DNA from: Sporichthya polymorpha DSM 43042
GTDB taxonomy: Bacteria; Actinomycetota; Actinomycetes; Sporichthyales; Sporichthyaceae
Assembly (NCBI RefSeq): GCF_000384115.1
Contig: NZ_KB913029.1
Span: forward strand, 3,385,057-3,449,056
Reading direction: 5' to 3'
Length of the DNA: 64,000 nucleotides
A program made the position numbers and the translations under genes. Below the pieces are notes generated by a model. It was not told the origin of the DNA. It was given only the letters and a program-made list of their open reading frames with translations, and searched no databases. Numbering within the stretch: position 1 is the first letter of the stretch; every line of letters begins with the position of its first letter. This document shows positions 1 to 64,000 of the stretch, piece by piece.

Positions 1-1556
1 CGCGCGGCGGGGAGCCGGCAGCCGGGGGCCTGGCAGGTCGTCATCCGGAGCTGGGTGTCCCGGCGTAGTCCTTGGCGGGGGAACCGCCGCCGGGCGTCCT
101 CCGGGTCTTCCGGGGCGGTCTCGTTCTCGGCGCTAGCGGTGGCGAGGAGGTGGTGGCGGCCGATCTCGACCAGGACGGGGCGCCAGAGCGCGACCTCGGG
201 GCTGGTGACGGGCTCATCGAGCAGGGCCTGCAGCAGCGTGGCCGGGATGAGCAGGTCGACGATGCCGTGGTCACTGGTCCGGCGCCGTTCCCAGTCGATC
301 GGCCGGGCGCTGACGAGCCCGGAGCTGACCGCGTACCCGTCGGGGCCGGTGACCGCGAACCGCCACTGCCCGGCGGAGAGTTGCTGGGCGAGGTCGCGGG
401 CGAGTTCGGCGTGGATCGGGCCCTGCCCGGCGAGCTCAGCGGGGTCGCGGTCCAGCCCGAGCAGGGTGGAGAGCTTCGCGGTCAGCTGCACCCCGTGGTG
501 CGGAGACCGCGCCACCGGCGCCGACTCCGGCTCGGGCGCCGACTCGGGCGCCGGCTCGGGCTGGGGCTCGGGCTGGGGCTCGAGCTCGGACTCCGGCTCG
601 GGCGCCGGCTCGGGCTGGGGCTCGGGCTCGGACTCCGGCTCGGGCGCCGGCTGGGGCTCGGGCTCGAACGCGTCGCCCTCGTCGGTCTCTTCGGTGTCGT
701 CGGTCTCGGTGGCCTGGTCGTGCTCGTCCTCGGTGGGGCGGGTGGTGGCGAGGTGGGCGAGGATCTGCTCGTCGGTGAAGTCGGCGTAAGTGCCGTCCAG
801 CAGGTTGAGCGCGATCTCCGAGCGCAGGTGATCCAGCGGCCGCGGATCACCCGCACGTTTGGCGTCGTCGGCGAGCTTCCGCACCCGGGCGATCGCGGCG
901 GCGACCCGGGCGGGGTCCTGGTTCTGCGCGGCCAGGGTGGCGGTGCCGTCCTCGTTGCGCCAGGAGATCACGCGCCGCTCGCGGTGCGCTTCGGCGAACC
1001 GTCGTTGGGCCCAGTCCGGGTCCAGTTGGATGCCGAGTTTGCGGCAGCGCGTGCCGATCTGCTCACTGGTCCAGGGGCGGTCGGCGTCGATCGAGCAGTG
1101 CCCGAGGACCTCCTCGATCACGGTGTTGGCGTGCTCGTCGGTCATGTCTCGGACCCAGAAATGGATCACCCGGGCCCGTTCGATGCTCAACTCGCCGGCG
1201 GTCATCGCGGCGTGCAGCTTGGGGAAGCGCCGCACGACGGCCCAGGCGAAGTCGAGCAGCTCATTCGCGGTGTAGGCCGAGATCCGCAGCGCGGTGCGGA
1301 CCTCATCGGCGCCCCAGCGGTCCGGGGCCGCCAGGCACACGACCTCGTCCTCGGAATCCAGGCCGCGGGACCCGACCTCGGCCACCATGCCCAACCAAAC
1401 CGCGTTCGCGGCGTTGAGCTGGCGCTGGCTGGCGCGCAGCACCGCGACCGTCCCGGCCCCGGTCATCGACGCGCACTCACCCTCACTCGGCCTCAGGCCG
1501 AGCGAGACCTGCCACGCACTCGGCGTGGAAGTGGTGGCTGTCGATGTCCCCGTCAT
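1..1556 (-). CDS. DUF222 / HNH endonuclease, 13E12 repeat family (3' end cut by window)
   Basis: Reading the minus strand from an ATG at 1556 gives an open frame that runs off the window start, about 518 codons seen. The N-terminal part has the helical DUF222 signature (residues roughly 30-250), followed by an acidic Pro/Glu-rich linker and then a conserved second block. The last visible residues, [13 protein letters not shown] near position 44, are the beginning of the HNH zinc/His motif, whose His-Asn-His part lies outside. Family members are nucleases of unclear role that are abundant in actinomycetes. A GTG one codon upstream (1559) is an alternative start. The family assignment is strong; activity is not shown. 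Confidence 0.85.
523..672 (-). repeat. Pro-Glu tandem repeat inside the HNH gene
   Basis: Three to four imperfect copies of a unit of about 40 bp encode [14 protein letters not shown]-like peptides. This is a low-complexity linker between the DUF222 part and the second half of the HNH protein. The same unit makes a Gly-rich reading in other frames, which explains long spurious open frames on the plus strand. Copy number is likely to vary between strains by slippage. Confidence 0.8.
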
Positions 1557-1706
1557 CACTGCTGAACCTAGAGGCCACCACCGACAGTCTGTTTTCGCCC
1601 AGATCACCCGCTGGTGTAGCACCTCTGGCGCCACATCAGCAACACCGGCCCCTGAAGAAGGGCTCACTAGACGTGCAGGCAGGTACGGGTTCGGGTCCTG
1701 CCGTGA

Positions 1707-2390
1707 TCAGGTCAGTGCGCGGACCCGCTTGACGGTCTTCGCGAGCAGGGCTTTGGACTGCGTGAGGTTGGGGAAGGGCCCGTTGTAGCGGGACGAGCCG
1801 ACGTTGAGCTCGGTCTGGCCGACGAGAGCGTTGAGGTCGTACCCCAGCATCGAGATGGAGACGTCGTCCACCGCGGCGTAGATCTCGTACCGGATCCCGA
1901 AGGCGACGTCCGCGCCGGCCACCGTCATCGTGATGGGCTTCAAGCGGATGAGTTCGACCACGCCGCCGTCGCGCTCGATGGAGGCGGTCATGGCCTTCTT
2001 GAGGCAGCGAGGCGCCTTCGGGGACTGTGACAGCTTCGCGTCGGCCTTCGCGCCCTTGACCGTCGAGATCACCCAAGCGCTGGACCCGATGCGCACATTG
2101 TCCTTGAAGAGCGTGGGCCCGTGCTTGCTCGCCACCTCCTTCGGAGGTTTGCCGCCGAGGCACTGGTAGAGCTCTTGGTCGAACTGGTCGTCCGAGGGAT
2201 CGGCGACGTACTTCTGCGCCGTGAACCCCCGGACGTCGGTCTTCTTGACCACCCCGGCGTTGGCGAGCTTCTGGGCCTGGGTCTTGGTGATCACGGCGGC
2301 GTCCGCGGGGGAAGGCGCCGCCTCGGCCGCGGCCGGGGCCACCAGTGCACCGACCAGTGCGGCGCTCGTGAGCAGGGTCGGTGCGCGCAC
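1707..2390 (-). CDS. secreted hypothetical protein
   Basis: Predicted 227-residue protein. I chose the GTG at 2390 because it is followed directly by a typical Sec signal peptide (Arg, then a Leu/Val/Ala-rich core, then AEAAP near residue 25). The 27 codons upstream up to an ATG at 2471 look non-coding. The mature part has two Cys residues (in YQCLGG and PRCLKK) that could form a disulfide, and no domain I recognise. It ends LTQSKALLAKTVKRVRALT. It is divergent from the next gene. Exported actinobacterial proteins of this size are often of unknown function; no role is proposed. Confidence 0.7.
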   Translation of the reverse strand: MRAPTLLTSAALVGALVAPAAAEAAPSPADAAVITKTQAQKLANAGVVKKTDVRGFTAQKYVADPSDDQFDQELYQCLGGKPPKEVASKHGPTLFKDNVRIGSSAWVISTVKGAKADAKLSQSPKAPRCLKKAMTASIERDGGVVELIRLKPITMTVAGADVAFGIRYEIYAAVDDVSISMLGYDLNALVGQTELNVGSSRYNGPFPNLTQSKALLAKTVKRVRALT

Positions 2391-2488
2391 CCGGGGCTCC
2401 TCGTCGGGTGGGGCCAGGGTGCAAGACTCGCGGCCCTTCCCGGGCGGCGCAAGAGTGCGGTCGAGATCCACTGACGAGGGTCACCCCG

Positions 2489-3319
2489 GTGCGGTGCACC
2501 GTCGTTAAACTCGGCGGCGTGGACGAGGTCGATGATGGCCGTCGCGACCTCGATCCGGCCGACCTGGAGGAGGTTCGGCGGCGGGTGGTGGACCCCGTCC
2601 TCGCTGCGTTGTTCGAGGTCGGCGAGGTGACGCGTGTGGGGCTGTCACCGCGGCGGCCTGCCGGCTCGTGGTGGCATCACAGCGATGGTGACGACGGCCC
2701 CTGGCTGCAGGTTAGTGTGGGGTCTGAGGACTTCATCCACCCGATCGCGGAGGCCGGCTTCTGGCTGGAGGATGCCGACTGGGCGGCCCGGGACCTTGCC
2801 GAGAAACTGTCGGAATGGATCTGTGAGAGTCGGTTCGGGTGGGGTCAGTGGAGATCCCTCCCGGACGGATGGGCGGTCCCACCACCCCTGGCGGACCGAT
2901 CGACCGTGAGCGTGCATTTCGTCGAGGACCGGGACGGCTTACCCCTGTGGGTCGGGGGTGCGCCCGCACCCTGGCTGGAGGAGCGACTCTCCGCAGATCT
3001 GGTCGCCGACCTCCGAGCGTGGCAGGCGCTCGGCACGCAGCTTGCCGAAGCCGCCGAAGCCGCCGAAGCCGCGGACCGCGCGGGCTCGGGCTACGACGAG
3101 CCTCTCTCGGGGTCGGCCGTGCACATCTGGGTGGAGTACGTCAGTGAACAGCAGTGGCTCACGCGAGAAGCGGATGAGCAGAGAGCGCTGGCGATGGCCG
3201 ACAAGCGTCGCCGTGAATGGATCGACGCGCTCGAGCCACTGCGGGACGAATTGGTGGAGCGGCTTCGCGCGGAACTGGACTCCGACTACACCGTGACCAC
3301 ACCCCCGCGCGTTCGCTGA
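2489..3319 (+). CDS. hypothetical protein, 276 aa
   Basis: I do not recognise a family. The frame is open much further upstream, but the GTG at 2489 has a GAGGGT ribosome-binding site about 9 nt before it; GTG 2519 is an alternative. The protein is soluble, rich in Trp and acidic residues, and has an Ala-Glu tandem (AEAAEAAEAA, nt 3045-3075) before a C-terminal helix rich in Arg and Glu that could be a coiled coil. Codon third positions are less GC-biased than in the catabolic genes downstream. No operon partner is evident; the next gene begins behind its own inverted repeat. Confidence 0.6.
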   Translation: MRCTVVKLGGVDEVDDGRRDLDPADLEEVRRRVVDPVLAALFEVGEVTRVGLSPRRPAGSWWHHSDGDDGPWLQVSVGSEDFIHPIAEAGFWLEDADWAARDLAEKLSEWICESRFGWGQWRSLPDGWAVPPPLADRSTVSVHFVEDRDGLPLWVGGAPAPWLEERLSADLVADLRAWQALGTQLAEAAEAAEAADRAGSGYDEPLSGSAVHIWVEYVSEQQWLTREADEQRALAMADKRRREWIDALEPLRDELVERLRAELDSDYTVTTPPRVR

Positions 3320-3329
3320 CGTCCGCTTG

Positions 3330-3360
3330 GCTAAATCGGTTATATATGCAACGATTTAGC
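3330..3360. promoter_or_regulatory. operator-like inverted repeat before the MaoC/ALDH/ligase operon
   Basis: GCTAAATCG and CGATTTAGC form perfect 9-bp arms around a 13-nt AT-rich centre (gttatatatgcaa), in a region otherwise very GC-rich. It ends 22 nt before the start codon at 3383, so it probably covers the promoter. The regulator is unknown; the GntR gene at 7619-8395 is the nearest candidate, but the palindrome at its own promoter is different. Confidence 0.55.
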
Positions 3361-3382
3361 GGGAGCGAGCGTAGGAGCGTGG

Positions 3383-4669
3383 ATGACGACCAGTGTCGAG
3401 CCCGAGGCGGCGGCTGAGCAGGTGGAGCCGGAGGGCGTGACGTTCGGGCGGCTGAACGACGCGGGGATCGAGAAGTTCCGGGAGAAGATCGGCCTCGACT
3501 GGCCCTACAACCGCTGGACGACCTGGAACGAGCAGGCGACCCGGGACGGGATCCGCCACTACGCGCACGGGTTCGGGGACGACAACCCACTCTGGACCGA
3601 ACCGGACCACGCGGCCGCGAGTCGCTGGGGCGGGATCATCGCCCCGCCCGGGTTCCTCGAGGGTGCCGGGCTGACGCCGGAGATCCCGCGGAACCCCGGC
3701 GACAAGGGCCGGGGCAAGGGGGCGCTCGCCGGGGTCCACATGTTCTGGGCCGGGGACCACATCCGCTTCTTCCGCCCCGTGCGCGAGGGCGATCGGCTCT
3801 GGGTCCGCCGCTTCTACGTCGGGATCGAGCCGAAGGAGTCACGCTTCGGCGGCCGCTCGGCGCTCTCGGTCCGCCGCCGCGTCTACTGGAACGACGCCGG
3901 CGAGCTGATCGCGATCTGGGATGCGGACTTCGTCCACACCGAGCGCGACACCGCCGCCAAGCGCAACCGCACCAAGGAGGCGCCGCCGCCCCAGCACGTC
4001 TACACCGACGAGGAGGTCGCCGAGGTCGACGCGCACTACGCGGCCGAGACGGTCCGGGGCGGGGAGGCCCGTTACGTCGAGGACGTGACGGTTGGTCAGG
4101 AACTGGAGACCCGGTACCGCGGCCCCATGGTGATCGGCGACATCATCGCCTGGCTCCAGGGCAACGGTCGGCACGAGATCTACCCGTACCGGCTCAACCA
4201 CAAGAACCGGCAGCGGATGGGCGGGTTCTACTCCCGGAACGCCGACGGCGCCTGGGACTCGGCCATGCGCGTCCACTGGGACGACGAGTACGCGCGCTCG
4301 GTCGGCGCCCGCCGTGCCTACGACTACGGCATGCTCCGCAACGCCTGGATGACCCAGCTCGTCACCGACTGGATGGGCGACGACGCGATCCTCGTCGCCT
4401 GCGACGACAAGATCACCGGCTTCAACACGATCGGTGACCTGACCAAACTGACGGGCTCGGTCGTCGAGATCGACACCACCGGCGAGTGGCCCGAGGTGCT
4501 GTGCCGCGTCGAGTGCCACAACCAGTTCGGTGACCGCACCTCGCACGGCACGTTCCGCGTTCGGCTCCCCTCGCGGGAGCGCGGCCTGCCCGAGTTCCCC
4601 GAGCCCCCGGCCGACCACGGCCTGCTGCCCGGGATGCCGACGCCGGTCTCCGGCCCGTGGGCGCGGTGA
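3383..4669 (+). CDS. MaoC / FAS1-like double-hotdog dehydratase
   Basis: 428 residues with two hotdog halves. The N-terminal half (about 20-190) carries a MaoC-type segment, GDDNPLWTEPDHAA followed by GGIIAPPGF, which is the FAS1-like dehydratase pattern. The C-terminal half (about 225-400) resembles a second MaoC-like domain. Such proteins hydrate or dehydrate 2-enoyl-CoA-type thioesters. It is first in an operon with an aldehyde dehydrogenase (stop and start overlap) and an acyl-CoA ligase, which suggests it acts on the CoA ester made by that ligase. The substrate cannot be read from sequence. Confidence 0.85.
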   Translation: MTTSVEPEAAAEQVEPEGVTFGRLNDAGIEKFREKIGLDWPYNRWTTWNEQATRDGIRHYAHGFGDDNPLWTEPDHAAASRWGGIIAPPGFLEGAGLTPEIPRNPGDKGRGKGALAGVHMFWAGDHIRFFRPVREGDRLWVRRFYVGIEPKESRFGGRSALSVRRRVYWNDAGELIAIWDADFVHTERDTAAKRNRTKEAPPPQHVYTDEEVAEVDAHYAAETVRGGEARYVEDVTVGQELETRYRGPMVIGDIIAWLQGNGRHEIYPYRLNHKNRQRMGGFYSRNADGAWDSAMRVHWDDEYARSVGARRAYDYGMLRNAWMTQLVTDWMGDDAILVACDDKITGFNTIGDLTKLTGSVVEIDTTGEWPEVLCRVECHNQFGDRTSHGTFRVRLPSRERGLPEFPEPPADHGLLPGMPTPVSGPWAR

Positions 4670-6093
4670 GTGTCGAGTCGATCCTCGACCCCGCGACGGG
4701 TGAGGTCCTCGGGTCCGTCCCGAACGCCGGTCCCGCCGAGGTCGAGGCGGCGCTGACGGCGGCCCGGGCCGCCGCCGACGGTGCGTGGGGCCGCGAGACC
4801 CCGCGCGGGCGCAGCGCGCTGCTGTACCGCCTGTTCGCCGAGCTCGCCGCCAAGCGCGACGACCTGCTCGACCTCGTCGTGTCCGAGACGGGCTGCCCGG
4901 TAGCCCTCGCTCGTACTCAGCAGGTCGCGCTGCCGCTGCAGCATCTGGAGTACTGGGCCGAGGCGGCCGCGCGGCCCGCGCTCGACCCGCGCCCGCCGGT
5001 GACGACGAGGCGCCCCGACGGGTCCGGCGTCGTCGGCAACTGGGTCGTCCGGCGCGCGCCCTACGGGGTCGTCGCCGCGATCACGCCGTACAACTTCCCG
5101 TTGCTGGAGAACGTGATGAAGCTCGGCCCGGCACTCGCCGCCGGGAACGCCGTCGTGCTCAAACCGTCGCCGTGGACGCCGTACTCGGCCCTCGCCATCG
5201 CCGAGGCCGCGCAGCGCGCGGACCTCCCGCCCGGGGTCCTCACGGTGCTCACCGGCGGCGCCGACGTCGGCGTCGCGCTCACCACCGACCCCCGGGTCGA
5301 CCTGATCTCGTTCACGGGCTCGGACGCCGTGGGCGCGCAGATCCTCGCGGCCGCCGCGCCGCGGCTGACCAAGGTCGTCCTCGAGCTCGGCGGCAAGTCC
5401 GCGCTGATCGTCCGCGCCGACGCCGACCTCGACCTCGCCGCCCGTGTCGGCGCCGCGAGCGTCACCACCCACGCCGGCCAGGGCTGCGCGCTGACGACCC
5501 GTCACCTCGTCCACGTCGACGTCCGCACGGCGTACCTGGAGCGGCTCGCCGCTCTGCTCGACCGCGCGGTCGTCGGCGACCCGCGCGCCGAGTCCACGAC
5601 CGTCGGCCCGCTGATCCGGTCCAGTGCCCGCGACCGCGTCGAGTCCTACGTCGCCGGCGCGCTGGAGCGCGGCGCCACCGTCGTCTCCGGTGCCGCCCGC
5701 GTGACCGGCCTCCCGGCCCGCCTGTCCGGCGGCGCGTACTACCGGCCCACCGTGCTGGCGGACGTCGAGAACTCCTGGCCGGTCGCGCAGGAGGAGATCT
5801 TCGGGCCGGTCGCGGTCGTCATCGAGGTGCGCGACGACGACGAAGCCGTCGCGGTCGCGAACGACTCGCCCTACGGGCTCGCGGGGCACGTCGTCTCCCG
5901 GGACACCGCGGCGGCGATGGACCTCGCGACCCGCCTGCGCACCGGCAGCGTCGACCTCAACGGTGGCCCCGGCTGGACGAACCCGGGCGTCCCGTTCGGC
6001 GGCTGGAAGCGTTCGGGCCTGGGCCGCGAGAACGGGCCCGAGGGCCTCGACGAGTACACGCTCCTCCAGACGATCAAGTACGCGGCCCGATGA
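4666..6093 (+). CDS. aldehyde dehydrogenase (NAD(P)-dependent)
   Basis: 475 residues, the usual ALDH length. The catalytic Cys is in GQGCALTTR (about residue 274) and the general-base Glu in LELGGKSA (about 240). The cofactor-binding TGSDAVG and the C-terminal FGGWKRSGLG motif are also present. The GTG at 4666 gives a GTGA overlap with the stop of the dehydratase gene; a GTG at 4657 is in the same frame. The role is oxidation of an aldehyde to a carboxylate, which the next gene would convert to a CoA thioester. An ATGA overlap with that gene shows tight translational coupling. Confidence 0.93.
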   Translation: MSVESILDPATGEVLGSVPNAGPAEVEAALTAARAAADGAWGRETPRGRSALLYRLFAELAAKRDDLLDLVVSETGCPVALARTQQVALPLQHLEYWAEAAARPALDPRPPVTTRRPDGSGVVGNWVVRRAPYGVVAAITPYNFPLLENVMKLGPALAAGNAVVLKPSPWTPYSALAIAEAAQRADLPPGVLTVLTGGADVGVALTTDPRVDLISFTGSDAVGAQILAAAAPRLTKVVLELGGKSALIVRADADLDLAARVGAASVTTHAGQGCALTTRHLVHVDVRTAYLERLAALLDRAVVGDPRAESTTVGPLIRSSARDRVESYVAGALERGATVVSGAARVTGLPARLSGGAYYRPTVLADVENSWPVAQEEIFGPVAVVIEVRDDDEAVAVANDSPYGLAGHVVSRDTAAAMDLATRLRTGSVDLNGGPGWTNPGVPFGGWKRSGLGRENGPEGLDEYTLLQTIKYAAR

Positions 6094-7613
6094 GCACGCG
6101 CGACGCCGGCGGCTCGCTGGCCCGACTCCTGGCCTGGCGACGGGACGAAGCTCCCGACGCCGGGTTCGTCCTCGTCGAGGACGACGGTCCCTGGACGTAC
6201 CGTCAGTTGGCCGCGGGTGCCGCGCGGGTCGCGGCCGGACTGGACACGGTCCGCCCCGGCGACCGCGTGGTGATCCGCATCGGCAACGACGAGCGGTTCC
6301 TGGCGGCGGCCTCGGCGATCTGGTCCCGCGAGGCGGCGGTCGTGCCCATGCATCCGGCCGCGCCGCCGGAGGAGGTCGCGCGGGTCGTGGCGGCTCTCGG
6401 CGTCACGGCCGTCGTGCTCGACCCCGACGACCCCGCCCGCACGAAACTCGACGTCCCCGTCGTGCCGTTCGCCCGGATTCCGCGCACCGACCCGGGCGCC
6501 GAGGCCGCGGCGTACACCGCCCCGACGCGCGACGTCGGCGCCGAGCCCGCCCTGGTCCTGCTCACCTCGGGGACGACCGGTGCGCCCAAGGGTGTCGTGC
6601 TGACCCACGACAACGCGTGGTCCAACGTGCGCGCCACGGTTTCGGCCTTCCGCTCCGACACCGCACCGAGCCCGCTCGCCGACGAGAGCAAGCCCCCGAA
6701 CCTGATCGCGAACCCGCTCTCGCACACCGCGGGCGTCGTGCGGTTGATCTTCGCCCTCTACGTCGGTCGCCGCATTGCACTGCTGCGCAAGTTCGACGGC
6801 CGCGCGGCGAAGCGGCTCATCGACGCCCACGGCATCGACAATCTGACGCTCAATCCGACGATGCTGCGCCTGCTGCTCGACGCCCTCGAACCGGGGGAGG
6901 ATCTCGGCCGGGTCAAGTACGTCGGCTCGGGCACCGCCCCGCTGCCCCCACCGCTGCGGGAGGAGTTCGAGGCGCGCTTCGGCGTCCCGGTCCTGCAGGC
7001 GTACGGGCAGACGGAAGCGTTCGGCGGCATCGCGGTCGAGAGCGCGAAGGACGTCCTCGCCGGGCGGCGTCGCCCGGGCTCGGTCGGCCGGCCGCTGCCG
7101 GGCGTCGAGGTCCGGATCGTCCGTGCCGACGGGACCGTTGCGAACCCGGGGGAGCAGGGCGAGATCCGCGCGCGGTCGCGTTCGACGACGTCGGGGTACC
7201 TCGGCGCCGAGCCCGGCGCGAGCCCGCTCGACGACGACGGCTGGCTGCGCACCGGCGACCTCGGCCACCTCGACGCCGACGGGTACCTGTACATCACGGG
7301 CCGGCTGAAGAACACGATCATCTGCGGCGGCTTCAACGTCATCCCCGAGGAGGTCGAGGCCGCGCTGGCCGAGGACCCGCGGGTGCGCGAGGCCTCGGTC
7401 GTCGGGCTGCCGGACGACAAGCTCGGCGAGATCCCCGTCGCGGTCGTCGAGACCGCGGCGACGGCGGAGGACGTGCTCGCCGCCGTCGCGCCCCGCCTCG
7501 CGCCGTACAAGCGGCCGCGGCACGTGTTCGTCGTCCCCGCGCTGCCGAAGGTCGCCAACGGCAAGGTGGACCGCCCGGCCGTCCGGGCGCTCGCGGAGAA
7601 GGCCGCGCGGTGA
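6090..7613 (+). CDS. acyl-CoA synthetase (AMP-forming, ANL superfamily)
   Basis: 507 residues. The adenylate-binding P-loop LLTSGTTGAPKG, the YGQTEAFG motif, TGDLGHLDADGYL, GRLKNTIICGG and the C-terminal catalytic Lys motif PKVANGKVDR are all present and in order. The enzyme converts a carboxylic acid to its CoA ester through an acyl-AMP. It is the third gene of the operon, after a dehydratase and an aldehyde dehydrogenase. It is convergent with the GntR gene, only 5 nt away and with no room for a terminator. Substrate is unknown. Confidence 0.93.
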   Translation: MSTRDAGGSLARLLAWRRDEAPDAGFVLVEDDGPWTYRQLAAGAARVAAGLDTVRPGDRVVIRIGNDERFLAAASAIWSREAAVVPMHPAAPPEEVARVVAALGVTAVVLDPDDPARTKLDVPVVPFARIPRTDPGAEAAAYTAPTRDVGAEPALVLLTSGTTGAPKGVVLTHDNAWSNVRATVSAFRSDTAPSPLADESKPPNLIANPLSHTAGVVRLIFALYVGRRIALLRKFDGRAAKRLIDAHGIDNLTLNPTMLRLLLDALEPGEDLGRVKYVGSGTAPLPPPLREEFEARFGVPVLQAYGQTEAFGGIAVESAKDVLAGRRRPGSVGRPLPGVEVRIVRADGTVANPGEQGEIRARSRSTTSGYLGAEPGASPLDDDGWLRTGDLGHLDADGYLYITGRLKNTIICGGFNVIPEEVEAALAEDPRVREASVVGLPDDKLGEIPVAVVETAATAEDVLAAVAPRLAPYKRPRHVFVVPALPKVANGKVDRPAVRALAEKAAR

Positions 7614-7618
7614 GCGGG

Positions 7619-8395
7619 TCAGATCTCCAGGTCGAGCACGCTCGCGGTGTCGACGGTCTGCGCGAGCCGGCGATGGATGAACTCCAGGTGCTCGCGCCAG
7701 ACCTTCGCCGCGTCGGAGAACTTCCCGGCCTCGATCAGGTCGACGACCTGCTCGTGCACGTCGACGCCCTCCTGCGACCGCGAGGGCTCCCGGCTCCGCA
7801 GGCGCTGGTTCTCGAACCGCGCGGTGTGCGCGTCGATGAGCTGTTGCACGAGCTCCTGAAACAGCGTCAGGGGCGGGTTGTTCGCCAGCGCGACGAGCTC
7901 GGTGTGGAACCGTCCGCCGACCGCGCACAGCGTCGCGAAGTCGGTCTCGTCGCGGGTGGCGGCGACCAGGTCACGGAGCTTGGCGATCTGCTCCGAAGTC
8001 GGCGGGCTGCTCGCGAGCTCCGCGATCGCCGCCGGTTCGAGCAGCAGGCGTGCGGTGTGGACGTCGTCCAGCGACGTCGAGTGGAACATCAGCACGTTGC
8101 CCAGGTACCGCCCCGCGACCTGCGGCGAGGGCCGGTTGACGCGCGTCCCGCCGCGGCGACCCCGCTGGACGGTGACGAGCAGTTCGGTCTCCAGGATCCG
8201 CAGCGCCTGACGGAGCGTCGGACGCGAGACGCCGAGCTCGGCGGTCATCTCCGCCTCGGGCGGGAGCATCTCGCCCTCCGCCCGCTCGCCGGAGACGATC
8301 TGGCGCCGCAGTTCCGCCGCGACCACCTCGGCCGCCTTGCCCCGGCCCTTGGCAGCCGGCTCCGCGGGATCGACCGGGGCCGCGGGCTCGGACAT
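7619..8395 (-). CDS. FadR-type GntR transcriptional regulator
   Basis: 258 residues. The winged helix-turn-helix (about 15-90) contains LPPEAEMTAELGVSRPTLRQALRILE, split here as the classical GntR pattern, and is followed by an all-helical FCD ligand domain with metal-ligand-type His residues (RFHTELV, VDVHEQVV, REHLEFI). FadR-group regulators bind organic acids or acyl-CoAs. The start ATG at 8395 was chosen because it is the last Met before the HTH and lies just downstream of a perfect palindrome. It probably controls itself and one or both flanking catabolic operons. Confidence 0.9.
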   Translation of the reverse strand: MSEPAAPVDPAEPAAKGRGKAAEVVAAELRRQIVSGERAEGEMLPPEAEMTAELGVSRPTLRQALRILETELLVTVQRGRRGGTRVNRPSPQVAGRYLGNVLMFHSTSLDDVHTARLLLEPAAIAELASSPPTSEQIAKLRDLVAATRDETDFATLCAVGGRFHTELVALANNPPLTLFQELVQQLIDAHTARFENQRLRSREPSRSQEGVDVHEQVVDLIEAGKFSDAAKVWREHLEFIHRRLAQTVDTASVLDLEI

Positions 8396-8418
8396 CGCGA
8401 CGGCTCCTTCCGGCCGAT

Positions 8419-8441
8419 CGGTGGAGATGTCATCTCCACCG
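8419..8441. promoter_or_regulatory. 23-bp perfect palindrome, probable GntR operator
   Basis: CGGTGGAGATG and CATCTCCACCG are 11-bp perfect arms around one central T. It lies 24 nt upstream of the GntR start and 72 nt upstream of the divergent LLM gene, the classic position for an autoregulated operator serving both directions. The alternative, a transcribed hairpin, is less likely so close to the start. Confidence 0.65.
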
Positions 8442-8512
8442 GGGGTGTAAGCGGTCATTTTACTGCCGATTTCGGTCGTTCCGGCGGCGGCCGCACCGGG
8501 AGGCGGTGAGTC

Positions 8513-9472
8513 GTGCGCCTCTCGGTCCGGGTCCGGTACTCCGGGACCGCCACGCTGGAGCCGCTGCTCCTCGCTGCGGAGGAGTACGGCTACGACGGCT
8601 TCTGGGTCAGCGAGCCGTGGGGCGTCGACGCCTCCGCGCTCCTCGGCTGGTGCGCGGCCCGAACCCGGCGGATCGCGCTCGGCACCCACGTCGCGTCGGT
8701 GTACGCCCGCACGCCGGCGGCCACCGCGGCGATGGCCGCCACGCTGCAGGACGTCTCGGGTGGACGCTTCCGCCTCGGGCTCGGCACGTCGGGGCCGCAC
8801 GTGGTCGAGGGCTGGCACGGGGTCCCGTTCGAGCGCCCGCTGGCCCGGATCCGCGAGACCGTCACCGCGGTCCGGACCGTCGTCGCGGGGGAGCCGGTCG
8901 CGCACGGCGACCGGCGGCCGCTGCGCACCGCCCTGCCCGGCGTCGTGCCGCCCGTGCCGGTCTACGTCGGGGCGCTCGGTCCCCGCAACCAGGAACTGAC
9001 CGCCGACCTCGCCGACGGCTGGACGCCCACGCCGTACACCCCGGATGAGCCCGCGTTCGCGCTCCCGCTGGCGAAGCGTCGGGCGGGGAACGGCCGCGCC
9101 GTCGCGATCGCGCCCACGGTGCCCGCAGCTGTCGGTGACGCCGACTCGGTGCGCGCCCTGGAGCGCGGGTGGTCCGCGCTGTACCTGCGGGGGATGGGCG
9201 AGTTCTACGCCGCCGCCGCGACCGCGATGGGCTTCGGCGCATTGGTCGCGGCGCTCCGCGCGGCGCCGGACCGGACGGCCGCGAAGGCGGCCGTGACCGA
9301 CGACTACGTCGACGCCATCGGGCTCTTCGGACCGCCGGAGCGGATCCGTGAACGGGCCGCCCGCTACGTTGCCGCCGGCGTCGACGAGCTCGTCCTCGAA
9401 CTGCGCAAGCCCCACCTCGACGACCAACTCGACGACCTGCGGGTCCTGGTCGAGACGCTGAAAGGACTGTGA
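8513..9472 (+). CDS. F420-dependent LLM-class oxidoreductase
   Basis: 319 residues with the luciferase-like TIM-barrel pattern: AEEYGYDGFWVSEPW at the first strands, RRIALGTHV, AATLQDVSGGRFRLGLGTSG and the late domain VYVGALGPRNQEL. Relatives use deazaflavin F420 for hydride transfer to or from alcohols, ketones or enoyl groups. The GTG at 8513 is used, shortly after the palindromic region. Its stop overlaps the start of the NTF2-like gene, so it opens a four-gene operon. Cofactor preference is inferred from family. Confidence 0.88.
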   Translation: MRLSVRVRYSGTATLEPLLLAAEEYGYDGFWVSEPWGVDASALLGWCAARTRRIALGTHVASVYARTPAATAAMAATLQDVSGGRFRLGLGTSGPHVVEGWHGVPFERPLARIRETVTAVRTVVAGEPVAHGDRRPLRTALPGVVPPVPVYVGALGPRNQELTADLADGWTPTPYTPDEPAFALPLAKRRAGNGRAVAIAPTVPAAVGDADSVRALERGWSALYLRGMGEFYAAAATAMGFGALVAALRAAPDRTAAKAAVTDDYVDAIGLFGPPERIRERAARYVAAGVDELVLELRKPHLDDQLDDLRVLVETLKGL

Positions 9473-9855
9473 TGGACAAGCTGGAGATCCACGAGCTCGC
9501 GGCCCGGTACGCCGACCTCTGCGACCGCGCGGACTGGGACGCCGTCGTCGCCCTCTACACCGCGGACGGCGTGTTCGACGCCCAGGACGTCTACGGCCGC
9601 GTCGCGACCGGGCACGACGACCTGCTCGACTTCTACAAGTCCTTCCCGACCGCGATCGCGCACCACCCGACGAGCCTGCACTCCACGATCGACGGCGACC
9701 GGGCCTCGACGCGGATGAAGATGCTCGTCTTCTTCGCCTCCGGCGGGTTCTCGGTCAACTACGACTGGGAGCTGCGCGCCGTCGACGGCGAGTGGAAGAT
9801 CGCGCGGCAGTCGATCGCGGTTCAGGGCAAGCTGCCGGCGGCGAAGCCGGCATGA
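9472..9855 (+). CDS. SnoaL/NTF2-like small protein
   Basis: 127 residues of the cone-shaped alpha+beta fold used by SnoaL, ketosteroid isomerase and limonene-epoxide hydrolase. Family landmarks are the N-terminal IHELAARYADLCDRADWDAVVALYTADGVF helix-strand pair and the C-terminal WKIARQ. The ATG at 9472 shares its A with the stop of the LLM gene. Such proteins act as isomerases, hydrolases or ligand binders on cyclic compounds. No certain catalytic residue set can be assigned by eye. Confidence 0.85.
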   Translation: MDKLEIHELAARYADLCDRADWDAVVALYTADGVFDAQDVYGRVATGHDDLLDFYKSFPTAIAHHPTSLHSTIDGDRASTRMKMLVFFASGGFSVNYDWELRAVDGEWKIARQSIAVQGKLPAAKPA

Positions 9856-10721
9856 CCTCTCCCGGTGGCGGTCGCGTCGCCGGCAAGGTCGTCCTGATCA
9901 CCGGCGCCGCACGAGGGCAGGGCCGGCACCAGGCGGTCGGGCTGGCCGAACAGGGCGCGGACATCCTCGCCCTCGACCTGTGTGCGGACATCGACTCGGT
10001 GCCGTACCCGCTGGCGACGCCCGACGAGCTCGACGAGACCGCGAAGCTCGTCGCCGCCACCGGTCGGCGCGTGGTGGCGCTGCGCGTCGACGTCCGGGAG
10101 CGGGCGGACCTGCGTCGCGCGATCGCGGAGGGCGTGGCCGAGCTCGGACGCCTCGACGTGGTCGTCGCCCAGGCCGGAATCACCGCGCTCGGCGCCGAGC
10201 TCCCGCGCACCGCCTGGACCGACACCGTCGACGTGAACCTGGTCGGGGTCGTGAACACCGTCCACGCGGCGCTGCCGTACCTGGGCGTCGGGGCGTCGGT
10301 GATCGCGACCGGGTCGCTGGTGGCGCTGCGCCCTCGGCGGGCGTACGACGAGGCCGGGCCGGGGTCCGCGGGGTACAAGTACGCGAAGCTTGCGCTGGCG
10401 CACTACGTCCACGAGCTCGCGACGGTCCTCGCGCCCGAGTGCATCCGCGTCAACGCCGTCCACCCGACGAACGTCGACACGCCGATGCTGCAGAACGACT
10501 CGATCTACCGGCAGTTCCGGCGCGATCTCGAGCAACCGACGCGGGCGGATGCCGAGGGCGTGTTCGGTGTGCTGCACCCGATGCCGACGCCGTTCGTCGA
10601 CGCCGCGGACATCACCCACGCGGTGCTGTACCTCGCCTCCGACGAGTCCCGGTACGTGACCGGGATGCAACTGCGCGTCGACGCGGGTGGTTACCTGACG
10701 GTGAACGAGTTCCGGCCCTGA
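9852..10721 (+). CDS. mycofactocin-coupled SDR oxidoreductase
   Basis: 289 residues. TGAARGQGR is the Rossmann glycine motif, ATGS supplies the catalytic Ser, and YKYAK the Tyr-xxx-Lys pair. The insert ALDLCADIDSVPYPLATPDEL is the hallmark of the SDR subfamily found only in genomes with mycofactocin, whose tightly bound NAD(H) is recycled by that peptide-derived cofactor. It starts with an ATGA overlap after the NTF2-like gene. It probably oxidises an alcohol intermediate of the pathway. Subfamily assignment is by motif recall. Confidence 0.87.
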   Translation: MTSPGGGRVAGKVVLITGAARGQGRHQAVGLAEQGADILALDLCADIDSVPYPLATPDELDETAKLVAATGRRVVALRVDVRERADLRRAIAEGVAELGRLDVVVAQAGITALGAELPRTAWTDTVDVNLVGVVNTVHAALPYLGVGASVIATGSLVALRPRRAYDEAGPGSAGYKYAKLALAHYVHELATVLAPECIRVNAVHPTNVDTPMLQNDSIYRQFRRDLEQPTRADAEGVFGVLHPMPTPFVDAADITHAVLYLASDESRYVTGMQLRVDAGGYLTVNEFRP

Positions 10722-10731
10722 GGAGCACGCG

Positions 10732-11562
10732 ATGGAACCCGGCGACTTCGCCGAACTGGACTACGCCGTCGCCGACGGCGTCGCGACCGTCACGCTGAAC
10801 CGCCCGGAGCGGCGCAACGCGTGGTCCGGGCGGATGGCGGTGGAGTACCGGTGGGCGTTGCACCACGCCGACACCCACCCGGCCGTGCGCGTCGTCGTGC
10901 TGACCGGTGCCGGTGGTGACTTCTGCGCCGGCGCCCACTCCGAGTCGCTGAACAAGATCTCCGACGGCGGCGGTTCGTACACGCCGGAGAAGCTCCCGTT
11001 GCCCCCATACCCCGAGGGCGCGCCGGACGGAATGCGGCGCAACCACGTCGTGCCTCTGCTCATCTCGACGCCGGTGATCGCCGCGATCCGCGGCGCCTGC
11101 GCCGGCGCGGGGTTCGTCCTCGCGACCTACGCCGACTTCCGCTTCGCTGCCGCCGACGCGCGGATCACAACCTCGTTCGCCCGCCTCGGCCTCCCGGCGG
11201 AGTACGGCATCAACTGGCTGTTGCCCCGTCAGATCGGCGTCACCAACGCGGCGATCCTGCTCTACACAGCCGCGATCTGCGACGGCAACCGCGCCCGCGA
11301 CCTCGGCTGGGTCCAGTCCGTCCACGCCCCGGACGAGGTGCTCCCCGCCGCGCAGGAGTTCGCGACCTCCCTCGCCCGCCACAGCTCGGGCGAGTCGCTC
11401 CGGCTGATGAAGCGTCAGCTCATGGTCGACGCCTGGGGTCCCCTCGACGAGGCCTACACCCGCTCGGTCCAGGACATGAACGCCGCTCTGAAGCACCCGG
11501 ACATCCGCGTCGGCCTGCGAGCCCTGAAGGAGAAGCGCCTCCCCGACTTCCTCGCCGAGTGA
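10732..11562 (+). CDS. enoyl-CoA hydratase/isomerase family protein
   Basis: 276 residues, crotonase fold: VTLNRPERRNAW at the N-terminus, DFCAGAHS as the CoA/oxyanion element, then GACAGAGFVLA. By eye, the two positions that hold the catalytic glutamates in classical hydratase carry Val (GAGFVLA) and Phe (SFARLG). The reaction may therefore be isomerisation, hydrolysis or retro-aldol cleavage rather than hydration. It is last in the LLM/NTF2/SDR operon, 10 nt after the SDR, and is followed by a strong terminator. Confidence 0.87.
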   Translation: MEPGDFAELDYAVADGVATVTLNRPERRNAWSGRMAVEYRWALHHADTHPAVRVVVLTGAGGDFCAGAHSESLNKISDGGGSYTPEKLPLPPYPEGAPDGMRRNHVVPLLISTPVIAAIRGACAGAGFVLATYADFRFAAADARITTSFARLGLPAEYGINWLLPRQIGVTNAAILLYTAAICDGNRARDLGWVQSVHAPDEVLPAAQEFATSLARHSSGESLRLMKRQLMVDAWGPLDEAYTRSVQDMNAALKHPDIRVGLRALKEKRLPDFLAE

Positions 11563-11588
11563 CTCGTCGACGGCAGCCTGTGGAAAAG

Positions 11589-11636
11589 AAGGGGTGACAC
11601 CCCTTACTGCGGAGTAAGGGGTGTCACCCTTTTTTG
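11589..11636. terminator. bidirectional terminator, shared repeat type
   Basis: GGGTGACACCCCTTACT at 11592 pairs perfectly (17 bp) with its complement ending at 11629, loop GCGG. It is followed by T6 on the plus strand and preceded by an A-rich run that gives U's on the minus strand. It lies between two convergent genes. The same stem recurs at 39786-39836. Confidence 0.85.
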
Positions 11637-11680
11637 ACAGCGGCGGCGGCGAGCGGCGAGCGGCGGGGCGGGGCGGGGCG

Positions 11681-12463
11681 TCAGGACCGGAGGCCGAGGA
11701 ACGCGAGGTCGTTCAGGGTCGAGGGGAGGTTCCGGATCGTCACGACGGGGGTGAGTCGGCGGGGGATGGTGACGTACCGGGCATCGCGCTCGACGGCGTC
11801 GGCGAGCTGGCGGGCGACGTCGACGGGGGTGAGGACCGGCAGCAGGCGGGAGAGCCGCTTCGAGACCGCGGCGATCTTGGGGGACTGGCGGGCCTGCTCC
11901 ATCATGTGCGTCCCGGCGACCTCGCCGAGGGTGGCGAGGGTCGCGGTCAGCGGCGTCCCCTTGAGGTCGCGCTGGAGCACCGCCGTGTACTGGTGCAGCG
12001 CGGCCTTGCTTGCGCCGTAGACCGACAGCTCCGGGACCGCACTCACCGCGGCGAGCGTCGAGACGTTGACGAGGTGGCCGCGCCGGCGCTCGAGCATGCC
12101 CGGCAGCGCCTGGCGGCACAGTTCCATCGGGGCGGTCGCGTTGACGTCCATCAGCAGCCGGGTCTCACCGGCCGGCGAGGACTGCGCGGGGGCGACCGCG
12201 GTCAGCGCCGCGTTGTTCACCAGCACGTCGACGGGGCCGAGGCCCGCCTCCGCCTCGGACAGGACGGTCGCGAGCCGCTCCGGGTCCGCGAGGTCCGCGA
12301 CGAGCGGCGTCGCCCCCTGCTCCGCCGCGACGGCGGCGAGGCGCTCCTTGTCCCGCCCCAGCACGGTGACGCGGGCCCCGCGCGCCGCGAACTCGCGGGC
12401 GATCTCGATCCCGATCCCGTGCGACCCGCCGGTGACGAGGGCGTGCGTGCCGGCCAGCTTCAT
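11681..12463 (-). CDS. SDR-family oxidoreductase
   Basis: 260 residues. TGGSHGIG is the nucleotide-binding motif, VNNAA and NVSTLAA follow, and YGASKAAL holds the catalytic Tyr and Lys. The start ATG at 12463 precedes KLAGTHALVTGG, the typical SDR N-terminus. The C-terminal 60 residues (KRLSRLLPVLTPVDVARQL) resemble acyl-chain or steroid-type SDRs that act on hydrophobic substrates. It is divergent from the PEP-swivel gene and convergent with the crotonase operon. Confidence 0.88.
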   Translation of the reverse strand: MKLAGTHALVTGGSHGIGIEIAREFAARGARVTVLGRDKERLAAVAAEQGATPLVADLADPERLATVLSEAEAGLGPVDVLVNNAALTAVAPAQSSPAGETRLLMDVNATAPMELCRQALPGMLERRRGHLVNVSTLAAVSAVPELSVYGASKAALHQYTAVLQRDLKGTPLTATLATLGEVAGTHMMEQARQSPKIAAVSKRLSRLLPVLTPVDVARQLADAVERDARYVTIPRRLTPVVTIRNLPSTLNDLAFLGLRS

Positions 12464-12504
12464 ACGCGTCTCCCGAGTCGAGCACGGCACCTTGTGACCG
12501 CGGC

Positions 12505-12535
12505 AGTTAACGCTATATTAGCTATCGATTTATTG
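12505..12535. promoter_or_regulatory. AT-rich divergent promoter region
   Basis: The run from gttaacgc to cgatttattg is the only AT-rich stretch between the divergent SDR and PEP-swivel genes. It contains GCTA-tat-TAGC and a CGATTTA sequence also found in the arm of the 3330-3360 repeat. It is probably the shared promoter. No regulator can be named. Confidence 0.35.
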
Positions 12536-12552
12536 CCGGGCGAGGGGTGCAC

Positions 12553-14214
12553 ATGGGCGACGCCCTGGAGCGGTACCTGGAACAGCATCGGGCCGGGCTC
12601 GACGACGAGCTCTGCACCTGGCCGGCCGAGCCCGGCCTGTTCACGCGGGCGAACGCCAACGACCAGTGGCCCCGCCCGATCACGCCGCTGACGCAGGACC
12701 TGATCGGCCTCCCGATGGAACGCGGCATCGGCGTCGCCTTCTCGCAGGTGCTCGGCGTCGCGCCCGACCATGGCCCCTGGACCTGGAACGCCGTCTTCTA
12801 CGGCTGGTACACCTTCGCGGTCGAGCCCGCCGCCGCGATGGCCGACAACCTCCCGGGCTGGTCGCGCGCCGGCGTCTACGGCGACTACTTCGGCGTCGCC
12901 GAGGACCCGGACGCCCCCGCGCCCGCCGCTACCGGCGGCGCGAGCCCGCTCGCGCTGGCGAGGATCGGCCTCAACTTCACCAAGGCCCTGCGCGGATACC
13001 CGAAGCACTCCGCCCGCGACCGGGTCGCGGCCCACGCCCGGCTGCGCGTCGACCTGAACCGCGACTGGTCCACCGTCTCCGACGCCGAGCTCCTCGGCCG
13101 GTTGCGCGCGCACACCGACGAGGCGACCCGCGCCCGGGTCCCGCACGTCCTCGCGAGTGTCATCTCCGCGCCGATCTTCAAGAAGGCGAACGAGATGGCC
13201 GCGAGTTTCGCCGGCGAGGAGGCGACCGGTCTGCTGACCGCCGCCGTCACCGGCCTCGGCGGGATCCACATGCAGGAGGCGACCGCCGCGCTCGGCGACG
13301 TCGCGCGCGGCACGCTGACGCGCGAGGAGTTCCTCGACCAGTTCGGCTTCCGCGGCTTCAACGAGTTCGAGCTCTCTGCGACGCCGTGGCGCGACGACCC
13401 CGCGACGCTGGAGAAGCTCATCGGCCGGTCCGCCCCGCGCACCGAGCACTCGACCGCGGTCCGCGACGAGGCCCGCGCCCAGCTCCGGGCCGCGGCCGGC
13501 CGCCGCTGGGTCGTGTTCCGCCGCCTGCTCACAATGGCCGAGACGCACATGCGCTGGCGCGAGAACGGCAAGGTGCCGCTCGCGATGCAGACGCACTCGA
13601 TCCGGCTCGTCGTCCGCGAGGCCGCGCGCCGGCTCGTCGAGCGCGGCCGCCTCACCACCGCGGACGACGTCCACTTCCTCCGCCTGGCCGAGCTCCTCGA
13701 CGACCTCGACGGTCGCCCCGTCTCCGATCTGCCCGACCGGATCGCGCGACGCCGCCGGACCCACGAGCTCGCCCAGGACCTCCCGCTGCCGGAGATGATC
13801 GACGCCGGCCCCGGCGCGCTGTCGGTCATCACGCCCGAGCGGTGGCGCGGCCTCGGGGTCCTGCCCCCGGTCGAGAGCACCGCCGGCCGCGACCGCCTCG
13901 TCGGAGCCCCCGGCAGCCCGGGCCGCCACACCGGCCGGGCCCGCATCGTGCGCGACCCGTCCGCGGTCGACCTCGACGAGGGCGACGTCATCGTCGCCGC
14001 CGGCACCGACTCCGCCTGGACGGCGCTGTTCTTCCAGGCGTCCGCGGTCGTCGTCGACGTCGGCGGTCCGATGTCGCACTCCGCGATCGCGGCGCGCGAG
14101 ATCGGGATCCCGTGCGTGGTGAACGTCAAGGACGGCACCACCGGGATCCGCGAGGGTCAGCCGATCACCGTCGACGGCGACACCGGCGAGGTCCTGCTGC
14201 TGGAAACGGTCTAG
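12553..14214 (+). CDS. PEP-utilizing-enzyme swivel-domain protein without ATP-grasp domain
   Basis: 553 residues. The last 80 or so residues form the phosphohistidine swivel domain of PEP synthase, pyruvate phosphate dikinase and rifampin phosphotransferase: GDVIVAAGTDSAWTALFF, then GGPMSHSAIAAREIGIPCV with the phospho-His at about residue 509. The N-terminal 430 residues are helical and resemble the substrate-binding middle part of rifampin phosphotransferase. The N-terminal ATP-binding domain is absent. The ATG at 12553 is preferred over GTG 12547. A paralog lies at 33683-35308. Substrate and phosphate donor are unknown. Confidence 0.85.
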   Translation: MGDALERYLEQHRAGLDDELCTWPAEPGLFTRANANDQWPRPITPLTQDLIGLPMERGIGVAFSQVLGVAPDHGPWTWNAVFYGWYTFAVEPAAAMADNLPGWSRAGVYGDYFGVAEDPDAPAPAATGGASPLALARIGLNFTKALRGYPKHSARDRVAAHARLRVDLNRDWSTVSDAELLGRLRAHTDEATRARVPHVLASVISAPIFKKANEMAASFAGEEATGLLTAAVTGLGGIHMQEATAALGDVARGTLTREEFLDQFGFRGFNEFELSATPWRDDPATLEKLIGRSAPRTEHSTAVRDEARAQLRAAAGRRWVVFRRLLTMAETHMRWRENGKVPLAMQTHSIRLVVREAARRLVERGRLTTADDVHFLRLAELLDDLDGRPVSDLPDRIARRRRTHELAQDLPLPEMIDAGPGALSVITPERWRGLGVLPPVESTAGRDRLVGAPGSPGRHTGRARIVRDPSAVDLDEGDVIVAAGTDSAWTALFFQASAVVVDVGGPMSHSAIAAREIGIPCVVNVKDGTTGIREGQPITVDGDTGEVLLLETV

Positions 14215-14227
14215 CGCGCGAACCCGG

Positions 14228-15040
14228 TCAGAACAGCACGTCGGCCAGCGCCCGCTGCCCGGCGGCGGGGTCGGGTCCGAGGACCTGGATGCAGACGTGG
14301 TCCGCGCCCGCGTCGTGGTGGGCGCGGAGACCGTCGGCGATCGACTTCGCGTCGCCGTGCAGCACCATCGCGTCGACGAAGGCGTCCGAACCGCCGTTGT
14401 CCAGGTCGGCCTCGGTGTACCCGTCGCGCAGCCAGTTGTTCCGGTAGTTGATCAGCCCGAGGTACATCTTGAGCGACTTGCGCGCGATCGCCCGCGCCTC
14501 GTCGGCGTCCGTGCTCACCACGACCATGTGCTCCGGCGCGAGCAGCGCGCCCCCGACGATCTCGCGGGCCCGCGCGGTGTGCGCGGGGTTGGTCAGGTAC
14601 GGGTGGGCGCCGGCGGTGCGGTCGGCGGCGAGCTTGAGCACCTTCGGCCCGAGGGCGGCGAGGCACATCCGGTCGCGCGGGACGCCCGCGGCGTCGAGCT
14701 CGTCGAGGTAGCTGACCATCGTCGGGTACGGGGCCTGGTACTCCTTGATCGCCTCCGGGTGCCCGATGCCGACGCCGAGCAGGAAGCGGCCGGGGTGCTT
14801 GGCCTCGATGCGGTGGTAGTTCTCCGCGATCGGGCCGGCGTCGTCGGCCCACATGTTCACGATGCCGGTCGCGATGACGATGCGCTCGGTGGCGTCGAGG
14901 AGCTCCTCGACCTCCGTCAGCGGCTCACGCGGAGACCCGCCGATCCAGAACGTGCCGTACCCGAGCCGTTCCGCCTCCGCGGCGAGCTCCGGGGTCGAGC
15001 GGACGGTGGGCTGCCAGATGCCGAAGCTTCCAAGATCCAT
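14228..15040 (-). CDS. F420-dependent LLM-class oxidoreductase
   Basis: 270 residues, shorter than most LLM enzymes. It matches the actinobacterial subfamily that begins with a GxxGIWQP motif: LGSFGIWQPTV, AERLGYGTFWIGGSP, RIVIATGIVNMW, and PGRFLLGVGIGHPE. The C-terminus has DGLRAHHDAGADHVCIQVLG. It probably uses F420. It is convergent with the PEP-swivel gene only 13 nt away, and 30 nt downstream of the GAF regulator gene in the same direction, so it may be cotranscribed with that regulator. Confidence 0.85.
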   Translation of the reverse strand: MDLGSFGIWQPTVRSTPELAAEAERLGYGTFWIGGSPREPLTEVEELLDATERIVIATGIVNMWADDAGPIAENYHRIEAKHPGRFLLGVGIGHPEAIKEYQAPYPTMVSYLDELDAAGVPRDRMCLAALGPKVLKLAADRTAGAHPYLTNPAHTARAREIVGGALLAPEHMVVVSTDADEARAIARKSLKMYLGLINYRNNWLRDGYTEADLDNGGSDAFVDAMVLHGDAKSIADGLRAHHDAGADHVCIQVLGPDPAAGQRALADVLF

Positions 15041-15070
15041 GAGCGAAACCCTAGTCGCGGGAGCCGTGGA

Positions 15071-16363
15071 TCAGGGGAGCTTGCTGACCGGCCGGTCGGC
15101 CAGCGCCCGCACGGCCGGTGCCATCGACCCCGCGACCACGGGCGCCTGACCGACAAGCTCCGCGTCGCCCCAGTCGAGAACCAGGTCGACCTCGTCCGCC
15201 AGCCGGTACGGCCGGCTCAGCAGGATCGCCCCGAGCGAGCGCCGCAACCGCGACACCTCGGCCCGGACGGCGATGACGTGCTCCGCGTCCCCGTAGAGCG
15301 CCTCGCTCAGCGCCGCGGCGCCGATGCCGGCCCGCCCGGCGAGGTGCACGAGCAGCAGCAGTTCGGCGTGACGGGCCGTCAGCGCGAAGCGCCAGCTGCC
15401 CTTGTCGCTGCAGGTCGAGACGACCGGAGCGCTGCGCAGGTCGAGGACGAGGTTGATGCGCTCCTGCCGCTCGGCCGGGCGCAGGAGCCAGCCGCCGTTG
15501 ATCCGCTCGGGGACGCACACACCCAGGCCGGGGACCGAGATCGCCCGGTCGGCGCACGGCACCGCCACCCGGCGTCCGGTCGCGATGCCGGTGGCCTCGG
15601 CGATCCAGCCCTCGTCATCGACGATCAGCGCGGGGCCGTCGAGCGTCGCGATGATCGGCGCGGCCTGGCTGCGCAGGCGCTCGAGGTGGGTCACGTGGCG
15701 CTGCCAGATCTGCATCTCGGCGCAGTGGACCGCCGTCTCCACCAGGGCGCCGATTGCCGGGTGGAGCGTCAGGGCCGGGCCGCTGACGTCCACGATGCCG
15801 GCCAGCCGGCCGGTGCGGGGGTCGTGCACGGGCGCGGCGGTGCAGTACCAGGGGTGCAGCTCGACGCAGTAGTGCTCGGCCGAGAAGACCTGCACCCCGC
15901 ATTCCTCGGCCAGTGCGGTGCCGATCGCGTTGGTGCCGACCCGCTCCTCGGTGAAGAGGGCCCCCTGGACGAAGCCGTGGCTGTCGGCGACGTGCCGCAG
16001 CTGGGTCGAGCCCTCGCGCCAGAGGATCATTCCCTGGTCGTCGGTGACCGCGAGCAGGTAGTGCGAGGCCTCGGCGTAGGAAGTGACGGTGCGTCGAAGA
16101 CCCTCGATGACCTCGGCCAGTAAGGAGCACTCACGACGCTCGTCGATTTGACTCGGCGTCAAGAGATCCTGGCGGATGTCGCCGAGCGGCTGCAGACCGG
16201 AGACCTGAGAACGGTTCCACGATCGGGCGATGACCGGACGGGGACGAAGTTCGGTGGCCCGGCCGGTGCTCGTGATCGCTTCGTGCGCCTGTCGAAGGGC
16301 GCGCGCGTACGTGGGCAGGTCCGTGCCGGGGCGTATGGAATTGAAGCCGTTCGGGGCCTTCAC
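15071..16363 (-). CDS. GAF-domain transcriptional regulator with C-terminal winged helix
   Basis: 430 residues. An N-terminal SWNRSQVSGLQP stretch and a GAF domain (about 80-235) with GTNAIGTALAE resemble AcoR/DhaR-type activators. The sigma-54 AAA+ domain of those proteins is missing. Instead residues about 345-405 (FALTARHAELLLLV ... VIAVRAEVSRLRR) look like a winged helix of the OmpR/SARP kind. It is divergent from the amidohydrolase-cupredoxin operon, with an inverted repeat between them. It probably senses a small ligand and switches that operon. Confidence 0.82.
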   Translation of the reverse strand: MKAPNGFNSIRPGTDLPTYARALRQAHEAITSTGRATELRPRPVIARSWNRSQVSGLQPLGDIRQDLLTPSQIDERRECSLLAEVIEGLRRTVTSYAEASHYLLAVTDDQGMILWREGSTQLRHVADSHGFVQGALFTEERVGTNAIGTALAEECGVQVFSAEHYCVELHPWYCTAAPVHDPRTGRLAGIVDVSGPALTLHPAIGALVETAVHCAEMQIWQRHVTHLERLRSQAAPIIATLDGPALIVDDEGWIAEATGIATGRRVAVPCADRAISVPGLGVCVPERINGGWLLRPAERQERINLVLDLRSAPVVSTCSDKGSWRFALTARHAELLLLVHLAGRAGIGAAALSEALYGDAEHVIAVRAEVSRLRRSLGAILLSRPYRLADEVDLVLDWGDAELVGQAPVVAGSMAPAVRALADRPVSKLP

Positions 16364-16458
16364 GCGTCCACCTCGTCGCTTCGGTGGTCCGGAGCATATT
16401 TCCCCTTATGCAGCGTCGTGCAACCCTTGCGGGGGCGTCTTGCGCAGCAGGAGACTTT

Positions 16459-16489
16459 CCGGACACCAACACCCGTTTCGAATGTCCGG
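16459..16489. promoter_or_regulatory. inverted repeat in the GAF/amidohydrolase intergenic region
   Basis: CCGGACA and TGTCCGG are perfect 7-bp arms separated by 17 nt, two helical turns centre to centre. It lies in the 250-nt region between divergent genes, about 125 nt before the amidohydrolase start. Long-spaced palindromes of this kind are typical of GAF-type activators. Nothing else was recognised in this gap apart from the ribosome-binding site GGTAAGGAG before 16614. Confidence 0.5.
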
Positions 16490-16613
16490 CCCGCCCCGGT
16501 CGCCGAGACGAGCCCCCGGCGTGCGGGCCCTCTGCGAATGGGTCGCGCGCGCAGCCGAGTACGCCGTCGTACGGACGGCTTCTTCGTCGATCCTCCGGTA
16601 AGGAGCGCGCCTG

Positions 16614-18431
16614 ATGGCCAAAGCCCCGAAGTTGCCCTGGAAGGAAACCTGGCCGGACGTCCCCGAGGACGTCCCGATCGACGTCATGCCGGCCTCGAAC
16701 GGCGAGTACGTCCCCAAGCCGCCGACCAAGAAGCAGCTTCAGATCATGGCGCTGCAGGACGAGGCGGTTGAGCACTGGCGTCGTCGGTTCAACATGGACC
16801 GTCGCTCGTTCGTTCGCACCGCCGCGGGGTACGCCATCGGCGTCTGGGCGATCAACCAGGTGACCGCGGGACGGTGGGGCAGCTACGCCTTCGCCAACGA
16901 CGGCATCCCCGGCGAGGAAGCCGTCGACCTGGAGAACCCCGGCGCGCAGCTGGCCAACCTCCCCGGCGAGTTCATCCTCGACACCCAGGGCCACCACCTC
17001 GACGCCGCCGGCCGGTGGCGCACCGAGAATCCCGGCTTCGGCCAGTTCCTGCAGCTGTGGACCTCGCAGGCCATGGGCCAGATGCCGGGCGTCGACGACG
17101 GGGAGCTGCGCGGCTTCGGCTTTGGCGGCGAGCTCGACTGGATCGAGAACCTCGGCCGCTACCACTACTTCAAGGAGATGTTCCTCGACTCCTCGACGAC
17201 GGTCAGCCTGCTGACCGCGCTGCCCAATCTCCCGGACGCGACGAACATCCTCCCGGTGGCGTACGCGAAGGAGACCGTCGACCTCGCGAACAACCTCTCC
17301 AAGTCCGAGCGCTGCTTCATGCACGCGTTCGCCCAGCCGAACCGTGGGTTCATCCGCAACGGCATGACGCCGATCCACCAGGCCGAGGACTTCGCCTGGA
17401 TGGAGCAGGCGGCCAAGAACATGCCGATCTACGGCTGGAAGCTGTACTGCGGCTGGGGTGACTCCACCTTCGGGACGCCGCCGCCGCTCGGCAGCGCGCC
17501 GCCGATGAACGGCTGGTGGTTCGACGACGACAACGGCATCGCGATCGTCGAGCACATCCGCATGATCTGCGAGCGCTACGACCGGCCGAAGGTCATCTGC
17601 ACCCACAAGGGTCTGGCCTTCAACGGCACCTTCGACTCGGCCAAGTTCTCCCCGCGCGACATGGGGGTGATCGGCCGTATGTACCCCGACGTGGCCTTCT
17701 ACACGTACCACTGCGGCTACGACGGCGAGTACATGACGGCGTACCCCGGTGACGAGAAGGTCAACTCCTCGAACCGCAGCGTGGACGCGTTCATCAAGAG
17801 CCTCCGCGAGAACGCCTGGGACGCGACGCAGTTCGTCAAGCCGGGCATGGAGCACGGCAACACGAAGAACATGTACGCCGAGCTCGGCTCCGTCTGGTGG
17901 AACGTCATGAACGACGCCGACCAGGCCGCGCACCTGCTGGGCAAGCTCATCACCTACGTCGGCCCCGAGCGGATCGTGCTCGGCACGGACTGCATCTGGT
18001 ACGGCAACCCGCAGCCCCAGTTCGTCACGATGCGCGCGCTCCAGTTCAGCGACGAGGCGAAGGAGTTCTACAACCTGCCCTACGGCCTCGACGGCGACCG
18101 CTTCGACCCGCGCAAGAACGCGCTGGCCCCGTCGAGCTACACGAAGAAGCACCCGAACGTGAAGGGCTGGCCGACGGACAACAAGGCCCACCCGGAGCGC
18201 AGCATCCGCAACGGCATCCTCGGCCGCAACGCCGCCAAGGCCTACGGGATGGACCCCGACGCGCACCGCGGCAAGATCTCGACCGACCAGGTCCAGGCCA
18301 TGCGCGATGCGTACATCCTCAACCCGATGACGCCCCGTGAGATGGCGACGTTCCGCAGCAACCAGATCATCGGGCCGCGTACACGTCGCGAGTTCTGGCG
18401 CTACGTCAACTCGCCCGAGTACACCCCGTGA
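16614..18431 (+). CDS. Tat-signal amidohydrolase-family metal-dependent hydrolase
   Basis: 605 residues. DRRSFVR (63-68) followed by a hydrophobic stretch to about residue 85 is a twin-arginine export signal, unusually preceded by a 60-residue polar leader. The barrel region has DTQGHHL (123-129), MHAFAQPN, ICTHKGL, YHCGYDG and VLGTDCIWYG, which correspond to the metal and acid positions of COG2159-type amidohydrolases. That group includes decarboxylases and lactonases. A strong GGTAAGGAG site precedes the ATG. The first gene of an operon with a secreted protein and a cupredoxin. Substrate is unknown. Confidence 0.82.
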   Translation: MAKAPKLPWKETWPDVPEDVPIDVMPASNGEYVPKPPTKKQLQIMALQDEAVEHWRRRFNMDRRSFVRTAAGYAIGVWAINQVTAGRWGSYAFANDGIPGEEAVDLENPGAQLANLPGEFILDTQGHHLDAAGRWRTENPGFGQFLQLWTSQAMGQMPGVDDGELRGFGFGGELDWIENLGRYHYFKEMFLDSSTTVSLLTALPNLPDATNILPVAYAKETVDLANNLSKSERCFMHAFAQPNRGFIRNGMTPIHQAEDFAWMEQAAKNMPIYGWKLYCGWGDSTFGTPPPLGSAPPMNGWWFDDDNGIAIVEHIRMICERYDRPKVICTHKGLAFNGTFDSAKFSPRDMGVIGRMYPDVAFYTYHCGYDGEYMTAYPGDEKVNSSNRSVDAFIKSLRENAWDATQFVKPGMEHGNTKNMYAELGSVWWNVMNDADQAAHLLGKLITYVGPERIVLGTDCIWYGNPQPQFVTMRALQFSDEAKEFYNLPYGLDGDRFDPRKNALAPSSYTKKHPNVKGWPTDNKAHPERSIRNGILGRNAAKAYGMDPDAHRGKISTDQVQAMRDAYILNPMTPREMATFRSNQIIGPRTRREFWRYVNSPEYTP

Positions 18432-18457
18432 CCCCCACACCAGACAGGAGGCGCTCC

Positions 18458-19027
18458 ATGTTCCGGATCGGCACGACAGCGATCGCGGCCGCCCTGCTGG
18501 TGGCCGGGTCGATCGCTCCCGCGGAGGCGAGTTCGGCCAACGCCACGGCGTCCTGGAAGGCCGGGCCGGCCAACGGCGATGCGTCGACGTTCCACCAGGT
18601 CGACGCGGGCACCGGCGAGATCACGATCTTCCAGCACAACACCCGGCAGGCGGGCACCGTTCACTGCGTCGGCGAGGGCCCGCGGGCCACGCTCGTCGGT
18701 GAGCAGGTGACGAACAGCCCGGCGTCGATGGTGCGGGTCGACTACGTCGACGCGATCATGACCGAGCACCCGATCATCGACGTCATCGTGATGGGTTCGA
18801 ACGGCCGTGTGCTCGGGCACAAGGCCGCGTTCGGGCCGAAGTACTACGAGAGCGGGTCCGTCGAGGTGCCGCTGTTCAAGAAGTCCAAGGCCGGCGAGAC
18901 GGTGCGGGTCCTGACGGGGCTTCAGGTCCACGCGGGCTGCCTGCCGCACCCCTTCGTCCTGGGTCTGGCCGGGTCGCGTCCCCTCGAGGGTGCGCGCGTG
19001 ACCTTCCCGTCGTTCTCGGTCTCGTAG
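18458..19027 (+). CDS. secreted hypothetical protein
   Basis: 189 residues. The ATG at 18458 follows an AGGAGG site; the frame is open 10 codons further up but without such a site. Residues 1-25 are a Sec signal peptide ending AEASSA. The mature part is beta-rich with two Cys residues (VHCVGEG and HAGCLPH) that could pair. It sits between the amidohydrolase (26 nt before) and a cupredoxin (16 nt after), so it is likely exported to the same place. I recognise no family. Confidence 0.75.
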   Translation: MFRIGTTAIAAALLVAGSIAPAEASSANATASWKAGPANGDASTFHQVDAGTGEITIFQHNTRQAGTVHCVGEGPRATLVGEQVTNSPASMVRVDYVDAIMTEHPIIDVIVMGSNGRVLGHKAAFGPKYYESGSVEVPLFKKSKAGETVRVLTGLQVHAGCLPHPFVLGLAGSRPLEGARVTFPSFSVS

Positions 19028-19043
19028 CGGAAAGGGAGACTCC

Positions 19044-19487
19044 ATGAAGAAGACCACCCGTTACGGGGGCCTCGGCGGGGCGTTCTTCCTCGCACTCGGC
19101 CTCGCGACCGTTCCCGGCAACGCCTCGGCCGACCCGATCGAGGACTTCACGACCCAGCCCCACCCGGCCGACACGTTCGCGTCGGGCTGGAGCTACTTCC
19201 CGTCCAACGAGATCCACATCCCGCAGGGCGGCACGTTCAAGTTCGGGAACTACGACGTCGTGCAGGGCATCCCGTCGCACAGCATCGACGAGTACATCCC
19301 CGGCTGCACCGCCCCGCCCTACAAGCCGGGCGCGGGCAAGGACTGCCCGCCCACCCGCTTCAGCAGCGGGCTGGTCGACTGGATGCAGGTCAAGCAGGTG
19401 AACGGCACCGAGAAGCTGCCCAAGGGCAGGTACGAGTTCGTGTGTCAGGTCCACCCGTCCATGCGGGGGACGCTGGTCGTCGAGTAG
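19044..19487 (+). CDS. secreted cupredoxin (plastocyanin/azurin-like copper protein)
   Basis: 147 residues with a Sec signal peptide (1-30, cleavage near ASADP). Type-1 copper ligands fit H79 (in PSHSID) and C134, H137 and M140 in FVCQVHPSM, the canonical C-xx-H-xx-M loop. Two further Cys lie in a YIPGCTAPP...KDCPP insert. Cupredoxins shuttle single electrons outside the membrane. As last gene of the operon it may be the electron partner of the exported amidohydrolase-like protein or of another enzyme. A strong terminator follows. Confidence 0.87.
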   Translation: MKKTTRYGGLGGAFFLALGLATVPGNASADPIEDFTTQPHPADTFASGWSYFPSNEIHIPQGGTFKFGNYDVVQGIPSHSIDEYIPGCTAPPYKPGAGKDCPPTRFSSGLVDWMQVKQVNGTEKLPKGRYEFVCQVHPSMRGTLVVE

Positions 19488-19501
19488 CTCCTCGACCCAG
19501 C

Positions 19502-19538
19502 ACGAAGGGGCGGTAGCGGCCGGCTACCGCCCCTTCGT
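19502..19538. terminator. bidirectional rho-independent-like terminator
   Basis: ACGAAGGGGCGGTAGC pairs over 16 bp with its complement, loop of 5 nt. It lies between convergent genes (cupredoxin and sigma partner). Only a short T-containing tail follows, so it is of the actinobacterial type lacking a long U-run. Confidence 0.75.
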
Positions 19539-19554
19539 TGTGGGCGCGGGCCCC

Positions 19555-20865
19555 TCAGCCCTGAGCGGGTCCCGGCTCGACCTCGGGGTCGGCGGCGACC
19601 CCGGCCAGGGTGTCGCGGTACTTCGCCAGCCAGGCCGCGGCCGCTTCCTGACGCGCGGTGCTCGGACGGTCGGTGGTGTCCGTCGCAGTCATGCGCACCT
19701 CGACGAACGATCCGTCCCCGCGGTCGAGGAACGCGAACAGCGCGGAGTAGGCGGAGGTGTTCGACCCCGCCGTCGGCATCCACTCCCGGGTCTGGATCTG
19801 CACCGTTCGGCCGTCGGCGGTCGTCACCACCGTGCACCCCGACCGCCGCAGCCCGTTCTCGGTCAGCGGCGTGCAGAGGTCCTCCAGTTTGACCGCGCCC
19901 TCGGTGGGTGCCTTGACCCAGATCTCGGCAGCAGCTTCGTAACCGGCCGGAAGGTCGGCCGCAGCCGGTGATCCCGCGCGCAGGATCGCGCCAGGCCGCT
20001 CTCCCCGAACGTTCACGCGGAAGTCTGCTCCCAACGCCTCCATCAGAAGAGTGACGTTCGCGTTCCGGGCCAGAACGACCTCCGCCAGGCTCGGCTCGAT
20101 GGTCAACGAGTTCTCGATACGGGTGTCGGTGACGGCCGTGCGGAGCCCGTCCTCCTGGGCGTCGTACCAGGACTTGACGGCGTTGAGGTGCGCGTCTCGC
20201 TGGGCGGCGGGGATCTCCGGGCCGTCGAGCTTGATCCCGATGAGCTGGTACTTCCCGGAGTCCAGGGCCCGGTAGGCGGCGGCCTCGCCGCGGACCTCCC
20301 CGGTCGTGAGGTCGTGATCGGCCCAGTTCCAGAGATGAAGCGTCGCGCCGTCGGAGGTCGTCATCTCCTCGCACGGCAGCTTGCCGCCGGCGCCGTCACA
20401 GACCTGGTGAAACGCCGAGCGGCTGACGATCTCGGCGTACGCGGTCGCGGCGTAGCCGCCGTCGGGGAGTCCCTCGGCCGCCTTGCTCGTCGGGTCGAGG
20501 CGGACGGTGCCGTCCTTGTTCACCCAGCGGTCGCCGAGGTCCTCCGCGAGGTAGCCGGCGGCGAGGGCGGCGTTGCTCCCGGCGGCCGGGCCGGGCTGGG
20601 TCGGGCCGGGGTCGTCGGCGGTGGTCACAGGGGTGCCGTCGTTGTCGTTCAGGGCGCTGACCGTGGTGATGCCGACGCCGAGGACCGCGACGATCGCGAG
20701 GCCGGAGCCCAGGACCTGGGCGGTCTGGCGTCGGCGGCGGATCCTCCGTCCGGCGGCGACGGCGCGGTGCACGTCGGCGGGGGAGGGGTCGCCCCCGCCG
20801 TGCCCGGCGGCGCGGAGGAGTTCCACGACGCCGTCGTCGTTGTGTGGTGCCAGCGGTCCCGTCAT
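19555..20865 (-). CDS. membrane-anchored protein paired with SigE-family sigma factor
   Basis: 436 residues. A short cytosolic N-terminus with a basic RRIRRRRQ stop-transfer is followed by one transmembrane helix (about 47-70) and a large extracytoplasmic domain with several Cys. Position 3 nt after the sigma gene and this topology suggest an anti-sigma or sigma-associated membrane protein, although no zinc-finger anti-sigma motif (HxxxCxxC) is visible. Similar partners follow SigE-family sigma genes in many actinomycetes. The function is inferred from context. Confidence 0.75.
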   Translation of the reverse strand: MTGPLAPHNDDGVVELLRAAGHGGGDPSPADVHRAVAAGRRIRRRRQTAQVLGSGLAIVAVLGVGITTVSALNDNDGTPVTTADDPGPTQPGPAAGSNAALAAGYLAEDLGDRWVNKDGTVRLDPTSKAAEGLPDGGYAATAYAEIVSRSAFHQVCDGAGGKLPCEEMTTSDGATLHLWNWADHDLTTGEVRGEAAAYRALDSGKYQLIGIKLDGPEIPAAQRDAHLNAVKSWYDAQEDGLRTAVTDTRIENSLTIEPSLAEVVLARNANVTLLMEALGADFRVNVRGERPGAILRAGSPAAADLPAGYEAAAEIWVKAPTEGAVKLEDLCTPLTENGLRRSGCTVVTTADGRTVQIQTREWMPTAGSNTSAYSALFAFLDRGDGSFVEVRMTATDTTDRPSTARQEAAAAWLAKYRDTLAGVAADPEVEPGPAQG

Positions 20866-20868
20866 GGC

Positions 20869-21381
20869 CTACTCACCCGTTCTCGCGTCGGCGGGGACAC
20901 CGGACAGGTGCGCCCGCAGGGACGCCAGGCCCTTGGCGGCCTGGCTCTTGACCGTCCCCGGGGAGATCCCGAGCATCGCGGCGGTCTGCTCGACGTCGAG
21001 GTCCTCGACGTAGCGCAGCACCACGACGGCGCGCTGCCGGCGGGGCAGCGTCGCCAGCGCCGCCAGGACCGCCGGCGTGATGCCGTCGTCGGCGGGCGGA
21101 GTGGCTCGGTCGGGCAGGACGTCGGTCGCACGTTCCCGACGCCACGGCCGCCGCCGCTCGTCGATCGCGGCGTTGACCACGGCGCGGTGGGCGTAGCCCT
21201 CCGGCCCGTCCTCGCGGCGGATCCGGTCCCAGCGCGCGTACACCTGCGCCAACGCCGTCTGGACGATGTCCTCGGCCCGGTGCCAGTCCCCGCACACCAG
21301 GTACGCGACACGCCGCAGCCGGCGCTGCGCACTCAGCACGAACGCCGCGAACTCCGCCTCGGCGTTCCGGTCGGATCCCAC
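20869..21381 (-). CDS. SigE-family ECF RNA polymerase sigma factor
   Basis: 170 residues. Region 2 contains LRRVAYLVCGDWHRAEDIVQTALAQVY in split form, and region 4 has LPRRQRAVVVLRYVEDLDVEQTAAMLGISPGTVKSQ. These match the actinobacterial SigE-like ECF subfamily. It directs a small extracytoplasmic-stress regulon and is cotranscribed with its membrane partner. The start ATG at 21381 is about 22-30 nt from a plausible ECF promoter. Confidence 0.92.
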   Translation of the reverse strand: MGSDRNAEAEFAAFVLSAQRRLRRVAYLVCGDWHRAEDIVQTALAQVYARWDRIRREDGPEGYAHRAVVNAAIDERRRPWRRERATDVLPDRATPPADDGITPAVLAALATLPRRQRAVVVLRYVEDLDVEQTAAMLGISPGTVKSQAAKGLASLRAHLSGVPADARTGE

Positions 21382-21409
21382 CCCGGTGACCCCCTTCGGT
21401 CATCCGTCT

Positions 21410-21435
21410 CTACGGAATGGGTGCCGTCCCAGGTT
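21410..21435 (-). promoter_or_regulatory. ECF-type promoter of the sigma gene
   Basis: On the minus strand AACCT (21435-21431) and CGTAG (21414-21410) are separated by 16 nt. This fits the GGAAC / CGT pattern used by ECF sigma factors and suggests autoregulation. It was found by eye; spacing to the start codon is reasonable. Confidence 0.45.
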
Positions 21436-21474
21436 GCCTTACTCCGCGACTCGTTTCCGGATGGAGTCCTCGCG

Positions 21475-23100
21475 TCACTTCGCCATCGTGAACACGGGAC
21501 CGCTGATCCCGGACTCGGCGGTCTTCTTGTTGCCCTGAAAGTACGCGGTGAACGACAGCTTGCCCTTCACCCGGTTGTTGAAGACCAGGGTCAGGTGTCC
21601 GCGGTGGTCGGTCCGCTGCTTCGTGTAGCCGTCGGTGCGCCACTTCCCCTTGTGCCACTTCCACAGGGTGACGAGGACGGTGGTCGCCTTCTGCGGTTCG
21701 AGGCGAATCTTCACGCGGACGTCGGAGTGCTGGGCGTACTTGTGGACCCCCTTCACGACCTTCTGCTTCCCCTTCATGGCGATCGAGACGCGGCTGGCCA
21801 GCTTGACGTCGACGGTCGCGGACATCCGCGGGAGCAGGTTGGTGTTGCCGAGGAAGTACGCCTGCACGGGGCCGGATGTGGCGCCGGAGATCGTCCGCCG
21901 CGCGACGCCGTTGACCACGGTCGCCTTGCCGAGCGATCGCTCGTTGCCGTACGCCTTCAGGATCAGTTCGACCACCCCGGACTTCACGCCCGGAACGGAC
22001 ACGGTCACGGTGGTCGGCCGGCCGTAGGTGGCCTGCGACGACAACGAGATCGCCGGCGCGGTCCCCGGCATGGTGGCGCTGCGGAAGAGCCGGACGTTCT
22101 CGTTCCTGAAGTCGACGGTGAGCGCGTAGACGCTGGACCCGTCGGGGGAGAACGCCACCGCTCCGGGCACAACGCGTCGGTCGTTCACGGTCTCGCTCCA
22201 CCCGTTGTGGCCGTCCGCGCTGTACCGCTGCCAAAGCATGCCGCCGGTGCCGGCGTGGTACATCCGGACCGTCGTCTCGTAGGCCGCCCCGACGAAGAGC
22301 CGGCTGCCGTCCGGGGAGTAGACCGCGCCCACGGGCGCGTTGTCGGTGAGCTCATGCGCCGGCGCCAGGCTGGGGAGCGTCCGGACGTCGATGTGGCCCC
22401 CGCGCCGCACCGCGACGCGGCTCCCGTCGGGACTCGCCGTCAGGTCCGCGACCTCCCAGGGCGCGAACGTCGGCGAGTACGCCGCCGCCTTGGACACCGT
22501 GCCGTCCGCCGCCGTGGCGTAGCTCGTGACGGTCTCGACCTCGCGGTCCAGTCCGACGACGAGGTGCGTCGCCGTGCCGGACAGTTGCGGCACCGAGGGC
22601 AGGTCGGTCAGTGCCGGAACGGGCGCGGCTTCGCTCGCGAGGTCGATGCTGGCCACCTGATACCGACCGTCCCCGAAGAAGGAGTAGTACATCCGGCCGT
22701 TGCTGAACGCGGTCTCGTGAACCGCCGTGCCCAACTCGTAGCGCGCGGTCTCGGTGGCCGTGGCGACGTCGAGCACGCTGACGGCCCGATTCAGCGTCAC
22801 GTAGACCTTGGTGCCGTCGGAGGACGGGGTCATCGACTGCGGCACGGACTGATCCGCGATGGTCGCGACCTGGGCGCCGTTGCGGTCGAGGACGAGCACC
22901 CGGCGACCCTCGCGGTCACCCACGAAGACGCGATCGCCCGCGGTGGCCAGCGTCGCGGGCGCCTTCACCGCGACCGGCGTCTCCTGGTGCGAAAAGTAGA
23001 ACGTCGGTTGGGCGAGCTCGGCCGCGGCCGCCGGGACGGCAAGTCCGCCCGCCAGCACGGCGAGCGCCGCCACACCCGGAACAAGTACACGAAACCGCAC
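21475..23100 (-). CDS. secreted beta-propeller (WD40/YVTN-like) protein
   Basis: 541 residues. The GTG at 23100 is chosen because it opens a clean Sec signal peptide (VRFRVLVPGVAALAVLAGG). Residues about 30-380 repeat the blade pattern 'SPDGSRLFVGA...VRMYHAG', a YVTN/WD40-like propeller; the C-terminal 170 residues look like two Ig-like domains (KVVKGVHKYAQHSDVRVKIR). Likely a cell-surface binding or scaffold protein. It stands alone behind a hairpin at 23201 and no catalytic motif is visible. Confidence 0.8.
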   Translation of the reverse strand: MRFRVLVPGVAALAVLAGGLAVPAAAAELAQPTFYFSHQETPVAVKAPATLATAGDRVFVGDREGRRVLVLDRNGAQVATIADQSVPQSMTPSSDGTKVYVTLNRAVSVLDVATATETARYELGTAVHETAFSNGRMYYSFFGDGRYQVASIDLASEAAPVPALTDLPSVPQLSGTATHLVVGLDREVETVTSYATAADGTVSKAAAYSPTFAPWEVADLTASPDGSRVAVRRGGHIDVRTLPSLAPAHELTDNAPVGAVYSPDGSRLFVGAAYETTVRMYHAGTGGMLWQRYSADGHNGWSETVNDRRVVPGAVAFSPDGSSVYALTVDFRNENVRLFRSATMPGTAPAISLSSQATYGRPTTVTVSVPGVKSGVVELILKAYGNERSLGKATVVNGVARRTISGATSGPVQAYFLGNTNLLPRMSATVDVKLASRVSIAMKGKQKVVKGVHKYAQHSDVRVKIRLEPQKATTVLVTLWKWHKGKWRTDGYTKQRTDHRGHLTLVFNNRVKGKLSFTAYFQGNKKTAESGISGPVFTMAK

Positions 23101-23200
23101 GTCCCCGACCCCCTGTGACCGACATGTCCATCTTCGGGGGATCCCGTGCGCGCCCTGCTCCTCCGTTCGGTCGGATCCCCCTCCGCCGTCCGGCTCGGCA

Positions 23201-23232
23201 TTGAACAAGGGGTGACGGCACCCCTTGTTCAA
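23201..23232. terminator. hairpin between kinase and propeller genes
   Basis: TTGAACAAGGGGTG and CACCCCTTGTTCAA form a perfect 14-bp stem with loop ACGG. It follows the kinase gene on the minus strand, without a T-run on that side. The GGGGTG...CACCCC core resembles the stems at 11589, 39786 and 58506. Confidence 0.65.
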
Positions 23233-23241
23233 CGGGGGGCG

Positions 23242-24138
23242 TCAGCCCTGGACCGCTTTGGCGACGGCGACGCAGCGGGTCAGCCACTCGTGGGCGTCGA
23301 CGCCGCCGGCGCCTCCTTCCGTGAGGGCCCAGGCGGCGCTGTGGACGACGCGGACGATCACCCAGGCCCGGGCGCGGTTCTCGTCGAACCCGGCGACGTC
23401 GACGAGGGTGTCGAAGCGGCGGCGGACGGCGGCGCGGACCTGGCCCGCGACCTCGTCCCAGCGGTTCGTCAGCATCGGGGCGATCTCGTAGTGGGGGTCG
23501 CCGGAGAGCGGCTTGGGGTCGATGACCAGCCACGGGTCGCGGTCGGCGGCGAGGACGTTCTCGTAGTGCAGATCGGTGTGGATCAGCGTCCCGACGCTCG
23601 CGGGATCGGCGGCAAGATCGGTCCCGAGCGAGATCGCCTGCTCCACCAGCCGCGGCGGCAGGCCGCCCGGCAACGCCCGCAGCTGCTCGGTCCAGCGCAG
23701 CACTTGATCGGGGAGGGTCGCGAACTGCGGGGGAGCGGGGACGTGGATGCGTCCGTACAGCTCGCCGACGATCTCGCACGCCTCGAGCTCCCAACGCTCC
23801 GTCAGATCCTCCGGGCCGGCGCGCTCGAGCAGCAGCGCGAACCGGTGCGGGTCCGCACGGAGCAGTTCCACCGCCCCGGTCCCGCCCCAGTAGCGGAGAG
23901 CGAGGTGTTCGAGCGCGGCCTCCTCGTGCGGGTACCCGACCTTGAGCATGGCGGCGCGGCCGTCCTCGGTCCGGACCGGGACCACCAGCGACAGCCGTCC
24001 GGCGATCGGCGAGCCGTCGACCGCCAACGCCCACTCGCCGAGCAATTCCTCGACCCGTGTCGGCAGCACGGCGAGCCAGTCGTTCCAGGGGTCCGCGCCC
24101 CCGGCGGGGCGCAGCGCGTCGGGGATGTCGAGCGTCAA
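23242..24138 (-). CDS. aminoglycoside/hydroxyurea-type phosphotransferase
   Basis: 298 residues. It has the streptomycin 6-kinase/APH(6) pattern: MLKVGYPHEEAALEHLALRYW in the N-lobe, LIHTDLHYENVLAA as the catalytic loop with Asp, and LVIDPKPLSGDPHYE as the metal-binding segment. Start is probably a TTG at 24138, which overlaps the stop of the upstream MmcQ-like gene (TTGA). Actinomycete chromosomes carry such kinases without known resistance; resistance is not demonstrated. Confidence 0.85.
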   Translation of the reverse strand: MTLDIPDALRPAGGADPWNDWLAVLPTRVEELLGEWALAVDGSPIAGRLSLVVPVRTEDGRAAMLKVGYPHEEAALEHLALRYWGGTGAVELLRADPHRFALLLERAGPEDLTERWELEACEIVGELYGRIHVPAPPQFATLPDQVLRWTEQLRALPGGLPPRLVEQAISLGTDLAADPASVGTLIHTDLHYENVLAADRDPWLVIDPKPLSGDPHYEIAPMLTNRWDEVAGQVRAAVRRRFDTLVDVAGFDENRARAWVIVRVVHSAAWALTEGGAGGVDAHEWLTRCVAVAKAVQG

Positions 24139-24521
24139 CGCTGCAGGTACTGCTCGGCGAGCTTGCGCGGGGCGACGGCGAGCCACCCGTCCTCGACGAC
24201 CTCGCGCAGGAGCTTGACCGGCGTCGACCTCAGGTGCACGAGCACCGCGGGGTAGTTGTCGAAGTGCGGGATCGTGAACAGCGGGCCCGGGTGCGCGGAG
24301 AGCAGCGCCTCCTTCTCGCCGACGTCCGCGGTCGTGACGGCGAGGATGTCGCCGTCCGGCGGAGTCTCGTCACCGAAGCGCTTGAGATCCGCCTTGCTGA
24401 ACGGCCGCTCCCACGCGAAGGCCTTCTTGCCGACGTTCCAGGTCTGGTGCCCGAACCGCAGCCCCTCGGTCACCTCGGGCAGCCGGGCGATGACCTTCTC
24501 GACGTCACGGATGGTCGCCAT
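24135..24521 (-). CDS. MmcQ/YjbR-family protein
   Basis: 128 residues of the YjbR fold: MATIRDVEKVIARLPEVTE at the start, WNVGKKAFAWERPFS and TIPHFDNYPAVLVHL. The family has a DNA-binding-like fold of unclear role. The ATG at 24521 precedes the conserved beginning. It is upstream of and translationally coupled to the aminoglycoside-type kinase gene. Divergent from the DUF427 gene. Confidence 0.87.
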   Translation of the reverse strand: MATIRDVEKVIARLPEVTEGLRFGHQTWNVGKKAFAWERPFSKADLKRFGDETPPDGDILAVTTADVGEKEALLSAHPGPLFTIPHFDNYPAVLVHLRSTPVKLLREVVEDGWLAVAPRKLAEQYLQR

Positions 24522-24584
24522 GGACGGGACGTTATCCCGCGGGCCCGCCGGAATGTCTGGACGGACCCGGGTAGTTGCGTCGGT

Positions 24585-24941
24585 ATGAAGTTGCACCAGA
24601 TCGATGTCGAGCAGTCCACGCGCCATGTCCGGGTCGAGGTCGACGGCGTGGTCGTCGCGGAGTCCCGCCGGCCCCGGATCCTGTCCGAGACCGGCGCGCC
24701 GGCGCGGTACTACCTGCCGCGCGAGGACGTACGGATGGACCTGCTGACTCCCACCGACAGTTCGACGTACTGCCCGTTCAAGGGCGACGCGTCGTATTGG
24801 TCGCTACGGGTGGGGGAACAGACCTACCCGGACATCGTGTGGAGCTACGTAGACCCGAAGCCGGAGCGCGCGGACATTGCAGGCCTCGTGTGCTTCTACA
24901 ACGAGAAGGTCGACCTCTACCTCGACGACGAGCGGCAGTAG
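24585..24941 (+). CDS. DUF427-domain protein
   Basis: 118 residues covering the whole domain: VRVEVDGVVVAES, ARYYLPREDVRMDLL, STYCPFKGDASYWS and the terminal FYNEKVDLYLDDE. The domain is common in actinobacteria, folds as a small beta structure and has no settled function. The ATG at 24585 leaves a short divergent promoter of 63 nt shared with the YjbR-like gene. It ends 3 nt from the convergent SRPBCC gene. Confidence 0.9.
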   Translation: MKLHQIDVEQSTRHVRVEVDGVVVAESRRPRILSETGAPARYYLPREDVRMDLLTPTDSSTYCPFKGDASYWSLRVGEQTYPDIVWSYVDPKPERADIAGLVCFYNEKVDLYLDDERQ

Positions 24942-24944
24942 CCC

Positions 24945-25433
24945 TCAGCCCGCGAGCACCGCCTCGATCTGCCCGACGGCGGAGGACATCCCTTCCTCCA
25001 TGCCCATCTCCAGGCACCAGGTCATGTTCTCGGCGGTCTCGAAGGTGGTCGCGATCGTCATCACGGTCCCGCCGCCGGGGCGCGGGGCGAGGGTCATGCG
25101 CATCGTCATGACGGGCATCGAGCGGTCCGGGGAGAGGTCGTCGGTCGCGAAGCCGTTCTCCCACTCCAGCGAGTGCGGGGCGTCGACGGCGCGCACGATC
25201 CAGTACCCGCAGGACTTGTCGCCCTCCGGCCCGGTCATGAAGTACCGGACGGTCCCGCCGAGCGACAGGTCGTGGTCGACCACGGTCGCCGGATAGGTCG
25301 GCGGGCCCCACCACTGCTCCAGCTGGCGCGGGTCGGCGTACAGCTGCCACACCCGCGGGACGGGGGCGTCGAACTCGGCGGTCAGCGTCATCGTGCGGGT
25401 GGCAGCGTCCTTGGCCACGGAGGTGACGGTCAT
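24945..25433 (-). CDS. SRPBCC (AHSA1-like) domain protein
   Basis: 162 residues. TLTAEFDAPVPRVWQLYADPRQLEQWWGPP is the typical start of an Aha1/START-like domain, ending with the long helix MEEGMSSAVGQIEAVL. The fold binds hydrophobic ligands in a deep cavity. The ATG at 25433 overlaps the stop of the ArsR gene (ATGA). ArsR-SRPBCC pairs are very common and the SRPBCC protein is thought to bind or modify the inducing ligand. Confidence 0.92.
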   Translation of the reverse strand: MTVTSVAKDAATRTMTLTAEFDAPVPRVWQLYADPRQLEQWWGPPTYPATVVDHDLSLGGTVRYFMTGPEGDKSCGYWIVRAVDAPHSLEWENGFATDDLSPDRSMPVMTMRMTLAPRPGGGTVMTIATTFETAENMTWCLEMGMEEGMSSAVGQIEAVLAG

Positions 25434-25792
25434 GTGAAGTCCTCGTCGTCGGGAGAGTTGTCGGGGGAAGGGTCGGCGGCCAGGAGGTCCGCCATCCGGG
25501 CGACGCGGTCGCGCCACACCAGTTCGAGTCGGTCCAGGGCGTCGCGGGCGGCGGCGAGGGCGTCGGGGTTGCCCGCCACCAGGTGCTCGCGGCCGCGTCG
25601 TTGTTTGGTCACCAGGCCCGCCCGCTCCAGCACGGCCACGTGCTTCTGCACGGCGGCGAAGCTCATCGGGTACTCGCGGGCCAGGGCGGAGACGGAGTGG
25701 GATCCGTCCAGGGTGCGGCGCACGATGTCGCGGCGCGTCGCGTCCGCCAGGGCGTGGAAGAGCAGATCCACGTCCGCCCGATCTACAACCAT
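25430..25792 (-). CDS. ArsR-family winged-helix regulator
   Basis: 120 residues. LLFHALADATRRDIVRRTL, then SFAAVQKHVAVLERAGLV as the recognition helix, and the beta wing TKQRRGREHLV. No Cys metal site is visible, which fits the non-metal subgroup associated with SRPBCC proteins. It is first in a two-gene operon. A palindrome covers its own start codon, suggesting direct autorepression. The acidic tail PDNSPDDEDF overlaps the next gene. Confidence 0.92.
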   Translation of the reverse strand: MVVDRADVDLLFHALADATRRDIVRRTLDGSHSVSALAREYPMSFAAVQKHVAVLERAGLVTKQRRGREHLVAGNPDALAAARDALDRLELVWRDRVARMADLLAADPSPDNSPDDEDFT

Positions 25793-25801
25793 ACGGTTGT
25801 A
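25784..25801. promoter_or_regulatory. palindrome overlapping the ArsR start codon
   Basis: TACAACC and GGTTGTA, 7-bp arms with 4 nt between, span the ATG at 25790-25792 of the ArsR gene. The adjoining tatataga is AT-rich. A repressor bound here would block both transcription and the start site; the divergent ligase gene begins 55 nt away. Confidence 0.55.
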
Positions 25802-25855
25802 TATAGACCAGGACCAGCGCCGACGCAAGAGCAGGGCCTTGGATAGCGTGCAGCC

Positions 25856-27382
25856 ATGTACCCGGGAACCCATGCGAAGACGACGCCGGACAAGCCCGCC
25901 CTGATCGTGGCCGGCACCGGCAGGACCGTGACCTACCGCGAGCTCGACGAACGCTCGAACCGCCTCGCCCAGTGGTGGCACGCCGCCGGGCTGCGCACCG
26001 GCGACGGCGTCGCCATGCTGCTGCCGAACACCGCCGAGGTGCTGGAGATCTACTGGGCGGCGATGCGCTCGGGTCTCTACGTCACCGCGATCAACTTCAA
26101 CCTCTCCGCGGACGAGGCGAGTTACATCGTCAACGACGCGAACGCCCGCTCGCTGGTCGTGCACTCCGACCTCGCCGACCTCGCGGCCGAGGTCGCGAAG
26201 CGGTGCCCCCAGCTCGACTTCAAGCTCGCCATCGGCGCGGTCGACGGCTACGACGACTACGAGACCGCGCTCGCCGGGAGCACCCCCGAGCGGCTCGAGC
26301 ACGAGCCCCGCGGCGCCGACATGCTGTACAGCAGTGGCACCACCGGCCGCCCCAAGGGCGTCAAGCTGCCGATCCCCGGCACCCTCGCGGCCGACGACCC
26401 GGGCGTCATCACCCCGCTGCTCAAGATGCTGTGGGCGTTCGACGACTCGACCGTCTACCTCTCGCCCGCTCCGATGTACCACGCCGCGCCGCTGCGCTTC
26501 TGCGCCGGCGTCCAGTCCCTCGGCGGCACGGTCGTGATGATGGAGAAGTTCGACGCGCAGCGCTCCCTCGAGCTCATCGAGAAGCACCGCGTGACGCACA
26601 GTCAGTGGGTGCCGACCCACTTCGTCCGCATGCTCAAGCTCGACGAGTCGGTGCGGAGCGCCGCCGACGTCTCCAGCCTGAAGATCGCCATCCACGCGGC
26701 CGCGCCGTGCCCGGTCGAGGTCAAGCAGCAGATGATCGACTGGTGGGGCCCGGTCATCCACGAGTACTACGCCTCCACCGAGTCCAACGGCCTGACGTTC
26801 GTCACCCCGCAGGACTGGCTCGCCCACCCCGGCACCGTCGGCCGCGCGGCGCTCGGCGTCCTGCGGATCTGCCGCGAGGACGGGTCGCTCTGCGACGTCG
26901 GGGAACCCGGCGACGTCTACTTCGAGCGCGACGAGCTCCCGTTCGAGTACCACAACGACCCGGCGAAGACGAAGGGCGCGCAGCACCCGGAGCACCCGAC
27001 GTGGACGACGGTCGGCGACATGGGTTACGTCGACGCCGAGGGCTTCCTCTACCTGACGGACCGTAAGGCCTTCATGATCATCAGTGGCGGGGTGAACATC
27101 TACCCGCAGGAGATCGAGGACGCGCTCGCGCTGCACCCGTCGGTCGACGACGTCGCGGTCATCGGCATCCCGGACCCGGAGATGGGCGAGCGGGTCAAGG
27201 CGTTCGTCCAGGCCGCTCCCGGCGCGACGCCCGGCCCGGAGCTGGAGGAGGAGCTGATGACCTTCCTCCGCGACAAGATCGCCGGCTTCAAGATCCCGCG
27301 CGTGTGGGAGTTCCGGGACACGCTGCCACGAACGGCCACGGGCAAGCTGCAGAAGGGCTTGCTGAAGGAGAAGACCGCGTGA
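25856..27382 (+). CDS. acyl-CoA synthetase (AMP-forming)
   Basis: 508 residues. DMLYSSGTTGRPKGVKLP is the phosphate-binding loop, YYASTESNG the adenine motif, TVGDMGYVDAEGFLYLTDRK and the C-terminal LPRTATGKLQKG complete the set. It resembles mycobacterial FadD4-type ligases for non-standard acids. It is the first gene of a coupled pair with a Gfo/Idh/MocA oxidoreductase (GTGA overlap) and is divergent from the ArsR operon. Confidence 0.93.
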   Translation: MYPGTHAKTTPDKPALIVAGTGRTVTYRELDERSNRLAQWWHAAGLRTGDGVAMLLPNTAEVLEIYWAAMRSGLYVTAINFNLSADEASYIVNDANARSLVVHSDLADLAAEVAKRCPQLDFKLAIGAVDGYDDYETALAGSTPERLEHEPRGADMLYSSGTTGRPKGVKLPIPGTLAADDPGVITPLLKMLWAFDDSTVYLSPAPMYHAAPLRFCAGVQSLGGTVVMMEKFDAQRSLELIEKHRVTHSQWVPTHFVRMLKLDESVRSAADVSSLKIAIHAAAPCPVEVKQQMIDWWGPVIHEYYASTESNGLTFVTPQDWLAHPGTVGRAALGVLRICREDGSLCDVGEPGDVYFERDELPFEYHNDPAKTKGAQHPEHPTWTTVGDMGYVDAEGFLYLTDRKAFMIISGGVNIYPQEIEDALALHPSVDDVAVIGIPDPEMGERVKAFVQAAPGATPGPELEEELMTFLRDKIAGFKIPRVWEFRDTLPRTATGKLQKGLLKEKTA

Positions 27383-28485
27383 GCCCGGCTCCTCTGGGCG
27401 TCGGCATCGTCGGTCTGTCCGCCGCTCGCGGTTGGGCCGGGACCGCGCACGTCCCGGCGATCCGCGCGATCCCCGGCCTCGAGCTGCGCGCGGCCAGCGC
27501 CAGCTCGGCGGCCAGCGGCAAGGCGGCGGCGGAAGCGCACGAGGTTCCGATCGCGTGCGCCGACGCCGCCGAGCTCGCCGCGCACCCGGACGTCGACCTC
27601 GTCGTCATCACCGTCAAGGTGCCGTACCACGCCGAGCTGGTCCGGCACGCGATCGCGCACGGCAAGAAGGTCCTGTGCGAGTGGCCGCTGGGCAACGGCA
27701 CCGCGGAGGCCGAGGCACTCACCGCCGAAGCCGCCGAGCGGGGCGTCGACGCCTGGGTCGGGCTGCAGGCGCGGGCCACGCCGGCGATCCGGCACGCGGC
27801 CGACCTGATCGCCACCGGGGAGATCGGGGAGGTGCTCTCGTCGACGCTCGTGGGTGTCGGCGGGGAGTGGGGCGGCAGCGTCCGTCCCGGCGGCGAGTAC
27901 CTGATCGACGCGGCGAACGGGGCCACCCTGCTCACCGTGCCGGTCGGGCACGCCGTCGACGCGCTTGCCTGGACGCTGGGTGAGTTCGCCGAGGTCGCCG
28001 CGACCGTGACGACCCGTCAGCCGACGGTGCACCACGTCGAGACCGGCGAGGCGATGACGATGACCGCCCCCGACCAGGTGGCGATCACCGGCACGCTGGC
28101 GAACGGCGCCGTCGTCAACGTCCACTTCCGTGGCGGGAGCACGCGCGACCAGAAGCTCCGTTGGATCATCAGCGGGACTCAGGGCGAGCTCGTGTTCGCC
28201 GGCGTCCACGGCCACCTGCAGTTCGGCATGGTCGAGTTGCTGAAGGCGACGGGTGACGACAAGGTCCTGAGCCCGGTCGAGATCCCCGGCGGCTACGAGC
28301 TCGTGCCGCACGGGCGGGGCGGCCCGGCGTACACGGTCGCGCAGGCCTACGCCGGCCTGCTCCGCGACCTGGACGACGGCGGCCACCGCACCCCGACCTT
28401 CGCCGACGCCCTGCGCCGGCACCGGATGCTCGACGCCGTCCAGGCGGCCGCCGACACCGGAACCCGGCAGCGCTGCGCGTCCTGA
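27379..28485 (+). CDS. Gfo/Idh/MocA-family oxidoreductase
   Basis: 368 residues. VGIVGLSAARGW is the Rossmann start, DLVVITVKVPYHAELVRHAIAHGKKVLCEWPLG carries the family motif with its EKP-like segment changed to EWP, and the C-terminal domain follows. The Lys of the usual EKP catalytic motif is therefore Trp here. Start GTG 27379 overlaps the ligase stop. Relatives act on sugars or inositol; in this setting the substrate could be different. Catalysis may be altered. Confidence 0.85.
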   Translation: MSPAPLGVGIVGLSAARGWAGTAHVPAIRAIPGLELRAASASSAASGKAAAEAHEVPIACADAAELAAHPDVDLVVITVKVPYHAELVRHAIAHGKKVLCEWPLGNGTAEAEALTAEAAERGVDAWVGLQARATPAIRHAADLIATGEIGEVLSSTLVGVGGEWGGSVRPGGEYLIDAANGATLLTVPVGHAVDALAWTLGEFAEVAATVTTRQPTVHHVETGEAMTMTAPDQVAITGTLANGAVVNVHFRGGSTRDQKLRWIISGTQGELVFAGVHGHLQFGMVELLKATGDDKVLSPVEIPGGYELVPHGRGGPAYTVAQAYAGLLRDLDDGGHRTPTFADALRRHRMLDAVQAAADTGTRQRCAS

Positions 28486-28624
28486 CGGCGCCGCGCACGA
28501 CACGCCGGACCCCGTTCGCCCGGACGGTGGAACTTGTTTCGGGGCAGCGCCGGACATTCGGGAGCAACGGGGTACGGCGCGGGTCCGCGCACCGCCAGGA
28601 TTCCTCTCGCCGCGGGGGGTCGCG

Positions 28625-29596
28625 GTGCGAGGGGGATCCGGGCAGATGTGGCGTGCGCGCGTCGGGACGGCGGTACTGACCGGCCTGTTGCTGACCGGTC
28701 TCCCCGCGCCCGGGAACGCCGCGACCGGCGGGTGGGGGCCGGATCCCGGGGTGGCGGCGCCGGAGTCCCGGGCGAAGCAGCAGACGAAGCAGACACAGAA
28801 GCCGGGCGCGCGAGCGGAGGGGCCGGCGAAGCCAACCACCCCGAAGGCGACCCACCGCTACGGGGACCACGGGACGGCGTCGACCCTCGACGTGTACCTG
28901 CCGCCCGCCGAGGTGGGGCGGACCGGCGCGAAGCTGCCGACGGTCGTGCTGGTCCACGGCGGGGCGTGGACGCGGGGGAGTCGGGCGTCGATGGCCCCGA
29001 TGGCCCGCGAGCTCGCGCGCCAGGGTTACGTCGCGGTGGCGGTGAACTACCGGCTCGCGACGCAGGCCCGCTGGCCGGCGCAGCGCGACGACGTCAGCGC
29101 GGCCGTGTCCTACCTGCGCCGGAACGCCGACCGCTTCAACATCGACCGTCGACGGATGGCGCTGCTCGGCTCGTCCGCGGGCGGGCACATCGCGGCCGCG
29201 GTCGCGACCGCGGGCGACGGCCGGGACCGCTTCCGGGGCGTGGTCGTCCTGTCCGGCCTGCTCAACCCGGTGACGGTGACCAAGCAGGCGCCGGACTTCG
29301 AGGACGCGGTCGTGCAGGACAAGCTGCTGCGCTGCGACCCGACCGAATGCCCGGACGTCTACCGCGACGCGACGCCGGCCGCGGCGCTGAACCGTCGCGA
29401 CGTGCCGTCGCTGCTGTTCCACTCCGAGGGGGAGAACCCCTTCGACACCGCACAGGCGCGGGAGTTCGCGGCCCGGTCGCGCGGCGTCGGCGTCCCGTCG
29501 ACGCTGAAGGTCCTCGCCGGCGACCAGCACGGGGCGGCGTACTGGCCGCGGATCAGCGAGTTCGCCCTGAGTTGGCTGGCGACCCGGCTGCGCTGA
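28625..29596 (+). CDS. secreted alpha/beta hydrolase (carboxylesterase/lipase-like)
   Basis: 323 residues. Residues about 8-33 are a signal peptide, then a disordered Lys/Gln/Pro-rich linker (35-75) precedes the hydrolase. HGGAW gives the oxyanion hole, GSSAGG holds the nucleophile Ser, and the pattern of HSL/BD-FAE-type esterases follows, with the catalytic His in DQHGAAYW. GTG 28625 or ATG 28646 could be the start; the signal peptide fits both. It stands alone. Probably cleaves esters outside the cell. Confidence 0.85.
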   Translation: MRGGSGQMWRARVGTAVLTGLLLTGLPAPGNAATGGWGPDPGVAAPESRAKQQTKQTQKPGARAEGPAKPTTPKATHRYGDHGTASTLDVYLPPAEVGRTGAKLPTVVLVHGGAWTRGSRASMAPMARELARQGYVAVAVNYRLATQARWPAQRDDVSAAVSYLRRNADRFNIDRRRMALLGSSAGGHIAAAVATAGDGRDRFRGVVVLSGLLNPVTVTKQAPDFEDAVVQDKLLRCDPTECPDVYRDATPAAALNRRDVPSLLFHSEGENPFDTAQAREFAARSRGVGVPSTLKVLAGDQHGAAYWPRISEFALSWLATRLR

Positions 29597-29627
29597 ACGC
29601 GCGGGCGGGTGCGAAAGAGTTGGCGCC

Positions 29628-30137
29628 GTGGACTACACGCTGAACTGGGAAGAAGCCGCCGCCGTCGTCCTGACCGCGACCGGGATGTACGTCGCCGTGC
29701 TCGCGCTGATCCGGCTCGCCGGGCGGCGCCTGGTGGCCGCGGTGTCGGCCTATGACCTCGCGCTCGGGCTGTGCCTCGGCTCGATCATGGGCCGCGCCAT
29801 CCTCGGGTACACGCCGTCGCTGCCGGCCGGTGTGCTGGGCCTCGCGACGCTGTTCGTCCTGCACACGGGAACGCGTCAGCTGCTCGGCAGTCCCCGCGTC
29901 GACCTCCTGCTCGGCGGGGGACCGGTGCTCGTGATGAAGGACGGCCAGGTCCTCTCGGACGCGCTCCGCAGCGCCCAGTTGTCCGAGGACGACCTGCGCG
30001 CGGCCCTGCGCCGCGCCGGGATCGGGTCCTACGCCGACGTGGGGGTGGCGATCGTCGAGCGGACCGGGACGATCAGCATCCTGCGCCCCGGCCAGGCCAC
30101 CGCCGACGTCCTCACGGGTGTCGACGGGTGGCGCTGA
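29628..30137 (+). CDS. DUF421 (YetF-like) membrane protein
   Basis: 169 residues. Two or three N-terminal transmembrane helices (about 9-95) are followed by the YetF C-terminal domain: LLLGGGPVLVMKDGQVLSDALRSAQLSEDDLRAALRRAG in split form, then VGVAIVERTGTISIL. YetF proteins are small membrane proteins without clear role, perhaps in envelope or spore functions. It ends 18 nt before the convergent lipoprotein gene, so there is no terminator of note between them. Confidence 0.88.
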   Translation: MDYTLNWEEAAAVVLTATGMYVAVLALIRLAGRRLVAAVSAYDLALGLCLGSIMGRAILGYTPSLPAGVLGLATLFVLHTGTRQLLGSPRVDLLLGGGPVLVMKDGQVLSDALRSAQLSEDDLRAALRRAGIGSYADVGVAIVERTGTISILRPGQATADVLTGVDGWR

Positions 30138-30155
30138 CGGCGCGTCAGGCGATGG

Positions 30156-32246
30156 TCACTGATAGGAGATCATGACCGGGACCGGCTCCCGGTCCAGCGT
30201 CTCGGTCGGGCTCATGAGCCGGGTGTCCTTCTTGTAGAAGTTCTTCCAGCCCATCCAGATCTCGTCCGGCACGGTGTTGGTGACGATGCGCCAGGTCCCT
30301 TCCTTGGCGATCGGCTCACCCTGGCCGTCCATGTGGATCAACAGCGCGAGCTCGTCCCGTGAGGTGTCCAGCGCCGCGCGGTTCGTGATCATCGTCAGGC
30401 TGAACTGGTGCAGGACGAGCAGCTTCTGCGGCAGGTTGTTCTCGGCCGTCAGGTCCGCGAGCCAGTCGATGACGCGGTTGATCTCCGAGGAGTCCACGCT
30501 GCCGATCTGGCGCAGGTGCACCTGGCCGGGCTTGAGCCGCCACTCGGGGTCGAGTGCCAGCCCGACGTGCGGGTGCTTGAGCAACTCGGCGTAGCGCTTG
30601 GCCTGCGTCAGGAAGTCCGTGCGGCCCGGCTGCAGGTCGAGGATGACGTACATGCCCGCCGCGTCGGCCTGCTCGATCCACGGCCGGATCTTGTCCAGGC
30701 CGGACTCGGCCGAGTAGTCGCCGTCGCTGCCGGGCACGCCCTGCGCGACGGTCGTGATGATCTCGAACGTCGGGATGACCGGCTGGTCGGAGACGCCGTC
30801 GTAGAGGTCGGCGATGCTCTTCGCGCGGGCGATGCTGGCCTCGATGCCCTGCGCGCCGAGGACACCGAGCTCCGGCGCGCCCGGGTAGCCGTACATCGCG
30901 ATCAGCCGCCGACCGGGGAAGAACACCTGGCCGCCGCCGGGCAGCTCGACGCCGGTGCCGACGACCGCCATGCGGTCCGAGAGCCGGTCGGCCGACCCGA
31001 TGTCCCCGACGCCGAGCACCTTCGTCGGCTTCGCCGAGAACAGCGCCTGGACGGCGCACTCGCCCGCGCGCGGGTCGCCGTCGGTGACGCCCACGACGTT
31101 CGCGCCGGCGACGGTCGCCGAGGTCTGCGCCGCCAGGGCACCGGCGCGCAGGTCCTCCTCGGCGGGAACGAGGACCGCGAGCCCGGACAGCCCGGCCGGG
31201 GCCGACGTCCGCGGCAGGTCGGCCGCGTTCTCGACGACCTTCACCCCCGGCAGCGCCTCCCGGACCTTCGTCGCCACCGCCGGGTCGGTCGCCAGCACCG
31301 CCTCCGGCGAGAGCCGCTGGATCTCCGCCGCGACCGTCGGGTCCAGCGGCACGTTCACCGGGACCGCGGGGGTCTCGGTCGGTGTCTCCGTCGCGGTCTC
31401 GGTCGGGGCCGCCGTGTCGGTCGGGGTCGCGGTCTCGGTCGGGGTCGCGGTCTCGGTCGGGGTCGCGGTCTCGGTCGGGGACGCGGTCGCGGTCTCGCTC
31501 GGGGCGGGGGTCGCGGTGCCCTCAGCGCCGGCGGTCTCCTCGAGCGCGTCGAGGCACGACGACGACCCCGCGGCCGCGACCGAGAACGCGGCCGGGGTCA
31601 TCGACGGCGTCGCGGTGGCGACCGCGTCGTCGGTTTCGTCGGTCTCGTCGTTTTCGTCCGTCTCGTCGGACTCCGTCTCCGACTCCGTGGACGTCGCCGT
31701 CGGGGAGGCGGTCGCGGAGGGGCTGCCGGCGGCCGACGGGCTCGCGCTCGGGTCGGCGGTGGGGATCGCGGTCGCCGGCGGAGCGGCGCAGTCGGCGGTG
31801 TCGGTCTCGAGGGAGACGGCCGCGGTGGTCGCGGCGCTCGTCGGGGAGGCGGTCTCGCCGCCGGTCTCGCCGCCGGTCTCGCTGCCGCCGGTGAGGTCGG
31901 TGACCAGGACCGGGGCGTTCGCGTCGCGGCCGGCCTGGGTGGCGGCGGTGAGGCCGGGGCCCTCGGCCGGGGCGACGACCACGACCGGGGCGGAGGTGAA
32001 CAGCGCGGAGCTGACCGCGACCGAGACCTCGGCCGGGCTCTCGGCGTCGATGACCGTGGTGCAGCCGTCGGGCAGCTGCACCGCGGCGGTCTTGCCCCCG
32101 CCGGGGGCCGGGGCGCCGGTCGCGCCGGGGGAGCCATCGTTGTCGTCGTCGCTGCTGCAGCCGGCCGCGAGGGCGACGAGGGCAAGCGCCGCGGTGGCCG
32201 CGGTCAGTCGAACCCGGCCCGGACCACGGCGCAACCGTGCAGACAT
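30156..32246 (-). CDS. large lipoprotein with Thr-Pro repeats, cell-wall-binding-like module and C-terminal barrel-like domain
   Basis: 696 residues. The lipobox LAAGCSS lies near residue 30, so it is anchored to the membrane. A first block (50-150) and a later block (about 330-420) resemble cell-wall-binding repeats; between them are a Thr/Ser/Glu-rich stretch and a TETATP tandem repeat. The C-terminal 250 residues (VIPTFEIITTVAQG, ILDLQPGRTDFLTQ, VGLALDPEWRL) look like a TIM-barrel, possibly glycoside-hydrolase-like, domain. Function at the cell surface is inferred. Confidence 0.75.
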   Translation of the reverse strand: MSARLRRGPGRVRLTAATAALALVALAAGCSSDDDNDGSPGATGAPAPGGGKTAAVQLPDGCTTVIDAESPAEVSVAVSSALFTSAPVVVVAPAEGPGLTAATQAGRDANAPVLVTDLTGGSETGGETGGETASPTSAATTAAVSLETDTADCAAPPATAIPTADPSASPSAAGSPSATASPTATSTESETESDETDENDETDETDDAVATATPSMTPAAFSVAAAGSSSCLDALEETAGAEGTATPAPSETATASPTETATPTETATPTETATPTDTAAPTETATETPTETPAVPVNVPLDPTVAAEIQRLSPEAVLATDPAVATKVREALPGVKVVENAADLPRTSAPAGLSGLAVLVPAEEDLRAGALAAQTSATVAGANVVGVTDGDPRAGECAVQALFSAKPTKVLGVGDIGSADRLSDRMAVVGTGVELPGGGQVFFPGRRLIAMYGYPGAPELGVLGAQGIEASIARAKSIADLYDGVSDQPVIPTFEIITTVAQGVPGSDGDYSAESGLDKIRPWIEQADAAGMYVILDLQPGRTDFLTQAKRYAELLKHPHVGLALDPEWRLKPGQVHLRQIGSVDSSEINRVIDWLADLTAENNLPQKLLVLHQFSLTMITNRAALDTSRDELALLIHMDGQGEPIAKEGTWRIVTNTVPDEIWMGWKNFYKKDTRLMSPTETLDREPVPVMISYQ
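31389..31505 (-). repeat. 18-bp tandem repeat in the lipoprotein gene
   Basis: About six copies of an 18-bp unit read as gtctcggtcggggtcgcg on the plus strand and encode Thr-Glu-Thr-Ala-Thr-Pro on the minus strand. It forms an extended linker, probably glycosylated or cell-wall-spanning. Copy-number change would stay in frame. Confidence 0.85.
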
Positions 32247-32363
32247 GCGAACGCCCCCGCTTCCCCTCGGCCCGTCCGGGCCGAAAACCAAGATCACCAG
32301 TATTGGGGAGGCGGGGGCGCTGCGCGGGTATTTGCGTCGGCTGCCGTCAGATCGGCGACCGGA

Positions 32364-33470
32364 TCAGAACCGGATCACACCGCGCAGGTTCTTGCCGGCG
32401 AGCATGTCCTCGTAGCCCTGGTTGATCTCGTCGAGGGTGTACTCGCGGGTGACGAGCTCGTCGAGCTTGAGCTGCCCGGCGCGGTACATCTCCAGGATGC
32501 GGGGGATGTCGTGCCGCGGGTTCGACGAGCCGAACAGCGAGCCGAGGATCTGCTTCTCGTAGAGCGTCAGCTCGAACAGGTTGGTCTTGATCTCCATCTG
32601 GTCGGGGTGACCGATGGCGGTGACGACGACCTTGCCGCGCTTGCCGACCAGGGAGAGCGCCGGCGCGATGTAGTCGCCCTCGGCGACGTCGGTCGTGATG
32701 ACGCAGATGTCGGCGAGCTGGCCGCGGGTCAGCTCGGCGACGATCGTCCACGCCTCGTCGACGTCGGAGACCGCGTGCGTCGCGCCCAACTCCATGGCCT
32801 TCTCGCGCTTGAACTCGACCGGGTCGATGGCGACGATGTTCCGCGCCCCGCCGATCCGCGCGCCCTGCACGGCGTTGATGCCGATGCCGCCGATGCCCAT
32901 GACGACGACCGTGTCACCCGGCTTCACCGCACCGGTGCGGACGACGCTGCCGAACCCGGTCGGGACGCCGCAGCCGACGAGCGCGGCCTTCTCCAGCGGG
33001 ATGTCGTCGTCGATCTTCACGACCGACTGGTCCGGCACGACCGTGTGCTCGGTGAATGTGCCGAGCAGACACATCTGGCCGACGTCCTCGCCGCGCGCGT
33101 GGAACCGCCAGGTCCCGTCGAGCTGCGGGCCGAGGATGAGCGCCGCGCCGCTGTCGCAGAGGTTCGTCATGCCGCGGGCGCAGTAGGAGCACTTGCCGCA
33201 GGAGGGCAGGAAGCTCATGACGACGTGGTCCCCGACCTCGACGTCGGTGACGCCCTCGCCGACCTCGGTCACGATCCCGGCGCCCTCGTGCCCGCCGAGC
33301 ACCGGCAGGGCGATCGGGATGTCGCCGGTGACGAGGTGCTCGTCGGAGTGGCACAGCCCGCTCGCGACCATCTTGACCTGCACCTCGTGCGCGTTCGGCG
33401 GATCCAGGTCGATCTCCTCGACCTCCCACTTGCCGCCGAGCTCCCAGAGCACTGCTGCTCGCGTCTTCAT
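32364..33470 (-). CDS. NDMA-type zinc alcohol dehydrogenase
   Basis: 368 residues. ASGLCHSDEHLVTGD, LGGHEGAGIVTEVGEGV and CGKCSYCARGMTNLCD are the catalytic and structural zinc lobes of a medium-chain ADH; GIGGIGINAVQGARIGGA binds NAD. The overall pattern, including GSLFGSSNPRHDIPRILEMYRAGQLKLDEL, matches the actinobacterial group assayed with the artificial acceptor NDMA, whose natural acceptor is mycofactocin. The ATG at 33470 is preferred over a start 4 codons upstream. Substrate unknown. Confidence 0.9.
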   Translation of the reverse strand: MKTRAAVLWELGGKWEVEEIDLDPPNAHEVQVKMVASGLCHSDEHLVTGDIPIALPVLGGHEGAGIVTEVGEGVTDVEVGDHVVMSFLPSCGKCSYCARGMTNLCDSGAALILGPQLDGTWRFHARGEDVGQMCLLGTFTEHTVVPDQSVVKIDDDIPLEKAALVGCGVPTGFGSVVRTGAVKPGDTVVVMGIGGIGINAVQGARIGGARNIVAIDPVEFKREKAMELGATHAVSDVDEAWTIVAELTRGQLADICVITTDVAEGDYIAPALSLVGKRGKVVVTAIGHPDQMEIKTNLFELTLYEKQILGSLFGSSNPRHDIPRILEMYRAGQLKLDELVTREYTLDEINQGYEDMLAGKNLRGVIRF

Positions 33471-33491
33471 CCCGCTCCTCACTCACTCACC

Positions 33492-33518
33492 GGTGGTGTC
33501 GGATCCGATAACACCACC
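33492..33518. promoter_or_regulatory. palindrome upstream of the alcohol dehydrogenase
   Basis: GGTGGTGT and ACACCACC are 8-bp arms flanking an inner palindrome CGGATCCG. It lies 22-48 nt upstream of the ADH start, where it would cover the promoter. No regulator gene is adjacent. The rest of the gap between this gene and 33683 shows nothing that I recognise. Confidence 0.5.
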
Positions 33519-33682
33519 TCGGAGCCCTCCGCTCCAGGGCGGGGGACCCAACACCCCGCCCCTCGGTTGTGCCCCGACCTCACCAGCCACCCCGCGCACT
33601 TCACCAGGCGAGCCCCCGCTGCACCAGGCGGACCGGCCGGTGAGGAGAGGCCCCAGCCAGTGAAGCTGCGATAGGGAGATGG

Positions 33683-35308
33683 TCAGGCGGGTTCGGTCTG
33701 GCGGATCGTGACGACGCCGGTGGTGCCGTTGACGGTGAGGTGGGCGCCGTCGGGGATGTCGCGGGTCCCGGTGAGCGTGTTGATGACGCAGGGGACGCCG
33801 AGCTCGCGGGCGACGATCGCGCCGTGGCTCATCTGCCCGCCGGTGTCGATGACGAGGGCCTCGGCGACGAGGAACAGCGGTGTCCAGCTCGGGTCGGTGG
33901 TGCGGCAGACGAGGATGTCGCCGGGCTCGAGGTCGACGGCGGCGGGGTCGAGAGCGACGCGGGCGCGGCCGGTGACCTCCTCGTCGCCGAAGACGCCGAT
34001 GCCGGTGATCTGCTCGACGCCGGCGACCGGGGCGTCCGACGCCTTCGGGGTGGCGACCTCGGCGGTCGGGTTACCCGTCCAGGCCTGGGGGACGTCGAGG
34101 GTCTGGTACTGCGCGTGGTTCGCCTTGCGCTCGGCGACGAGTTCCTGCTGCGGGGTGCTGACGCCCGCGATCAGTTCGGAGTAGGTCAGGAAGAAGACGT
34201 CGTCGCGCGCGTCGAGGAAGCCCTTCGCGACGAGGTCGTCGCCGAGCACGCGAGCCGCGCAGCGCGCCCCGTCGATCGCGTGGAGGAAGCCGGCCTTGCC
34301 GACCTCGCGCATCGGGATCAACGAGCGTCCGAGCTTGAGCAGCAGCTTCGCCTTGGAGCGCTTGCCCCGACCGAGGGCGGCGAGCAGGTCGGCCTCCGTG
34401 GCCTCGCGGCGCGTGATCTGCGCCGCCTCCTTCGCCTTGGGGTGCGCGACGGACGCACTGCGGTACTGGTCGATCATCCGCTGAACCGGCTTGGGGTCCT
34501 CGCGCCAGATCGTGCTCGCGAGGTTGCCCTCGTCGGGCCCGTGGTAGCCGTGGCGGGCGAGGAAGTCGTCGAGCGAGAGCTGGTTCTGCGCGACCTCCCA
34601 CAGGTCGCCCATCAGCTCGGTCTCTTCCATGGAGCCGTAGCCGGTCATCAGGTCGGCGGCGCGGTCGCGGCTGCCCCACGCCGACTGCGCGAGGGCCTCG
34701 ATCTGCTCGGCGATGCCCTGGCCGATCAGGGTCATCGACGCGTGCCGCTCACCGACGCGGATGAACTCCTCCGCCGAGCGCTTCAGCAGCGCGATCGCGG
34801 ACGCCTGGTCCTTGGGCGGGGACACGATCACCGACTGGTGCCACCACTGCCGCTGGTCGGCGAGGATCGGGCGCAAGGTCTTCGCGGCCCACCGGGCGCA
34901 CAGCGGCAACTTCACCGCGACGATCGGGTACCGCCGCTTGCCCGCGGAGTCCTTCTTCCGGGCGCCCTCGGGACGGCGCTCGCCGAACATCTGCTCGACG
35001 ACGGCGTCACCGGAGGTGCCCGGCATCGCCTCGCCGATCAGCCACATCGTCCGCACGTTGCCGGCCGGGCGGCCGAAGAACGCGGCGGCGAACTTCTCGT
35101 CGACCGACGTGGGCATCTTGAGCTGGCTCCGGGGAAACACGCCCATGCGCCCGAAGGCGCGGCGCACGGAGATCTCCATGACGTAGTCCCAGTACGTCCA
35201 CCCGAGCGGGGTCTGCACGCCCTGGATCGCCTCGGCGAAGTTCGCCCGTGACCAGCGGGTCGTGGGGGAGGAGGTGGCGTGGACCGGGTTGTCGGACGCG
35301 GAACTCAT
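33683..35308 (-). CDS. PEP-utilizing-enzyme swivel-domain protein without ATP-grasp domain (paralog of 12553-14214)
   Basis: 541 residues. The C-terminal swivel domain (about 460-540) has GDILVCRTTDPSWTPLFL and GGQMSHGAIVARELGVPCV with the phosphorylated His at about 495. The first 430 residues are helical and rich in Arg/Lys, like the middle domain of rifampin phosphotransferase, and no ATP-grasp domain precedes them. The ATG at 35308 overlaps the stop of the CrtC-like gene (ATGA). It is the last gene of a three-gene operon starting at 36955. Function unknown. Confidence 0.85.
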   Translation of the reverse strand: MSSASDNPVHATSSPTTRWSRANFAEAIQGVQTPLGWTYWDYVMEISVRRAFGRMGVFPRSQLKMPTSVDEKFAAAFFGRPAGNVRTMWLIGEAMPGTSGDAVVEQMFGERRPEGARKKDSAGKRRYPIVAVKLPLCARWAAKTLRPILADQRQWWHQSVIVSPPKDQASAIALLKRSAEEFIRVGERHASMTLIGQGIAEQIEALAQSAWGSRDRAADLMTGYGSMEETELMGDLWEVAQNQLSLDDFLARHGYHGPDEGNLASTIWREDPKPVQRMIDQYRSASVAHPKAKEAAQITRREATEADLLAALGRGKRSKAKLLLKLGRSLIPMREVGKAGFLHAIDGARCAARVLGDDLVAKGFLDARDDVFFLTYSELIAGVSTPQQELVAERKANHAQYQTLDVPQAWTGNPTAEVATPKASDAPVAGVEQITGIGVFGDEEVTGRARVALDPAAVDLEPGDILVCRTTDPSWTPLFLVAEALVIDTGGQMSHGAIVARELGVPCVINTLTGTRDIPDGAHLTVNGTTGVVTIRQTEPA

Positions 35309-36252
35309 GTGCGGGTGCTCCATCCGTTGTGCAGGGCGGCGCGCACGGCGAGACCGATGTCCCGGGTGCCGGCGCGCGGGTTGGTGGACAGCTCGAAGTC
35401 GCAGTAGCCGGTGCGGCCGTCGTCGAGGATCACCTCGCACAGGGAGTCGACCCAGACCACCCCGTGGTTGCCGGTGACCACGCCGTCGACGACCGTGCAC
35501 CGCGCCGACAGTGACGACCCGTCAGCCAGCGTCCAGTACACCTCGCCGCCGCGGTGGGTGAGGGCGTCGACCTCCATGTAGGCGAGGACGTCGACGTTCG
35601 TCGCGAGCACCAGTTCACCGTCGCGGACGACGTACCCGATCTGGACGACGCTGTTGTCGGCCGCGTGCCAGGCCATCGAGCCGAACGAGAGCTCGGGGCC
35701 GATCGTCCCCGAGACCCAGCGGTGGGACAACAGCTGGTCCCAGCGGCGCGGACCCCACGAGTGGTCGCGGTGGCAGAGGCCGTCGATCTCGTAGCTGCGG
35801 CCCTGCAGCACCGCCGTCCCGCGCACCCGGCCGGAGGTCTCGTAGTGGTGCTTGGCGAAGTCCTCGACCATCGACCCACCGGAGGGGAAGAAGTCGGTGA
35901 GGTCGTAGAAGTTCTCCATCACGAGGTCGAGCGCGAGCCCGTCCTCCTTCACGCGCAGGCGCGGCCGGCCGTCCTCGACGTCCCACGTACTGCCGCCGGC
36001 GCGGAAGCCGCGTGGCGTGTCGGGGGCGAGCAGGGGGACGCGCTCGACGCGGCGGTACCGCGCCTCGCGGTCGAAGACGAAGCAGCACAGCGCGGAGGTG
36101 TCCTGGGGGACCTCCTGCCCGATCCGGTGCACGCCGCCCACACCGGCCGCCGGGTCGAACCAGTGCAGGAAGACGCTCTCCTGCCACCAGGGATCGGAGC
36201 CGGGCGTGTGGTTGCCCTCGTCCTCAGACGTGTACCGCAACCCGCCGCCCAT
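35305..36252 (-). CDS. CrtC-like / DUF7064-7065-type lipocalin-fold protein
   Basis: 315 residues, beta-rich. The motif GLCHRDHSWGPRRW (about residues 160-175) is characteristic of proteins related to hydroxyneurosporene synthase CrtC and AttH, which fold as two lipocalin-like halves binding lipids or polyenes. No signal peptide. The start at 36252 overlaps the membrane-protein gene by 29 nt, and its stop overlaps the swivel-protein start. The operon therefore couples a hydrophobic-ligand-binding fold to a phosphotransfer domain. Family assignment is by motif, function open. Confidence 0.72.
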   Translation of the reverse strand: MGGGLRYTSEDEGNHTPGSDPWWQESVFLHWFDPAAGVGGVHRIGQEVPQDTSALCCFVFDREARYRRVERVPLLAPDTPRGFRAGGSTWDVEDGRPRLRVKEDGLALDLVMENFYDLTDFFPSGGSMVEDFAKHHYETSGRVRGTAVLQGRSYEIDGLCHRDHSWGPRRWDQLLSHRWVSGTIGPELSFGSMAWHAADNSVVQIGYVVRDGELVLATNVDVLAYMEVDALTHRGGEVYWTLADGSSLSARCTVVDGVVTGNHGVVWVDSLCEVILDDGRTGYCDFELSTNPRAGTRDIGLAVRAALHNGWSTRT

Positions 36253-36955
36253 CGGCCGGCACCTCCTCGCCGCGGTCGGTGTCGATGGCGCGGACCGTGG
36301 CCCACCACATGACGAACATCCAGACGAAGAAGTCGACGGCCACGACCCAGAACCCGACGATGCCGTTCCACGCGAACGGACCGTCCTTGAAGAACGGCGT
36401 CAGCACCCCGAGCGTCAGTCCGAGCGCGCAGTACAGGTTCAGGTAGCCGATCCAGCGTGGGTACACCGCGCCGTCCCCGGAGAGCACCACGGTTGCGATC
36501 GCCATGTTCTGGAACACCGCCGGCGCGACCGCGCCGAGGATGAAGAACCACGCCATCGCGTTCATCGTCGACACGACGTCGTCGCTGCTGCCGTCGTAGA
36601 AGGAGATCGCGAGCCAGATGGCCGCGGCGATCTGGATGCCGAGGACACCGACGGCGCCGCTGAGCAGCTGAGCCCAGGTCATGACCGGCCGGGCGGTGCC
36701 CTCGATCCGGCGCAGCTGGCCGGCGATCGCGACGGTCGGGAAGACGAACACCGCCCCGCCGAAGAAGAACATCGCCGCCGCGATCCGGACGTTGTCCTGG
36801 TCGCGGAAGTTGTTCGCCAGCTCCTCGAACGACCCGTCGGGGGAGAACGGCGGGACCCACCCCGCCACCGCGAACGCGCCGCCCACGAGGACGAAGAACA
36901 GCCCGGTCAGATGGATGCACAGCTTCTGCGCGAACACATTCGGCCCCATAGCCAT
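36224..36955 (-). CDS. six-helix membrane protein of unknown function
   Basis: 243 residues with six clear hydrophobic segments (about 14-36, 52-76, 87-112, 123-147, 160-180, 193-216) and short loops. The ATG at 36955 directly precedes the first helix; upstream codons form a structured leader instead. I recognise no transporter motif. It is first in an operon with the CrtC-like and PEP-swivel genes, so it may be the membrane part of that system. Short polar loops and one D/E-rich segment are the only other features. Confidence 0.78.
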   Translation of the reverse strand: MAMGPNVFAQKLCIHLTGLFFVLVGGAFAVAGWVPPFSPDGSFEELANNFRDQDNVRIAAAMFFFGGAVFVFPTVAIAGQLRRIEGTARPVMTWAQLLSGAVGVLGIQIAAAIWLAISFYDGSSDDVVSTMNAMAWFFILGAVAPAVFQNMAIATVVLSGDGAVYPRWIGYLNLYCALGLTLGVLTPFFKDGPFAWNGIVGFWVVAVDFFVWMFVMWWATVRAIDTDRGEEVPADGRRVAVHV

Positions 36956-36968
36956 GCCCAACCTCCGT

Positions 36969-37041
36969 GGGATGACGTCCCGCAGGGGGTCCGTGTCAGC
37001 CCCCGGGCGGGCTGACAAGCGCCCGCAGGGGACGTCATCCC
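36969..37041 (-). promoter_or_regulatory. nested hairpins in the leader of the membrane-protein operon
   Basis: Outer arms GGGATGACGTCCC (36969-36981) and GGGACGTCATCCC (37029-37041) pair perfectly over 13 bp. Inside them GTCAGCCC and GGGCTGAC (36995-37002, 37009-37016) make an 8-bp hairpin. The element ends 14 nt before the start codon at 36955. It may be a transcript leader controlling translation, or a cruciform operator. Confidence 0.55.
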
Positions 37042-37051
37042 GCGGGCGTTT

Positions 37052-37087
37052 CTGTAACGGACTTTCAGTATTGAACATCCGCTACAG
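37052..37087. promoter_or_regulatory. operator-like palindrome upstream of the membrane-protein operon
   Basis: CTGTAACGGA and TCCGCTACAG are 10-bp arms with one mismatch around the core TTTCAGTATTGAAC. The core matches 16 of 19 bases of a motif at 50785-50803 upstream of the ABC importer operon. It lies upstream of the nested leader and probably covers the promoter. Confidence 0.55.
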
Positions 37088-37123
37088 ATAGTCCAGACCC
37101 GGTGTCCGACAGACGGGGGCGAG

Positions 37124-37867
37124 CTACGGCGCGAGGGCCTGGGCGAGGACCTCCTCGGCGGCGGCGCGGGAGCCGGCGAGGTGGAGCCGGGGGTCGTCGA
37201 GGACGGTCCGGCCCCAGATCAGGAGGAGCAGCGCCTCCGCGGGACCGGCGACGTCGGCGTCGATCTCGGCCGGCGGGCCGGACGCCGTGCCGTCCCCGGC
37301 GAACACGACGGGCGCGCCCTCGTCCGGGATCAGGCGCAGAGTTCGGGCCAGCGGCGGGATCCGGCCGAGGGAGACCTGGCGCGGGAAGAACATCTCGGCG
37401 ACCTCGTGGACGCCGGCGACGGCGAGCGCGGGATCGAGCGGGCCAGGCGTGCCCTGGGAGGCCTCGGCGTCCCAACGGTGCACCGCGGTCTCGAGAGCCT
37501 GACGCCGCAGCCAGAACGCGACGCTCTTGTCCCGGCCGAACGACCAGCACGGGGTCTGCGGGTCGGCGGCCGCGAGGGTCTCGTGGAGGGCGTCCGCGCC
37601 TTCGCGGAACCAGGCGACGATCGCGTCCCGGTCCGGGGGCAGGTCGGGCTCCTCGATCGGCCCGGGTCCGGTGACGATGGCGCCGCGGGCCCAGCGGTGG
37701 ATCCCGCCGAGGTGCGCGGTCAGTGCGGTGAGGTTCCAGTCGGGGCAGGCCGGGACGGGGGCGTCGAGGTCGCCGGTCTCCAGGACGCGCGCGAATGCCT
37801 CGGCCTCCGCGCGGAAGAACGGAACGAACTGCTCAGGCGTCATGCCGTCAACGTAGGGCTGTGTCAT
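37124..37867 (-). CDS. maleylpyruvate-isomerase-family mycothiol-dependent enzyme
   Basis: 247 residues. EAFARVLETGDLDAPVPACPDWNLTALTAHLGGIHRWA is the DinB-like MDMPI N-terminal domain with its metal His, and AFWLRRQALETAVHRWDAE is the second metal site. The C-terminal MDMPI domain follows. Such enzymes use mycothiol for isomerisation or detoxification. ATG 37867 coincides with the start codon of the divergent MFS gene; an internal ATG at 37843 would separate them. Confidence 0.85.
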   Translation of the reverse strand: MTQPYVDGMTPEQFVPFFRAEAEAFARVLETGDLDAPVPACPDWNLTALTAHLGGIHRWARGAIVTGPGPIEEPDLPPDRDAIVAWFREGADALHETLAAADPQTPCWSFGRDKSVAFWLRRQALETAVHRWDAEASQGTPGPLDPALAVAGVHEVAEMFFPRQVSLGRIPPLARTLRLIPDEGAPVVFAGDGTASGPPAEIDADVAGPAEALLLLIWGRTVLDDPRLHLAGSRAAAEEVLAQALAP

Positions 37868-39389
37868 GGTGAGAGCGATGGAACCGCCCGCCGACCGCCG
37901 TGTCGAGAGGTCCGGCCCGGAACGTGTCCTGACGCCTGCCCTGGTCGCGGCCTGCCTGGGCTACTTCATGGTCATCCTCGACACGACGATCGTGAACGTC
38001 GCGCTGCCGCCGATCCGCGACGACCTCGACACCGACCTCGCCGGCCTGCAGTGGGTGGTCGACAGTTATCTCGTCGTCCTCGCGGCGGGGATCCTCACCG
38101 GGGGCGCGCTCTGCGACCGGTACACCGCGCGGACGGTGTTCCGCGTCGGCATCGCGCTGTTCACCCTCGCCTCGCTCGCCTGCGGGCTCGCACCGACGAC
38201 GGGGACGCTGATCGGCGCCCGGGCGCTGCAGGGTGCGGCGTCGGCGTTGTGCGTGCCGTCCTCGCTCGCCCTGGTCCGCGCCGGGTACGCCGACCCCGGC
38301 CTGCGCCGGCGGGCGATCGGGCTGTGGGCGTTGATCGCCGCCTTCGGCGCGGCCGCCGGCCCCGTCGTCGGCGGCCTCGGCGTCGAGGTGTGGTCGTGGC
38401 GGTCGGTGTTCCTGGCCAATGTGCCGTTCGGACTGCTCGTGCTCGCGCTGACCGCCCGTCACGTCCCGCGCGGGCAGGGCATCCCGCGGGCGCTGGACCT
38501 GACCGGGCAACTGCTCGCCGTCGTCACCCTGGGCGCCCTGGCCGTCGCGCTGATCGAGGGTGCGCACGCGGGGATCGAGCCGGTCGTCGTCGCGGCCGCC
38601 GCCGTGTTCGTCGTGGGCGCGCTGGCGTTCCTCGCGGTGGAGACCCGGGTCCCCGAGCCGATGCTGCCGCTGCACCTGTTCCGCGAACCGGCGGTCGCGG
38701 GTGGCGCGGTCATCGGCGTCCTCATCAACTTCGGGTTCTACGGCCCGCTGTTCGTCCTGACGCTGTACTTCCAGAACGAGCGGGGGATGTCTCCGTTGGA
38801 GGCGGGCTTCGCGCTGCTGCCCCAGGTCGCGGGGATCATCCCCGGCGCGGCGACGTCCGCCCGTTGGAGCGCCCGCGCCGGCGGCCCGACGGGCACCGCG
38901 TGCCTCGGCATGTTCCTCACCGGGACCGGCATCGCCGCGACGATGCTCGCCGGCGACGTCCCCTACGCCGTGCTGGTCCTGACGTTGACGGTCACCGGCA
39001 TCGGCATGGGCCTGACGATGCCCGCCGTCACCGCGGCCCTGACCGACGCCGTGCCGGTGCACCACGCGGGTCTCGCGGCCGGCGTCATCAACGCCTCGCG
39101 GCAGACCGGCAGCGTCGTCGGCATCGCGGTGCTCGGCGGGCTCGTCGGCGCCGGCGACGAGGCCGTCCTGCAGCTGCGGTACGCGCTCGGCGTCGCGGGG
39201 CTCGCGTTCTTCGTCGCGGTGATCCTGGCCGCCACGTGTCTGCACCGGTCCGCCAAACTGGAGGCATGGTCTCCCGCCCCGCCCCCACCACCCGCGCCCT
39301 CGGTCCCGATTTCGAGGCCCCCGTCGACGACCGGTTCTTCGAGGACTATCCCGTCGGAGTCGCCTTCACCTACGGCTCCCTCGGGCTGA
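37866..39389 (+). CDS. MFS transporter, DHA2/EmrB-QacA-like
   Basis: 507 residues. About 14 hydrophobic segments, with LDTTIVNVALPPIRDDL in helix 1 and the motif GGALCDRYTARTVF between helices 2 and 3, mark a drug:H+ antiporter-2. The last 40 residues are Pro/Ser-rich and encoded over the start of the MaoC gene. ATG 37866 or 37878 could be used. Substrate unknown; efflux of toxic intermediates is plausible near catabolic genes. Confidence 0.9.
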   Translation: MVRAMEPPADRRVERSGPERVLTPALVAACLGYFMVILDTTIVNVALPPIRDDLDTDLAGLQWVVDSYLVVLAAGILTGGALCDRYTARTVFRVGIALFTLASLACGLAPTTGTLIGARALQGAASALCVPSSLALVRAGYADPGLRRRAIGLWALIAAFGAAAGPVVGGLGVEVWSWRSVFLANVPFGLLVLALTARHVPRGQGIPRALDLTGQLLAVVTLGALAVALIEGAHAGIEPVVVAAAAVFVVGALAFLAVETRVPEPMLPLHLFREPAVAGGAVIGVLINFGFYGPLFVLTLYFQNERGMSPLEAGFALLPQVAGIIPGAATSARWSARAGGPTGTACLGMFLTGTGIAATMLAGDVPYAVLVLTLTVTGIGMGLTMPAVTAALTDAVPVHHAGLAAGVINASRQTGSVVGIAVLGGLVGAGDEAVLQLRYALGVAGLAFFVAVILAATCLHRSAKLEAWSPAPPPPPAPSVPISRPPSTTGSSRTIPSESPSPTAPSG

Positions 39390-39772
39390 CCGAGGACGAG
39401 ATCGTCGAGTACGCGATGCGCTTCGACCCGCAGGCGATCCACATCGACCCGGACTACGCGAAGCGCGGCCCGTTCGGCGGCATCATCGCGAGCGGATGGC
39501 ACACGTCCGGCCTGTGCATGCGGATGTTCGCCGACCACTACCTGACGCACAACGCGAGCCTGGCGTCGCCGGGTGTCGACGAGATCCGCTGGCCCGCGCC
39601 CGTCCGCCCCGGCGACGAGCTCCGCCTGCGCGTGACGACGACCGAGGCCCGTCCGTCCCGCTCCAAGCCCGACCGCGGCCTGATCTTCAGCTTCGGCGAG
39701 CTGCTCAATCAGGACGACGTCGTCGTCATGTCGATGAAGGCGATGAACATGGTCGCCCGCCGCCCCGCCTGA
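39266..39772 (+). CDS. MaoC-family dehydratase
   Basis: 168 residues, a single hotdog domain. YAMRFDPQAIHIDPDYAKRGPFGG in split form contains the Asp and His of R-specific enoyl-CoA hydratases, followed by IASGWHTSGLCMRMF. It starts with ATG 39266 inside the end of the MFS gene, a 124-nt overlap in a different frame. The reaction is hydration of a 2-enoyl thioester. A terminator follows. Confidence 0.9.
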   Translation: MVSRPAPTTRALGPDFEAPVDDRFFEDYPVGVAFTYGSLGLTEDEIVEYAMRFDPQAIHIDPDYAKRGPFGGIIASGWHTSGLCMRMFADHYLTHNASLASPGVDEIRWPAPVRPGDELRLRVTTTEARPSRSKPDRGLIFSFGELLNQDDVVVMSMKAMNMVARRPA

Positions 39773-39785
39773 CCGATCGGTTGTG

Positions 39786-39836
39786 AAAAAAGGGTGACAC
39801 CCCTTACTGCGCAGTAAGGGGTGTCGCCCCTTTTTT
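39786..39836. terminator. bidirectional terminator, same type as 11589-11636
   Basis: GGGTGACACCCCTTACTGC and GCAGTAAGGGGTGTCGCCC form a 19-bp stem with one G-T wobble and no real loop. It is flanked by A-rich sequence on the left and T6 on the right. It lies between the convergent MaoC and flavoprotein genes. The stem shares over 30 bases with the first copy. Confidence 0.85.
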
Positions 39837-39846
39837 CGCAAGGGGG

Positions 39847-41094
39847 TCAGCGGCGTTTGCGGCCGAGGATCGCGGCGGCCTCGGTGGCCATGTCGCGGAC
39901 GATCTTCCCGGCGGGTTCGACGGAGTCGATGATCTCGCTCGACTCCGAGCCGGCGAGCAGGCACATCTCGTCGAAGTCGCCCTCGGACAGGCGCGTCGGG
40001 ATGATGACGCTGAACTTCGGCATCGCGTAGGGGATGCCGCCCGGGACGGTCCACGGCATCAGGCGCGCCGTGCCGACGAACGGGGCCGGCGGCGGGGGCA
40101 CCGGGATCTGATCCTCCTTGCCCTTCCACTCCGTCAGGACGCGGTTGACGATCGAGCGCGTGTAGGCGTGGGGGAACTCGGGGCCGAAGATCGCGGTCGG
40201 GGTCGTCTCGCTCCAGCCGTCCTTCACCGCGATGACGCGGCGCATGTATTCGGGGTGGGCGAAGGATTCCTTGCTGACGGCGAAGCGGGTCCCGACCCAG
40301 CCGCCGTCGGCGCCCTCGGACAGCGCGTTCGCGAGCGTCCGCCCGTCCGCGATGCCACCGGAGCCGAGGACGAGGACGTCCTTCGGCACCGCCTTGCGCA
40401 CCATCGGGACGAGCTCGGAACGGTGCAGCGGGTCGCCGTCCTGGAAGCCGCGCACGTGCCCGCCGCCCTGCTTGCCCTGGGCGATGAGAACCTCGGCGCC
40501 GTACTCCACGGCCTCGAGCGCACCCGCGACGCTACCGACCTGCGCCCACTGCGGGATGCCGGCGGCCTTGAGCTTCTGGACCCACCGCGCCTCGGGCTTG
40601 GTCCAGTACCAGACGACGAAGTCGACCTTCTCCTCGATGACGACGTCGATGTGCAGGTCGTTGACCGACCATGTCGCGTTCCGCGCCATGTGCTCGTCGT
40701 CGGCCTCGTAGCCGGGGGAGTACAGCGTGGTGTTCGCGAGCGGGAAGTAGACGAAGTCGACGCCGAACGGGCCCTTGGTCAGCGCGCGAGTCTCCTGGAT
40801 CTGCTTGCGCATCCCCTCCGCCGTCTCGGGCATCGGCCCGAGGCAGCCGAGTCCGCCCGCGTTGGTGACGGCGGCCGCCAGTTCGGGCGTCGCGTAGAAC
40901 GCCATCCCGGCGTTCACGATCGGGTACGTAATGCCGTACTGCTGCGTGAGCCGGGTCCGCAAGGACGCGGGGCGCCGGGCCGACCCCGTCGTGGGCGCGG
41001 CCGCGGCGGCACCCGGCCCCAGCAGCCCGGCCCCGGTGCCCAGGCCGGCGCCGCCGATCAATGACAGGAGTCGACGTCGTCCGATCTCACCCAT
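39847..41094 (-). CDS. Tat-exported nitronate-monooxygenase-like flavoprotein
   Basis: 415 residues. MGEIGRRRLLSLIGGAGLG is a twin-arginine signal. The mature part has the FMN barrel of nitronate monooxygenase/2-nitropropane dioxygenase: YPIVNAGMAFYATPELAAAVTNAGGLGCLG in split form, AGALEAVEYGAEVLIAQGKQGGGH, LVLGSGGIADGRTLANAL and GGWVGTRFAVSKES. Most relatives are cytoplasmic; export of a folded flavoprotein fits Tat. An inverted repeat precedes it. Start ATG 41094 was preferred over the upstream ATG. Confidence 0.87.
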   Translation of the reverse strand: MGEIGRRRLLSLIGGAGLGTGAGLLGPGAAAAAPTTGSARRPASLRTRLTQQYGITYPIVNAGMAFYATPELAAAVTNAGGLGCLGPMPETAEGMRKQIQETRALTKGPFGVDFVYFPLANTTLYSPGYEADDEHMARNATWSVNDLHIDVVIEEKVDFVVWYWTKPEARWVQKLKAAGIPQWAQVGSVAGALEAVEYGAEVLIAQGKQGGGHVRGFQDGDPLHRSELVPMVRKAVPKDVLVLGSGGIADGRTLANALSEGADGGWVGTRFAVSKESFAHPEYMRRVIAVKDGWSETTPTAIFGPEFPHAYTRSIVNRVLTEWKGKEDQIPVPPPPAPFVGTARLMPWTVPGGIPYAMPKFSVIIPTRLSEGDFDEMCLLAGSESSEIIDSVEPAGKIVRDMATEAAAILGRKRR

Positions 41095-41121
41095 GGCGCC
41101 TCCCGCCGGGCAGACGTGACA

Positions 41122-41142
41122 CACCAAACCGCGTAGTTGGTG
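41122..41142. promoter_or_regulatory. inverted repeat before the exported flavoprotein gene
   Basis: CACCAA and TTGGTG, 6-bp arms spaced by 9 nt, lie 28 nt upstream of the flavoprotein start and 32 nt past the PaaX stop. A binding site for PaaX or another repressor is possible. Confidence 0.4.
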
Positions 41143-41173
41143 CGATCTGCGTATCGAATCCGCGGGCGGCGGG

Positions 41174-42130
41174 TCATGTCAAGAGGGCGCGGGCCGCGGC
41201 GAAGCGGCCGGCGTACGCCGGATCGACCGGCGCGGCCTCCAGTCCGGCAACCGCGCAGACGCGCTGCACGTGCGCGTCCGCGGGCTCGGCGAGCGACGCG
41301 TAGCAGGTCGCCGCGACCGCGTACGCCTGCTCGCCGATCCAGCCCGTGGGCCACAGCTCCGCGGGCAGCTCGGGCTCGCGGAGCACGACACGGCGGTAGG
41401 CGTGCACGAGCAGAGTGCGCGTCAGAAACGCGTCCTCGGGGTCCATGTCCGGCGGTGTTCCTTCGTCCAGCGCGGCGAGCGAGTCCGCGAGCGGGCCGAA
41501 GCGGCGCAGGAACGCCTTCCACGCCGGCTCGAGCTCACGCAGGCCACCGGTCAGTGCCCGCGCCAGGTCCTTGGTCGAGCGGCCGCCCGGGGCGACCTCG
41601 CCGCGGAAGACCGCGACGTGGTCGGCCAGGCCGAGGTCGGCGAGCAGCTGCTGCAGCTCCTCGGTCCGGTCGAGGGGGCAGACGTGCACCGGCGGGTTGA
41701 GCGAGCCGAAACCGAGCCAGGCGAGCTGCTGGCGCAGCGCCGTCCGCTCGCCCGTCGGCAGGCCCGGCGACTCGACCGCGACCGTCCACCGGCCGTCCCA
41801 CGGCGTCGCGGTGCGGGGGTGGTAGATCCGGCGGTCCGCCTCGCGGAACTCGTTCCGGGCGGCGGGGGCGATCGAGTAGAAGCTCAGGCGCCCGTCGCGC
41901 CGGTTTCCGACCAGACCGTCGGTGACGAGCCGCTGCAGCGACGTCCGGACGAGCCGGTCGTTGATGCCGAGCGGCTCGACCAGACGCGACAGCGTCCCCA
42001 GCCACACCTCGCCCCCGCGCGGGGCGACGGAGTCACCGAAGATCGTGACCAGGAGCGAGCGCGCGCTGGCGTCCGGTTCGCGGCGGAACCGTCGAACCAG
42101 CAGCGCGCAACGATCCTGAGCTTCCGTCAT
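41174..42130 (-). CDS. PaaX-family transcriptional regulator
   Basis: 318 residues. Winged helix LLVTIFGDSVAPRGGEVWLGTLSRLVEPLGINDRLVRTSLQRL in split form, then the PaaX core PWDGRWTVAVESP and the C-terminal PaaX domain DAFLTRTLLVHAYRRVVLREPELPAELWP. PaaX represses phenylacetate degradation and responds to phenylacetyl-CoA; here it follows an acyl-CoA ligase gene with no gap, so it probably senses that ligase's product. It may also control the downstream flavoprotein. Confidence 0.92.
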   Translation of the reverse strand: MTEAQDRCALLVRRFRREPDASARSLLVTIFGDSVAPRGGEVWLGTLSRLVEPLGINDRLVRTSLQRLVTDGLVGNRRDGRLSFYSIAPAARNEFREADRRIYHPRTATPWDGRWTVAVESPGLPTGERTALRQQLAWLGFGSLNPPVHVCPLDRTEELQQLLADLGLADHVAVFRGEVAPGGRSTKDLARALTGGLRELEPAWKAFLRRFGPLADSLAALDEGTPPDMDPEDAFLTRTLLVHAYRRVVLREPELPAELWPTGWIGEQAYAVAATCYASLAEPADAHVQRVCAVAGLEAAPVDPAYAGRFAAARALLT

Positions 42131-43669
42131 TCAGTTCACCTGGCGTCCGCCCTGCTCCTTCCAGTACGGCTCGCGCAGTTTGAACTTCTGGATCTTGCCG
42201 GTCGCGGTGCGGGGGATCTCCTTTCGGAACTCCACCGACGTCGGCGCCTTGTAGCCGGCGAGGCGCTCCTTGCAGTGCGCGATCAGCTCGGCCTCGGTGA
42301 CGTCCGCATCCGGCGCGAGGACGACGAGCGCCTTGATGGTCTCGCCCCACTTCTCCGACGGGACGCCGATGATCGCGACCTCCGCCACCGCGGGGTGCGA
42401 GAAGAGCGTGTCCTCGACCTCGATCGAGTTCACGTTCTCGCCCCCGGTGATGATGATGTCCTTCTTGCGATCGCCGATCGTGAGGTAGCCGGCCTCGTCC
42501 ATCGAGCCGCCGTCGCCGGTGTGGAACCAGCCGTCCTCGATGGCCTCGGCCGTCGCGTCGGGGTTGCGCCAGTACCCGGCCATGACGACGTTCGAGCGCG
42601 CCAGCACCTCGCCGTCGTCGGAGATCCGCAGCTTGACGCCCAGGGCCGGCTTGCCGGCGCGGGACATCTTGCGCGCCTTCTCCTCGCCGGGCGCGTCGTC
42701 GTCCGCGGGGTCGGGGACGTTGACGGTCAGCAGCGGCGCGGTCTCGGTGAGGCCGTAGATCTGGTTGAACTCCCAGCCGAGCTCGTCGCCGATGCGCTGG
42801 ATAGTCCGCGACGGCGGGGGAGCGCCGGCCACGACGATCCGGACCTGGTCGCGGCCCGGCACCGGGTCGAACTCGGGCGCCGCGTCGAGCGTCGCCGCCC
42901 AGACCGCGGGGGCGCCGCACATGATCGTGACGCCGTGCTTCTCCACCCGGCGCAGGATCTCGCCGCCGTCGATCTTGCGGATGACGACGTTGGTCGCGCC
43001 CAGGCCCACGGTCGCGTACGGCATGCCCCAGCCGTTGCAGTGGAACATCGGCAGGGTGTGCATGAGGACGTCGCGCTCGTAGAGGCGGACGTGCATCGAG
43101 AATGTCACCGCGTTGATCCAGATGTTGCGGTGCGTCAGCTGGACGCCCTTCGGCGAGGCGGTGGTGCCCGAGGTGTAGTTGATCGTGGCGGTCGCGTCCT
43201 CGTCGGGCGCGGCCCACGGGCGCGGCTCGACGCCGAAGCGCAGAACCGACTCGCTCTCCTCACCGAGGACGAAGCGGTGCCGTGCGCCCTTCACGTCCTT
43301 GAGGTCGGCGTCCAGTTCCGGGTCCACGAACAGGACGTCGGCCTCGGAGTGGTCGACGATGAACTGCACCTCGTGCGGCCGCAGCCGGAAGTTGATGGGG
43401 ACGCAGATCCGCCCGGTACCGGGCACCGCGTGCAGGAGCTCCTGCAGCCGCGCCGAGTTGTGGCTGACGACCGCGACGCGCGCCCCGGGCTCGACGTCCA
43501 GCGCGTCCAGACCCGCCTGCCACGCCCGCACCCGCTCGCCGAATTGACGGTAGGTCGTGGTCGCCACCGGGGCCGCGGGCTGGTCGGGTTCGTCGACGAT
43601 CGCGGTGGAGTCCCCGAAGGCGGTCACAGCCCGGTCGAGGAAGTCGGACACGATCAGGGGAACGCGCAT
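42131..43669 (-). CDS. acyl-CoA synthetase (AMP-forming, fadD-like)
   Basis: 512 residues. NYTSGTTASPKGVQLTHRN, MFHCNGWGMPY, YGLTETAPLLTVN, WFHTGDGGSMDEAGYLTIGDRKKDIIITGGENV in split form, and PRTATGKIQKFKLR are all present. The similarity is to medium-chain/aryl acid ligases. Directly followed by the PaaX gene, and divergent from the LLM gene with a perfect 10-bp palindrome CGTCCGGACG at 43721. Its substrate is likely an aromatic or cyclic acid but this is inference. Confidence 0.93.
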   Translation of the reverse strand: MRVPLIVSDFLDRAVTAFGDSTAIVDEPDQPAAPVATTTYRQFGERVRAWQAGLDALDVEPGARVAVVSHNSARLQELLHAVPGTGRICVPINFRLRPHEVQFIVDHSEADVLFVDPELDADLKDVKGARHRFVLGEESESVLRFGVEPRPWAAPDEDATATINYTSGTTASPKGVQLTHRNIWINAVTFSMHVRLYERDVLMHTLPMFHCNGWGMPYATVGLGATNVVIRKIDGGEILRRVEKHGVTIMCGAPAVWAATLDAAPEFDPVPGRDQVRIVVAGAPPPSRTIQRIGDELGWEFNQIYGLTETAPLLTVNVPDPADDDAPGEEKARKMSRAGKPALGVKLRISDDGEVLARSNVVMAGYWRNPDATAEAIEDGWFHTGDGGSMDEAGYLTIGDRKKDIIITGGENVNSIEVEDTLFSHPAVAEVAIIGVPSEKWGETIKALVVLAPDADVTEAELIAHCKERLAGYKAPTSVEFRKEIPRTATGKIQKFKLREPYWKEQGGRQVN

Positions 43670-43791
43670 GCGGTGCCTCCACGGGCGTCGTACCGGGGGT
43701 GTGCCCCACCGAAGTTAGTCCGTCCGGACGCCGCCGTCTCGTGCCACCCACCGCTCGACTGACGACGGGGGTGACGGGGAAGGATGAGGGC

Positions 43792-44751
43792 ATGACTGCG
43801 ATGAAGTTCGGGGTGTTCATCCCGCAGGGCTGGAAGATGGAACTCAAATCCATCGAGGATCCGGCCGCCAAGTGGGCCAAGTCGGTCGAGATCGCCGAGC
43901 TCGCGGAGGAGCTCGGTTACGACTCCCTCTGGGTCTACGACCACTTCCACAACGTGCCGAAGCCGGCGCAGGAAGCCATGTTCGAGTGCTGGACGACGAT
44001 GGCCGCGATCTCACAGCGGACGTCGCGGATCATGCTCGGCCAGATGGTCGGCTGCAATCCGTACCGGAACCCGGCGCTGCTCGCGAAGATCACCTCGAAC
44101 ATCGACGTGATGTCCGGCGGCCGCCTGATCTGGGGCATCGGCGCGGGCTGGTACCGCAACGAGTTCGCCGGCTACGGCTACGAGTTCGCGTCGAACCGCG
44201 ACCGCCTCCGCGCCATGCGCGAGTGCATCGAGATCGTGACCGGGATGTGGAAGGAGCCCTCCTTCTCCTACGACGGCGAGTACTACCAGCTCGACCGCGC
44301 CGAGTGCGACCCCAAGCCGCTCCAGGCCCGGCCGCAGGTCCTCGTCGGCGGGGGCGGCGAGAAGGTGACGCTCCGGATCGTCGCTCGCCTCGCCGACGCC
44401 TCCAACTGGGGCGGCAAGCCCCACGAGTGGGCCGCGAAGGCCGAGATCCTTCAGGGCCACTGCCGCGACGTCGGCCGCGACTACGACGAGATCGAGAAGA
44501 CCTGGTCCCCGGAGATCCACGTTCGCGAGACCGAGGCCGAGATCGTCGACGGCGGCTCCCGCAGCACCTGGGGCGAGGAGTTCGACTCCTGGCGCGAGGG
44601 CAATCTCGTCGGCACCCCCGACCAGGTCGCGGAGAAGATCGCCGCCTACCGGAACATGGGCTGCACGGGCTTCTACCCCTGGTGCTCCGACTACCCCGAC
44701 ACCACGACCATGCGGCTCTTCGCCGAGAAGGTGATCCCGCAGTTCCGCTGA
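43792..44751 (+). CDS. F420-dependent LLM-class oxidoreductase
   Basis: 319 residues. FGVFIPQGWKMELKSI, AEELGYDSLWVYDHFHN, RIMLGQMVGCNPYRNPALLAKITSNIDVMSGGRL in split form, and GIGAGWYRNEFAGYGYEF follow the TIGR03560-like pattern. It likely reduces or oxidises a substrate with F420. The ATG at 43792 follows AAGGATGAGGG. It ends 2 nt before an 87-bp hairpin repeat that would act as its terminator. Four such enzymes occur in the window. Confidence 0.88.
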   Translation: MTAMKFGVFIPQGWKMELKSIEDPAAKWAKSVEIAELAEELGYDSLWVYDHFHNVPKPAQEAMFECWTTMAAISQRTSRIMLGQMVGCNPYRNPALLAKITSNIDVMSGGRLIWGIGAGWYRNEFAGYGYEFASNRDRLRAMRECIEIVTGMWKEPSFSYDGEYYQLDRAECDPKPLQARPQVLVGGGGEKVTLRIVARLADASNWGGKPHEWAAKAEILQGHCRDVGRDYDEIEKTWSPEIHVRETEAEIVDGGSRSTWGEEFDSWREGNLVGTPDQVAEKIAAYRNMGCTGFYPWCSDYPDTTTMRLFAEKVIPQFR

Positions 44752-44753
44752 GT

Positions 44754-44840
44754 CCCCAGCCAGCGACAGGGTTGAAAGAACTGAGGCGACTTCCGGCCCG
44801 GAAGTCGCCTCACCCGTTTCAACCCTGTCTCTGACTGGGG
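44754..44840 (+). repeat. 87-bp hairpin repeat, copy 1
   Basis: From CCCCAGCCAGCGACAGGGTTG to GACTGGGG the sequence folds on itself: outer arms CCCCAG/CTGGGG-like, middle GACAGGGTTGAAA with TTTCAACCCTGTC, inner GAGGCGACTTCCGG with its complement. It begins 2 nt after a stop codon. Copy 2 at 46054-46140 differs at only about three bases. It is a terminator-like mobile or duplicated palindrome. Confidence 0.85.
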
Positions 44841-44958
44841 GCGGTCGGTGCAGGTCTGGGCCCGGATGGCGTCGGACCTAGAGCCGTGGGGGCCGCTGGA
44901 GGTGACCAGTCCTCACCTCGGCGGCGCCGACCCAGCGCGCTTGCCTACGCTGGGCGAC

Positions 44959-45492
44959 ATGACGCCCCTGTCGGGTGACCCGGCACTGCAGGCCGTGGTC
45001 GAGGCGGCCAGATCCTGGGCGGCTGGGAATCTGGCCGACCGTCGGCTGCCTGCCCAGGTAGACATCGATGAGTTGATGGCCAGCGACCCTCCCCCCAAGG
45101 CTGTGGCCGCGGCGGTGGCCTGCGGCGACGTCGCCTTCAGGGAGGCACTCGCGATGGGTTCGAGTGTGAATGTGATCGTCGCGATTCCGCTGGAGTACTC
45201 AGAAGTTTTGTCGATGGTCGCTCCGCGACTCGGGGAGTTGATCGATCAGTCCTGGCCGTATGGCCCCGGGGTCCAGGTACCGGGGATTTACCTCGTCGAT
45301 CCCGAGATCCTGGCGACCTACGAAGCGACCGAGGAGTACCGCCTTGCCCTCGACGATGAGGCGATCCCTCGGGGAGCCGTCGCCTATTACCGATGTTGGC
45401 GAGAGCTGAGCGAGGGCGCTCTGACCTTGGAGTACGACCGCGCAATCTATTTCCGGTGGATCTCCCACCCAGGGATCACGTCCCAGCGCTAA
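44959..45492 (+). CDS. hypothetical protein, 177 aa
   Basis: No family recognised. The frame is open to 44848; ATG 44959 is chosen as the first good start (MTPLSGDPALQAVVEA). It is soluble, with an acidic character, several Tyr/Trp residues, and a region LIDQSWPYGPGVQVPGIYLVDP. Third-position GC is visibly lower than in neighbouring catabolic genes (for example gaagttttgtcgatg), which hints at acquisition. It lies inside the module bounded by the 87-bp repeats. Confidence 0.55.
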   Translation: MTPLSGDPALQAVVEAARSWAAGNLADRRLPAQVDIDELMASDPPPKAVAAAVACGDVAFREALAMGSSVNVIVAIPLEYSEVLSMVAPRLGELIDQSWPYGPGVQVPGIYLVDPEILATYEATEEYRLALDDEAIPRGAVAYYRCWRELSEGALTLEYDRAIYFRWISHPGITSQR

Positions 45493-45578
45493 GGCGGCGG
45501 TGTCGCTCACTCCGGCGGAGTGAACGTTCTCGCCGGGCGGGGCGTCCTAGTCTCGACTCGTCGAGGTGGGGAGGTCCG

Positions 45579-46052
45579 GTGCGGCGGATTTTGGCTGGAC
45601 CGGTAGCGGTCGGACTCGCCCTCGTGCTCGGGGCGTGTGACGGCGGTGGGGAGGACGACCGTGCCGGGGGCGTCCCGACGGCCGCAGCACCGACCCCCAC
45701 GCCCCGGCCCGCCGGCTGGCCGAACCTGATCACGCAGTCCAGCCCGACCGTAGGCGGCCTTGATGCGATCGTCGGCGGTGTCCTTCGGGTCAGCCGTGAA
45801 GGGTGCGTGACCCTGGAACCTGCACCCGGTGAGAGTTACGTGCTCCTCGCCCCGTACGGGTCCGAGGTCACGGGGGACGGCCGCACCTTCGAGCTGGCGG
45901 GCATGGGGACGTTCCGGGTGGGCGACCGAGTGCGCGGCGCTGGGGGTTATGCCGACGGGGTCCCTCGGCGCAACGTTCCCGACCGGTTCCAGCCCTGTCT
46001 CCCCGAGAAGGGCTCCATCAATTGGGTCTCGATCCGCGCGATCGACCGTTGA
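45579..46052 (+). CDS. putative lipoprotein, 157 aa
   Basis: GTG 45579 has a GGGGAGG site 8 nt upstream. Residues 1-20 with VGLALVLGAC form a lipoprotein signal, Cys at about residue 20, then an acidic and Pro/Thr-rich linker. The mature domain has two Cys (REGCVTLEP and FQPCLPEK) and a small beta-rich part. I recognise no family. It ends 1 nt before copy 2 of the 87-bp repeat and is the second gene of that module. Confidence 0.65.
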   Translation: MRRILAGPVAVGLALVLGACDGGGEDDRAGGVPTAAAPTPTPRPAGWPNLITQSSPTVGGLDAIVGGVLRVSREGCVTLEPAPGESYVLLAPYGSEVTGDGRTFELAGMGTFRVGDRVRGAGGYADGVPRRNVPDRFQPCLPEKGSINWVSIRAIDR

Positions 46053-46053
46053 T

Positions 46054-46140
46054 CCCCAGCCAGCGACAGGGTTGAAAGAACTGAGGCGACTTCCGGCCCG
46101 GAAGTCGCCTCACCCGTTTCAACCCTGTCGCTCATTGGGG
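46054..46140 (+). repeat. 87-bp hairpin repeat, copy 2
   Basis: Same length and orientation as copy 1 at 44754-44840, with differences confined to the right end (GTCGCTCATTGGGG versus GTCTCTGACTGGGG). It again starts directly after a stop codon. The two copies flank a segment of about 1.2 kb with two orphan genes. Confidence 0.85.
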
Positions 46141-46313
46141 CGGGATCGACCACGACCGGCGAGGTCAGTCGGCCCATGACCAGTGCGCAGGCCCTCTACC
46201 GGTCCGTCGGGTTCCGGGACGTCGACGCGTTCGCGGGGAGTCCGCGACCCTCGGCAGGCACGTCCTCGAGCTCGACCTGATTGGCCAGGAGCCGGTCGGG
46301 TAGCGGCAGGGCC

Positions 46314-46799
46314 GTGCGCAATCCCGAGGGCGCCCCGATCGCGCCCGGTCTTCTCTTCGGCATCGGGCTCGGCGGCTTCATCGACGGGATCGTCCTGCAC
46401 CAGTTGCTGCAGTGGCACCACATGGTCAGCCACGTCGACGACTACCCGATGACGACGCTCGCGGGCCTGGAGGCGAACACCCTCGCCGACGGGATGTTCC
46501 ACCTCGCGACCTGGGTCTGCGTCCTGGTGGCCTCGGTTCTCACGCTCCGCGGCTGGCAGCAGCGCCGGCTCGCGCCGAGCTGGCGTTTCCACGTCGGGCT
46601 GCTGCTCGCCGGCTGGGGGCTGTTCAACCTGGTCGAAGGCCTGGTCGACCACCAGATCCTCGGCGTCCACCACGTCCGCGACGACCTCGGAGCCCCGCTG
46701 AGCTGGGACCTCGGCTTCCTCGCGTTCGGCGCGCTGCTCGTTGCTGTCGGGACCGCGCTCCACCGCTCCGCCGCGGCCCGGCTCCCGGCCGCCCGCTGA
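46314..46799 (+). CDS. DUF2243 membrane protein
   Basis: 161 residues, four predicted transmembrane helices. GLLFGIGLGGFIDGIVLHQLLQWHHM in split form and LFNLVEGLVDHQILGVHHVRDD are the DUF2243 signature, with several conserved His residues in or near the membrane that might bind metal or haem. GTG 46314 is preferred; a longer frame begins at 46281. Role unknown. The preceding 170 nt show no gene. Confidence 0.88.
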   Translation: MRNPEGAPIAPGLLFGIGLGGFIDGIVLHQLLQWHHMVSHVDDYPMTTLAGLEANTLADGMFHLATWVCVLVASVLTLRGWQQRRLAPSWRFHVGLLLAGWGLFNLVEGLVDHQILGVHHVRDDLGAPLSWDLGFLAFGALLVAVGTALHRSAAARLPAAR

Positions 46800-46850
46800 C
46801 GCGCGACCTGGGAGCGCGCTTGGGAATCGGCGACATCCTCCCGCCGCCTT

Positions 46851-46867
46851 ATCTAAGGTGTTTAGAT
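46851..46867. promoter_or_regulatory. inverted repeat before the aldehyde dehydrogenase gene
   Basis: ATCTAA and TTAGAT, 6-bp arms spaced by 5 nt, lie about 93 nt upstream of the start at 46960. The region is AT-rich relative to surroundings, so it is probably part of the promoter. Confidence 0.4.
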
Positions 46868-46959
46868 GACGCCGAAGCCGCTGACGCGCGGATCAACGCA
46901 GGGGTAGATTCCCCGTGGTCGCGCGGGCGCGCACCGGAACACCGAACGAGAGGACCGCA

Positions 46960-48453
46960 ATGAGCCTGACCGACGACGTCCAGGTACCGCTGAAGGGCAC
47001 CGACCGCTTCTTCATCAACGGCGAGTGGGTCACCCCCAGCTCCGACTCGGCGTTCCAGGTGATCGACTCCAGCACCGAGCGTGCCGTCTTCAGCGTGGCG
47101 GAGGCGCAGGCCGCCGACATGGAAGCCGCGATGGAGGCCGCCCGCCAGGCGTTCGACAAGGGCCCGTGGCCGCGGATGTCGCACTCCGAGCGCGCCGGCT
47201 ACATGAACGCCCTCGCCGACAAGCTCGCCGAGAAGGCGCAGGTCTACGCCGACCTGTGGCCGCGTGAGTCCGGCGTCCTGCACTCGATCTCGCAGTTCAT
47301 GGCGATGTCCATCCCGGACCTGTTCCGCTACTACGCGAGCCTGGCCGACACGTACCCGTTCGAGGAGAACGTCCAGCCGACGCCGAACCCGCTCTTCCCG
47401 CCGAGCTACGCGCTGCTCGTGCGCGAGCCGGTCGGCGTCGTCGCGGCGATCGTGCCCTGGAACGGCCCGCTCGACCTCGCCGCGATCAAGCTGGCCCCGG
47501 CCTTCATCGCCGGCTGCACCGCGATCCTCAAGATGTCGCCCGAGGCGCCCGCCGCCGGGTACCTGCTCGCCGAGGCGGCGGAGGAGGCCGGCCTGCCGCC
47601 GGGCGTCCTCAACGTCGTCACCGCGGACCGCCAGGTCTCGGAGATGCTCGTCCGCGACCCGCGCGTCGACAAGATCGCCTTCACCGGATCGACCGCCGCG
47701 GGCCGCCGCATCGCCTCGATCGCCGGTGAGCGCATCGCCCGCGTGACGCTCGAGCTCGGCGGCAAGTCGGCCGCCGTTCTCCTCGACGACGCCGACATCG
47801 CGACCGCCGCCCAGACCCTCGCCGGGGCCGAGTGCCTGCTCACCGGTCAGGTCTGCGCGTCGCTGACCCGCATCGTCGTCCCGCGCTCGAAGCACGACGA
47901 GTTCGCCGAGGCCCTCGCCGCCGCGTTCTCCGCCGTCACCGTCGGCGACCCGTTCGACCCCGCGACCCACATGGGCCCGCTGACCTCGGCCAGCCTGCGC
48001 GACCGCGTCGAGGGCTACATCGCCAAGGGTGTCGAGGAGGGCGCGCGCCTGGTCACCGGCGGCGGCCGGCCCAAGCACCTCGAGCGCGGCTACTACGTCG
48101 AGCCGACGGTCTTCGCGGACGTCAACAACAAGCAGACGATCGCGCAGGAGGAGATCTTCGGCCCGGTCCTGTCGGTCATCCCCGCGGACAGCGAGGAGGA
48201 GGCGATCGACATCGCCAACGACACGATCTACGGCCTCAACGCCGCGGTCTTCACCCCGGACGCCGCGCGCGCCCGTGCGGTCGCGGCCCGCCTGCGCTCC
48301 GGCACGGTCGGCCACAACAACATGAAGCTCGACATGGGCATCGCCTTCGGCGGCTTCAAGCAGTCCGGCCTCGGCCGCGAGGGCGGCACCGAGGGTCTGC
48401 GGTCCTACCTCGAGACCAAGACGATCCTGCTGGACGAGAACCCGTACGCCTGA
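46960..48453 (+). CDS. aldehyde dehydrogenase family protein
   Basis: 497 residues. VTLELGGKSAAV has the base Glu, LTGQVCASLTRIVVP the catalytic Cys, FTGSTAAGR binds the cofactor and FGGFKQSGLGREGG closes the chain. The ATG at 46960 follows GAGAGGA. It is closest to betaine/aromatic aldehyde-type ALDHs by pattern. Substrate unknown. Monocistronic, ended by a 19-bp hairpin. Confidence 0.93.
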   Translation: MSLTDDVQVPLKGTDRFFINGEWVTPSSDSAFQVIDSSTERAVFSVAEAQAADMEAAMEAARQAFDKGPWPRMSHSERAGYMNALADKLAEKAQVYADLWPRESGVLHSISQFMAMSIPDLFRYYASLADTYPFEENVQPTPNPLFPPSYALLVREPVGVVAAIVPWNGPLDLAAIKLAPAFIAGCTAILKMSPEAPAAGYLLAEAAEEAGLPPGVLNVVTADRQVSEMLVRDPRVDKIAFTGSTAAGRRIASIAGERIARVTLELGGKSAAVLLDDADIATAAQTLAGAECLLTGQVCASLTRIVVPRSKHDEFAEALAAAFSAVTVGDPFDPATHMGPLTSASLRDRVEGYIAKGVEEGARLVTGGGRPKHLERGYYVEPTVFADVNNKQTIAQEEIFGPVLSVIPADSEEEAIDIANDTIYGLNAAVFTPDAARARAVAARLRSGTVGHNNMKLDMGIAFGGFKQSGLGREGGTEGLRSYLETKTILLDENPYA

Positions 48454-48469
48454 CGTTCCGTCAGCTTCT

Positions 48470-48515
48470 TGCGTCCGGCCAACTGTGGGCAATAGGCCAC
48501 AGTTGGCCGGACGCA
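48470..48515. terminator. 19-bp perfect stem between convergent genes
   Basis: TGCGTCCGGCCAACTGTGG (48470-48488) pairs with its complement (48497-48515), loop of 8 nt. No T-run follows, as is usual in actinomycetes. It separates the ALDH gene from the LLM gene, which ends at 48520. Confidence 0.75.
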
Positions 48516-48519
48516 GCGG

Positions 48520-49488
48520 TTAAGCCAGGGCGCGGCGCAGCTCGGGAAGCAGTTCGTCGCGGGCCCACGGGAAGTAGGCCTCCTGCGCCTCGCCGCCGAT
48601 CTGGACCAGTGCCAGGTGCGTGAACCCGGCGTCGGCCCACGCACGGCACGCCTTGACGACGGCGCCGACGTCGGCGCCGCACGGCATCGCGGCCGCGACG
48701 TCCTCGGGTCGGACGAACTGTGACGCCGCGTCGAACGCCGCCGGGCCGGGCAGCTCGGCGTTGACCTTCCAGCCCGCGCCGAACCAGCGGAACTGCTCGT
48801 GGGCCCGGCGCACGGCCGCGTCGGCGTCGGTGTCGTAGCTCAGCGGCTGCTGTCCGTAGCGCGGCTTGCCCGCCCCGCCGGCGGCGTCGAACGCCTTGCC
48901 GAGTTCGTCGTTCGGCTCGACGGCGATCAGCAGGTCGCCGTACTTCCCGGCCAGCTCGCACGACTGCGGCCCGGACGCCGCGATGCCGATCCGCGGCGGG
49001 GTGTCGGGGACGTCGAAGAGCTTCGCGGACTCGACGTCGAAGTGCTTGCCCCGGTAGTTGACGTCCTTGCCCGTGAACAGGGACGAGATGATCTCGACGG
49101 CCTCGGTGAGCATCTCGTGCCGGATGTCGACCGGCGGCCACCCGCCGCCGACGACGTGCTCGTTGAGGTTCTCGCCGGCCCCGAGACCGAGGCTGAAGCG
49201 CCCGTCCGAGAGCAGCGCCGTCGTCGCGGCGAGCTGCGCCACCACCGCCGGGTGGTAGCGCCGGATCGGACAGGTCACGTAGGTCATCAGCGGCAGGCGC
49301 TCGGTCGCCTGGGCGACGGCGCCGAGCACCGACCACGCGTTGGGGGAGTGCCCCTGCTCGGAAAGCCAGGGGAAGTAGTGATCCGAGATGACCGCGTAGT
49401 CGAACCCGGCCTTTTCGGCGGCGACCGCGTCCCGGACCAGCTGCTGCGGTCCGGCCTGCTCGCACATCAGCGTGTATCCGATCTCCAT
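48520..49488 (-). CDS. F420-dependent LLM oxidoreductase (TIGR03557-like)
   Basis: 322 residues. MEIGYTLMCEQAGPQQLVRDAVAAEKAGFDYAVISDHYFPWL in split form resembles the F420-dependent glucose-6-phosphate dehydrogenase-like group; SDGRFSLGLGAGENLNEHVVG and IGIAASGPQSCELAGKYGDLLI follow. The typical C-terminus HLALVQIGGEAQEAYFPWA is present. Likely generates or uses reduced F420. It sits next to the MarR/azoreductase pair but is not overlapping. Confidence 0.9.
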   Translation of the reverse strand: MEIGYTLMCEQAGPQQLVRDAVAAEKAGFDYAVISDHYFPWLSEQGHSPNAWSVLGAVAQATERLPLMTYVTCPIRRYHPAVVAQLAATTALLSDGRFSLGLGAGENLNEHVVGGGWPPVDIRHEMLTEAVEIISSLFTGKDVNYRGKHFDVESAKLFDVPDTPPRIGIAASGPQSCELAGKYGDLLIAVEPNDELGKAFDAAGGAGKPRYGQQPLSYDTDADAAVRRAHEQFRWFGAGWKVNAELPGPAAFDAASQFVRPEDVAAAMPCGADVGAVVKACRAWADAGFTHLALVQIGGEAQEAYFPWARDELLPELRRALA

Positions 49489-49524
49489 CCCTCGGGACTG
49501 CCCGTCGGCCGGCGGCGAAAACAG

Positions 49525-50040
49525 CTACTCGGTGCAGGCGCTCTCGGTGCAGGAGAGGTCGAGCGCCCCCTCGGTGCACATCTCCTCGGCGGCTGCCTCG
49601 GCGCAGGACGGCGTACCGGCCGCGCGCATCAGCAGCCCGTGCAGGGCGGTGCGCTCCTCGACGCTGAGTCCGGCGAGCAGCTTCTCCTCGACCGTGCGGA
49701 GCCGGCGCTGGATGCGGCGCAACTCGCGCATCCCGGCGGGGGAGAGCTCGACGATGTGGCGGCGCCGGTCGGCGGGGTCGCGCCGGCGGACGACGTAGTC
49801 CCGGTCCTCGAGCTCGTTGAGCAGCCCGACGACGTTGCTGGGGTCCAGGTGCAGCGTCTCGGCGAGGGTCTGCTGGCCCACCGGGCCGTGGTCGGCGAGC
49901 AGCGTGAGTGCGACGAGGTGCCGCGGCCGCAGCCCGCCCGGGGTCATCGCGGCCTCGGCGGCGCGGCGCCCGACGCGCGCGAGGTGGTCGAGCAGCGGAA
50001 GCACCCGCAGCTCGTCGGTCACCACCTTCGGCGTCGCCAT
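49525..50040 (-). CDS. MarR-family regulator with Cys-rich C-terminal tail
   Basis: 171 residues. Helix-turn-helix: GPVGQQTLAETLHLDPSNVVGLLNELEDRDYVVRRRDPADRRRHIVELS in split form, a standard MarR core. After residue about 145 comes an unusual tail of 26 residues with four Cys (PSCAEAAAEEMC, then SCTESACTE), partly built from a repeated sequence at DNA level. Divergent from an azoreductase gene with an IR between them. The Cys tail may sense redox or metal. Confidence 0.87.
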   Translation of the reverse strand: MATPKVVTDELRVLPLLDHLARVGRRAAEAAMTPGGLRPRHLVALTLLADHGPVGQQTLAETLHLDPSNVVGLLNELEDRDYVVRRRDPADRRRHIVELSPAGMRELRRIQRRLRTVEEKLLAGLSVEERTALHGLLMRAAGTPSCAEAAAEEMCTEGALDLSCTESACTE

Positions 50041-50086
50041 GACCTCAGGGTACGCCGGCGGGCCACTATCCATGACACGACAATGA

Positions 50087-50101
50087 TTTGTGTGCTACAA
50101 A
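50087..50101. promoter_or_regulatory. MarR-type operator before the azoreductase gene
   Basis: TTTGT and ACAAA, 5-bp arms spaced by 5 nt, lie just upstream of ATG 50108 and 46 nt from the MarR start. It is AT-rich and in the position expected for MarR repression of both genes. Confidence 0.5.
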
Positions 50102-50107
50102 CTATCT

Positions 50108-50728
50108 ATGCCTCACCTCCTACACCTCGACTCGTCCCTCCGGTCGGAGGGCTCACGCAGCCGCCGCCTCTCCGCGCACTACGCCAAGCTCTGGCGGACG
50201 GCACATCCCGACGGCACGGTCGCCTACCGCGACCTGGCCGCCGACCCGATCCCGCACCTCGACGAGGCCGGCTTCACCGCGGCCTTCACGCCGGAGGCGG
50301 ACCGCACTCCGGAGCAGAACGACTCGTTCAAGATCAGCACCGAGCTGATCGACGAACTGGTCGCGGCCGACACCGTCGTCATCGGGCTGCCGCTCTACAA
50401 CTTCAACGTCCCCAGCACCTTCAAGGCCTGGTTCGACCGCATCGTCTCCGAACGGACGCTGGGTCAGCTGACGGGGACGAAGCTCGTCGTCGTCACCGCC
50501 AGCGGTGGTGGCTACGGCCCCGGCACCCCGCGCGAGGGCTGGGACCACCGCGAGCCGTGGCTGCGCCACGCGGTCACCAACCTCGGCATCACCGACGTCA
50601 CCTTCGTCGGCGCCGAGCTCACCCTGGCCCGCGAGTCGCCGCAGATGATCCCGCTGGACCTCGGGGCCGCGGAGGACCAGAGCTTCGCCGACGCTCTCGC
50701 GGCGATCGAGGAACTGCTCGCCGCCTGA
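50108..50728 (+). CDS. FMN-dependent NAD(P)H azoreductase/quinone reductase
   Basis: 206 residues of the flavodoxin-like AzoR family: LHLDSSLRSEGSRSRRLSAHY binds FMN phosphate, PLYNFNVPSTFKAWFDRI is the family hallmark, and GGYGPGTPREGWDH follows. Such enzymes reduce quinones or azo compounds by two electrons and are typical MarR targets. ATG 50108 leaves the operator just before it. Confidence 0.9.
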   Translation: MPHLLHLDSSLRSEGSRSRRLSAHYAKLWRTAHPDGTVAYRDLAADPIPHLDEAGFTAAFTPEADRTPEQNDSFKISTELIDELVAADTVVIGLPLYNFNVPSTFKAWFDRIVSERTLGQLTGTKLVVVTASGGGYGPGTPREGWDHREPWLRHAVTNLGITDVTFVGAELTLARESPQMIPLDLGAAEDQSFADALAAIEELLAA

Positions 50729-50784
50729 GCGCCCGGCCCGCCACCGGGCCGTCACGCCGACCGGAACACGATTTTTTAGAACCA

Positions 50785-50803
50785 ACTTTCAATCTTGAAC
50801 GTC
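50785..50803. promoter_or_regulatory. motif upstream of the ABC importer operon
   Basis: ACTTTCAATCTTGAACGTC carries the inverted TTCAA-TTGAA core and matches the 37061-37079 core at 16 of 19 positions. It lies 47 nt before the LivF-like start. Possibly a common operator for two operons. Confidence 0.45.
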
Positions 50804-50849
50804 GACTCCAAATGGTCTACGTTCTCGTTGTCGGAAGGAGGTTCGCCTC

Positions 50850-51542
50850 GTGCTGCTGCTCGACGGAATCTTTGCGGGCTACGGCGGCGTGACGGTCCTG
50901 CGCGGGGTGACCCTCGCGGTGCCGCCGTCGTCGGTCGTCGCGCTGCTCGGCCCGAACGGTGCCGGGAAGACCACGCTGCTGCGCGTCGCGTCCGGTCTGC
51001 TCCGGTCGACCGGGGGCCGAATGCTGCTCAACGGCGAGGACGTGACGCGCCGTCCGCCGCAGGACCTGGTCGCTCGCGGCGTGTGCCACGTCCCGGAGGG
51101 CCGGGGCGTCTTCCCGACGATGACGGTGCGGGACAACGTTCTGCTCCAGGCTCGCCCCGGTCAGGAGGCCGACGCCCTCGAACGCGCCGTCGCCGCCTTC
51201 CCGCGGCTCGGGCAGCGGATGAACCAGGTCGCCGGGACGATGTCCGGTGGCGAGCAGCAGATGCTCGCGCTCGCGCGGGCCTACGTGCAGTCGCCGTCGG
51301 TGGTGCTGCTCGACGAGGTCTCCATGGGCCTCGCGCCGAAGATCGTCGACGAGATCTTCGAGTTCCTCCGGATGCTCGCCGGCTCGGGCGCGTCGCTGCT
51401 GCTCGTCGAGCAGTACGTGACCCGTGCGCTCGAGGCCGCCGACTACGTCTACCTGCTCGACCGAGGGGCCGTCAGTTTCGCCGGTGAGCCGGGCGAGCTC
51501 GACTCCGCCGCGATCTTCGCCAGCTACCTGGGGGCGCAGTGA
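50850..51542 (+). CDS. livF: branched-chain-amino-acid-type ABC transporter ATP-binding protein (LivF-like)
   Basis: 230 residues. Walker A GPNGAGKTT, signature MSGGEQQM, Walker B VVLLDEVSMGLAP and the switch region LLLVEQYV mark LivF. First gene of a seven-gene operon; GTG 50850 follows GGAAGGAGG. LivF normally works with LivG, which is not in this window. It probably drives import through the fused permease at 53609. Confidence 0.9.
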   Translation: MLLLDGIFAGYGGVTVLRGVTLAVPPSSVVALLGPNGAGKTTLLRVASGLLRSTGGRMLLNGEDVTRRPPQDLVARGVCHVPEGRGVFPTMTVRDNVLLQARPGQEADALERAVAAFPRLGQRMNQVAGTMSGGEQQMLALARAYVQSPSVVLLDEVSMGLAPKIVDEIFEFLRMLAGSGASLLLVEQYVTRALEAADYVYLLDRGAVSFAGEPGELDSAAIFASYLGAQ

Positions 51543-52813
51543 GGGCCGGGCTCCGCCGGACCGCCGCCGGCGCGCTCGTCGGCGGGTTGCTGTGCACGGG
51601 CGCGGTCCTCGCCGGCGCCGGGGACTCCCGCGCCGAGACGACGTTCGACGCCACCGCCGCCGCGTACGGCGTGTGGGTCACCGCGTCCAACCCGAACTTC
51701 CCGCTCGGTGTCGTTCCCGAGGGCTCGGGCCCCACCGCCCAGGCCCGCCTGTCCGCGCTGCCTCGCTCGTCCGCGCTCGCGAGCTTTCCGTACCCGGGTG
51801 ACGGACTCGTCGGCCTGCCCGGTCTGATCGGCGCGCTCGCGCCGGGCTTCCCGCCGCTGCCGGACTACCCGCTCTACGCCAACACCGAGCTGGGTGACGA
51901 ACCGAGCGCCGTCACCGCGCCCGGCGTCGAGCTGGCGGCGGAGAGCTCGGACCGCCTGGCCGCCGGAAGGGCGCAGTCGGTGAGCGCCGCCAGCGGCTAC
52001 GTCGCGACGGCTCGCGTCGAACGCCTCAGCGACGGCGGCGTGACTGCGATCGCCGAGGCGCGGCAGTCGGCCCTCGCCCTGGCCGGGCTGGCGACGTTCG
52101 ACGGGATCCGCAGCATCGCGAAGGTGACGTCGAGTTCGGACGCGAAGCTGACGCGCAGTTCGATGCTCGAGATCGACTCCCTGCGCCTGCCCGGCGTGAA
52201 GTTCGCCGCGCCCGACGGCTCGACCTACGTCGGCCCGGAGTTCGCCTTCCGTGACGGGCAGTTCCACCTGCTCCCACCCGCGGGGGAGGGTCAGGCGACG
52301 CCGATCCCCACCGACGCGTTCTTCGACGGCCTCAAGGCCGCCGGCATCGAGGGCAGCTACCAGGCGGCCCGAACGACCGACACCGGGATCATCGCGCCCG
52401 TCCTGTCGTTCACCGCGCTGATGCCCGCGCCGCCGGACAACCCGCTCTTCGGCGGTCAGACGAAGCTGACGCTCGACATCGGACACGCCTTCGCCACGAT
52501 CGCGGCGCAGGTGATCCCCGAGGGCCCGGCGGCCGTCGCGCCCGCAGGCACGGACACCGCCGTCACCCCGACCGACACGACCCCGGCCGGGATCGACGCC
52601 GCGGGCGTCCCCGGTGCGCTGCCCTCGACCGGGGCCCTGCCGGCGGCGGCGCCCGGCGCGGTGCCGACGTCCCTGGTCGCGGGGAGCGGTGTCGTCCCCG
52701 ACTTCGGTGACCTGCGCCGCGGCGGTGTCGGCGACATCTATCTCGTGCTGGCGGGCGCCTGCCTGGCCGGCGTCCTGGTCACCGGTCTCGTCCGGCGAGG
52801 AGTACGCGCATGA
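51539..52813 (+). CDS. secreted membrane-anchored protein in the ABC importer operon
   Basis: 424 residues. Signal peptide 1-32 (LVGGLLCTGAVLAGAGDSRAE), a 340-residue exported beta-rich region with a Pro/Ala/Thr-rich linker, and a C-terminal transmembrane helix (about 399-418) followed by RRGVRA, like a surface anchor. Stop/start overlaps on both sides (GTGA with the ATPase, ATGA with the next gene). I recognise no domain. Perhaps a substrate-capture or periplasmic adaptor for the importer. Confidence 0.75.
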   Translation: MRAGLRRTAAGALVGGLLCTGAVLAGAGDSRAETTFDATAAAYGVWVTASNPNFPLGVVPEGSGPTAQARLSALPRSSALASFPYPGDGLVGLPGLIGALAPGFPPLPDYPLYANTELGDEPSAVTAPGVELAAESSDRLAAGRAQSVSAASGYVATARVERLSDGGVTAIAEARQSALALAGLATFDGIRSIAKVTSSSDAKLTRSSMLEIDSLRLPGVKFAAPDGSTYVGPEFAFRDGQFHLLPPAGEGQATPIPTDAFFDGLKAAGIEGSYQAARTTDTGIIAPVLSFTALMPAPPDNPLFGGQTKLTLDIGHAFATIAAQVIPEGPAAVAPAGTDTAVTPTDTTPAGIDAAGVPGALPSTGALPAAAPGAVPTSLVAGSGVVPDFGDLRRGGVGDIYLVLAGACLAGVLVTGLVRRGVRA

Positions 52814-53103
52814 AGGCCCCCACTCAGCACGATCTGCCGACCCTCCTCAAGGCGCAGTGGGACCGGGCTCTTGCGTTGGCCTGCATCCTCGGCGCGGTGA
52901 TCGTGCTCGTCGTCGGTTACATCGGGATCAGCGACACCCCGTACGTGGCCGAGCAGCTGCCGTACTTCATCTCGGCCGGCGCCGGCGGCGTCGTGCTGTG
53001 CGCGGTCGCGGGGATGATGTGGGTCTCCGCCGACCTGCGGGACGAGTGGCGCGAGCTGCGCGCCCTGCGCGAGCAGCTCGCCGCGTCCGACGCCGAGGTC
53101 TGA
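52810..53103 (+). CDS. small two-helix membrane protein
   Basis: 97 residues. Two hydrophobic helices (about 21-41 and 52-71) are followed by a charged helix DLRDEWRELRALREQLAASD that could be a coiled coil. Starts with an ATGA overlap after the secreted anchored protein, and is probably an accessory subunit of the importer. No family recognised. Confidence 0.7.
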   Translation: MKAPTQHDLPTLLKAQWDRALALACILGAVIVLVVGYIGISDTPYVAEQLPYFISAGAGGVVLCAVAGMMWVSADLRDEWRELRALREQLAASDAEV

Positions 53104-53114
53104 GTCCCCTCGAG

Positions 53115-53612
53115 ATGACGAGTACTCAGGTGACGACGCCTGCCGTGCGGACCCGGGCACGGACCCGGCCCGCCCGGGCGGCGCGCGAGATGCCGGACGC
53201 GCTGTGGACGCGCGCCGACCTCGTCGTGACCGTGGTCCTGCTGGCCGCCGGCGTGCTGCTGGTCGTGCTCGCGTGGTTCGGCGCGAGCGACACCACCGAC
53301 TGGGACAGCCAGATGTCGTGGACCGCCCTGGCGATGATCGGTGTGGTCGTGGCCTGCGCCGGCGTGGGGGGGTGGCTGTACCGCGGCTTCGCCCGGGTGC
53401 GTGTCGAGGCGCGCGCGGTCCGGCGTTCGGTCGGCCGGCGGATCGCGGCGCGCACCGCCCCGGCCGCCGGCGCGGACGACGCCGTCGACCGCCGCCGGGT
53501 CACCGTCGCCGGCATGGCGCACCACCACCGCGCCGATTGCCTGCTGGTGCGCGGGAAGCCGGTCGTCGCCGCGGACGAGACCCTCCTGAAGCCGTGTGGG
53601 GTCTGCGCGTGA
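53115..53612 (+). CDS. two-helix membrane protein with C-terminal His/Cys motif
   Basis: 165 residues. An N-terminal Arg/Thr-rich stretch is followed by two helices (about 36-55 and 70-89) and a basic cytosolic domain ending HHHRADCLL ... KPCGVCA, where His and Cys could bind metal. The start ATG 53115 is 11 nt after the previous stop; its own stop overlaps the permease start. Unknown function, part of the importer operon. Confidence 0.7.
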   Translation: MTSTQVTTPAVRTRARTRPARAAREMPDALWTRADLVVTVVLLAAGVLLVVLAWFGASDTTDWDSQMSWTALAMIGVVVACAGVGGWLYRGFARVRVEARAVRRSVGRRIAARTAPAAGADDAVDRRRVTVAGMAHHHRADCLLVRGKPVVAADETLLKPCGVCA

Positions 53613-55528
53613 ACGACTACCTGCCCTTCCTCGTCATCGGCGTCACCGTCGGGTCCATCTACGGCATCGCCGCGATGGGTCTCGTACTCACCTACAAGAC
53701 CTCGGGTGTACTCAACGTCGGGCACGGCGCGGTCGCGGCCGCGGCGGCGGTGTGCTTCCACCAGTTGCGCCAGGAGCACGGAGTGCCCTGGCCGGTGGCG
53801 GCCGCGATCGCGATCCTCGGCTTCGGCGTCGTCGCCGGCCTGCTGATGGAGCAACTCGCCCGGTCGCTGGCCCATGTGCCGACCAGTTCGAAACTGGTCG
53901 CGACCGTCGGTCTGGTTGTCGCGATCCCGGCGCTGGTCGCGCTGCTGTTCGGGGTGTCGGCGAAGCGGTTCGATCCCCTGTTGGAGCAGGAGACCGCGTT
54001 CACGATCTCGGGCGTCAACGTCACGACCGAGAACGTCGTGGTCGTGGTGTTCGGGCTGCTGTCCGCGGTCGCGCTCTACGTGTTCTTCAACCGCTCCCGG
54101 CTCGGGCGCGCGATGCGCGGCGTCGTGGACGACCCCGACCTGCTCGGCCTCACCGGCGTCGGCCCCGCGCGCGTACGGCGGATGGCGTGGCTGATCGGCT
54201 GCTCGTTCGCCGCGGTGTCGGGCATCCTGCTCGCGAGCGCGCAGCAGCAGCTCGACGTCACGTTCCTCTCGTTGCTGGTCGTCCAGGCCTTCGGCGCCGC
54301 CGCGATCGGCGCGTTCACGAACCTGCCGCTGGCGTACGCGGGCGGCCTCGCGATCGGTGTCCTGCAGGCGGTGCTGTCCAAGGAGGCCAGTGCGCACTCC
54401 TGGATGCAGGGCTTGGACGTCAACACCCCGTTCCTCGTGCTGTTCGTCGTCTTGCTGGTGCTGCCGCGGCGCAAGCTCGTCGAACTCGGCCGGGCGGTGC
54501 GTGGCACCGGGCGCACCCGCACCGCTCCGCCGTGGCAACAGGTCACCGGCTGGTCGGTCGTCGCCATCGCGGCACTGCTCGCCCCGAGGTACTGGGGCGT
54601 GCACCAGTCCTCGTACACGGTCGCGGCGACGCAGGTGCTGCTGTTCCTCTCGCTCGTGCTGCTCGTGCGGATCTCCGGGCAGATCTCGCTGTGCCAGGTC
54701 GGGTTCGCCGCGATCGGTGGCGCGATGGTGGGTCAGCTGCTCGACCAGGGTCTGCCGTGGGGCCTGGCCGTCCTCGGCGCGGCGCTGATCGCCGTGCCCG
54801 TCGGGGCGGTCATCGCGATCCCCGCGATCCGCCTGTCCGGGCTCTACCTCGGTCTTGCGACGCTCGGCTTCGGCATCCTGCTCGCGCAGTACGCGTACAC
54901 CAAGGACTGGTTCTTCGGCACCCAGGGTCAGGCGACGCGGCGACCCGACGGCCTCGCCGGCGACACCGCGTACTACTACCTCGTCCTCGCGTTCGGCATC
55001 GCCGCGATCCTCGCCGTCGCCGCCCTCGAACGGTCCCGCCTCGGCCGGCTGCTGCGCTCGATGGCCGACAGCCCGATCGCGCTCGCGACGCTCGGCACCA
55101 GCGTCAACGTCACCCGCACGCTGGTGTTCTGCCTCTCGGCCGCGCTCGCCGCGCTGTCCGGTGCGCTCGGGGCGTGCGTGTTCGGCTCGGTCAGCGCCGA
55201 CTCCTACAACTACCTGAACTCGCTGCTGATCCTCGCGGTGCTCTCACTCGCCGGCCGGGGCACGCTCTCGGCCGCGGTCATCGCGCCGATCATCAGCATC
55301 CTCCCGCTCGTCTACATCGACGGCGAGACTCCCGCCCAGTGGCTGCAGCTGATCTTCGGCGTCGCGGCCATCCTCTCCGCGGTCGACCTGCCCACCCGGA
55401 TCTCGAAGTTGATCGCCCGCGGCGCGGTCGACTCCGAGTACCGGCGCGGCCGCGGCGGACCCATCTCGGGCCGGACGTCGGAGCCCACCCCGACCCGGCC
55501 GCTCGTGACCACGAGGAGTGCCCCGTGA
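53609..55528 (+). CDS. fused LivH-LivM-type ABC permease
   Basis: 639 residues, about 18-20 transmembrane helices. The first half (VGSIYGIAAMGLVLTYKTSGVLNVGHGAV) is LivH-like, and the second (about 320-620) is LivM-like (ISGQISLCQVGFAAIGGAMVGQLL, AIRLSGLYLGLATLGFGILLAQ). LivH and LivM are usually separate genes. The GTG at 53609 overlaps the preceding stop (GTGA). The tail is Arg/Thr-rich. It forms the channel for the two binding lipoproteins that follow. Confidence 0.9.
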   Translation: MNDYLPFLVIGVTVGSIYGIAAMGLVLTYKTSGVLNVGHGAVAAAAAVCFHQLRQEHGVPWPVAAAIAILGFGVVAGLLMEQLARSLAHVPTSSKLVATVGLVVAIPALVALLFGVSAKRFDPLLEQETAFTISGVNVTTENVVVVVFGLLSAVALYVFFNRSRLGRAMRGVVDDPDLLGLTGVGPARVRRMAWLIGCSFAAVSGILLASAQQQLDVTFLSLLVVQAFGAAAIGAFTNLPLAYAGGLAIGVLQAVLSKEASAHSWMQGLDVNTPFLVLFVVLLVLPRRKLVELGRAVRGTGRTRTAPPWQQVTGWSVVAIAALLAPRYWGVHQSSYTVAATQVLLFLSLVLLVRISGQISLCQVGFAAIGGAMVGQLLDQGLPWGLAVLGAALIAVPVGAVIAIPAIRLSGLYLGLATLGFGILLAQYAYTKDWFFGTQGQATRRPDGLAGDTAYYYLVLAFGIAAILAVAALERSRLGRLLRSMADSPIALATLGTSVNVTRTLVFCLSAALAALSGALGACVFGSVSADSYNYLNSLLILAVLSLAGRGTLSAAVIAPIISILPLVYIDGETPAQWLQLIFGVAAILSAVDLPTRISKLIARGAVDSEYRRGRGGPISGRTSEPTPTRPLVTTRSAP

Positions 55529-57021
55529 TCCGTACCCGTTCCTCGCACCGCCGTCTGCTGAGGACCGCGGCCGTCACCGCCGCTGTCGCGCTCGTGCTCA
55601 CCGGCTGCGGTTCCCGCCTGGACCGCGCGTCGGTCGTCGCCGCGGAGAGCGGCGAACTCGCCGAGCGGCTGGCCGAGGCGCAGGCGAACAACGCCGCGGC
55701 CGCACCCGCGACGACGGACACCGACCCGGGTGCGGGCGTCGGTGCGGTCGCGCCCGGCCAGACCGTCGACGCCCCGGTCGCGGCGGGGACGAACACCGGG
55801 GGAGCGGTCGCCACCCCGACGCCGGCCGCGTCCGCCACGGGTGGCGGTGCCAAGGCGAACACCAACGGCGCGAGTACCGGCAAGACCCCCGTGGCGGCCG
55901 GGTGCGCGAAGCAGGGCCCGCCCGTGGTGATCGGTCAGGTCGGCGCGTTCAGCGGTCTGGTCGGCGCGAACACCCAGGGCGCGGTGAACACCCTCCCCGT
56001 GTGGGTGCGTGACGTGAACGCCCGCGGCGGCATCGGGTGCCATCCCGTGACGCTGTTTCAGAAGGACACCGCCTCGGACCCGGCGAAGGCCGAGGCCGCG
56101 GTCAAGGAGATGGTCAACGTCCGCGGCGCGGTCGCGCTGGTGGCGAGCTACGCCCCGCTCGACATCGTCGGGTTCCGCAAGGGCGTCGAGTCGGCGAAGA
56201 TCGTCTCGATCGGCGGCGACCAGGTGACCCCGGACTGGCACATGTCGCCGTACCTGTACCCGGTCGGGGGGATCGAGCGGGCGCAGTTCGCCGGGTCCGC
56301 GAAGGCGCTGCAGGCCAAGGGCGTCGACAAGCTCGCGATCTTCTACTGCGTCGAGTCCACGGCGTGCACGGCGTTCAGGGACACCCTCGACAAGGAGGGG
56401 TACGCCAAGAAGTTCGGAATGGACATCGTCTACCAGACGCAGGTGTCCCTGACGCAGAACGACTTCACCTCGGCCTGCCAGTCGGCGAAGAACGCCGGGG
56501 CGAAGGCGGTCGTGTTCGCCGGTGACGCCGGGGGCGTCCAGCGCACGGCCCGGTCCTGCGCGACCGTCGGCCTGAGCGTCCCGATCGTCATCGCGGCGAC
56601 GCAGGCGACGTTCGACCCGAACGACAAGAACCTGCAGAAGGCGACCGTGTCGATGGCGTCGGCCATCTTCCCGTTCACCCAGCAGGACAACGAGGCGCAG
56701 AAGGCCTTCCGCGCCGCGATGGCGCGGTACAACCCGACGGCCGACATCAACCACGCCGCCGCGCTGACGTGGTCCAGCGCCAAGATGCTGGAGCGCGCGA
56801 TCGAGCTGCTCGGCCCGTCGGTGCACGAGGTCCCGCTCACGCGCGACCACATCATGCAGGGCCTCGGCAAGATCAAGAAGGAGACCCTCGGCGGGCTCAT
56901 TCCGGCGACCTCGTACACCTTCAACCAGAAGCAGGCCGCCGAGAACCTGTGCTACGCCGCCATGGCCTTCGACCACCGCGGCTTCCACGCACCCCAGGGA
57001 TCGAAATTTGACTGCATCTGA
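55525..57021 (+). CDS. ABC substrate-binding lipoprotein 1 (LivJ/K-type)
   Basis: 498 residues. Lipobox LVLTGCGS near residue 29, an Ala/Thr/Gly-rich linker of about 90 residues, then a periplasmic-binding fold: VVIGQVGAFSGLVGANTQG, PVWVRDVNARGGIGCHPV, and AKIVSIGGDQVTPDWHMSPYLYPVGGIERAQFAG in split form. Six or more Cys are conserved with the second protein. The GTG start overlaps the permease stop. Ligand unknown; more likely a small acid or cyclic compound than leucine. Confidence 0.88.
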   Translation: MIRTRSSHRRLLRTAAVTAAVALVLTGCGSRLDRASVVAAESGELAERLAEAQANNAAAAPATTDTDPGAGVGAVAPGQTVDAPVAAGTNTGGAVATPTPAASATGGGAKANTNGASTGKTPVAAGCAKQGPPVVIGQVGAFSGLVGANTQGAVNTLPVWVRDVNARGGIGCHPVTLFQKDTASDPAKAEAAVKEMVNVRGAVALVASYAPLDIVGFRKGVESAKIVSIGGDQVTPDWHMSPYLYPVGGIERAQFAGSAKALQAKGVDKLAIFYCVESTACTAFRDTLDKEGYAKKFGMDIVYQTQVSLTQNDFTSACQSAKNAGAKAVVFAGDAGGVQRTARSCATVGLSVPIVIAATQATFDPNDKNLQKATVSMASAIFPFTQQDNEAQKAFRAAMARYNPTADINHAAALTWSSAKMLERAIELLGPSVHEVPLTRDHIMQGLGKIKKETLGGLIPATSYTFNQKQAAENLCYAAMAFDHRGFHAPQGSKFDCI

Positions 57022-58486
57022 GTTCTCCCGGCGGGCTCTCCGTGCCGCCGCCGTCGTCGCTTCCGCAGCGCTCGTCCTGAGCGCCTGCGGTGCGCGGACC
57101 GATCACGCCGCCGTGGTCGCCGCCGAGAGTGGCGGCCTCGCCGAGCAGCTCGCGCAGACCCAGGCGAGTGCGGCCGCCGCCGCTCCCGCGACGGCCGACG
57201 CCGGGACGGGTGCGGTCGCCGCGGCGCCGGGCGCGGTCGCCGCGGTCGGCGGAACGGTGCCGGCCGGGGGAGCGGGCGCGGCCCCGACCCCGGCGGCGGG
57301 CACCAAGTCCTCGGCGGGCCGGACCAATGCGAGCGGCGGTGCCAAGACGCCGGTCGCCGCCGGCTGCGCGAAGCAGGGGCCGCCGGTCGTCCTCGGCCAG
57401 GTCGGGGCGTTCAGCGGTCTGGTCGGGGCCAACAACCAGGGTGCGGTGCAGACGCTCCCGGTCTGGGTGCGCGACGTGAACGCCCGTGGCGGCCTCGGCT
57501 GTCACCCGGTGACGCTGTTTCAGAAGGACACCGCCTCGGACCCCGCCAAGGCGGAGGCCGCCGTGAAGGAGATGGTCCAGGTCCGCAACGCGGTGGCGCT
57601 GATCGCCAGTTACGCGCCGCTCGACATCGTCGGATTCCGCAAGGGTGTCGAGTCCGCGAAGATCGTGTCGGTCGGCGGAGACCAGGTCACCCCGGACTGG
57701 CACCTCTCGCCGTACCTGTACCCGGTGGGCGGTATCGAGAAGGCGCAGTTCGCCGGCTCGGCCAAGGCGCTGCAGTCCAAGGGCGTCGACAAGCTCGCGA
57801 TCTTCTACTGCGTCGAGTCCTCGGCGTGCACGGCGTTCAAGGACACGCTGGACCGCGACGGCTACGCCAAGAAGTTCGGGATGTCGATCGTCTACCAGAC
57901 GCAGATCTCCCTGACCCAGAACGACTTCACCTCCGCCTGCCAGGCCGCCAAGAATGCCGGGGCGAAGGCGGTCGTGTTCGCCGGCGACGCCGGGGGTGTC
58001 CAGCGCACGGCCCGCTCGTGCGCGACCGTTGGGCTCGACGTCCCGATCGTCATCACCGCGAGCCAGGCGACGTTCGACCCGAACGACAAGAACCTGCAGA
58101 AGGCGACGGTCTCGATGGCCACGCCGATCTTCCCGTTCATCTCGACCGACGACAACCAGGCGATCAAGGACTACCGCGCCGCGATGGCGCGCTACAACCC
58201 GACGGCGGAGTTCAACAACGCCAGCGCGCTCACCTGGTCCAGCGCGAAGATGCTCGAGCGCGCGGTCGAGCTCCTCGGCCCGTCGGCACGCGACGTCCCG
58301 CTCACCCGCGACCTGATTCTGCAAGGCCTCGGCAAGGTGAAGAAGGAGACCCTGGGCGGGCTGATCCCGGCCACGACCTACACCCTGAACCAGCCCCACG
58401 CCCAGGAGAACTTCTGCTTCGCCGCGATGGGCTTCGACAGCCGCGGCTTCTTCGCCCCCGCCGGCGCCCGCTTCGACTGCATCTGA
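57008..58486 (+). CDS. ABC substrate-binding lipoprotein 2 (paralog of 55525-57021)
   Basis: 492 residues. TTG 57008, with AGGGA upstream, overlaps the preceding gene by 14 nt. Lipobox LVLSACGA, then an Ala/Pro-rich linker of different length. The core is nearly the same as the first protein (KNAGAKAVVFAGDAGGVQRTARSCATVGL in split form in both), with differences concentrated in linker and near ISTDDNQAIKDYRA. A recent tandem duplication giving two specificities is likely. Confidence 0.88.
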   Translation: MTASEFSRRALRAAAVVASAALVLSACGARTDHAAVVAAESGGLAEQLAQTQASAAAAAPATADAGTGAVAAAPGAVAAVGGTVPAGGAGAAPTPAAGTKSSAGRTNASGGAKTPVAAGCAKQGPPVVLGQVGAFSGLVGANNQGAVQTLPVWVRDVNARGGLGCHPVTLFQKDTASDPAKAEAAVKEMVQVRNAVALIASYAPLDIVGFRKGVESAKIVSVGGDQVTPDWHLSPYLYPVGGIEKAQFAGSAKALQSKGVDKLAIFYCVESSACTAFKDTLDRDGYAKKFGMSIVYQTQISLTQNDFTSACQAAKNAGAKAVVFAGDAGGVQRTARSCATVGLDVPIVITASQATFDPNDKNLQKATVSMATPIFPFISTDDNQAIKDYRAAMARYNPTAEFNNASALTWSSAKMLERAVELLGPSARDVPLTRDLILQGLGKVKKETLGGLIPATTYTLNQPHAQENFCFAAMGFDSRGFFAPAGARFDCI

Positions 58487-58505
58487 CGCGCCCGCTGTTC
58501 AGAAA

Positions 58506-58518
58506 GGGGTGTCACCCC
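58506..58518. terminator. short hairpin after the ABC importer operon
   Basis: GGGGTG-T-CACCCC, 6-bp arms, part of a longer weak structure. It sits between convergent SBP2 and TetR genes and contains the same GGGGTG core seen in the other terminators. Confidence 0.5.
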
Positions 58519-58558
58519 CACTGTTGAAGGCGGGGGAGGAGTGTCGGTTGGTGCTCGG

Positions 58559-59188
58559 TCAGTCCCCGGTCGGCAGACCCAGCAGGGCGCGGGTCGAGCG
58601 GACGAGCCCGGCGAAGTCGCGGGCGTTGGGGAGCAGCAGGGCCTCGTTGTTCAAGCCGGTGAGGATCGTGACCAGCGCGCGGCTGAGGTCGATGCGGGCG
58701 CGCGGGGTGGGGGCGAGCGAGTCGGGCGCGAGCGCGGCGAGCGAGTCGAAGAACTCCCGGTAGGTCCGCAGCAACGGCCGCAGACCATCGCGCAGCTCCG
58801 GCCGGCGCGGGTACTCGAACTGGATCACCATGAACATGCGCGCAAGTGCGCGCTCGGTGTCCATCAACGTCACCGCGGCGGAGAGCAGGGCTTCGAGGGC
58901 CGCCGCGAACTCGGTCTCGCCGGCGACCGCCTCCTGGAACCGACTGAGGACAGGGGCGTACGCGTCCTCCGCCGCGGCCACGAACAGCCCGGCCTTGCCG
59001 TCGAAGTGGTGGTAGAGCGTCGGGGGGTTGACGCCCGCCGCCTTGACCAGGTCCTGGACCGTCGTGCTGCCGTAGCCCTGGGATCCGAACACGTCACGAG
59101 CGGCGGCGATCAGGCGGGCCCGACCGTCGGGAGCGTCCGACCGCGGCGGCCGTCCCCGCCGGGCGACGACCGGTGCCGCCTTCGCCAT
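58559..59188 (-). CDS. TetR-family regulator
   Basis: 209 residues. RARLIAAARDVFGSQGYGSTTVQDLVKAAGVNPPTLYHHFDGKAGLF in split form is the canonical HTH with the FxxxG and YHHF features; a helical ligand domain follows. Divergent from the crotonase/P450 operon, with two palindromes in between. It probably represses that operon until a CoA ester or related ligand binds. Confidence 0.92.
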   Translation of the reverse strand: MAKAAPVVARRGRPPRSDAPDGRARLIAAARDVFGSQGYGSTTVQDLVKAAGVNPPTLYHHFDGKAGLFVAAAEDAYAPVLSRFQEAVAGETEFAAALEALLSAAVTLMDTERALARMFMVIQFEYPRRPELRDGLRPLLRTYREFFDSLAALAPDSLAPTPRARIDLSRALVTILTGLNNEALLLPNARDFAGLVRSTRALLGLPTGD

Positions 59189-59245
59189 CGTGCCTCCTTG
59201 AGCCCGCCTCAGGGTAACCGTCCGGCGCTGCTTGACTGCCCGTGA

Positions 59246-59287
59246 AATGTATTGTTCACTACATTCTAATGTACTGAACGCTACATT
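59246..59287. promoter_or_regulatory. two tandem 20-bp TetR-type operators
   Basis: AATGTATTGTTCACTACATT (59246-59265) and AATGTACTGAACGCTACATT (59268-59287) share AATGTA...TACATT arms. They are 22 bp apart, two helical turns, so two dimers could bind on the same face. The element ends 24 nt before ATG 59311 and lies 57 nt from the TetR start, in a GC-rich surrounding. Confidence 0.75.
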
Positions 59288-59310
59288 CGCCGGTCAACGA
59301 AGAAGGTTCC

Positions 59311-60075
59311 ATGTCGAGCGTGAGCACCACGGTGGCCGACGGGGTCGGCACCATCACCTTCACCCGCCCCGAGCGCCGCAACGCCCTCAGCCTGGAGCTG
59401 CTGGGCCAGCTGTCGGACGCCCTGGACGCCTGGAAGAACGACGACTCCGTCGCGGCGGTCGTGATCACCGGCGGCGAGGACGTCTTCTGCGCCGGCCTCG
59501 ACCTCGACCTGCAGTCGGGCTTCACCGACGAGACCCGGGCGGCCTACTCCGCCGCCTGCCTGCGCGCCTACGGGACGCTGCTCGACTACTGCAAGCCGAC
59601 CATCGCGGCCGTCGGCGGCCCGGCGCTCGGCGGCGGTCTCGACATCGCGGTGTTCTGCGACATCCGCGTCGGCGCCGACAACGGCCTGTTCGGCTACGCC
59701 CAGATCAAGTTCGGTCTGACGCCGTACTTCTCGCCGCTGTGGCGCATCGTCGGCCTGTCCCAGGCGAAGCTGCTCACCTTCAGCGGTGACCGCATCGACC
59801 CGCAGGAGGCCCTACGGATCGGCCTGATCGACCGGCTCGTGCCCGCCGGCACCGTCGTCAAGGCGGCGACCGAACTGGCCCGGTCGATCGCCGAGACGAC
59901 GACCGCGTCCGCGATGAACAACAAGGAGATGGCGCTGCGCTCCCCGGCGATGGACCCGATCTCCGCGCTGACCTACGAGACGCTCGCCTACAAGGAGGTC
60001 ATCCGTCACCCCGAGGTGAACGAGCGCATCCAGCAGGCGTTCTCCAAGATCAGCTCCCGCGCGAAGAAGGCCTGA
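59311..60075 (+). CDS. enoyl-CoA hydratase/isomerase family protein 1
   Basis: 254 residues. ITFTRPERRNALSLELL, DVFCAGLDLDL, and GPALGGGLDIAVFCDIRVGAD are the crotonase elements. By eye, the two classical hydratase glutamates are replaced by Asp (GGGLDIA) and Gln (YAQIKFG). The following gene shows the same change, so the two may form a pair. First gene of the operon controlled by the tandem palindromes. The ATG follows GAAGAAGG. Confidence 0.9.
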   Translation: MSSVSTTVADGVGTITFTRPERRNALSLELLGQLSDALDAWKNDDSVAAVVITGGEDVFCAGLDLDLQSGFTDETRAAYSAACLRAYGTLLDYCKPTIAAVGGPALGGGLDIAVFCDIRVGADNGLFGYAQIKFGLTPYFSPLWRIVGLSQAKLLTFSGDRIDPQEALRIGLIDRLVPAGTVVKAATELARSIAETTTASAMNNKEMALRSPAMDPISALTYETLAYKEVIRHPEVNERIQQAFSKISSRAKKA

Positions 60076-60080
60076 TCCCG

Positions 60081-60884
60081 ATGACGTACAAGTACCTCAA
60101 CGTGTCCATCGAGGACGGCGTCGGCATCCTCCAGTTCAACCACCCCGAGAAGCGCAACGCGCTCGGATGGGAACTGCACGAGGACATCTGCACCCAGCTC
60201 GCCGCGTGGGCCTACGACGACGCGGTCGCCTCCGTCCTGTTCATCGGGAACGAGGACTACTTCTGCTCCGGCTGGGCGCTCGACGTCCTCCAAGGCACGG
60301 GCACCGCGCAGACCGGCAGTGACGAGCGCACGCGGTTCGTCGAGCTCGCGACGAAGTTGATGGTCGCGATCTACGACTACCGCAAGCCGACGGTGGCCGC
60401 GGTCGCCGGCGTCGCGCCCGGCTACGGGATGGACGTCGCCAACATGTGCGACGTGACGATCGCGTCGGAGAACGCGGCGTTCGGCTCGACGCAGGTGAAG
60501 TACGCGATGAACGGCTTCTACCACGCGCTCGAGCGCAAGGTCGGCGCACAGAACGCTCGCCGGCTGTACTTCACCGGCGACCCGATTCCCGCCGCCGAGG
60601 CGCTGCGGATCGGTCTGGTCAGCGAGGTCGTCCCCGTCGGCACTCTGCGCGAGAACGCCCTGCGCGTCGCGAAGCAGATCGCCGAGGCCGGCCCCGAGCT
60701 GCTCACCGTCCTCAAGGAGGTCGCGCTGCGGGCCGGGCACATGGACCCGGTCGGCGCGCTCAACTACGAGCTGCGCGTCACCGCCGACCTCGTCAGCCGC
60801 GACCTGTTCACCCGGCGCATGGAGGACGGCCTGGCCCGACTGCGCGCCGGCCAGAGCAAGGCCACCGAGCGCCTCGCGCGCTGA
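60081..60884 (+). CDS. enoyl-CoA hydratase/isomerase family protein 2
   Basis: 267 residues. LQFNHPEKRNALGWELH, DYFCSGWALDVL, and GVAPGYGMDVANMCDVTIASEN. At the catalytic positions it has Asp (GYGMDVA) and Gln (STQVKYA), as in the gene before it. It starts 5 nt after that gene. Possibly a heteromeric partner or a second step. The family is certain, the reaction is not. Confidence 0.9.
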   Translation: MTYKYLNVSIEDGVGILQFNHPEKRNALGWELHEDICTQLAAWAYDDAVASVLFIGNEDYFCSGWALDVLQGTGTAQTGSDERTRFVELATKLMVAIYDYRKPTVAAVAGVAPGYGMDVANMCDVTIASENAAFGSTQVKYAMNGFYHALERKVGAQNARRLYFTGDPIPAAEALRIGLVSEVVPVGTLRENALRVAKQIAEAGPELLTVLKEVALRAGHMDPVGALNYELRVTADLVSRDLFTRRMEDGLARLRAGQSKATERLAR

Positions 60885-60910
60885 CCGGATCGACCCGAGA
60901 GGAGGACACC

Positions 60911-62185
60911 GTGCCGACCACCCGCACCGACTACGACCCCCTGGACGTCTCGACGTTGGCGTTCTGGGCGCAGAGCGCGGATGACCGGGAGAAGGTCTTC
61001 GCCGAGTTGCGGCGCAGTCGGCCGGTGTCCTGGCAGGCGCCGGTGCAGTCGATGCTGATGCCGGACCCGGACGACCCGGGGTTCTGGGCGATCACCCGGC
61101 ACGCGGACATCCGCCGGATCAGCCGGGATCACGAGGTGTTCTCCTCCTCGGCGGAGGAGTACGGCGGGGTGATGCTCGATCTGATGCCGCCGGACGTGTT
61201 GGAGGCGACCTCGTCGATCCTGATGATGGACAACCCGCGGCACGGGTTGATCCGTCGGCTGATCTCCTCGGCGTTCACGCCGCGGCGGATCGCGCTGATC
61301 GAGGATCAGATCGCGCGGCAGGCCAAGGCGATCGTGGACGACCTGCTGGCCGGGCCGGGCGAGGTCGACTTCGTGCGTGCGGTGGCTTCGCGGCTGCCGA
61401 TGTGGACGGTCTCGGAGATGGTCGGCATCGACCCCGAGATCCGCGAGGAGGTCACGAAGGCTGCGAACGAGCTGGTCGGGTGGAACGACGACGAGCAGAT
61501 CGACGTCGACGGCGACAACCTGATGGTGATGCTCAACGCGATGGGCGTCCTGCACAACGCGGCGTTCGACCTGTGTGAGCGGCGCCGGGCTCAGCCCGAG
61601 GACGACCTGATCTCGGCGCTGCTCGCCGCGGAGGTCGACGGCAAGCAGCTGACCGACGAGGACATCGCCGCCTTCTTTTGTCTGATCAGCGTGGCCGGCA
61701 ACGACACCACCCGCCAGACCACGTCGTTCGCGATGAAGGCGTTGTGCGACTTCCCGGACCAGCGCGAGATCCTCGTGGCCGACTTCGACAACGTCATCGG
61801 CACGGCGGTGGACGAGTTCGTGCGCTGGACCTCCCCGGTGATGACCTTCCGCCGCAACGCCCGCGTGGACACCGAGGTCGGCGGTCAGCAGATCCTGGCC
61901 GGGGACAAGGTCGTGCTGCTCTACCCGTCCGGCAACCGGGACGAGTCGGTGTTCGCCGACCCGTACCGCTTCGACGTCACGCGCACGGACAACGACCACG
62001 TCGGCTTCGGTGGGGGTGGGGTGCACTACTGCCTGGGCGCGCACGTCGCGAAGGTGCAGCTGCGCTCGATCTTCCGGGAGCTGCTGTTCCGGGTGCCCGA
62101 CCTGCAGGTGGGGGAGCCGGAGTACCTGGTCTCGAACTTCATCCACGGCATCAAGCGGATGCCGGCCACCTTCACGCCGGCCTGA
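60911..62185 (+). CDS. cytochrome P450
   Basis: 424 residues. I-helix AGNDTT (262-267), ExxR at E302/R305, and the haem loop FGGGGVHYCLGAH with Cys at 374 are all present. The N-terminus WAQSADDREKVFAELRRSRPVSW resembles CYP families acting on steroid or terpene acids (CYP125/142-like or CYP108-like). GTG 60911 follows GAGAGGAGG. It likely hydroxylates a hydrophobic substrate before CoA activation; no ferredoxin gene is visible here. Confidence 0.93.
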   Translation: MPTTRTDYDPLDVSTLAFWAQSADDREKVFAELRRSRPVSWQAPVQSMLMPDPDDPGFWAITRHADIRRISRDHEVFSSSAEEYGGVMLDLMPPDVLEATSSILMMDNPRHGLIRRLISSAFTPRRIALIEDQIARQAKAIVDDLLAGPGEVDFVRAVASRLPMWTVSEMVGIDPEIREEVTKAANELVGWNDDEQIDVDGDNLMVMLNAMGVLHNAAFDLCERRRAQPEDDLISALLAAEVDGKQLTDEDIAAFFCLISVAGNDTTRQTTSFAMKALCDFPDQREILVADFDNVIGTAVDEFVRWTSPVMTFRRNARVDTEVGGQQILAGDKVVLLYPSGNRDESVFADPYRFDVTRTDNDHVGFGGGGVHYCLGAHVAKVQLRSIFRELLFRVPDLQVGEPEYLVSNFIHGIKRMPATFTPA

Positions 62186-62210
62186 GCGCCGGATTCTCAG
62201 GAGACCACTC

Positions 62211-62618
62211 ATGCCTGGATTCGCCAGCGCCGAGGAGATGCACCGCTACATCGGCAGCGTGTTCGAGGACGCCCTGGCCGACCCCGACCTCGGCGACAAG
62301 ATGGCCGCGACCGGTCTGGTGCTGCGCGTGCACTGCACCGAGCCCGAGTGCGACCTGATTATCGACCTGCCCAGCAAGAAGGTAATCCCCGGCACCGACG
62401 GCCCCGCGCCCGACGCGACCATGTCGATGTCCACCGAGACCGCCAACGCCTACTGGCAGGGCAAGGTCAACCTGCCCTTCGCCATGGCGCGCGGCAAGGT
62501 CAAGGTCGAGGGCCAGCTGACCAAGCTGCTCCAGCTCGCCCCCCTGACCCGCAAGCTCTTCCCCGGCTACGTCGAGCGGCTGAAGGCCGACGGACGCGAG
62601 GACCTCGTTGTCAGCTGA
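62211..62618 (+). CDS. SCP2 sterol-transfer-like domain protein
   Basis: 135 residues. HCTEPECDLIIDLPS, MSMSTETANAYWQGKVNLPFAMARGKVKVEGQLTKLLQL in split form and the C-terminus match the SCP2 fold that carries lipids or acyl-CoAs in a hydrophobic tunnel. ATG 62211 follows CAGGAGA. Between P450 and thioesterase-like genes it may present a hydrophobic intermediate to them. Confidence 0.85.
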   Translation: MPGFASAEEMHRYIGSVFEDALADPDLGDKMAATGLVLRVHCTEPECDLIIDLPSKKVIPGTDGPAPDATMSMSTETANAYWQGKVNLPFAMARGKVKVEGQLTKLLQLAPLTRKLFPGYVERLKADGREDLVVS

Positions 62619-63420
62619 CCGGGCTGCTTCCGTCGCAGCACTGCCGTCGCCGCCGCGCACCGACGTCGTCACGGACCCCGTCGGTGCGTGGTTCGGCGCG
62701 CGCGTGCACCGGGTCGGGGCCGACGCCGCCGCGGTGACGATCCCGGCGTCGGCTCCCGGCACCGGGGGTTCGGTGTTCGCGCGGATGGTCCAGGGCGTGG
62801 ACATCGCGGCCGGGGTGGCCGCGAACCTCGCCGTTGCCCCGCAGGGCGCCGTGACCGCCGACATCGTCCTGCACGTGCTGAACCCCGACGCCCGGGGCGA
62901 CCTGGTCTGCCGGGGCACGATGGTGCGCGCGGGCCGGGCGCACGCGGTCGCCGAGGTGAAGGTGCAGGACGGTCGCGGCGAGCTCGTCGCCGTGGCGACC
63001 GTGAACCACGGCGTCCGCGAGGGCGTGTGGATGTACCTGCACGAGATCGAGCCGGACGGCAGCTTCGACCTGGCGCCGTACCGTCTGGCGCCGCTCGGCC
63101 CGCTGCCCGACGTCTTCCACACCGACGGCGAGATCGTCCTCAACGAGCGCACCACCAATCCGTGGGGCCTCGGCCAGGGCGCGCTTCTGGTGACGCTGGT
63201 CGAGCCGGCCGCGGCCGAGGCCGGCATCGCGCACCTCGACGACTTCACCGTTCGCTTCATCGCGCCGGCGACCGTCGGGCCGGTCCGGTTCGACCGGACG
63301 TCCGTCGCCGACCGCGGCGCGAGTCGCCTGCTGATCGGCGAACTGCGCGATCTCGGTGCCGACCGCACCGTCTGCCTGCTCACCGCCGCCGGTCCCCGTT
63401 CCGAAGGAGTCGAATCATGA
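62608..63420 (+). CDS. double-hotdog thioesterase-like protein
   Basis: 270 residues with two hotdog-like halves: FARMVQGVDIAAGVAANLAV, IVLHVLNPDARGDLVCRGTMVRAGRAHAVAEVKVQ in split form, and a second half with GLGQGALLVTLVEPAAAEAG. This resembles PaaI/4HBT-type acyl-CoA thioesterases. TTG 62608 overlaps the SCP2 stop by 11 nt. Probably acts on the CoA esters of the operon, though a non-catalytic role is possible. Confidence 0.75.
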   Translation: MSADRAASVAALPSPPRTDVVTDPVGAWFGARVHRVGADAAAVTIPASAPGTGGSVFARMVQGVDIAAGVAANLAVAPQGAVTADIVLHVLNPDARGDLVCRGTMVRAGRAHAVAEVKVQDGRGELVAVATVNHGVREGVWMYLHEIEPDGSFDLAPYRLAPLGPLPDVFHTDGEIVLNERTTNPWGLGQGALLVTLVEPAAAEAGIAHLDDFTVRFIAPATVGPVRFDRTSVADRGASRLLIGELRDLGADRTVCLLTAAGPRSEGVES

Positions 63421-63941
63421 CCGTGACCACGCCGGGCGCCGGCGCAGTGCCCGAGGAGCTGACCGACGCCGCCTTCCTCGCCGACTTCGCGGACCGCTGG
63501 CTCGCCGCCTGGAACTCCCACGACACCGAGCGGGTGCTCGAGCTGCTCTCCGACGACATCCGCTGGGACGACCGCACCTTCTGGCCCGAGGTCATTGCGG
63601 GCAAGGAGGGCGTGCGCGCGTACTCGGAGAAGATCTGGGAGGCGATGCCCGACGTGCAGTTCGCCGAGATCGAGCGCTTCTTCGCCCCCGACGCCCGCCG
63701 CGGCATCGTGCTGTTCCGCCAGACCGGCTCCGGCCCGGCGAAGCTGAACCCGGAGCGCACCTTCGACGCCCACGGGTGCGACATCTTCCTCGAGTTCCAC
63801 GGCGATCAGCTCGGCTCGTACCTGTCCGCGTACGACATCGTCCCGATGCTGCAGCAGCTCGGCGGCCTCCCGCCGCGCGAGGGCAAGCTCGGCGGCGCGT
63901 ACTTGATGAGCCTCGCCCGGGGCGCCAGGAGTGGTGCCTGA
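63417..63941 (+). CDS. SnoaL/NTF2-like protein
   Basis: 174 residues. FADRWLAAWNSHDTERVLELLSDDIRWDDRTFWPEVIAGKEGVRAYSEKIWEAMPDVQF in split form is the classical SnoaL-like start, with Asp/His-lined cavity. ATG 63417 overlaps the previous stop (ATGA) and follows GAAGGAG. Such proteins are isomerases, aldolases or hydrolases for cyclic substrates; this one is inside the P450 operon. Its stop overlaps the next start. Confidence 0.88.
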   Translation: MTVTTPGAGAVPEELTDAAFLADFADRWLAAWNSHDTERVLELLSDDIRWDDRTFWPEVIAGKEGVRAYSEKIWEAMPDVQFAEIERFFAPDARRGIVLFRQTGSGPAKLNPERTFDAHGCDIFLEFHGDQLGSYLSAYDIVPMLQQLGGLPPREGKLGGAYLMSLARGARSGA

Positions 63942-64000
63942 TGCGCAACCCGCTCGACGAGGTGAACCGGCCGGTCTACGACTCCGACCACCGGCTGTTC
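63941..64000 (+). CDS. start of a further operon gene, perhaps acyl-CoA dehydrogenase (partial)
   Basis: Only 20 codons are seen: MRNPLDEVNRPVYDSDHRLF. ATG 63941 shares its A with the preceding stop. The pattern of an early Tyr/Asp followed by DHRLF resembles the N-terminus of acyl-CoA dehydrogenases, and the neighbours agree, but this is a guess from 20 residues. Confidence 0.5.
   Translation, partial: MRNPLDEVNRPVYDSDHRLF

Follow-up and report, generated by a model that had tools for sequence, protein, structure and literature searches.

The window analysed here is a stretch of 64,000 nucleotides from Sporichthya polymorpha DSM 43042, and contains three co-directional genes, designated AMD, SEC and CUP, and a divergently oriented gene, REG (Table 1). 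The spacing within the trio is tight, with 26 nt between AMD and SEC and 16 nt between SEC and CUP, and a 16-bp hairpin closes it. The segment behind CUP (19488-19560) folds at -49.4 kcal/mol, and the hairpin is probably a (bidirectional) terminator, although it was not among the listings of a scan for terminators with a T-run. The ORF list places the start of SEC at 18428 (199 aa). The alternative ATG at 18458 (189 aa) is the likelier start, because an AGGAGG sequence lies 6 nt ahead of it. A promoter scan of the locus, a method uninformative for actinobacteria, found none. The preliminary description of this DNA had rightly called the gene order amidohydrolase, small secreted Cys protein, cupredoxin unusual, and all of these parts are present in the sequence.

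Table 1. Genes, motifs and other features of the AMD-SEC-CUP locus (window positions).
Feature	Positions	Strand	Description
REG	15071-16363	-	430 aa; GAF-type regulator, neighbour not conserved with the trio
REG/AMD divergent intergenic region	16364-16613	.	contains inverted repeat 16459-16489
AMD	16614-18431	+	605 aa; predicted divergent (beta-alpha)8 amidohydrolase with internal twin-arginine segment
SNGEYV, AMD residues 28-33	16695-16712	+	conserved N-terminal motif (SN[GE]E), 5' of the twin arginines
DRRSFVR, AMD residues 62-68	16797-16817	+	twin-arginine motif, then uncharged TAAGYAIGVWAIN
DTQGHH, AMD residues 123-128	16980-16997	+	putative strand-1 metal-site motif; Gln125 at the usual first-His place of HxH enzymes
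SEC	18458-19027	+	Sec-type signal peptide (by eye) and predicted beta-sandwich; invariant Cys 70 and 161
CUP	19044-19487	+	147 aa; predicted secreted cupredoxin, signal peptide by eye
Terminator candidate	19502-19538	.	16-bp perfect hairpin, 5-nt loop, 3' of CUP, no T-run

The assignment of REG as a GAF-type regulator is based on a partial NCBIfam match, in which residues 93-195 score 66.3 bits with the DhaR model, whose cut-off is 551; Pfam gave no family at E ≤ 0.01. The preliminary description had listed the divergent regulator together with the trio. It stands beside AMD in two of the five genomes of the order, and a different gene is divergent to AMD in G001 and G002. REG was rejected as a module member because its ortholog adjoins AMD in only one (G003) of the four relatives. 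The inverted repeat CCGGACA-N17-TGTCCGG is exact, as had been described, but is no more than expected by chance: in 2000 first-order Markov resamplings of the spacer (250 bp each), 7-bp inverted repeats (spacing 3-30) arise on average 0.97 times, with one or more in 49% of the resamplings, and 67% of 255 pieces of 250 bp taken from the window contain such a repeat. It was therefore rejected as an operator. The repeat is conserved in G003, which says little because the whole REG/AMD spacer is nearly identical there.

Alignments and a structure model place AMD in the amidohydrolase superfamily, as a divergent barrel. The window protein scores 16.4 bits against Pfam Amidohydro_2 (PF04909), under the cut-off of 26.4, and this family is matched by 35 of the 39 AMD rows of alignment A3, drawn from five phyla, at E ≤ 0.01 (best 1.1e-27). 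An hhalign comparison, covering AMD residues 186-548 only, aligned AMD with six PF04909 proteins of its own genome (probability 98.4%, E = 8.6e-15). H331 (after strand 5), H366 (strand 6) and D459 (strand 8), conserved in all 39 rows, fall on the positions that serve as metal ligands in ordinary members of the PF04909 family. The structure model, made from 8 close sequences, is poor (mean pLDDT 42.6); it has an alternating order of strands and helices, and matches ACMSD-type barrels at Z 14.0-16.2. Both the ligand alignment and the barrel matches agree with the metal-type barrel proposed earlier. Hydrolases and decarboxylases make up most of the titles among the 50 fold neighbours shown, the others including some isomerases and hydratases, and PDB sequence searches with AMD alone, alignment A1 or alignment A3 gave no credible relative.

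The canonical HxH after strand 1 is altered in AMD, which has Gln at the place of the first metal His. A QxH(H) motif is present at strand 1 in 39/39 rows, a count that partly reflects the search pattern used, and the five AMD paralogues all have DVQTH. Gln125 was matched to the first His of HxH by motif inspection, outside the range of the hhalign alignment. The preliminary description had missed this Gln.

A Tat-like DRRSFVR motif after a leader of about 60 residues had been reported for AMD, and is indeed present. R63 and R64 are conserved in all 39 aligned rows (five phyla), mostly as [SDT]RRxF[LV]. Ahead of them, S28 is found in 37/39 rows and N29 and E31 in 38/39, with one row lacking the N-terminus. 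The leader as a whole is kept between phyla, which would not be expected of a signal peptide that is discarded. This placement of the twin arginines inside a conserved N-terminal region had been overlooked. The 13-residue stretch that starts two residues after the twin-arginine motif carries no charge in 36/39 rows, with hydropathy values of 0.68 to 1.42, whereas in the five paralogues it carries 2-3 charges and has values of -0.38 to 0.24. A lipobox-like Cys (loose pattern) follows the helix in 7/39 rows.

It is rather unlikely that AMD is cytoplasmic, its N-terminal segment being a normal folded part with a fortuitous RR and only SEC and CUP being exported. Such a location would fit the conservation, across five phyla, of the region ahead of the RR, the retention of the same N-terminal motif and helix in the five paralogues that lack aligned twin arginines, and the response of Pfam TAT_signal, which fires in 3/39 rows, the window AMD not among them. 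It is opposed by the invariant twin arginines, the uncharged stretch, the lipobox-like Cys and the signal peptides (by eye) of the operon partners. As judged from these sequence features, AMD is probably exported.

SEC was correctly described as a small secreted Cys protein, having a signal peptide (by eye) and two invariant Cys residues; it has no conserved Trp. Its structure model (pLDDT 79.4) is a sandwich of ten strands. The fold search (VIA, 50 rows shown) returned Z scores of 8.0-9.5, including CBM61 (9.3) and CBM4 (8.7) as well as MAM domains and cyclases, where, according to the tool's note, models lacking a clear match typically reach a best Z of 7-8. The best match (Z up to 9.5, rmsd 3.2, 120 aligned residues) concerns the fold, which shows no function, and Foldseek TM scores (query) were 0.24-0.45 in the rows shown.

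CUP has the type-1 copper ligand set His79, Cys134, His137 and Met140, aligned in 12/12 sequences, which upholds the earlier cupredoxin claim at the sequence level. It contains an extra Cys pair, Cys88/Cys101, and scores 22 bits against Pfam Cupredoxin_1, under the cut-off of 27.

The trio occurs in identical order in all five genomes of the order, including the window genome. In the class sample, SEC is present in 8 of 393 genomes, exactly the 8 with full-length AMD, which belong to two families only. Full-length CUP was found in the 5 genomes of the order, which are among these 8; in the other 3, CUP matches the C-terminus of a PQQ-propeller protein in the same operon (E = 5e-8 to 7e-7). Among 16 close AMD loci (15 from Actinomycetota, one labelled Chloroflexi), SEC adjoins AMD in 15 and a cupredoxin lies near AMD in 15, the remaining locus having a CCP_MauG protein. 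Flanking genes vary while the trio order persists in several families (by eye). The trio is therefore real and more than a chance arrangement, and its finding in several actinobacterial families excludes one of the two outcomes that would have refuted the preliminary description, a trio not conserved elsewhere; the other was a cytoplasmic location of the proteins. Searches of a collection of open-licence papers gave nothing on it. In the flanks available for the planctomycetal AMD relatives (16 of the 39 rows, L071 counted), the searches for SEC, cupredoxin, PHM and PQQ all gave no match, and the barrel can therefore work without the trio.

In five of the 16 close loci (L024-L026, L041 and L059), the cupredoxin is the C-terminal domain of a PQQ-propeller protein encoded at or near the CUP position, as established by Pfam scans for L024 and L041 and by alignment for the others. 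This fusion had gone unseen in the preliminary description. A profile of stand-alone CUP matched the fused domains of L042-L044 and L041 at E = 6.6e-8 or better. It did not match that of L059 at E ≤ 0.01, where the cupredoxin assignment rests on alignment and a CTLHPGM motif. The SEC and PQQ profiles initially contained their own targets, and the searches were redone with the tested group left out: a SEC profile of 8 recovered the loci of the other group with E values no higher than 3.1e-8, a SEC profile of 6 recovered those of the first group with E values no higher than 9.3e-13, and a PQQ profile built without L059 still matched L059.

Four of the five PQQ-fusion loci and one further locus also encode a PHM-like protein with a cupredoxin tail of its own. 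The name is based on HLHH and HxHPGG motifs, as in PHM, and on one sub-threshold Cu2_monoox_C match; the 4 PHM-like proteins scanned match no Pfam family. The Cu2_monoox_C match (16.5 bits where the cut-off is 23, E = 0.0059) belongs to a protein encoded next to a distant AMD in L068, and a similar-looking protein in L067 gave no match. A search of the window genome for the PQQ propeller (PF01011) returned 0 matches, the same search being positive in 4 of 14 control genomes. A search of this genome for PHM-like proteins gave one weak and unconvincing match away from the locus (E = 3.3e-4, 30% over 141 residues).

These observations suggest a model for the system. AMD would fold around its metal in the cytoplasm, and be carried across or anchored in the membrane by Tat through the twin-arginine helix within its own N-terminal region. 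Outside the membrane, it would hydrolyse or decarboxylate an organic substrate in a metal-dependent reaction, using a variant metal site formed by Gln125, His127, His331, His366 and Asp459, with Lys276 conserved. SEC, a CBM-like beta-sandwich, would leave the cell through Sec, its probable role being to hold the enzyme or the substrate. CUP, as a blue copper protein of the amicyanin type, would relay electrons released when the substrate of AMD, or the product made from it, is oxidised; in related operons this oxidation may be carried out by the PQQ-propeller-cupredoxin fusion and the PHM-like protein.

The operon, its conservation, the ligand sets, the twin arginines and the domain correspondence can be read from the sequences; from them we infer export, metal, chemistry, electron flow and the role of SEC. 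We consider the chances about even that the trio is an operon whose products carry out, beyond the cytoplasm, a hydrolysis or decarboxylation coupled to copper electron transfer. The exported redox-linked system suggested earlier appears to be the most economical reading of the trio. The substrate may be, as a guess, a terpenoid, aromatic or polymer-derived compound, because paralogues adjoin P450-like genes (by eye), a Sphingobium relative adjoins beta-oxidation genes, and the L041 locus contains an additional PQQ protein as well as an S15-type hydrolase. Against the proposed system, the window genome gave neither a PQQ propeller nor a convincing PHM-like protein, and so no electron donor. 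The conserved leader, the rare TAT_signal matches, the paralogues that keep the segment without twin arginines, the planctomycetal relatives without the partner genes, and the low Pfam score and poor model of the window AMD also count against it.

AMD might instead be a redox metalloenzyme itself, with Fe, Mn or Cu in the Gln-altered site and electrons exchanged directly with the cupredoxin (in one relative, with a di-haem protein). In line with this, a redox protein lies near AMD in 16/16 close loci (a cupredoxin in 15, a CCP_MauG-type protein in 1), as if electron handling alone mattered, Gln occupies the place of the first His in every row examined, and the tied fold matches include 8sm8 (Z 14.7), titled air-oxidised 'TruffO' expressed with Fe, on which the same collection of papers gave nothing. 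We consider such an enzyme unlikely, because the redox metal is hypothetical, hydrolases and decarboxylases prevail among the titles of the fold neighbours, and the planctomycetal flanks have no cupredoxin match.

Secreted cupredoxins can also serve in copper handling, and SEC and CUP could be accessories that supply copper to an exported cuproenzyme (AMD or a different one) or shield it, rather than catabolic electron carriers. The absence of a PQQ-propeller donor from the window genome would fit this role. Electron transfer fits better with the fusion of the cupredoxin to a PQQ propeller or PHM-like protein in relatives, which makes copper handling distinctly improbable. A chance neighbourhood of unrelated genes, for which the sole point is that no common pathway is known, is extremely unlikely because SEC and AMD co-occur exactly, though in two families only, and the gene order is kept while the flanks change.

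A further reading is a new class of redox amidohydrolases acting outside the cytoplasm: the ACMSD-type barrel would lack the first His of its metal site, retain its Tat signal as an integral part, depend on a cupredoxin or di-haem electron partner and work with a sandwich protein of its own. In one branch the twin arginines would later have disappeared and the enzyme become cytoplasmic again. We hold this reading to be quite unlikely. Should the main model of the trio be right, the amidohydrolase superfamily would gain an exported, redox-coupled branch, and a Tat signal would be built into a conserved enzyme region rather than being a disposable added tag. The analysis defines a conserved protein trio whose AMD has no credible sequence match among solved structures, and the presence/absence pattern of the module lends itself to genetic study.

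Among known systems, the methylamine dehydrogenase (mau) set is resembled by the amicyanin-like and, in one locus, MauG-like proteins behind SEC; SEC differs in having no conserved Trp, and no dehydrogenase subunits were noticed beside the trio. The SEC model may share the sandwich fold of CBM4/6/61-type proteins, at a sequence identity of 5-15% and without identified binding residues. PQQ-propeller proteins with a fused electron-transfer domain, in the polyvinyl-alcohol-dehydrogenase style, resemble those in the relatives' loci, whereas CUP of the window genome stands alone. With amicyanin/plastocyanin-type cupredoxins, CUP shares the C-x2-H-x2-M loop with amicyanin spacing (CQVHPSM) and the upstream His; it differs in the additional Cys pair and weak Pfam score, and its partner is an amidohydrolase operon rather than methylamine dehydrogenase. 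AMD shares the barrel strand order of the Amidohydro_2/ACMSD-type enzymes (ACMSD, 2,6-dihydroxybenzoate decarboxylase, LigW and COG3618 hydrolases), and differs from them in the Gln that replaces the first His of HxH, in a conserved N-terminal region of about 90 residues that contains the twin arginines and, in the actinobacterial AMD clade, in an insert at about residues 494-529.

The amidohydrolase (AMD, 605 aa), the secreted beta-sandwich protein (SEC) and the cupredoxin (CUP) form a co-directional operon with intergenic gaps of 26 and 16 nt. By eye, each gene is preceded by a purine-rich Shine-Dalgarno-like stretch, and the N-termini of SEC (MFRIGTTAIAAALLVAGSIAPAEA) and CUP (MKKTTRYGGLGGAFFLALGLATVPGNASA) are ordinary Sec-type signal peptides. 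The window lies at G000:C1:3385057-3449056 in a single-contig genome of 5.5 Mb. The three genes occur in identical order in all five genomes of the order (two genera, own included), and the proteins of the other four are 80-96% (AMD) and 59-97% (CUP) identical to those of the window. In two of these (G001 and G002), the divergent gene upstream of AMD encodes, by eye, a different 258-aa protein where the GAF-type regulator (REG) would stand.

Of 393 genomes sampled across the class, 10 had an AMD match: a full-length twin-Arg protein in eight and AMD paralogues in two (G099 and G346). A search with the SEC alignment, scoring up to eight first-look candidates per genome, found SEC in exactly these eight AMD genomes; the query already includes their SEC sequences, and the informative result is that SEC is missing from the other 385. 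For independent genomes this overlap would have a probability of 7.6e-17, but the eight come from two families only, which makes the real effective number small. CUP matches were found in 16 genomes: full-length in the five of the order, at the C-terminus of a propeller protein in the same operon in three further genomes (E 5e-8 to 7e-7), and as weak, mostly C-terminal matches in the remaining eight (E 2e-5 to 9e-4). CUP corresponds to the tail of a PQQ-propeller protein.

A scan of named genomes using D[TV]Q[GT]HH[LV]D and [AN]NLPGEFI as peptide patterns gave 39 loci. After merging with the sampled genomes, the close clade (AMD identity of 42% or more) comprises 16 separate loci: the window, G001, G002, G003, G004 (= L035), L036 (Haloechinothrix alba), L037, L038, L039 (Chloroflexi by label, perhaps mis-binned), L040, L041, L042 (= G070), L043 (= G149), L044 (= G129), L045 and L059. 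SEC adjoins AMD in 15 of the 16 (exception L059), as confirmed by profiles omitting the tested half. A cupredoxin gene or domain lies near AMD in 15/16, the one in L059 assigned from alignment and motif only; the exception is L040, where a CCP_MauG-type protein stands behind SEC. In L045, the cupredoxin is directly downstream of SEC on the opposite strand, and in five loci (L041, L042, L043, L044 and L059) it is fused to a PQQ propeller as the C-terminal domain. Ahead of AMD in L041, L042, L043, L044 and L045 is a large protein, here termed PHM-like, that contains HLHH and HxHPGG motifs and has its own CxxHPxM cupredoxin tail, which matches amicyanins (E 3.9e-4); upstream DNA is absent or nearly absent in L038 and L059. 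By eye, the genes flanking the trio, PQQ and PHM-like set vary between families. The gene run in L041 looks like a set for oxidising and hydrolysing a polymer.

The window AMD alone falls below the Pfam cut-off for Amidohydro_2 (16.4 versus 26.4 bits), and 35 of the 39 sequences in the five-phylum AMD alignment match it (best 1.1e-27). Comparison of this alignment with six own-genome PF04909 proteins by hhalign gave a probability of 98.4 (E 8.6e-15, residues 186-548), and placed H331, H366 and D459 on positions that carry ligands in PF04909 proteins. Outside the hhalign span, FDVQTHH is read as the likely counterpart of IDVHTH, going by the motif itself and its strand-1 position. D123, Q125, H127, K276, H331, H366, E423 and D459 are present in 39/39 rows, and H128 in 38/39. 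Part of the Gln/His conservation stems from the scan patterns, which contained those residues; independent support comes from a Sphingobium protein (tblastn), eight close AMD proteins (whole-protein search) and five paralogues with DVQTH. The AlphaFold model of AMD is poor (mean pLDDT 42.6). Among the 50 matches listed, structures of ACMSD, dihydroxybenzoate decarboxylase, LigW and COG3618 nevertheless scored Z 14.0-16.2 against it (rmsd 3.8-5.8, 245-296 residues aligned), matches differing by less than 1 Z being tied. An actinobacterial insert with WPTDxKAHPER occupies AMD residues ~494-529 (window ~18093-18200), and is missing from three distant relatives and the five paralogues aligned.

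The SEC model is good (pLDDT 79.4, 107 residues at ≥90), and forms a ten-strand sandwich. Its best VIA match was the arabinanase C-terminal part (8ic1, Z 9.5, rmsd 3.2, 120 aligned), followed by EngBF, CBM61 (9.3) and CBM4 (8.7); MAM domains and cyclases scored just below these. Foldseek TM (query) was 0.24-0.45 among the matches listed. C70 and C161 are invariant in 15/15 SEC sequences. CUP carries a ligand set, His79, Cys134, His137 and Met140, spaced as in amicyanin. Its Cys88/Cys101 have counterparts in four of the five fused cupredoxin domains, not in L059.

Beyond the close clade, the named-genome scan found AMD relatives (25-31% identity) in Planctomycetota, Myxococcota, Chloroflexota and Pseudomonadota. 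In the flanks examined, some of them short, nothing matched the actinobacterial profiles for SEC, cupredoxin, PHM or PQQ. By motif only, small upstream proteins in L068 and L069 have one CxxCH, as do genes of L046, L051, L052, L054, L060, L062, L071 and L072. A weak Cu2_monoox_C match also lies next to AMD in L068. On Sphingobium plasmid NZ_CP128176, the AMD relative has CoA-transferase, thiolase and acyl-CoA dehydrogenase genes on one side and an SDR gene on the other.

Coordinates of features in the window and in related loci (L numbers)
Feature	Location	Strand	Detail
REG	15071-16363	-	divergent from AMD
AMD	16614-18431	+	
SEC	18458-19027	+	
CUP	19044-19487	+	
Perfect hairpin, 16 bp	19502-19538		closes the operon; sequence fold
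258-aa proteins replacing REG	L022 691-1467; L023 9226-10002		alike each other; by eye
CCP_MauG-type protein	L040 10519-11538		two CxxCH; where cupredoxin would stand behind AMD-SEC
~9.5-kb gene run	L041 2899-12455		PHM-like/cupredoxin, AMD, SEC, PQQ-cupredoxin, second PQQ protein, S15-type alpha/beta hydrolase
Multi-CxxCH proteins upstream of distant AMD relatives	L067 3183-5294; L070 5059-7236		7 and 8 motifs; motif only
Proteins with PEP-utiliser mobile domain (C-terminal) as only Pfam match	12547-14214; 33683-35323	+; -	
Tandem duplicate substrate-binding proteins, Peripla_BP_6	55525-57021; 57113-58486	+	84% identical over 387 aa

Elsewhere in the window, the two PEP-utiliser mobile-domain proteins are 34% identical over 388 aa, and Pfam recognised no ATP-grasp domain within either.

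We propose that AMD would be exported via Tat, hold a metal and hydrolyse or decarboxylate its substrate, that CUP would transfer electrons, and that SEC may have a role in the system. PF01011 (PQQ propeller) had no match in the window genome, which speaks against simply transferring the PQQ scheme to it; CUP would have to take electrons from another source here. Among the openly licensed papers of the open PMC library, the terms tried for the amidohydrolase/secreted protein/cupredoxin combination returned no relevant paper, and 'TruffO' returned none.

R63 and R64 are present in 39/39 rows, mostly as [SDT]RRxF[LV], and the twin Arg was absent from every search pattern. The 13 residues from the second position after this motif have a mean hydropathy of 0.68-1.42, and are uncharged in 36/39. 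A lipobox-like Cys (loose pattern) follows in 7/39, from Chloroflexota, Myxococcota and Pseudomonadota. Unlike in ordinary leaders, the stretch ahead of RR is conserved across phyla as SN[GE]E[FY]xP (S28 in 37/39; N29, E31 and P34 in 38/39). Five paralogues (one each in G003, G099 and G346, two in G004), which by eye adjoin P450-like and other catabolic-looking genes, retain the N-terminal motif as [GS]T[DE]EY, then TAAGLxxLN or TAIGLRALN, without an aligned RR; in L018 and L019, RR occurs some residues further on, without RRxF. Their 13-residue stretch has 2-3 charges and a hydropathy of -0.38 to 0.24.

In a 53-row tree, the paralogues form a single clade (100/100) nested among twin-Arg proteins, in a group (97/93) that also takes in rows from Myxococcota, Sphingobium, Chloroflexota and Actinomycetota. 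The twin-Arg label requires two changes, a single change sufficing in 0/200 bootstrap trees. With the outgroup as root, the twin Arg was tentatively gained once before the family and lost once later, the direction being tentative because the program warns of long branches. Retention of the N-terminal segment after RR loss suggests that it is structural, and therefore that the putative Tat signal may stay uncleaved. A precedent for an internal Tat signal is a Streptomyces Rieske protein, in which such a signal moves a C-terminal domain (PMC13186574).
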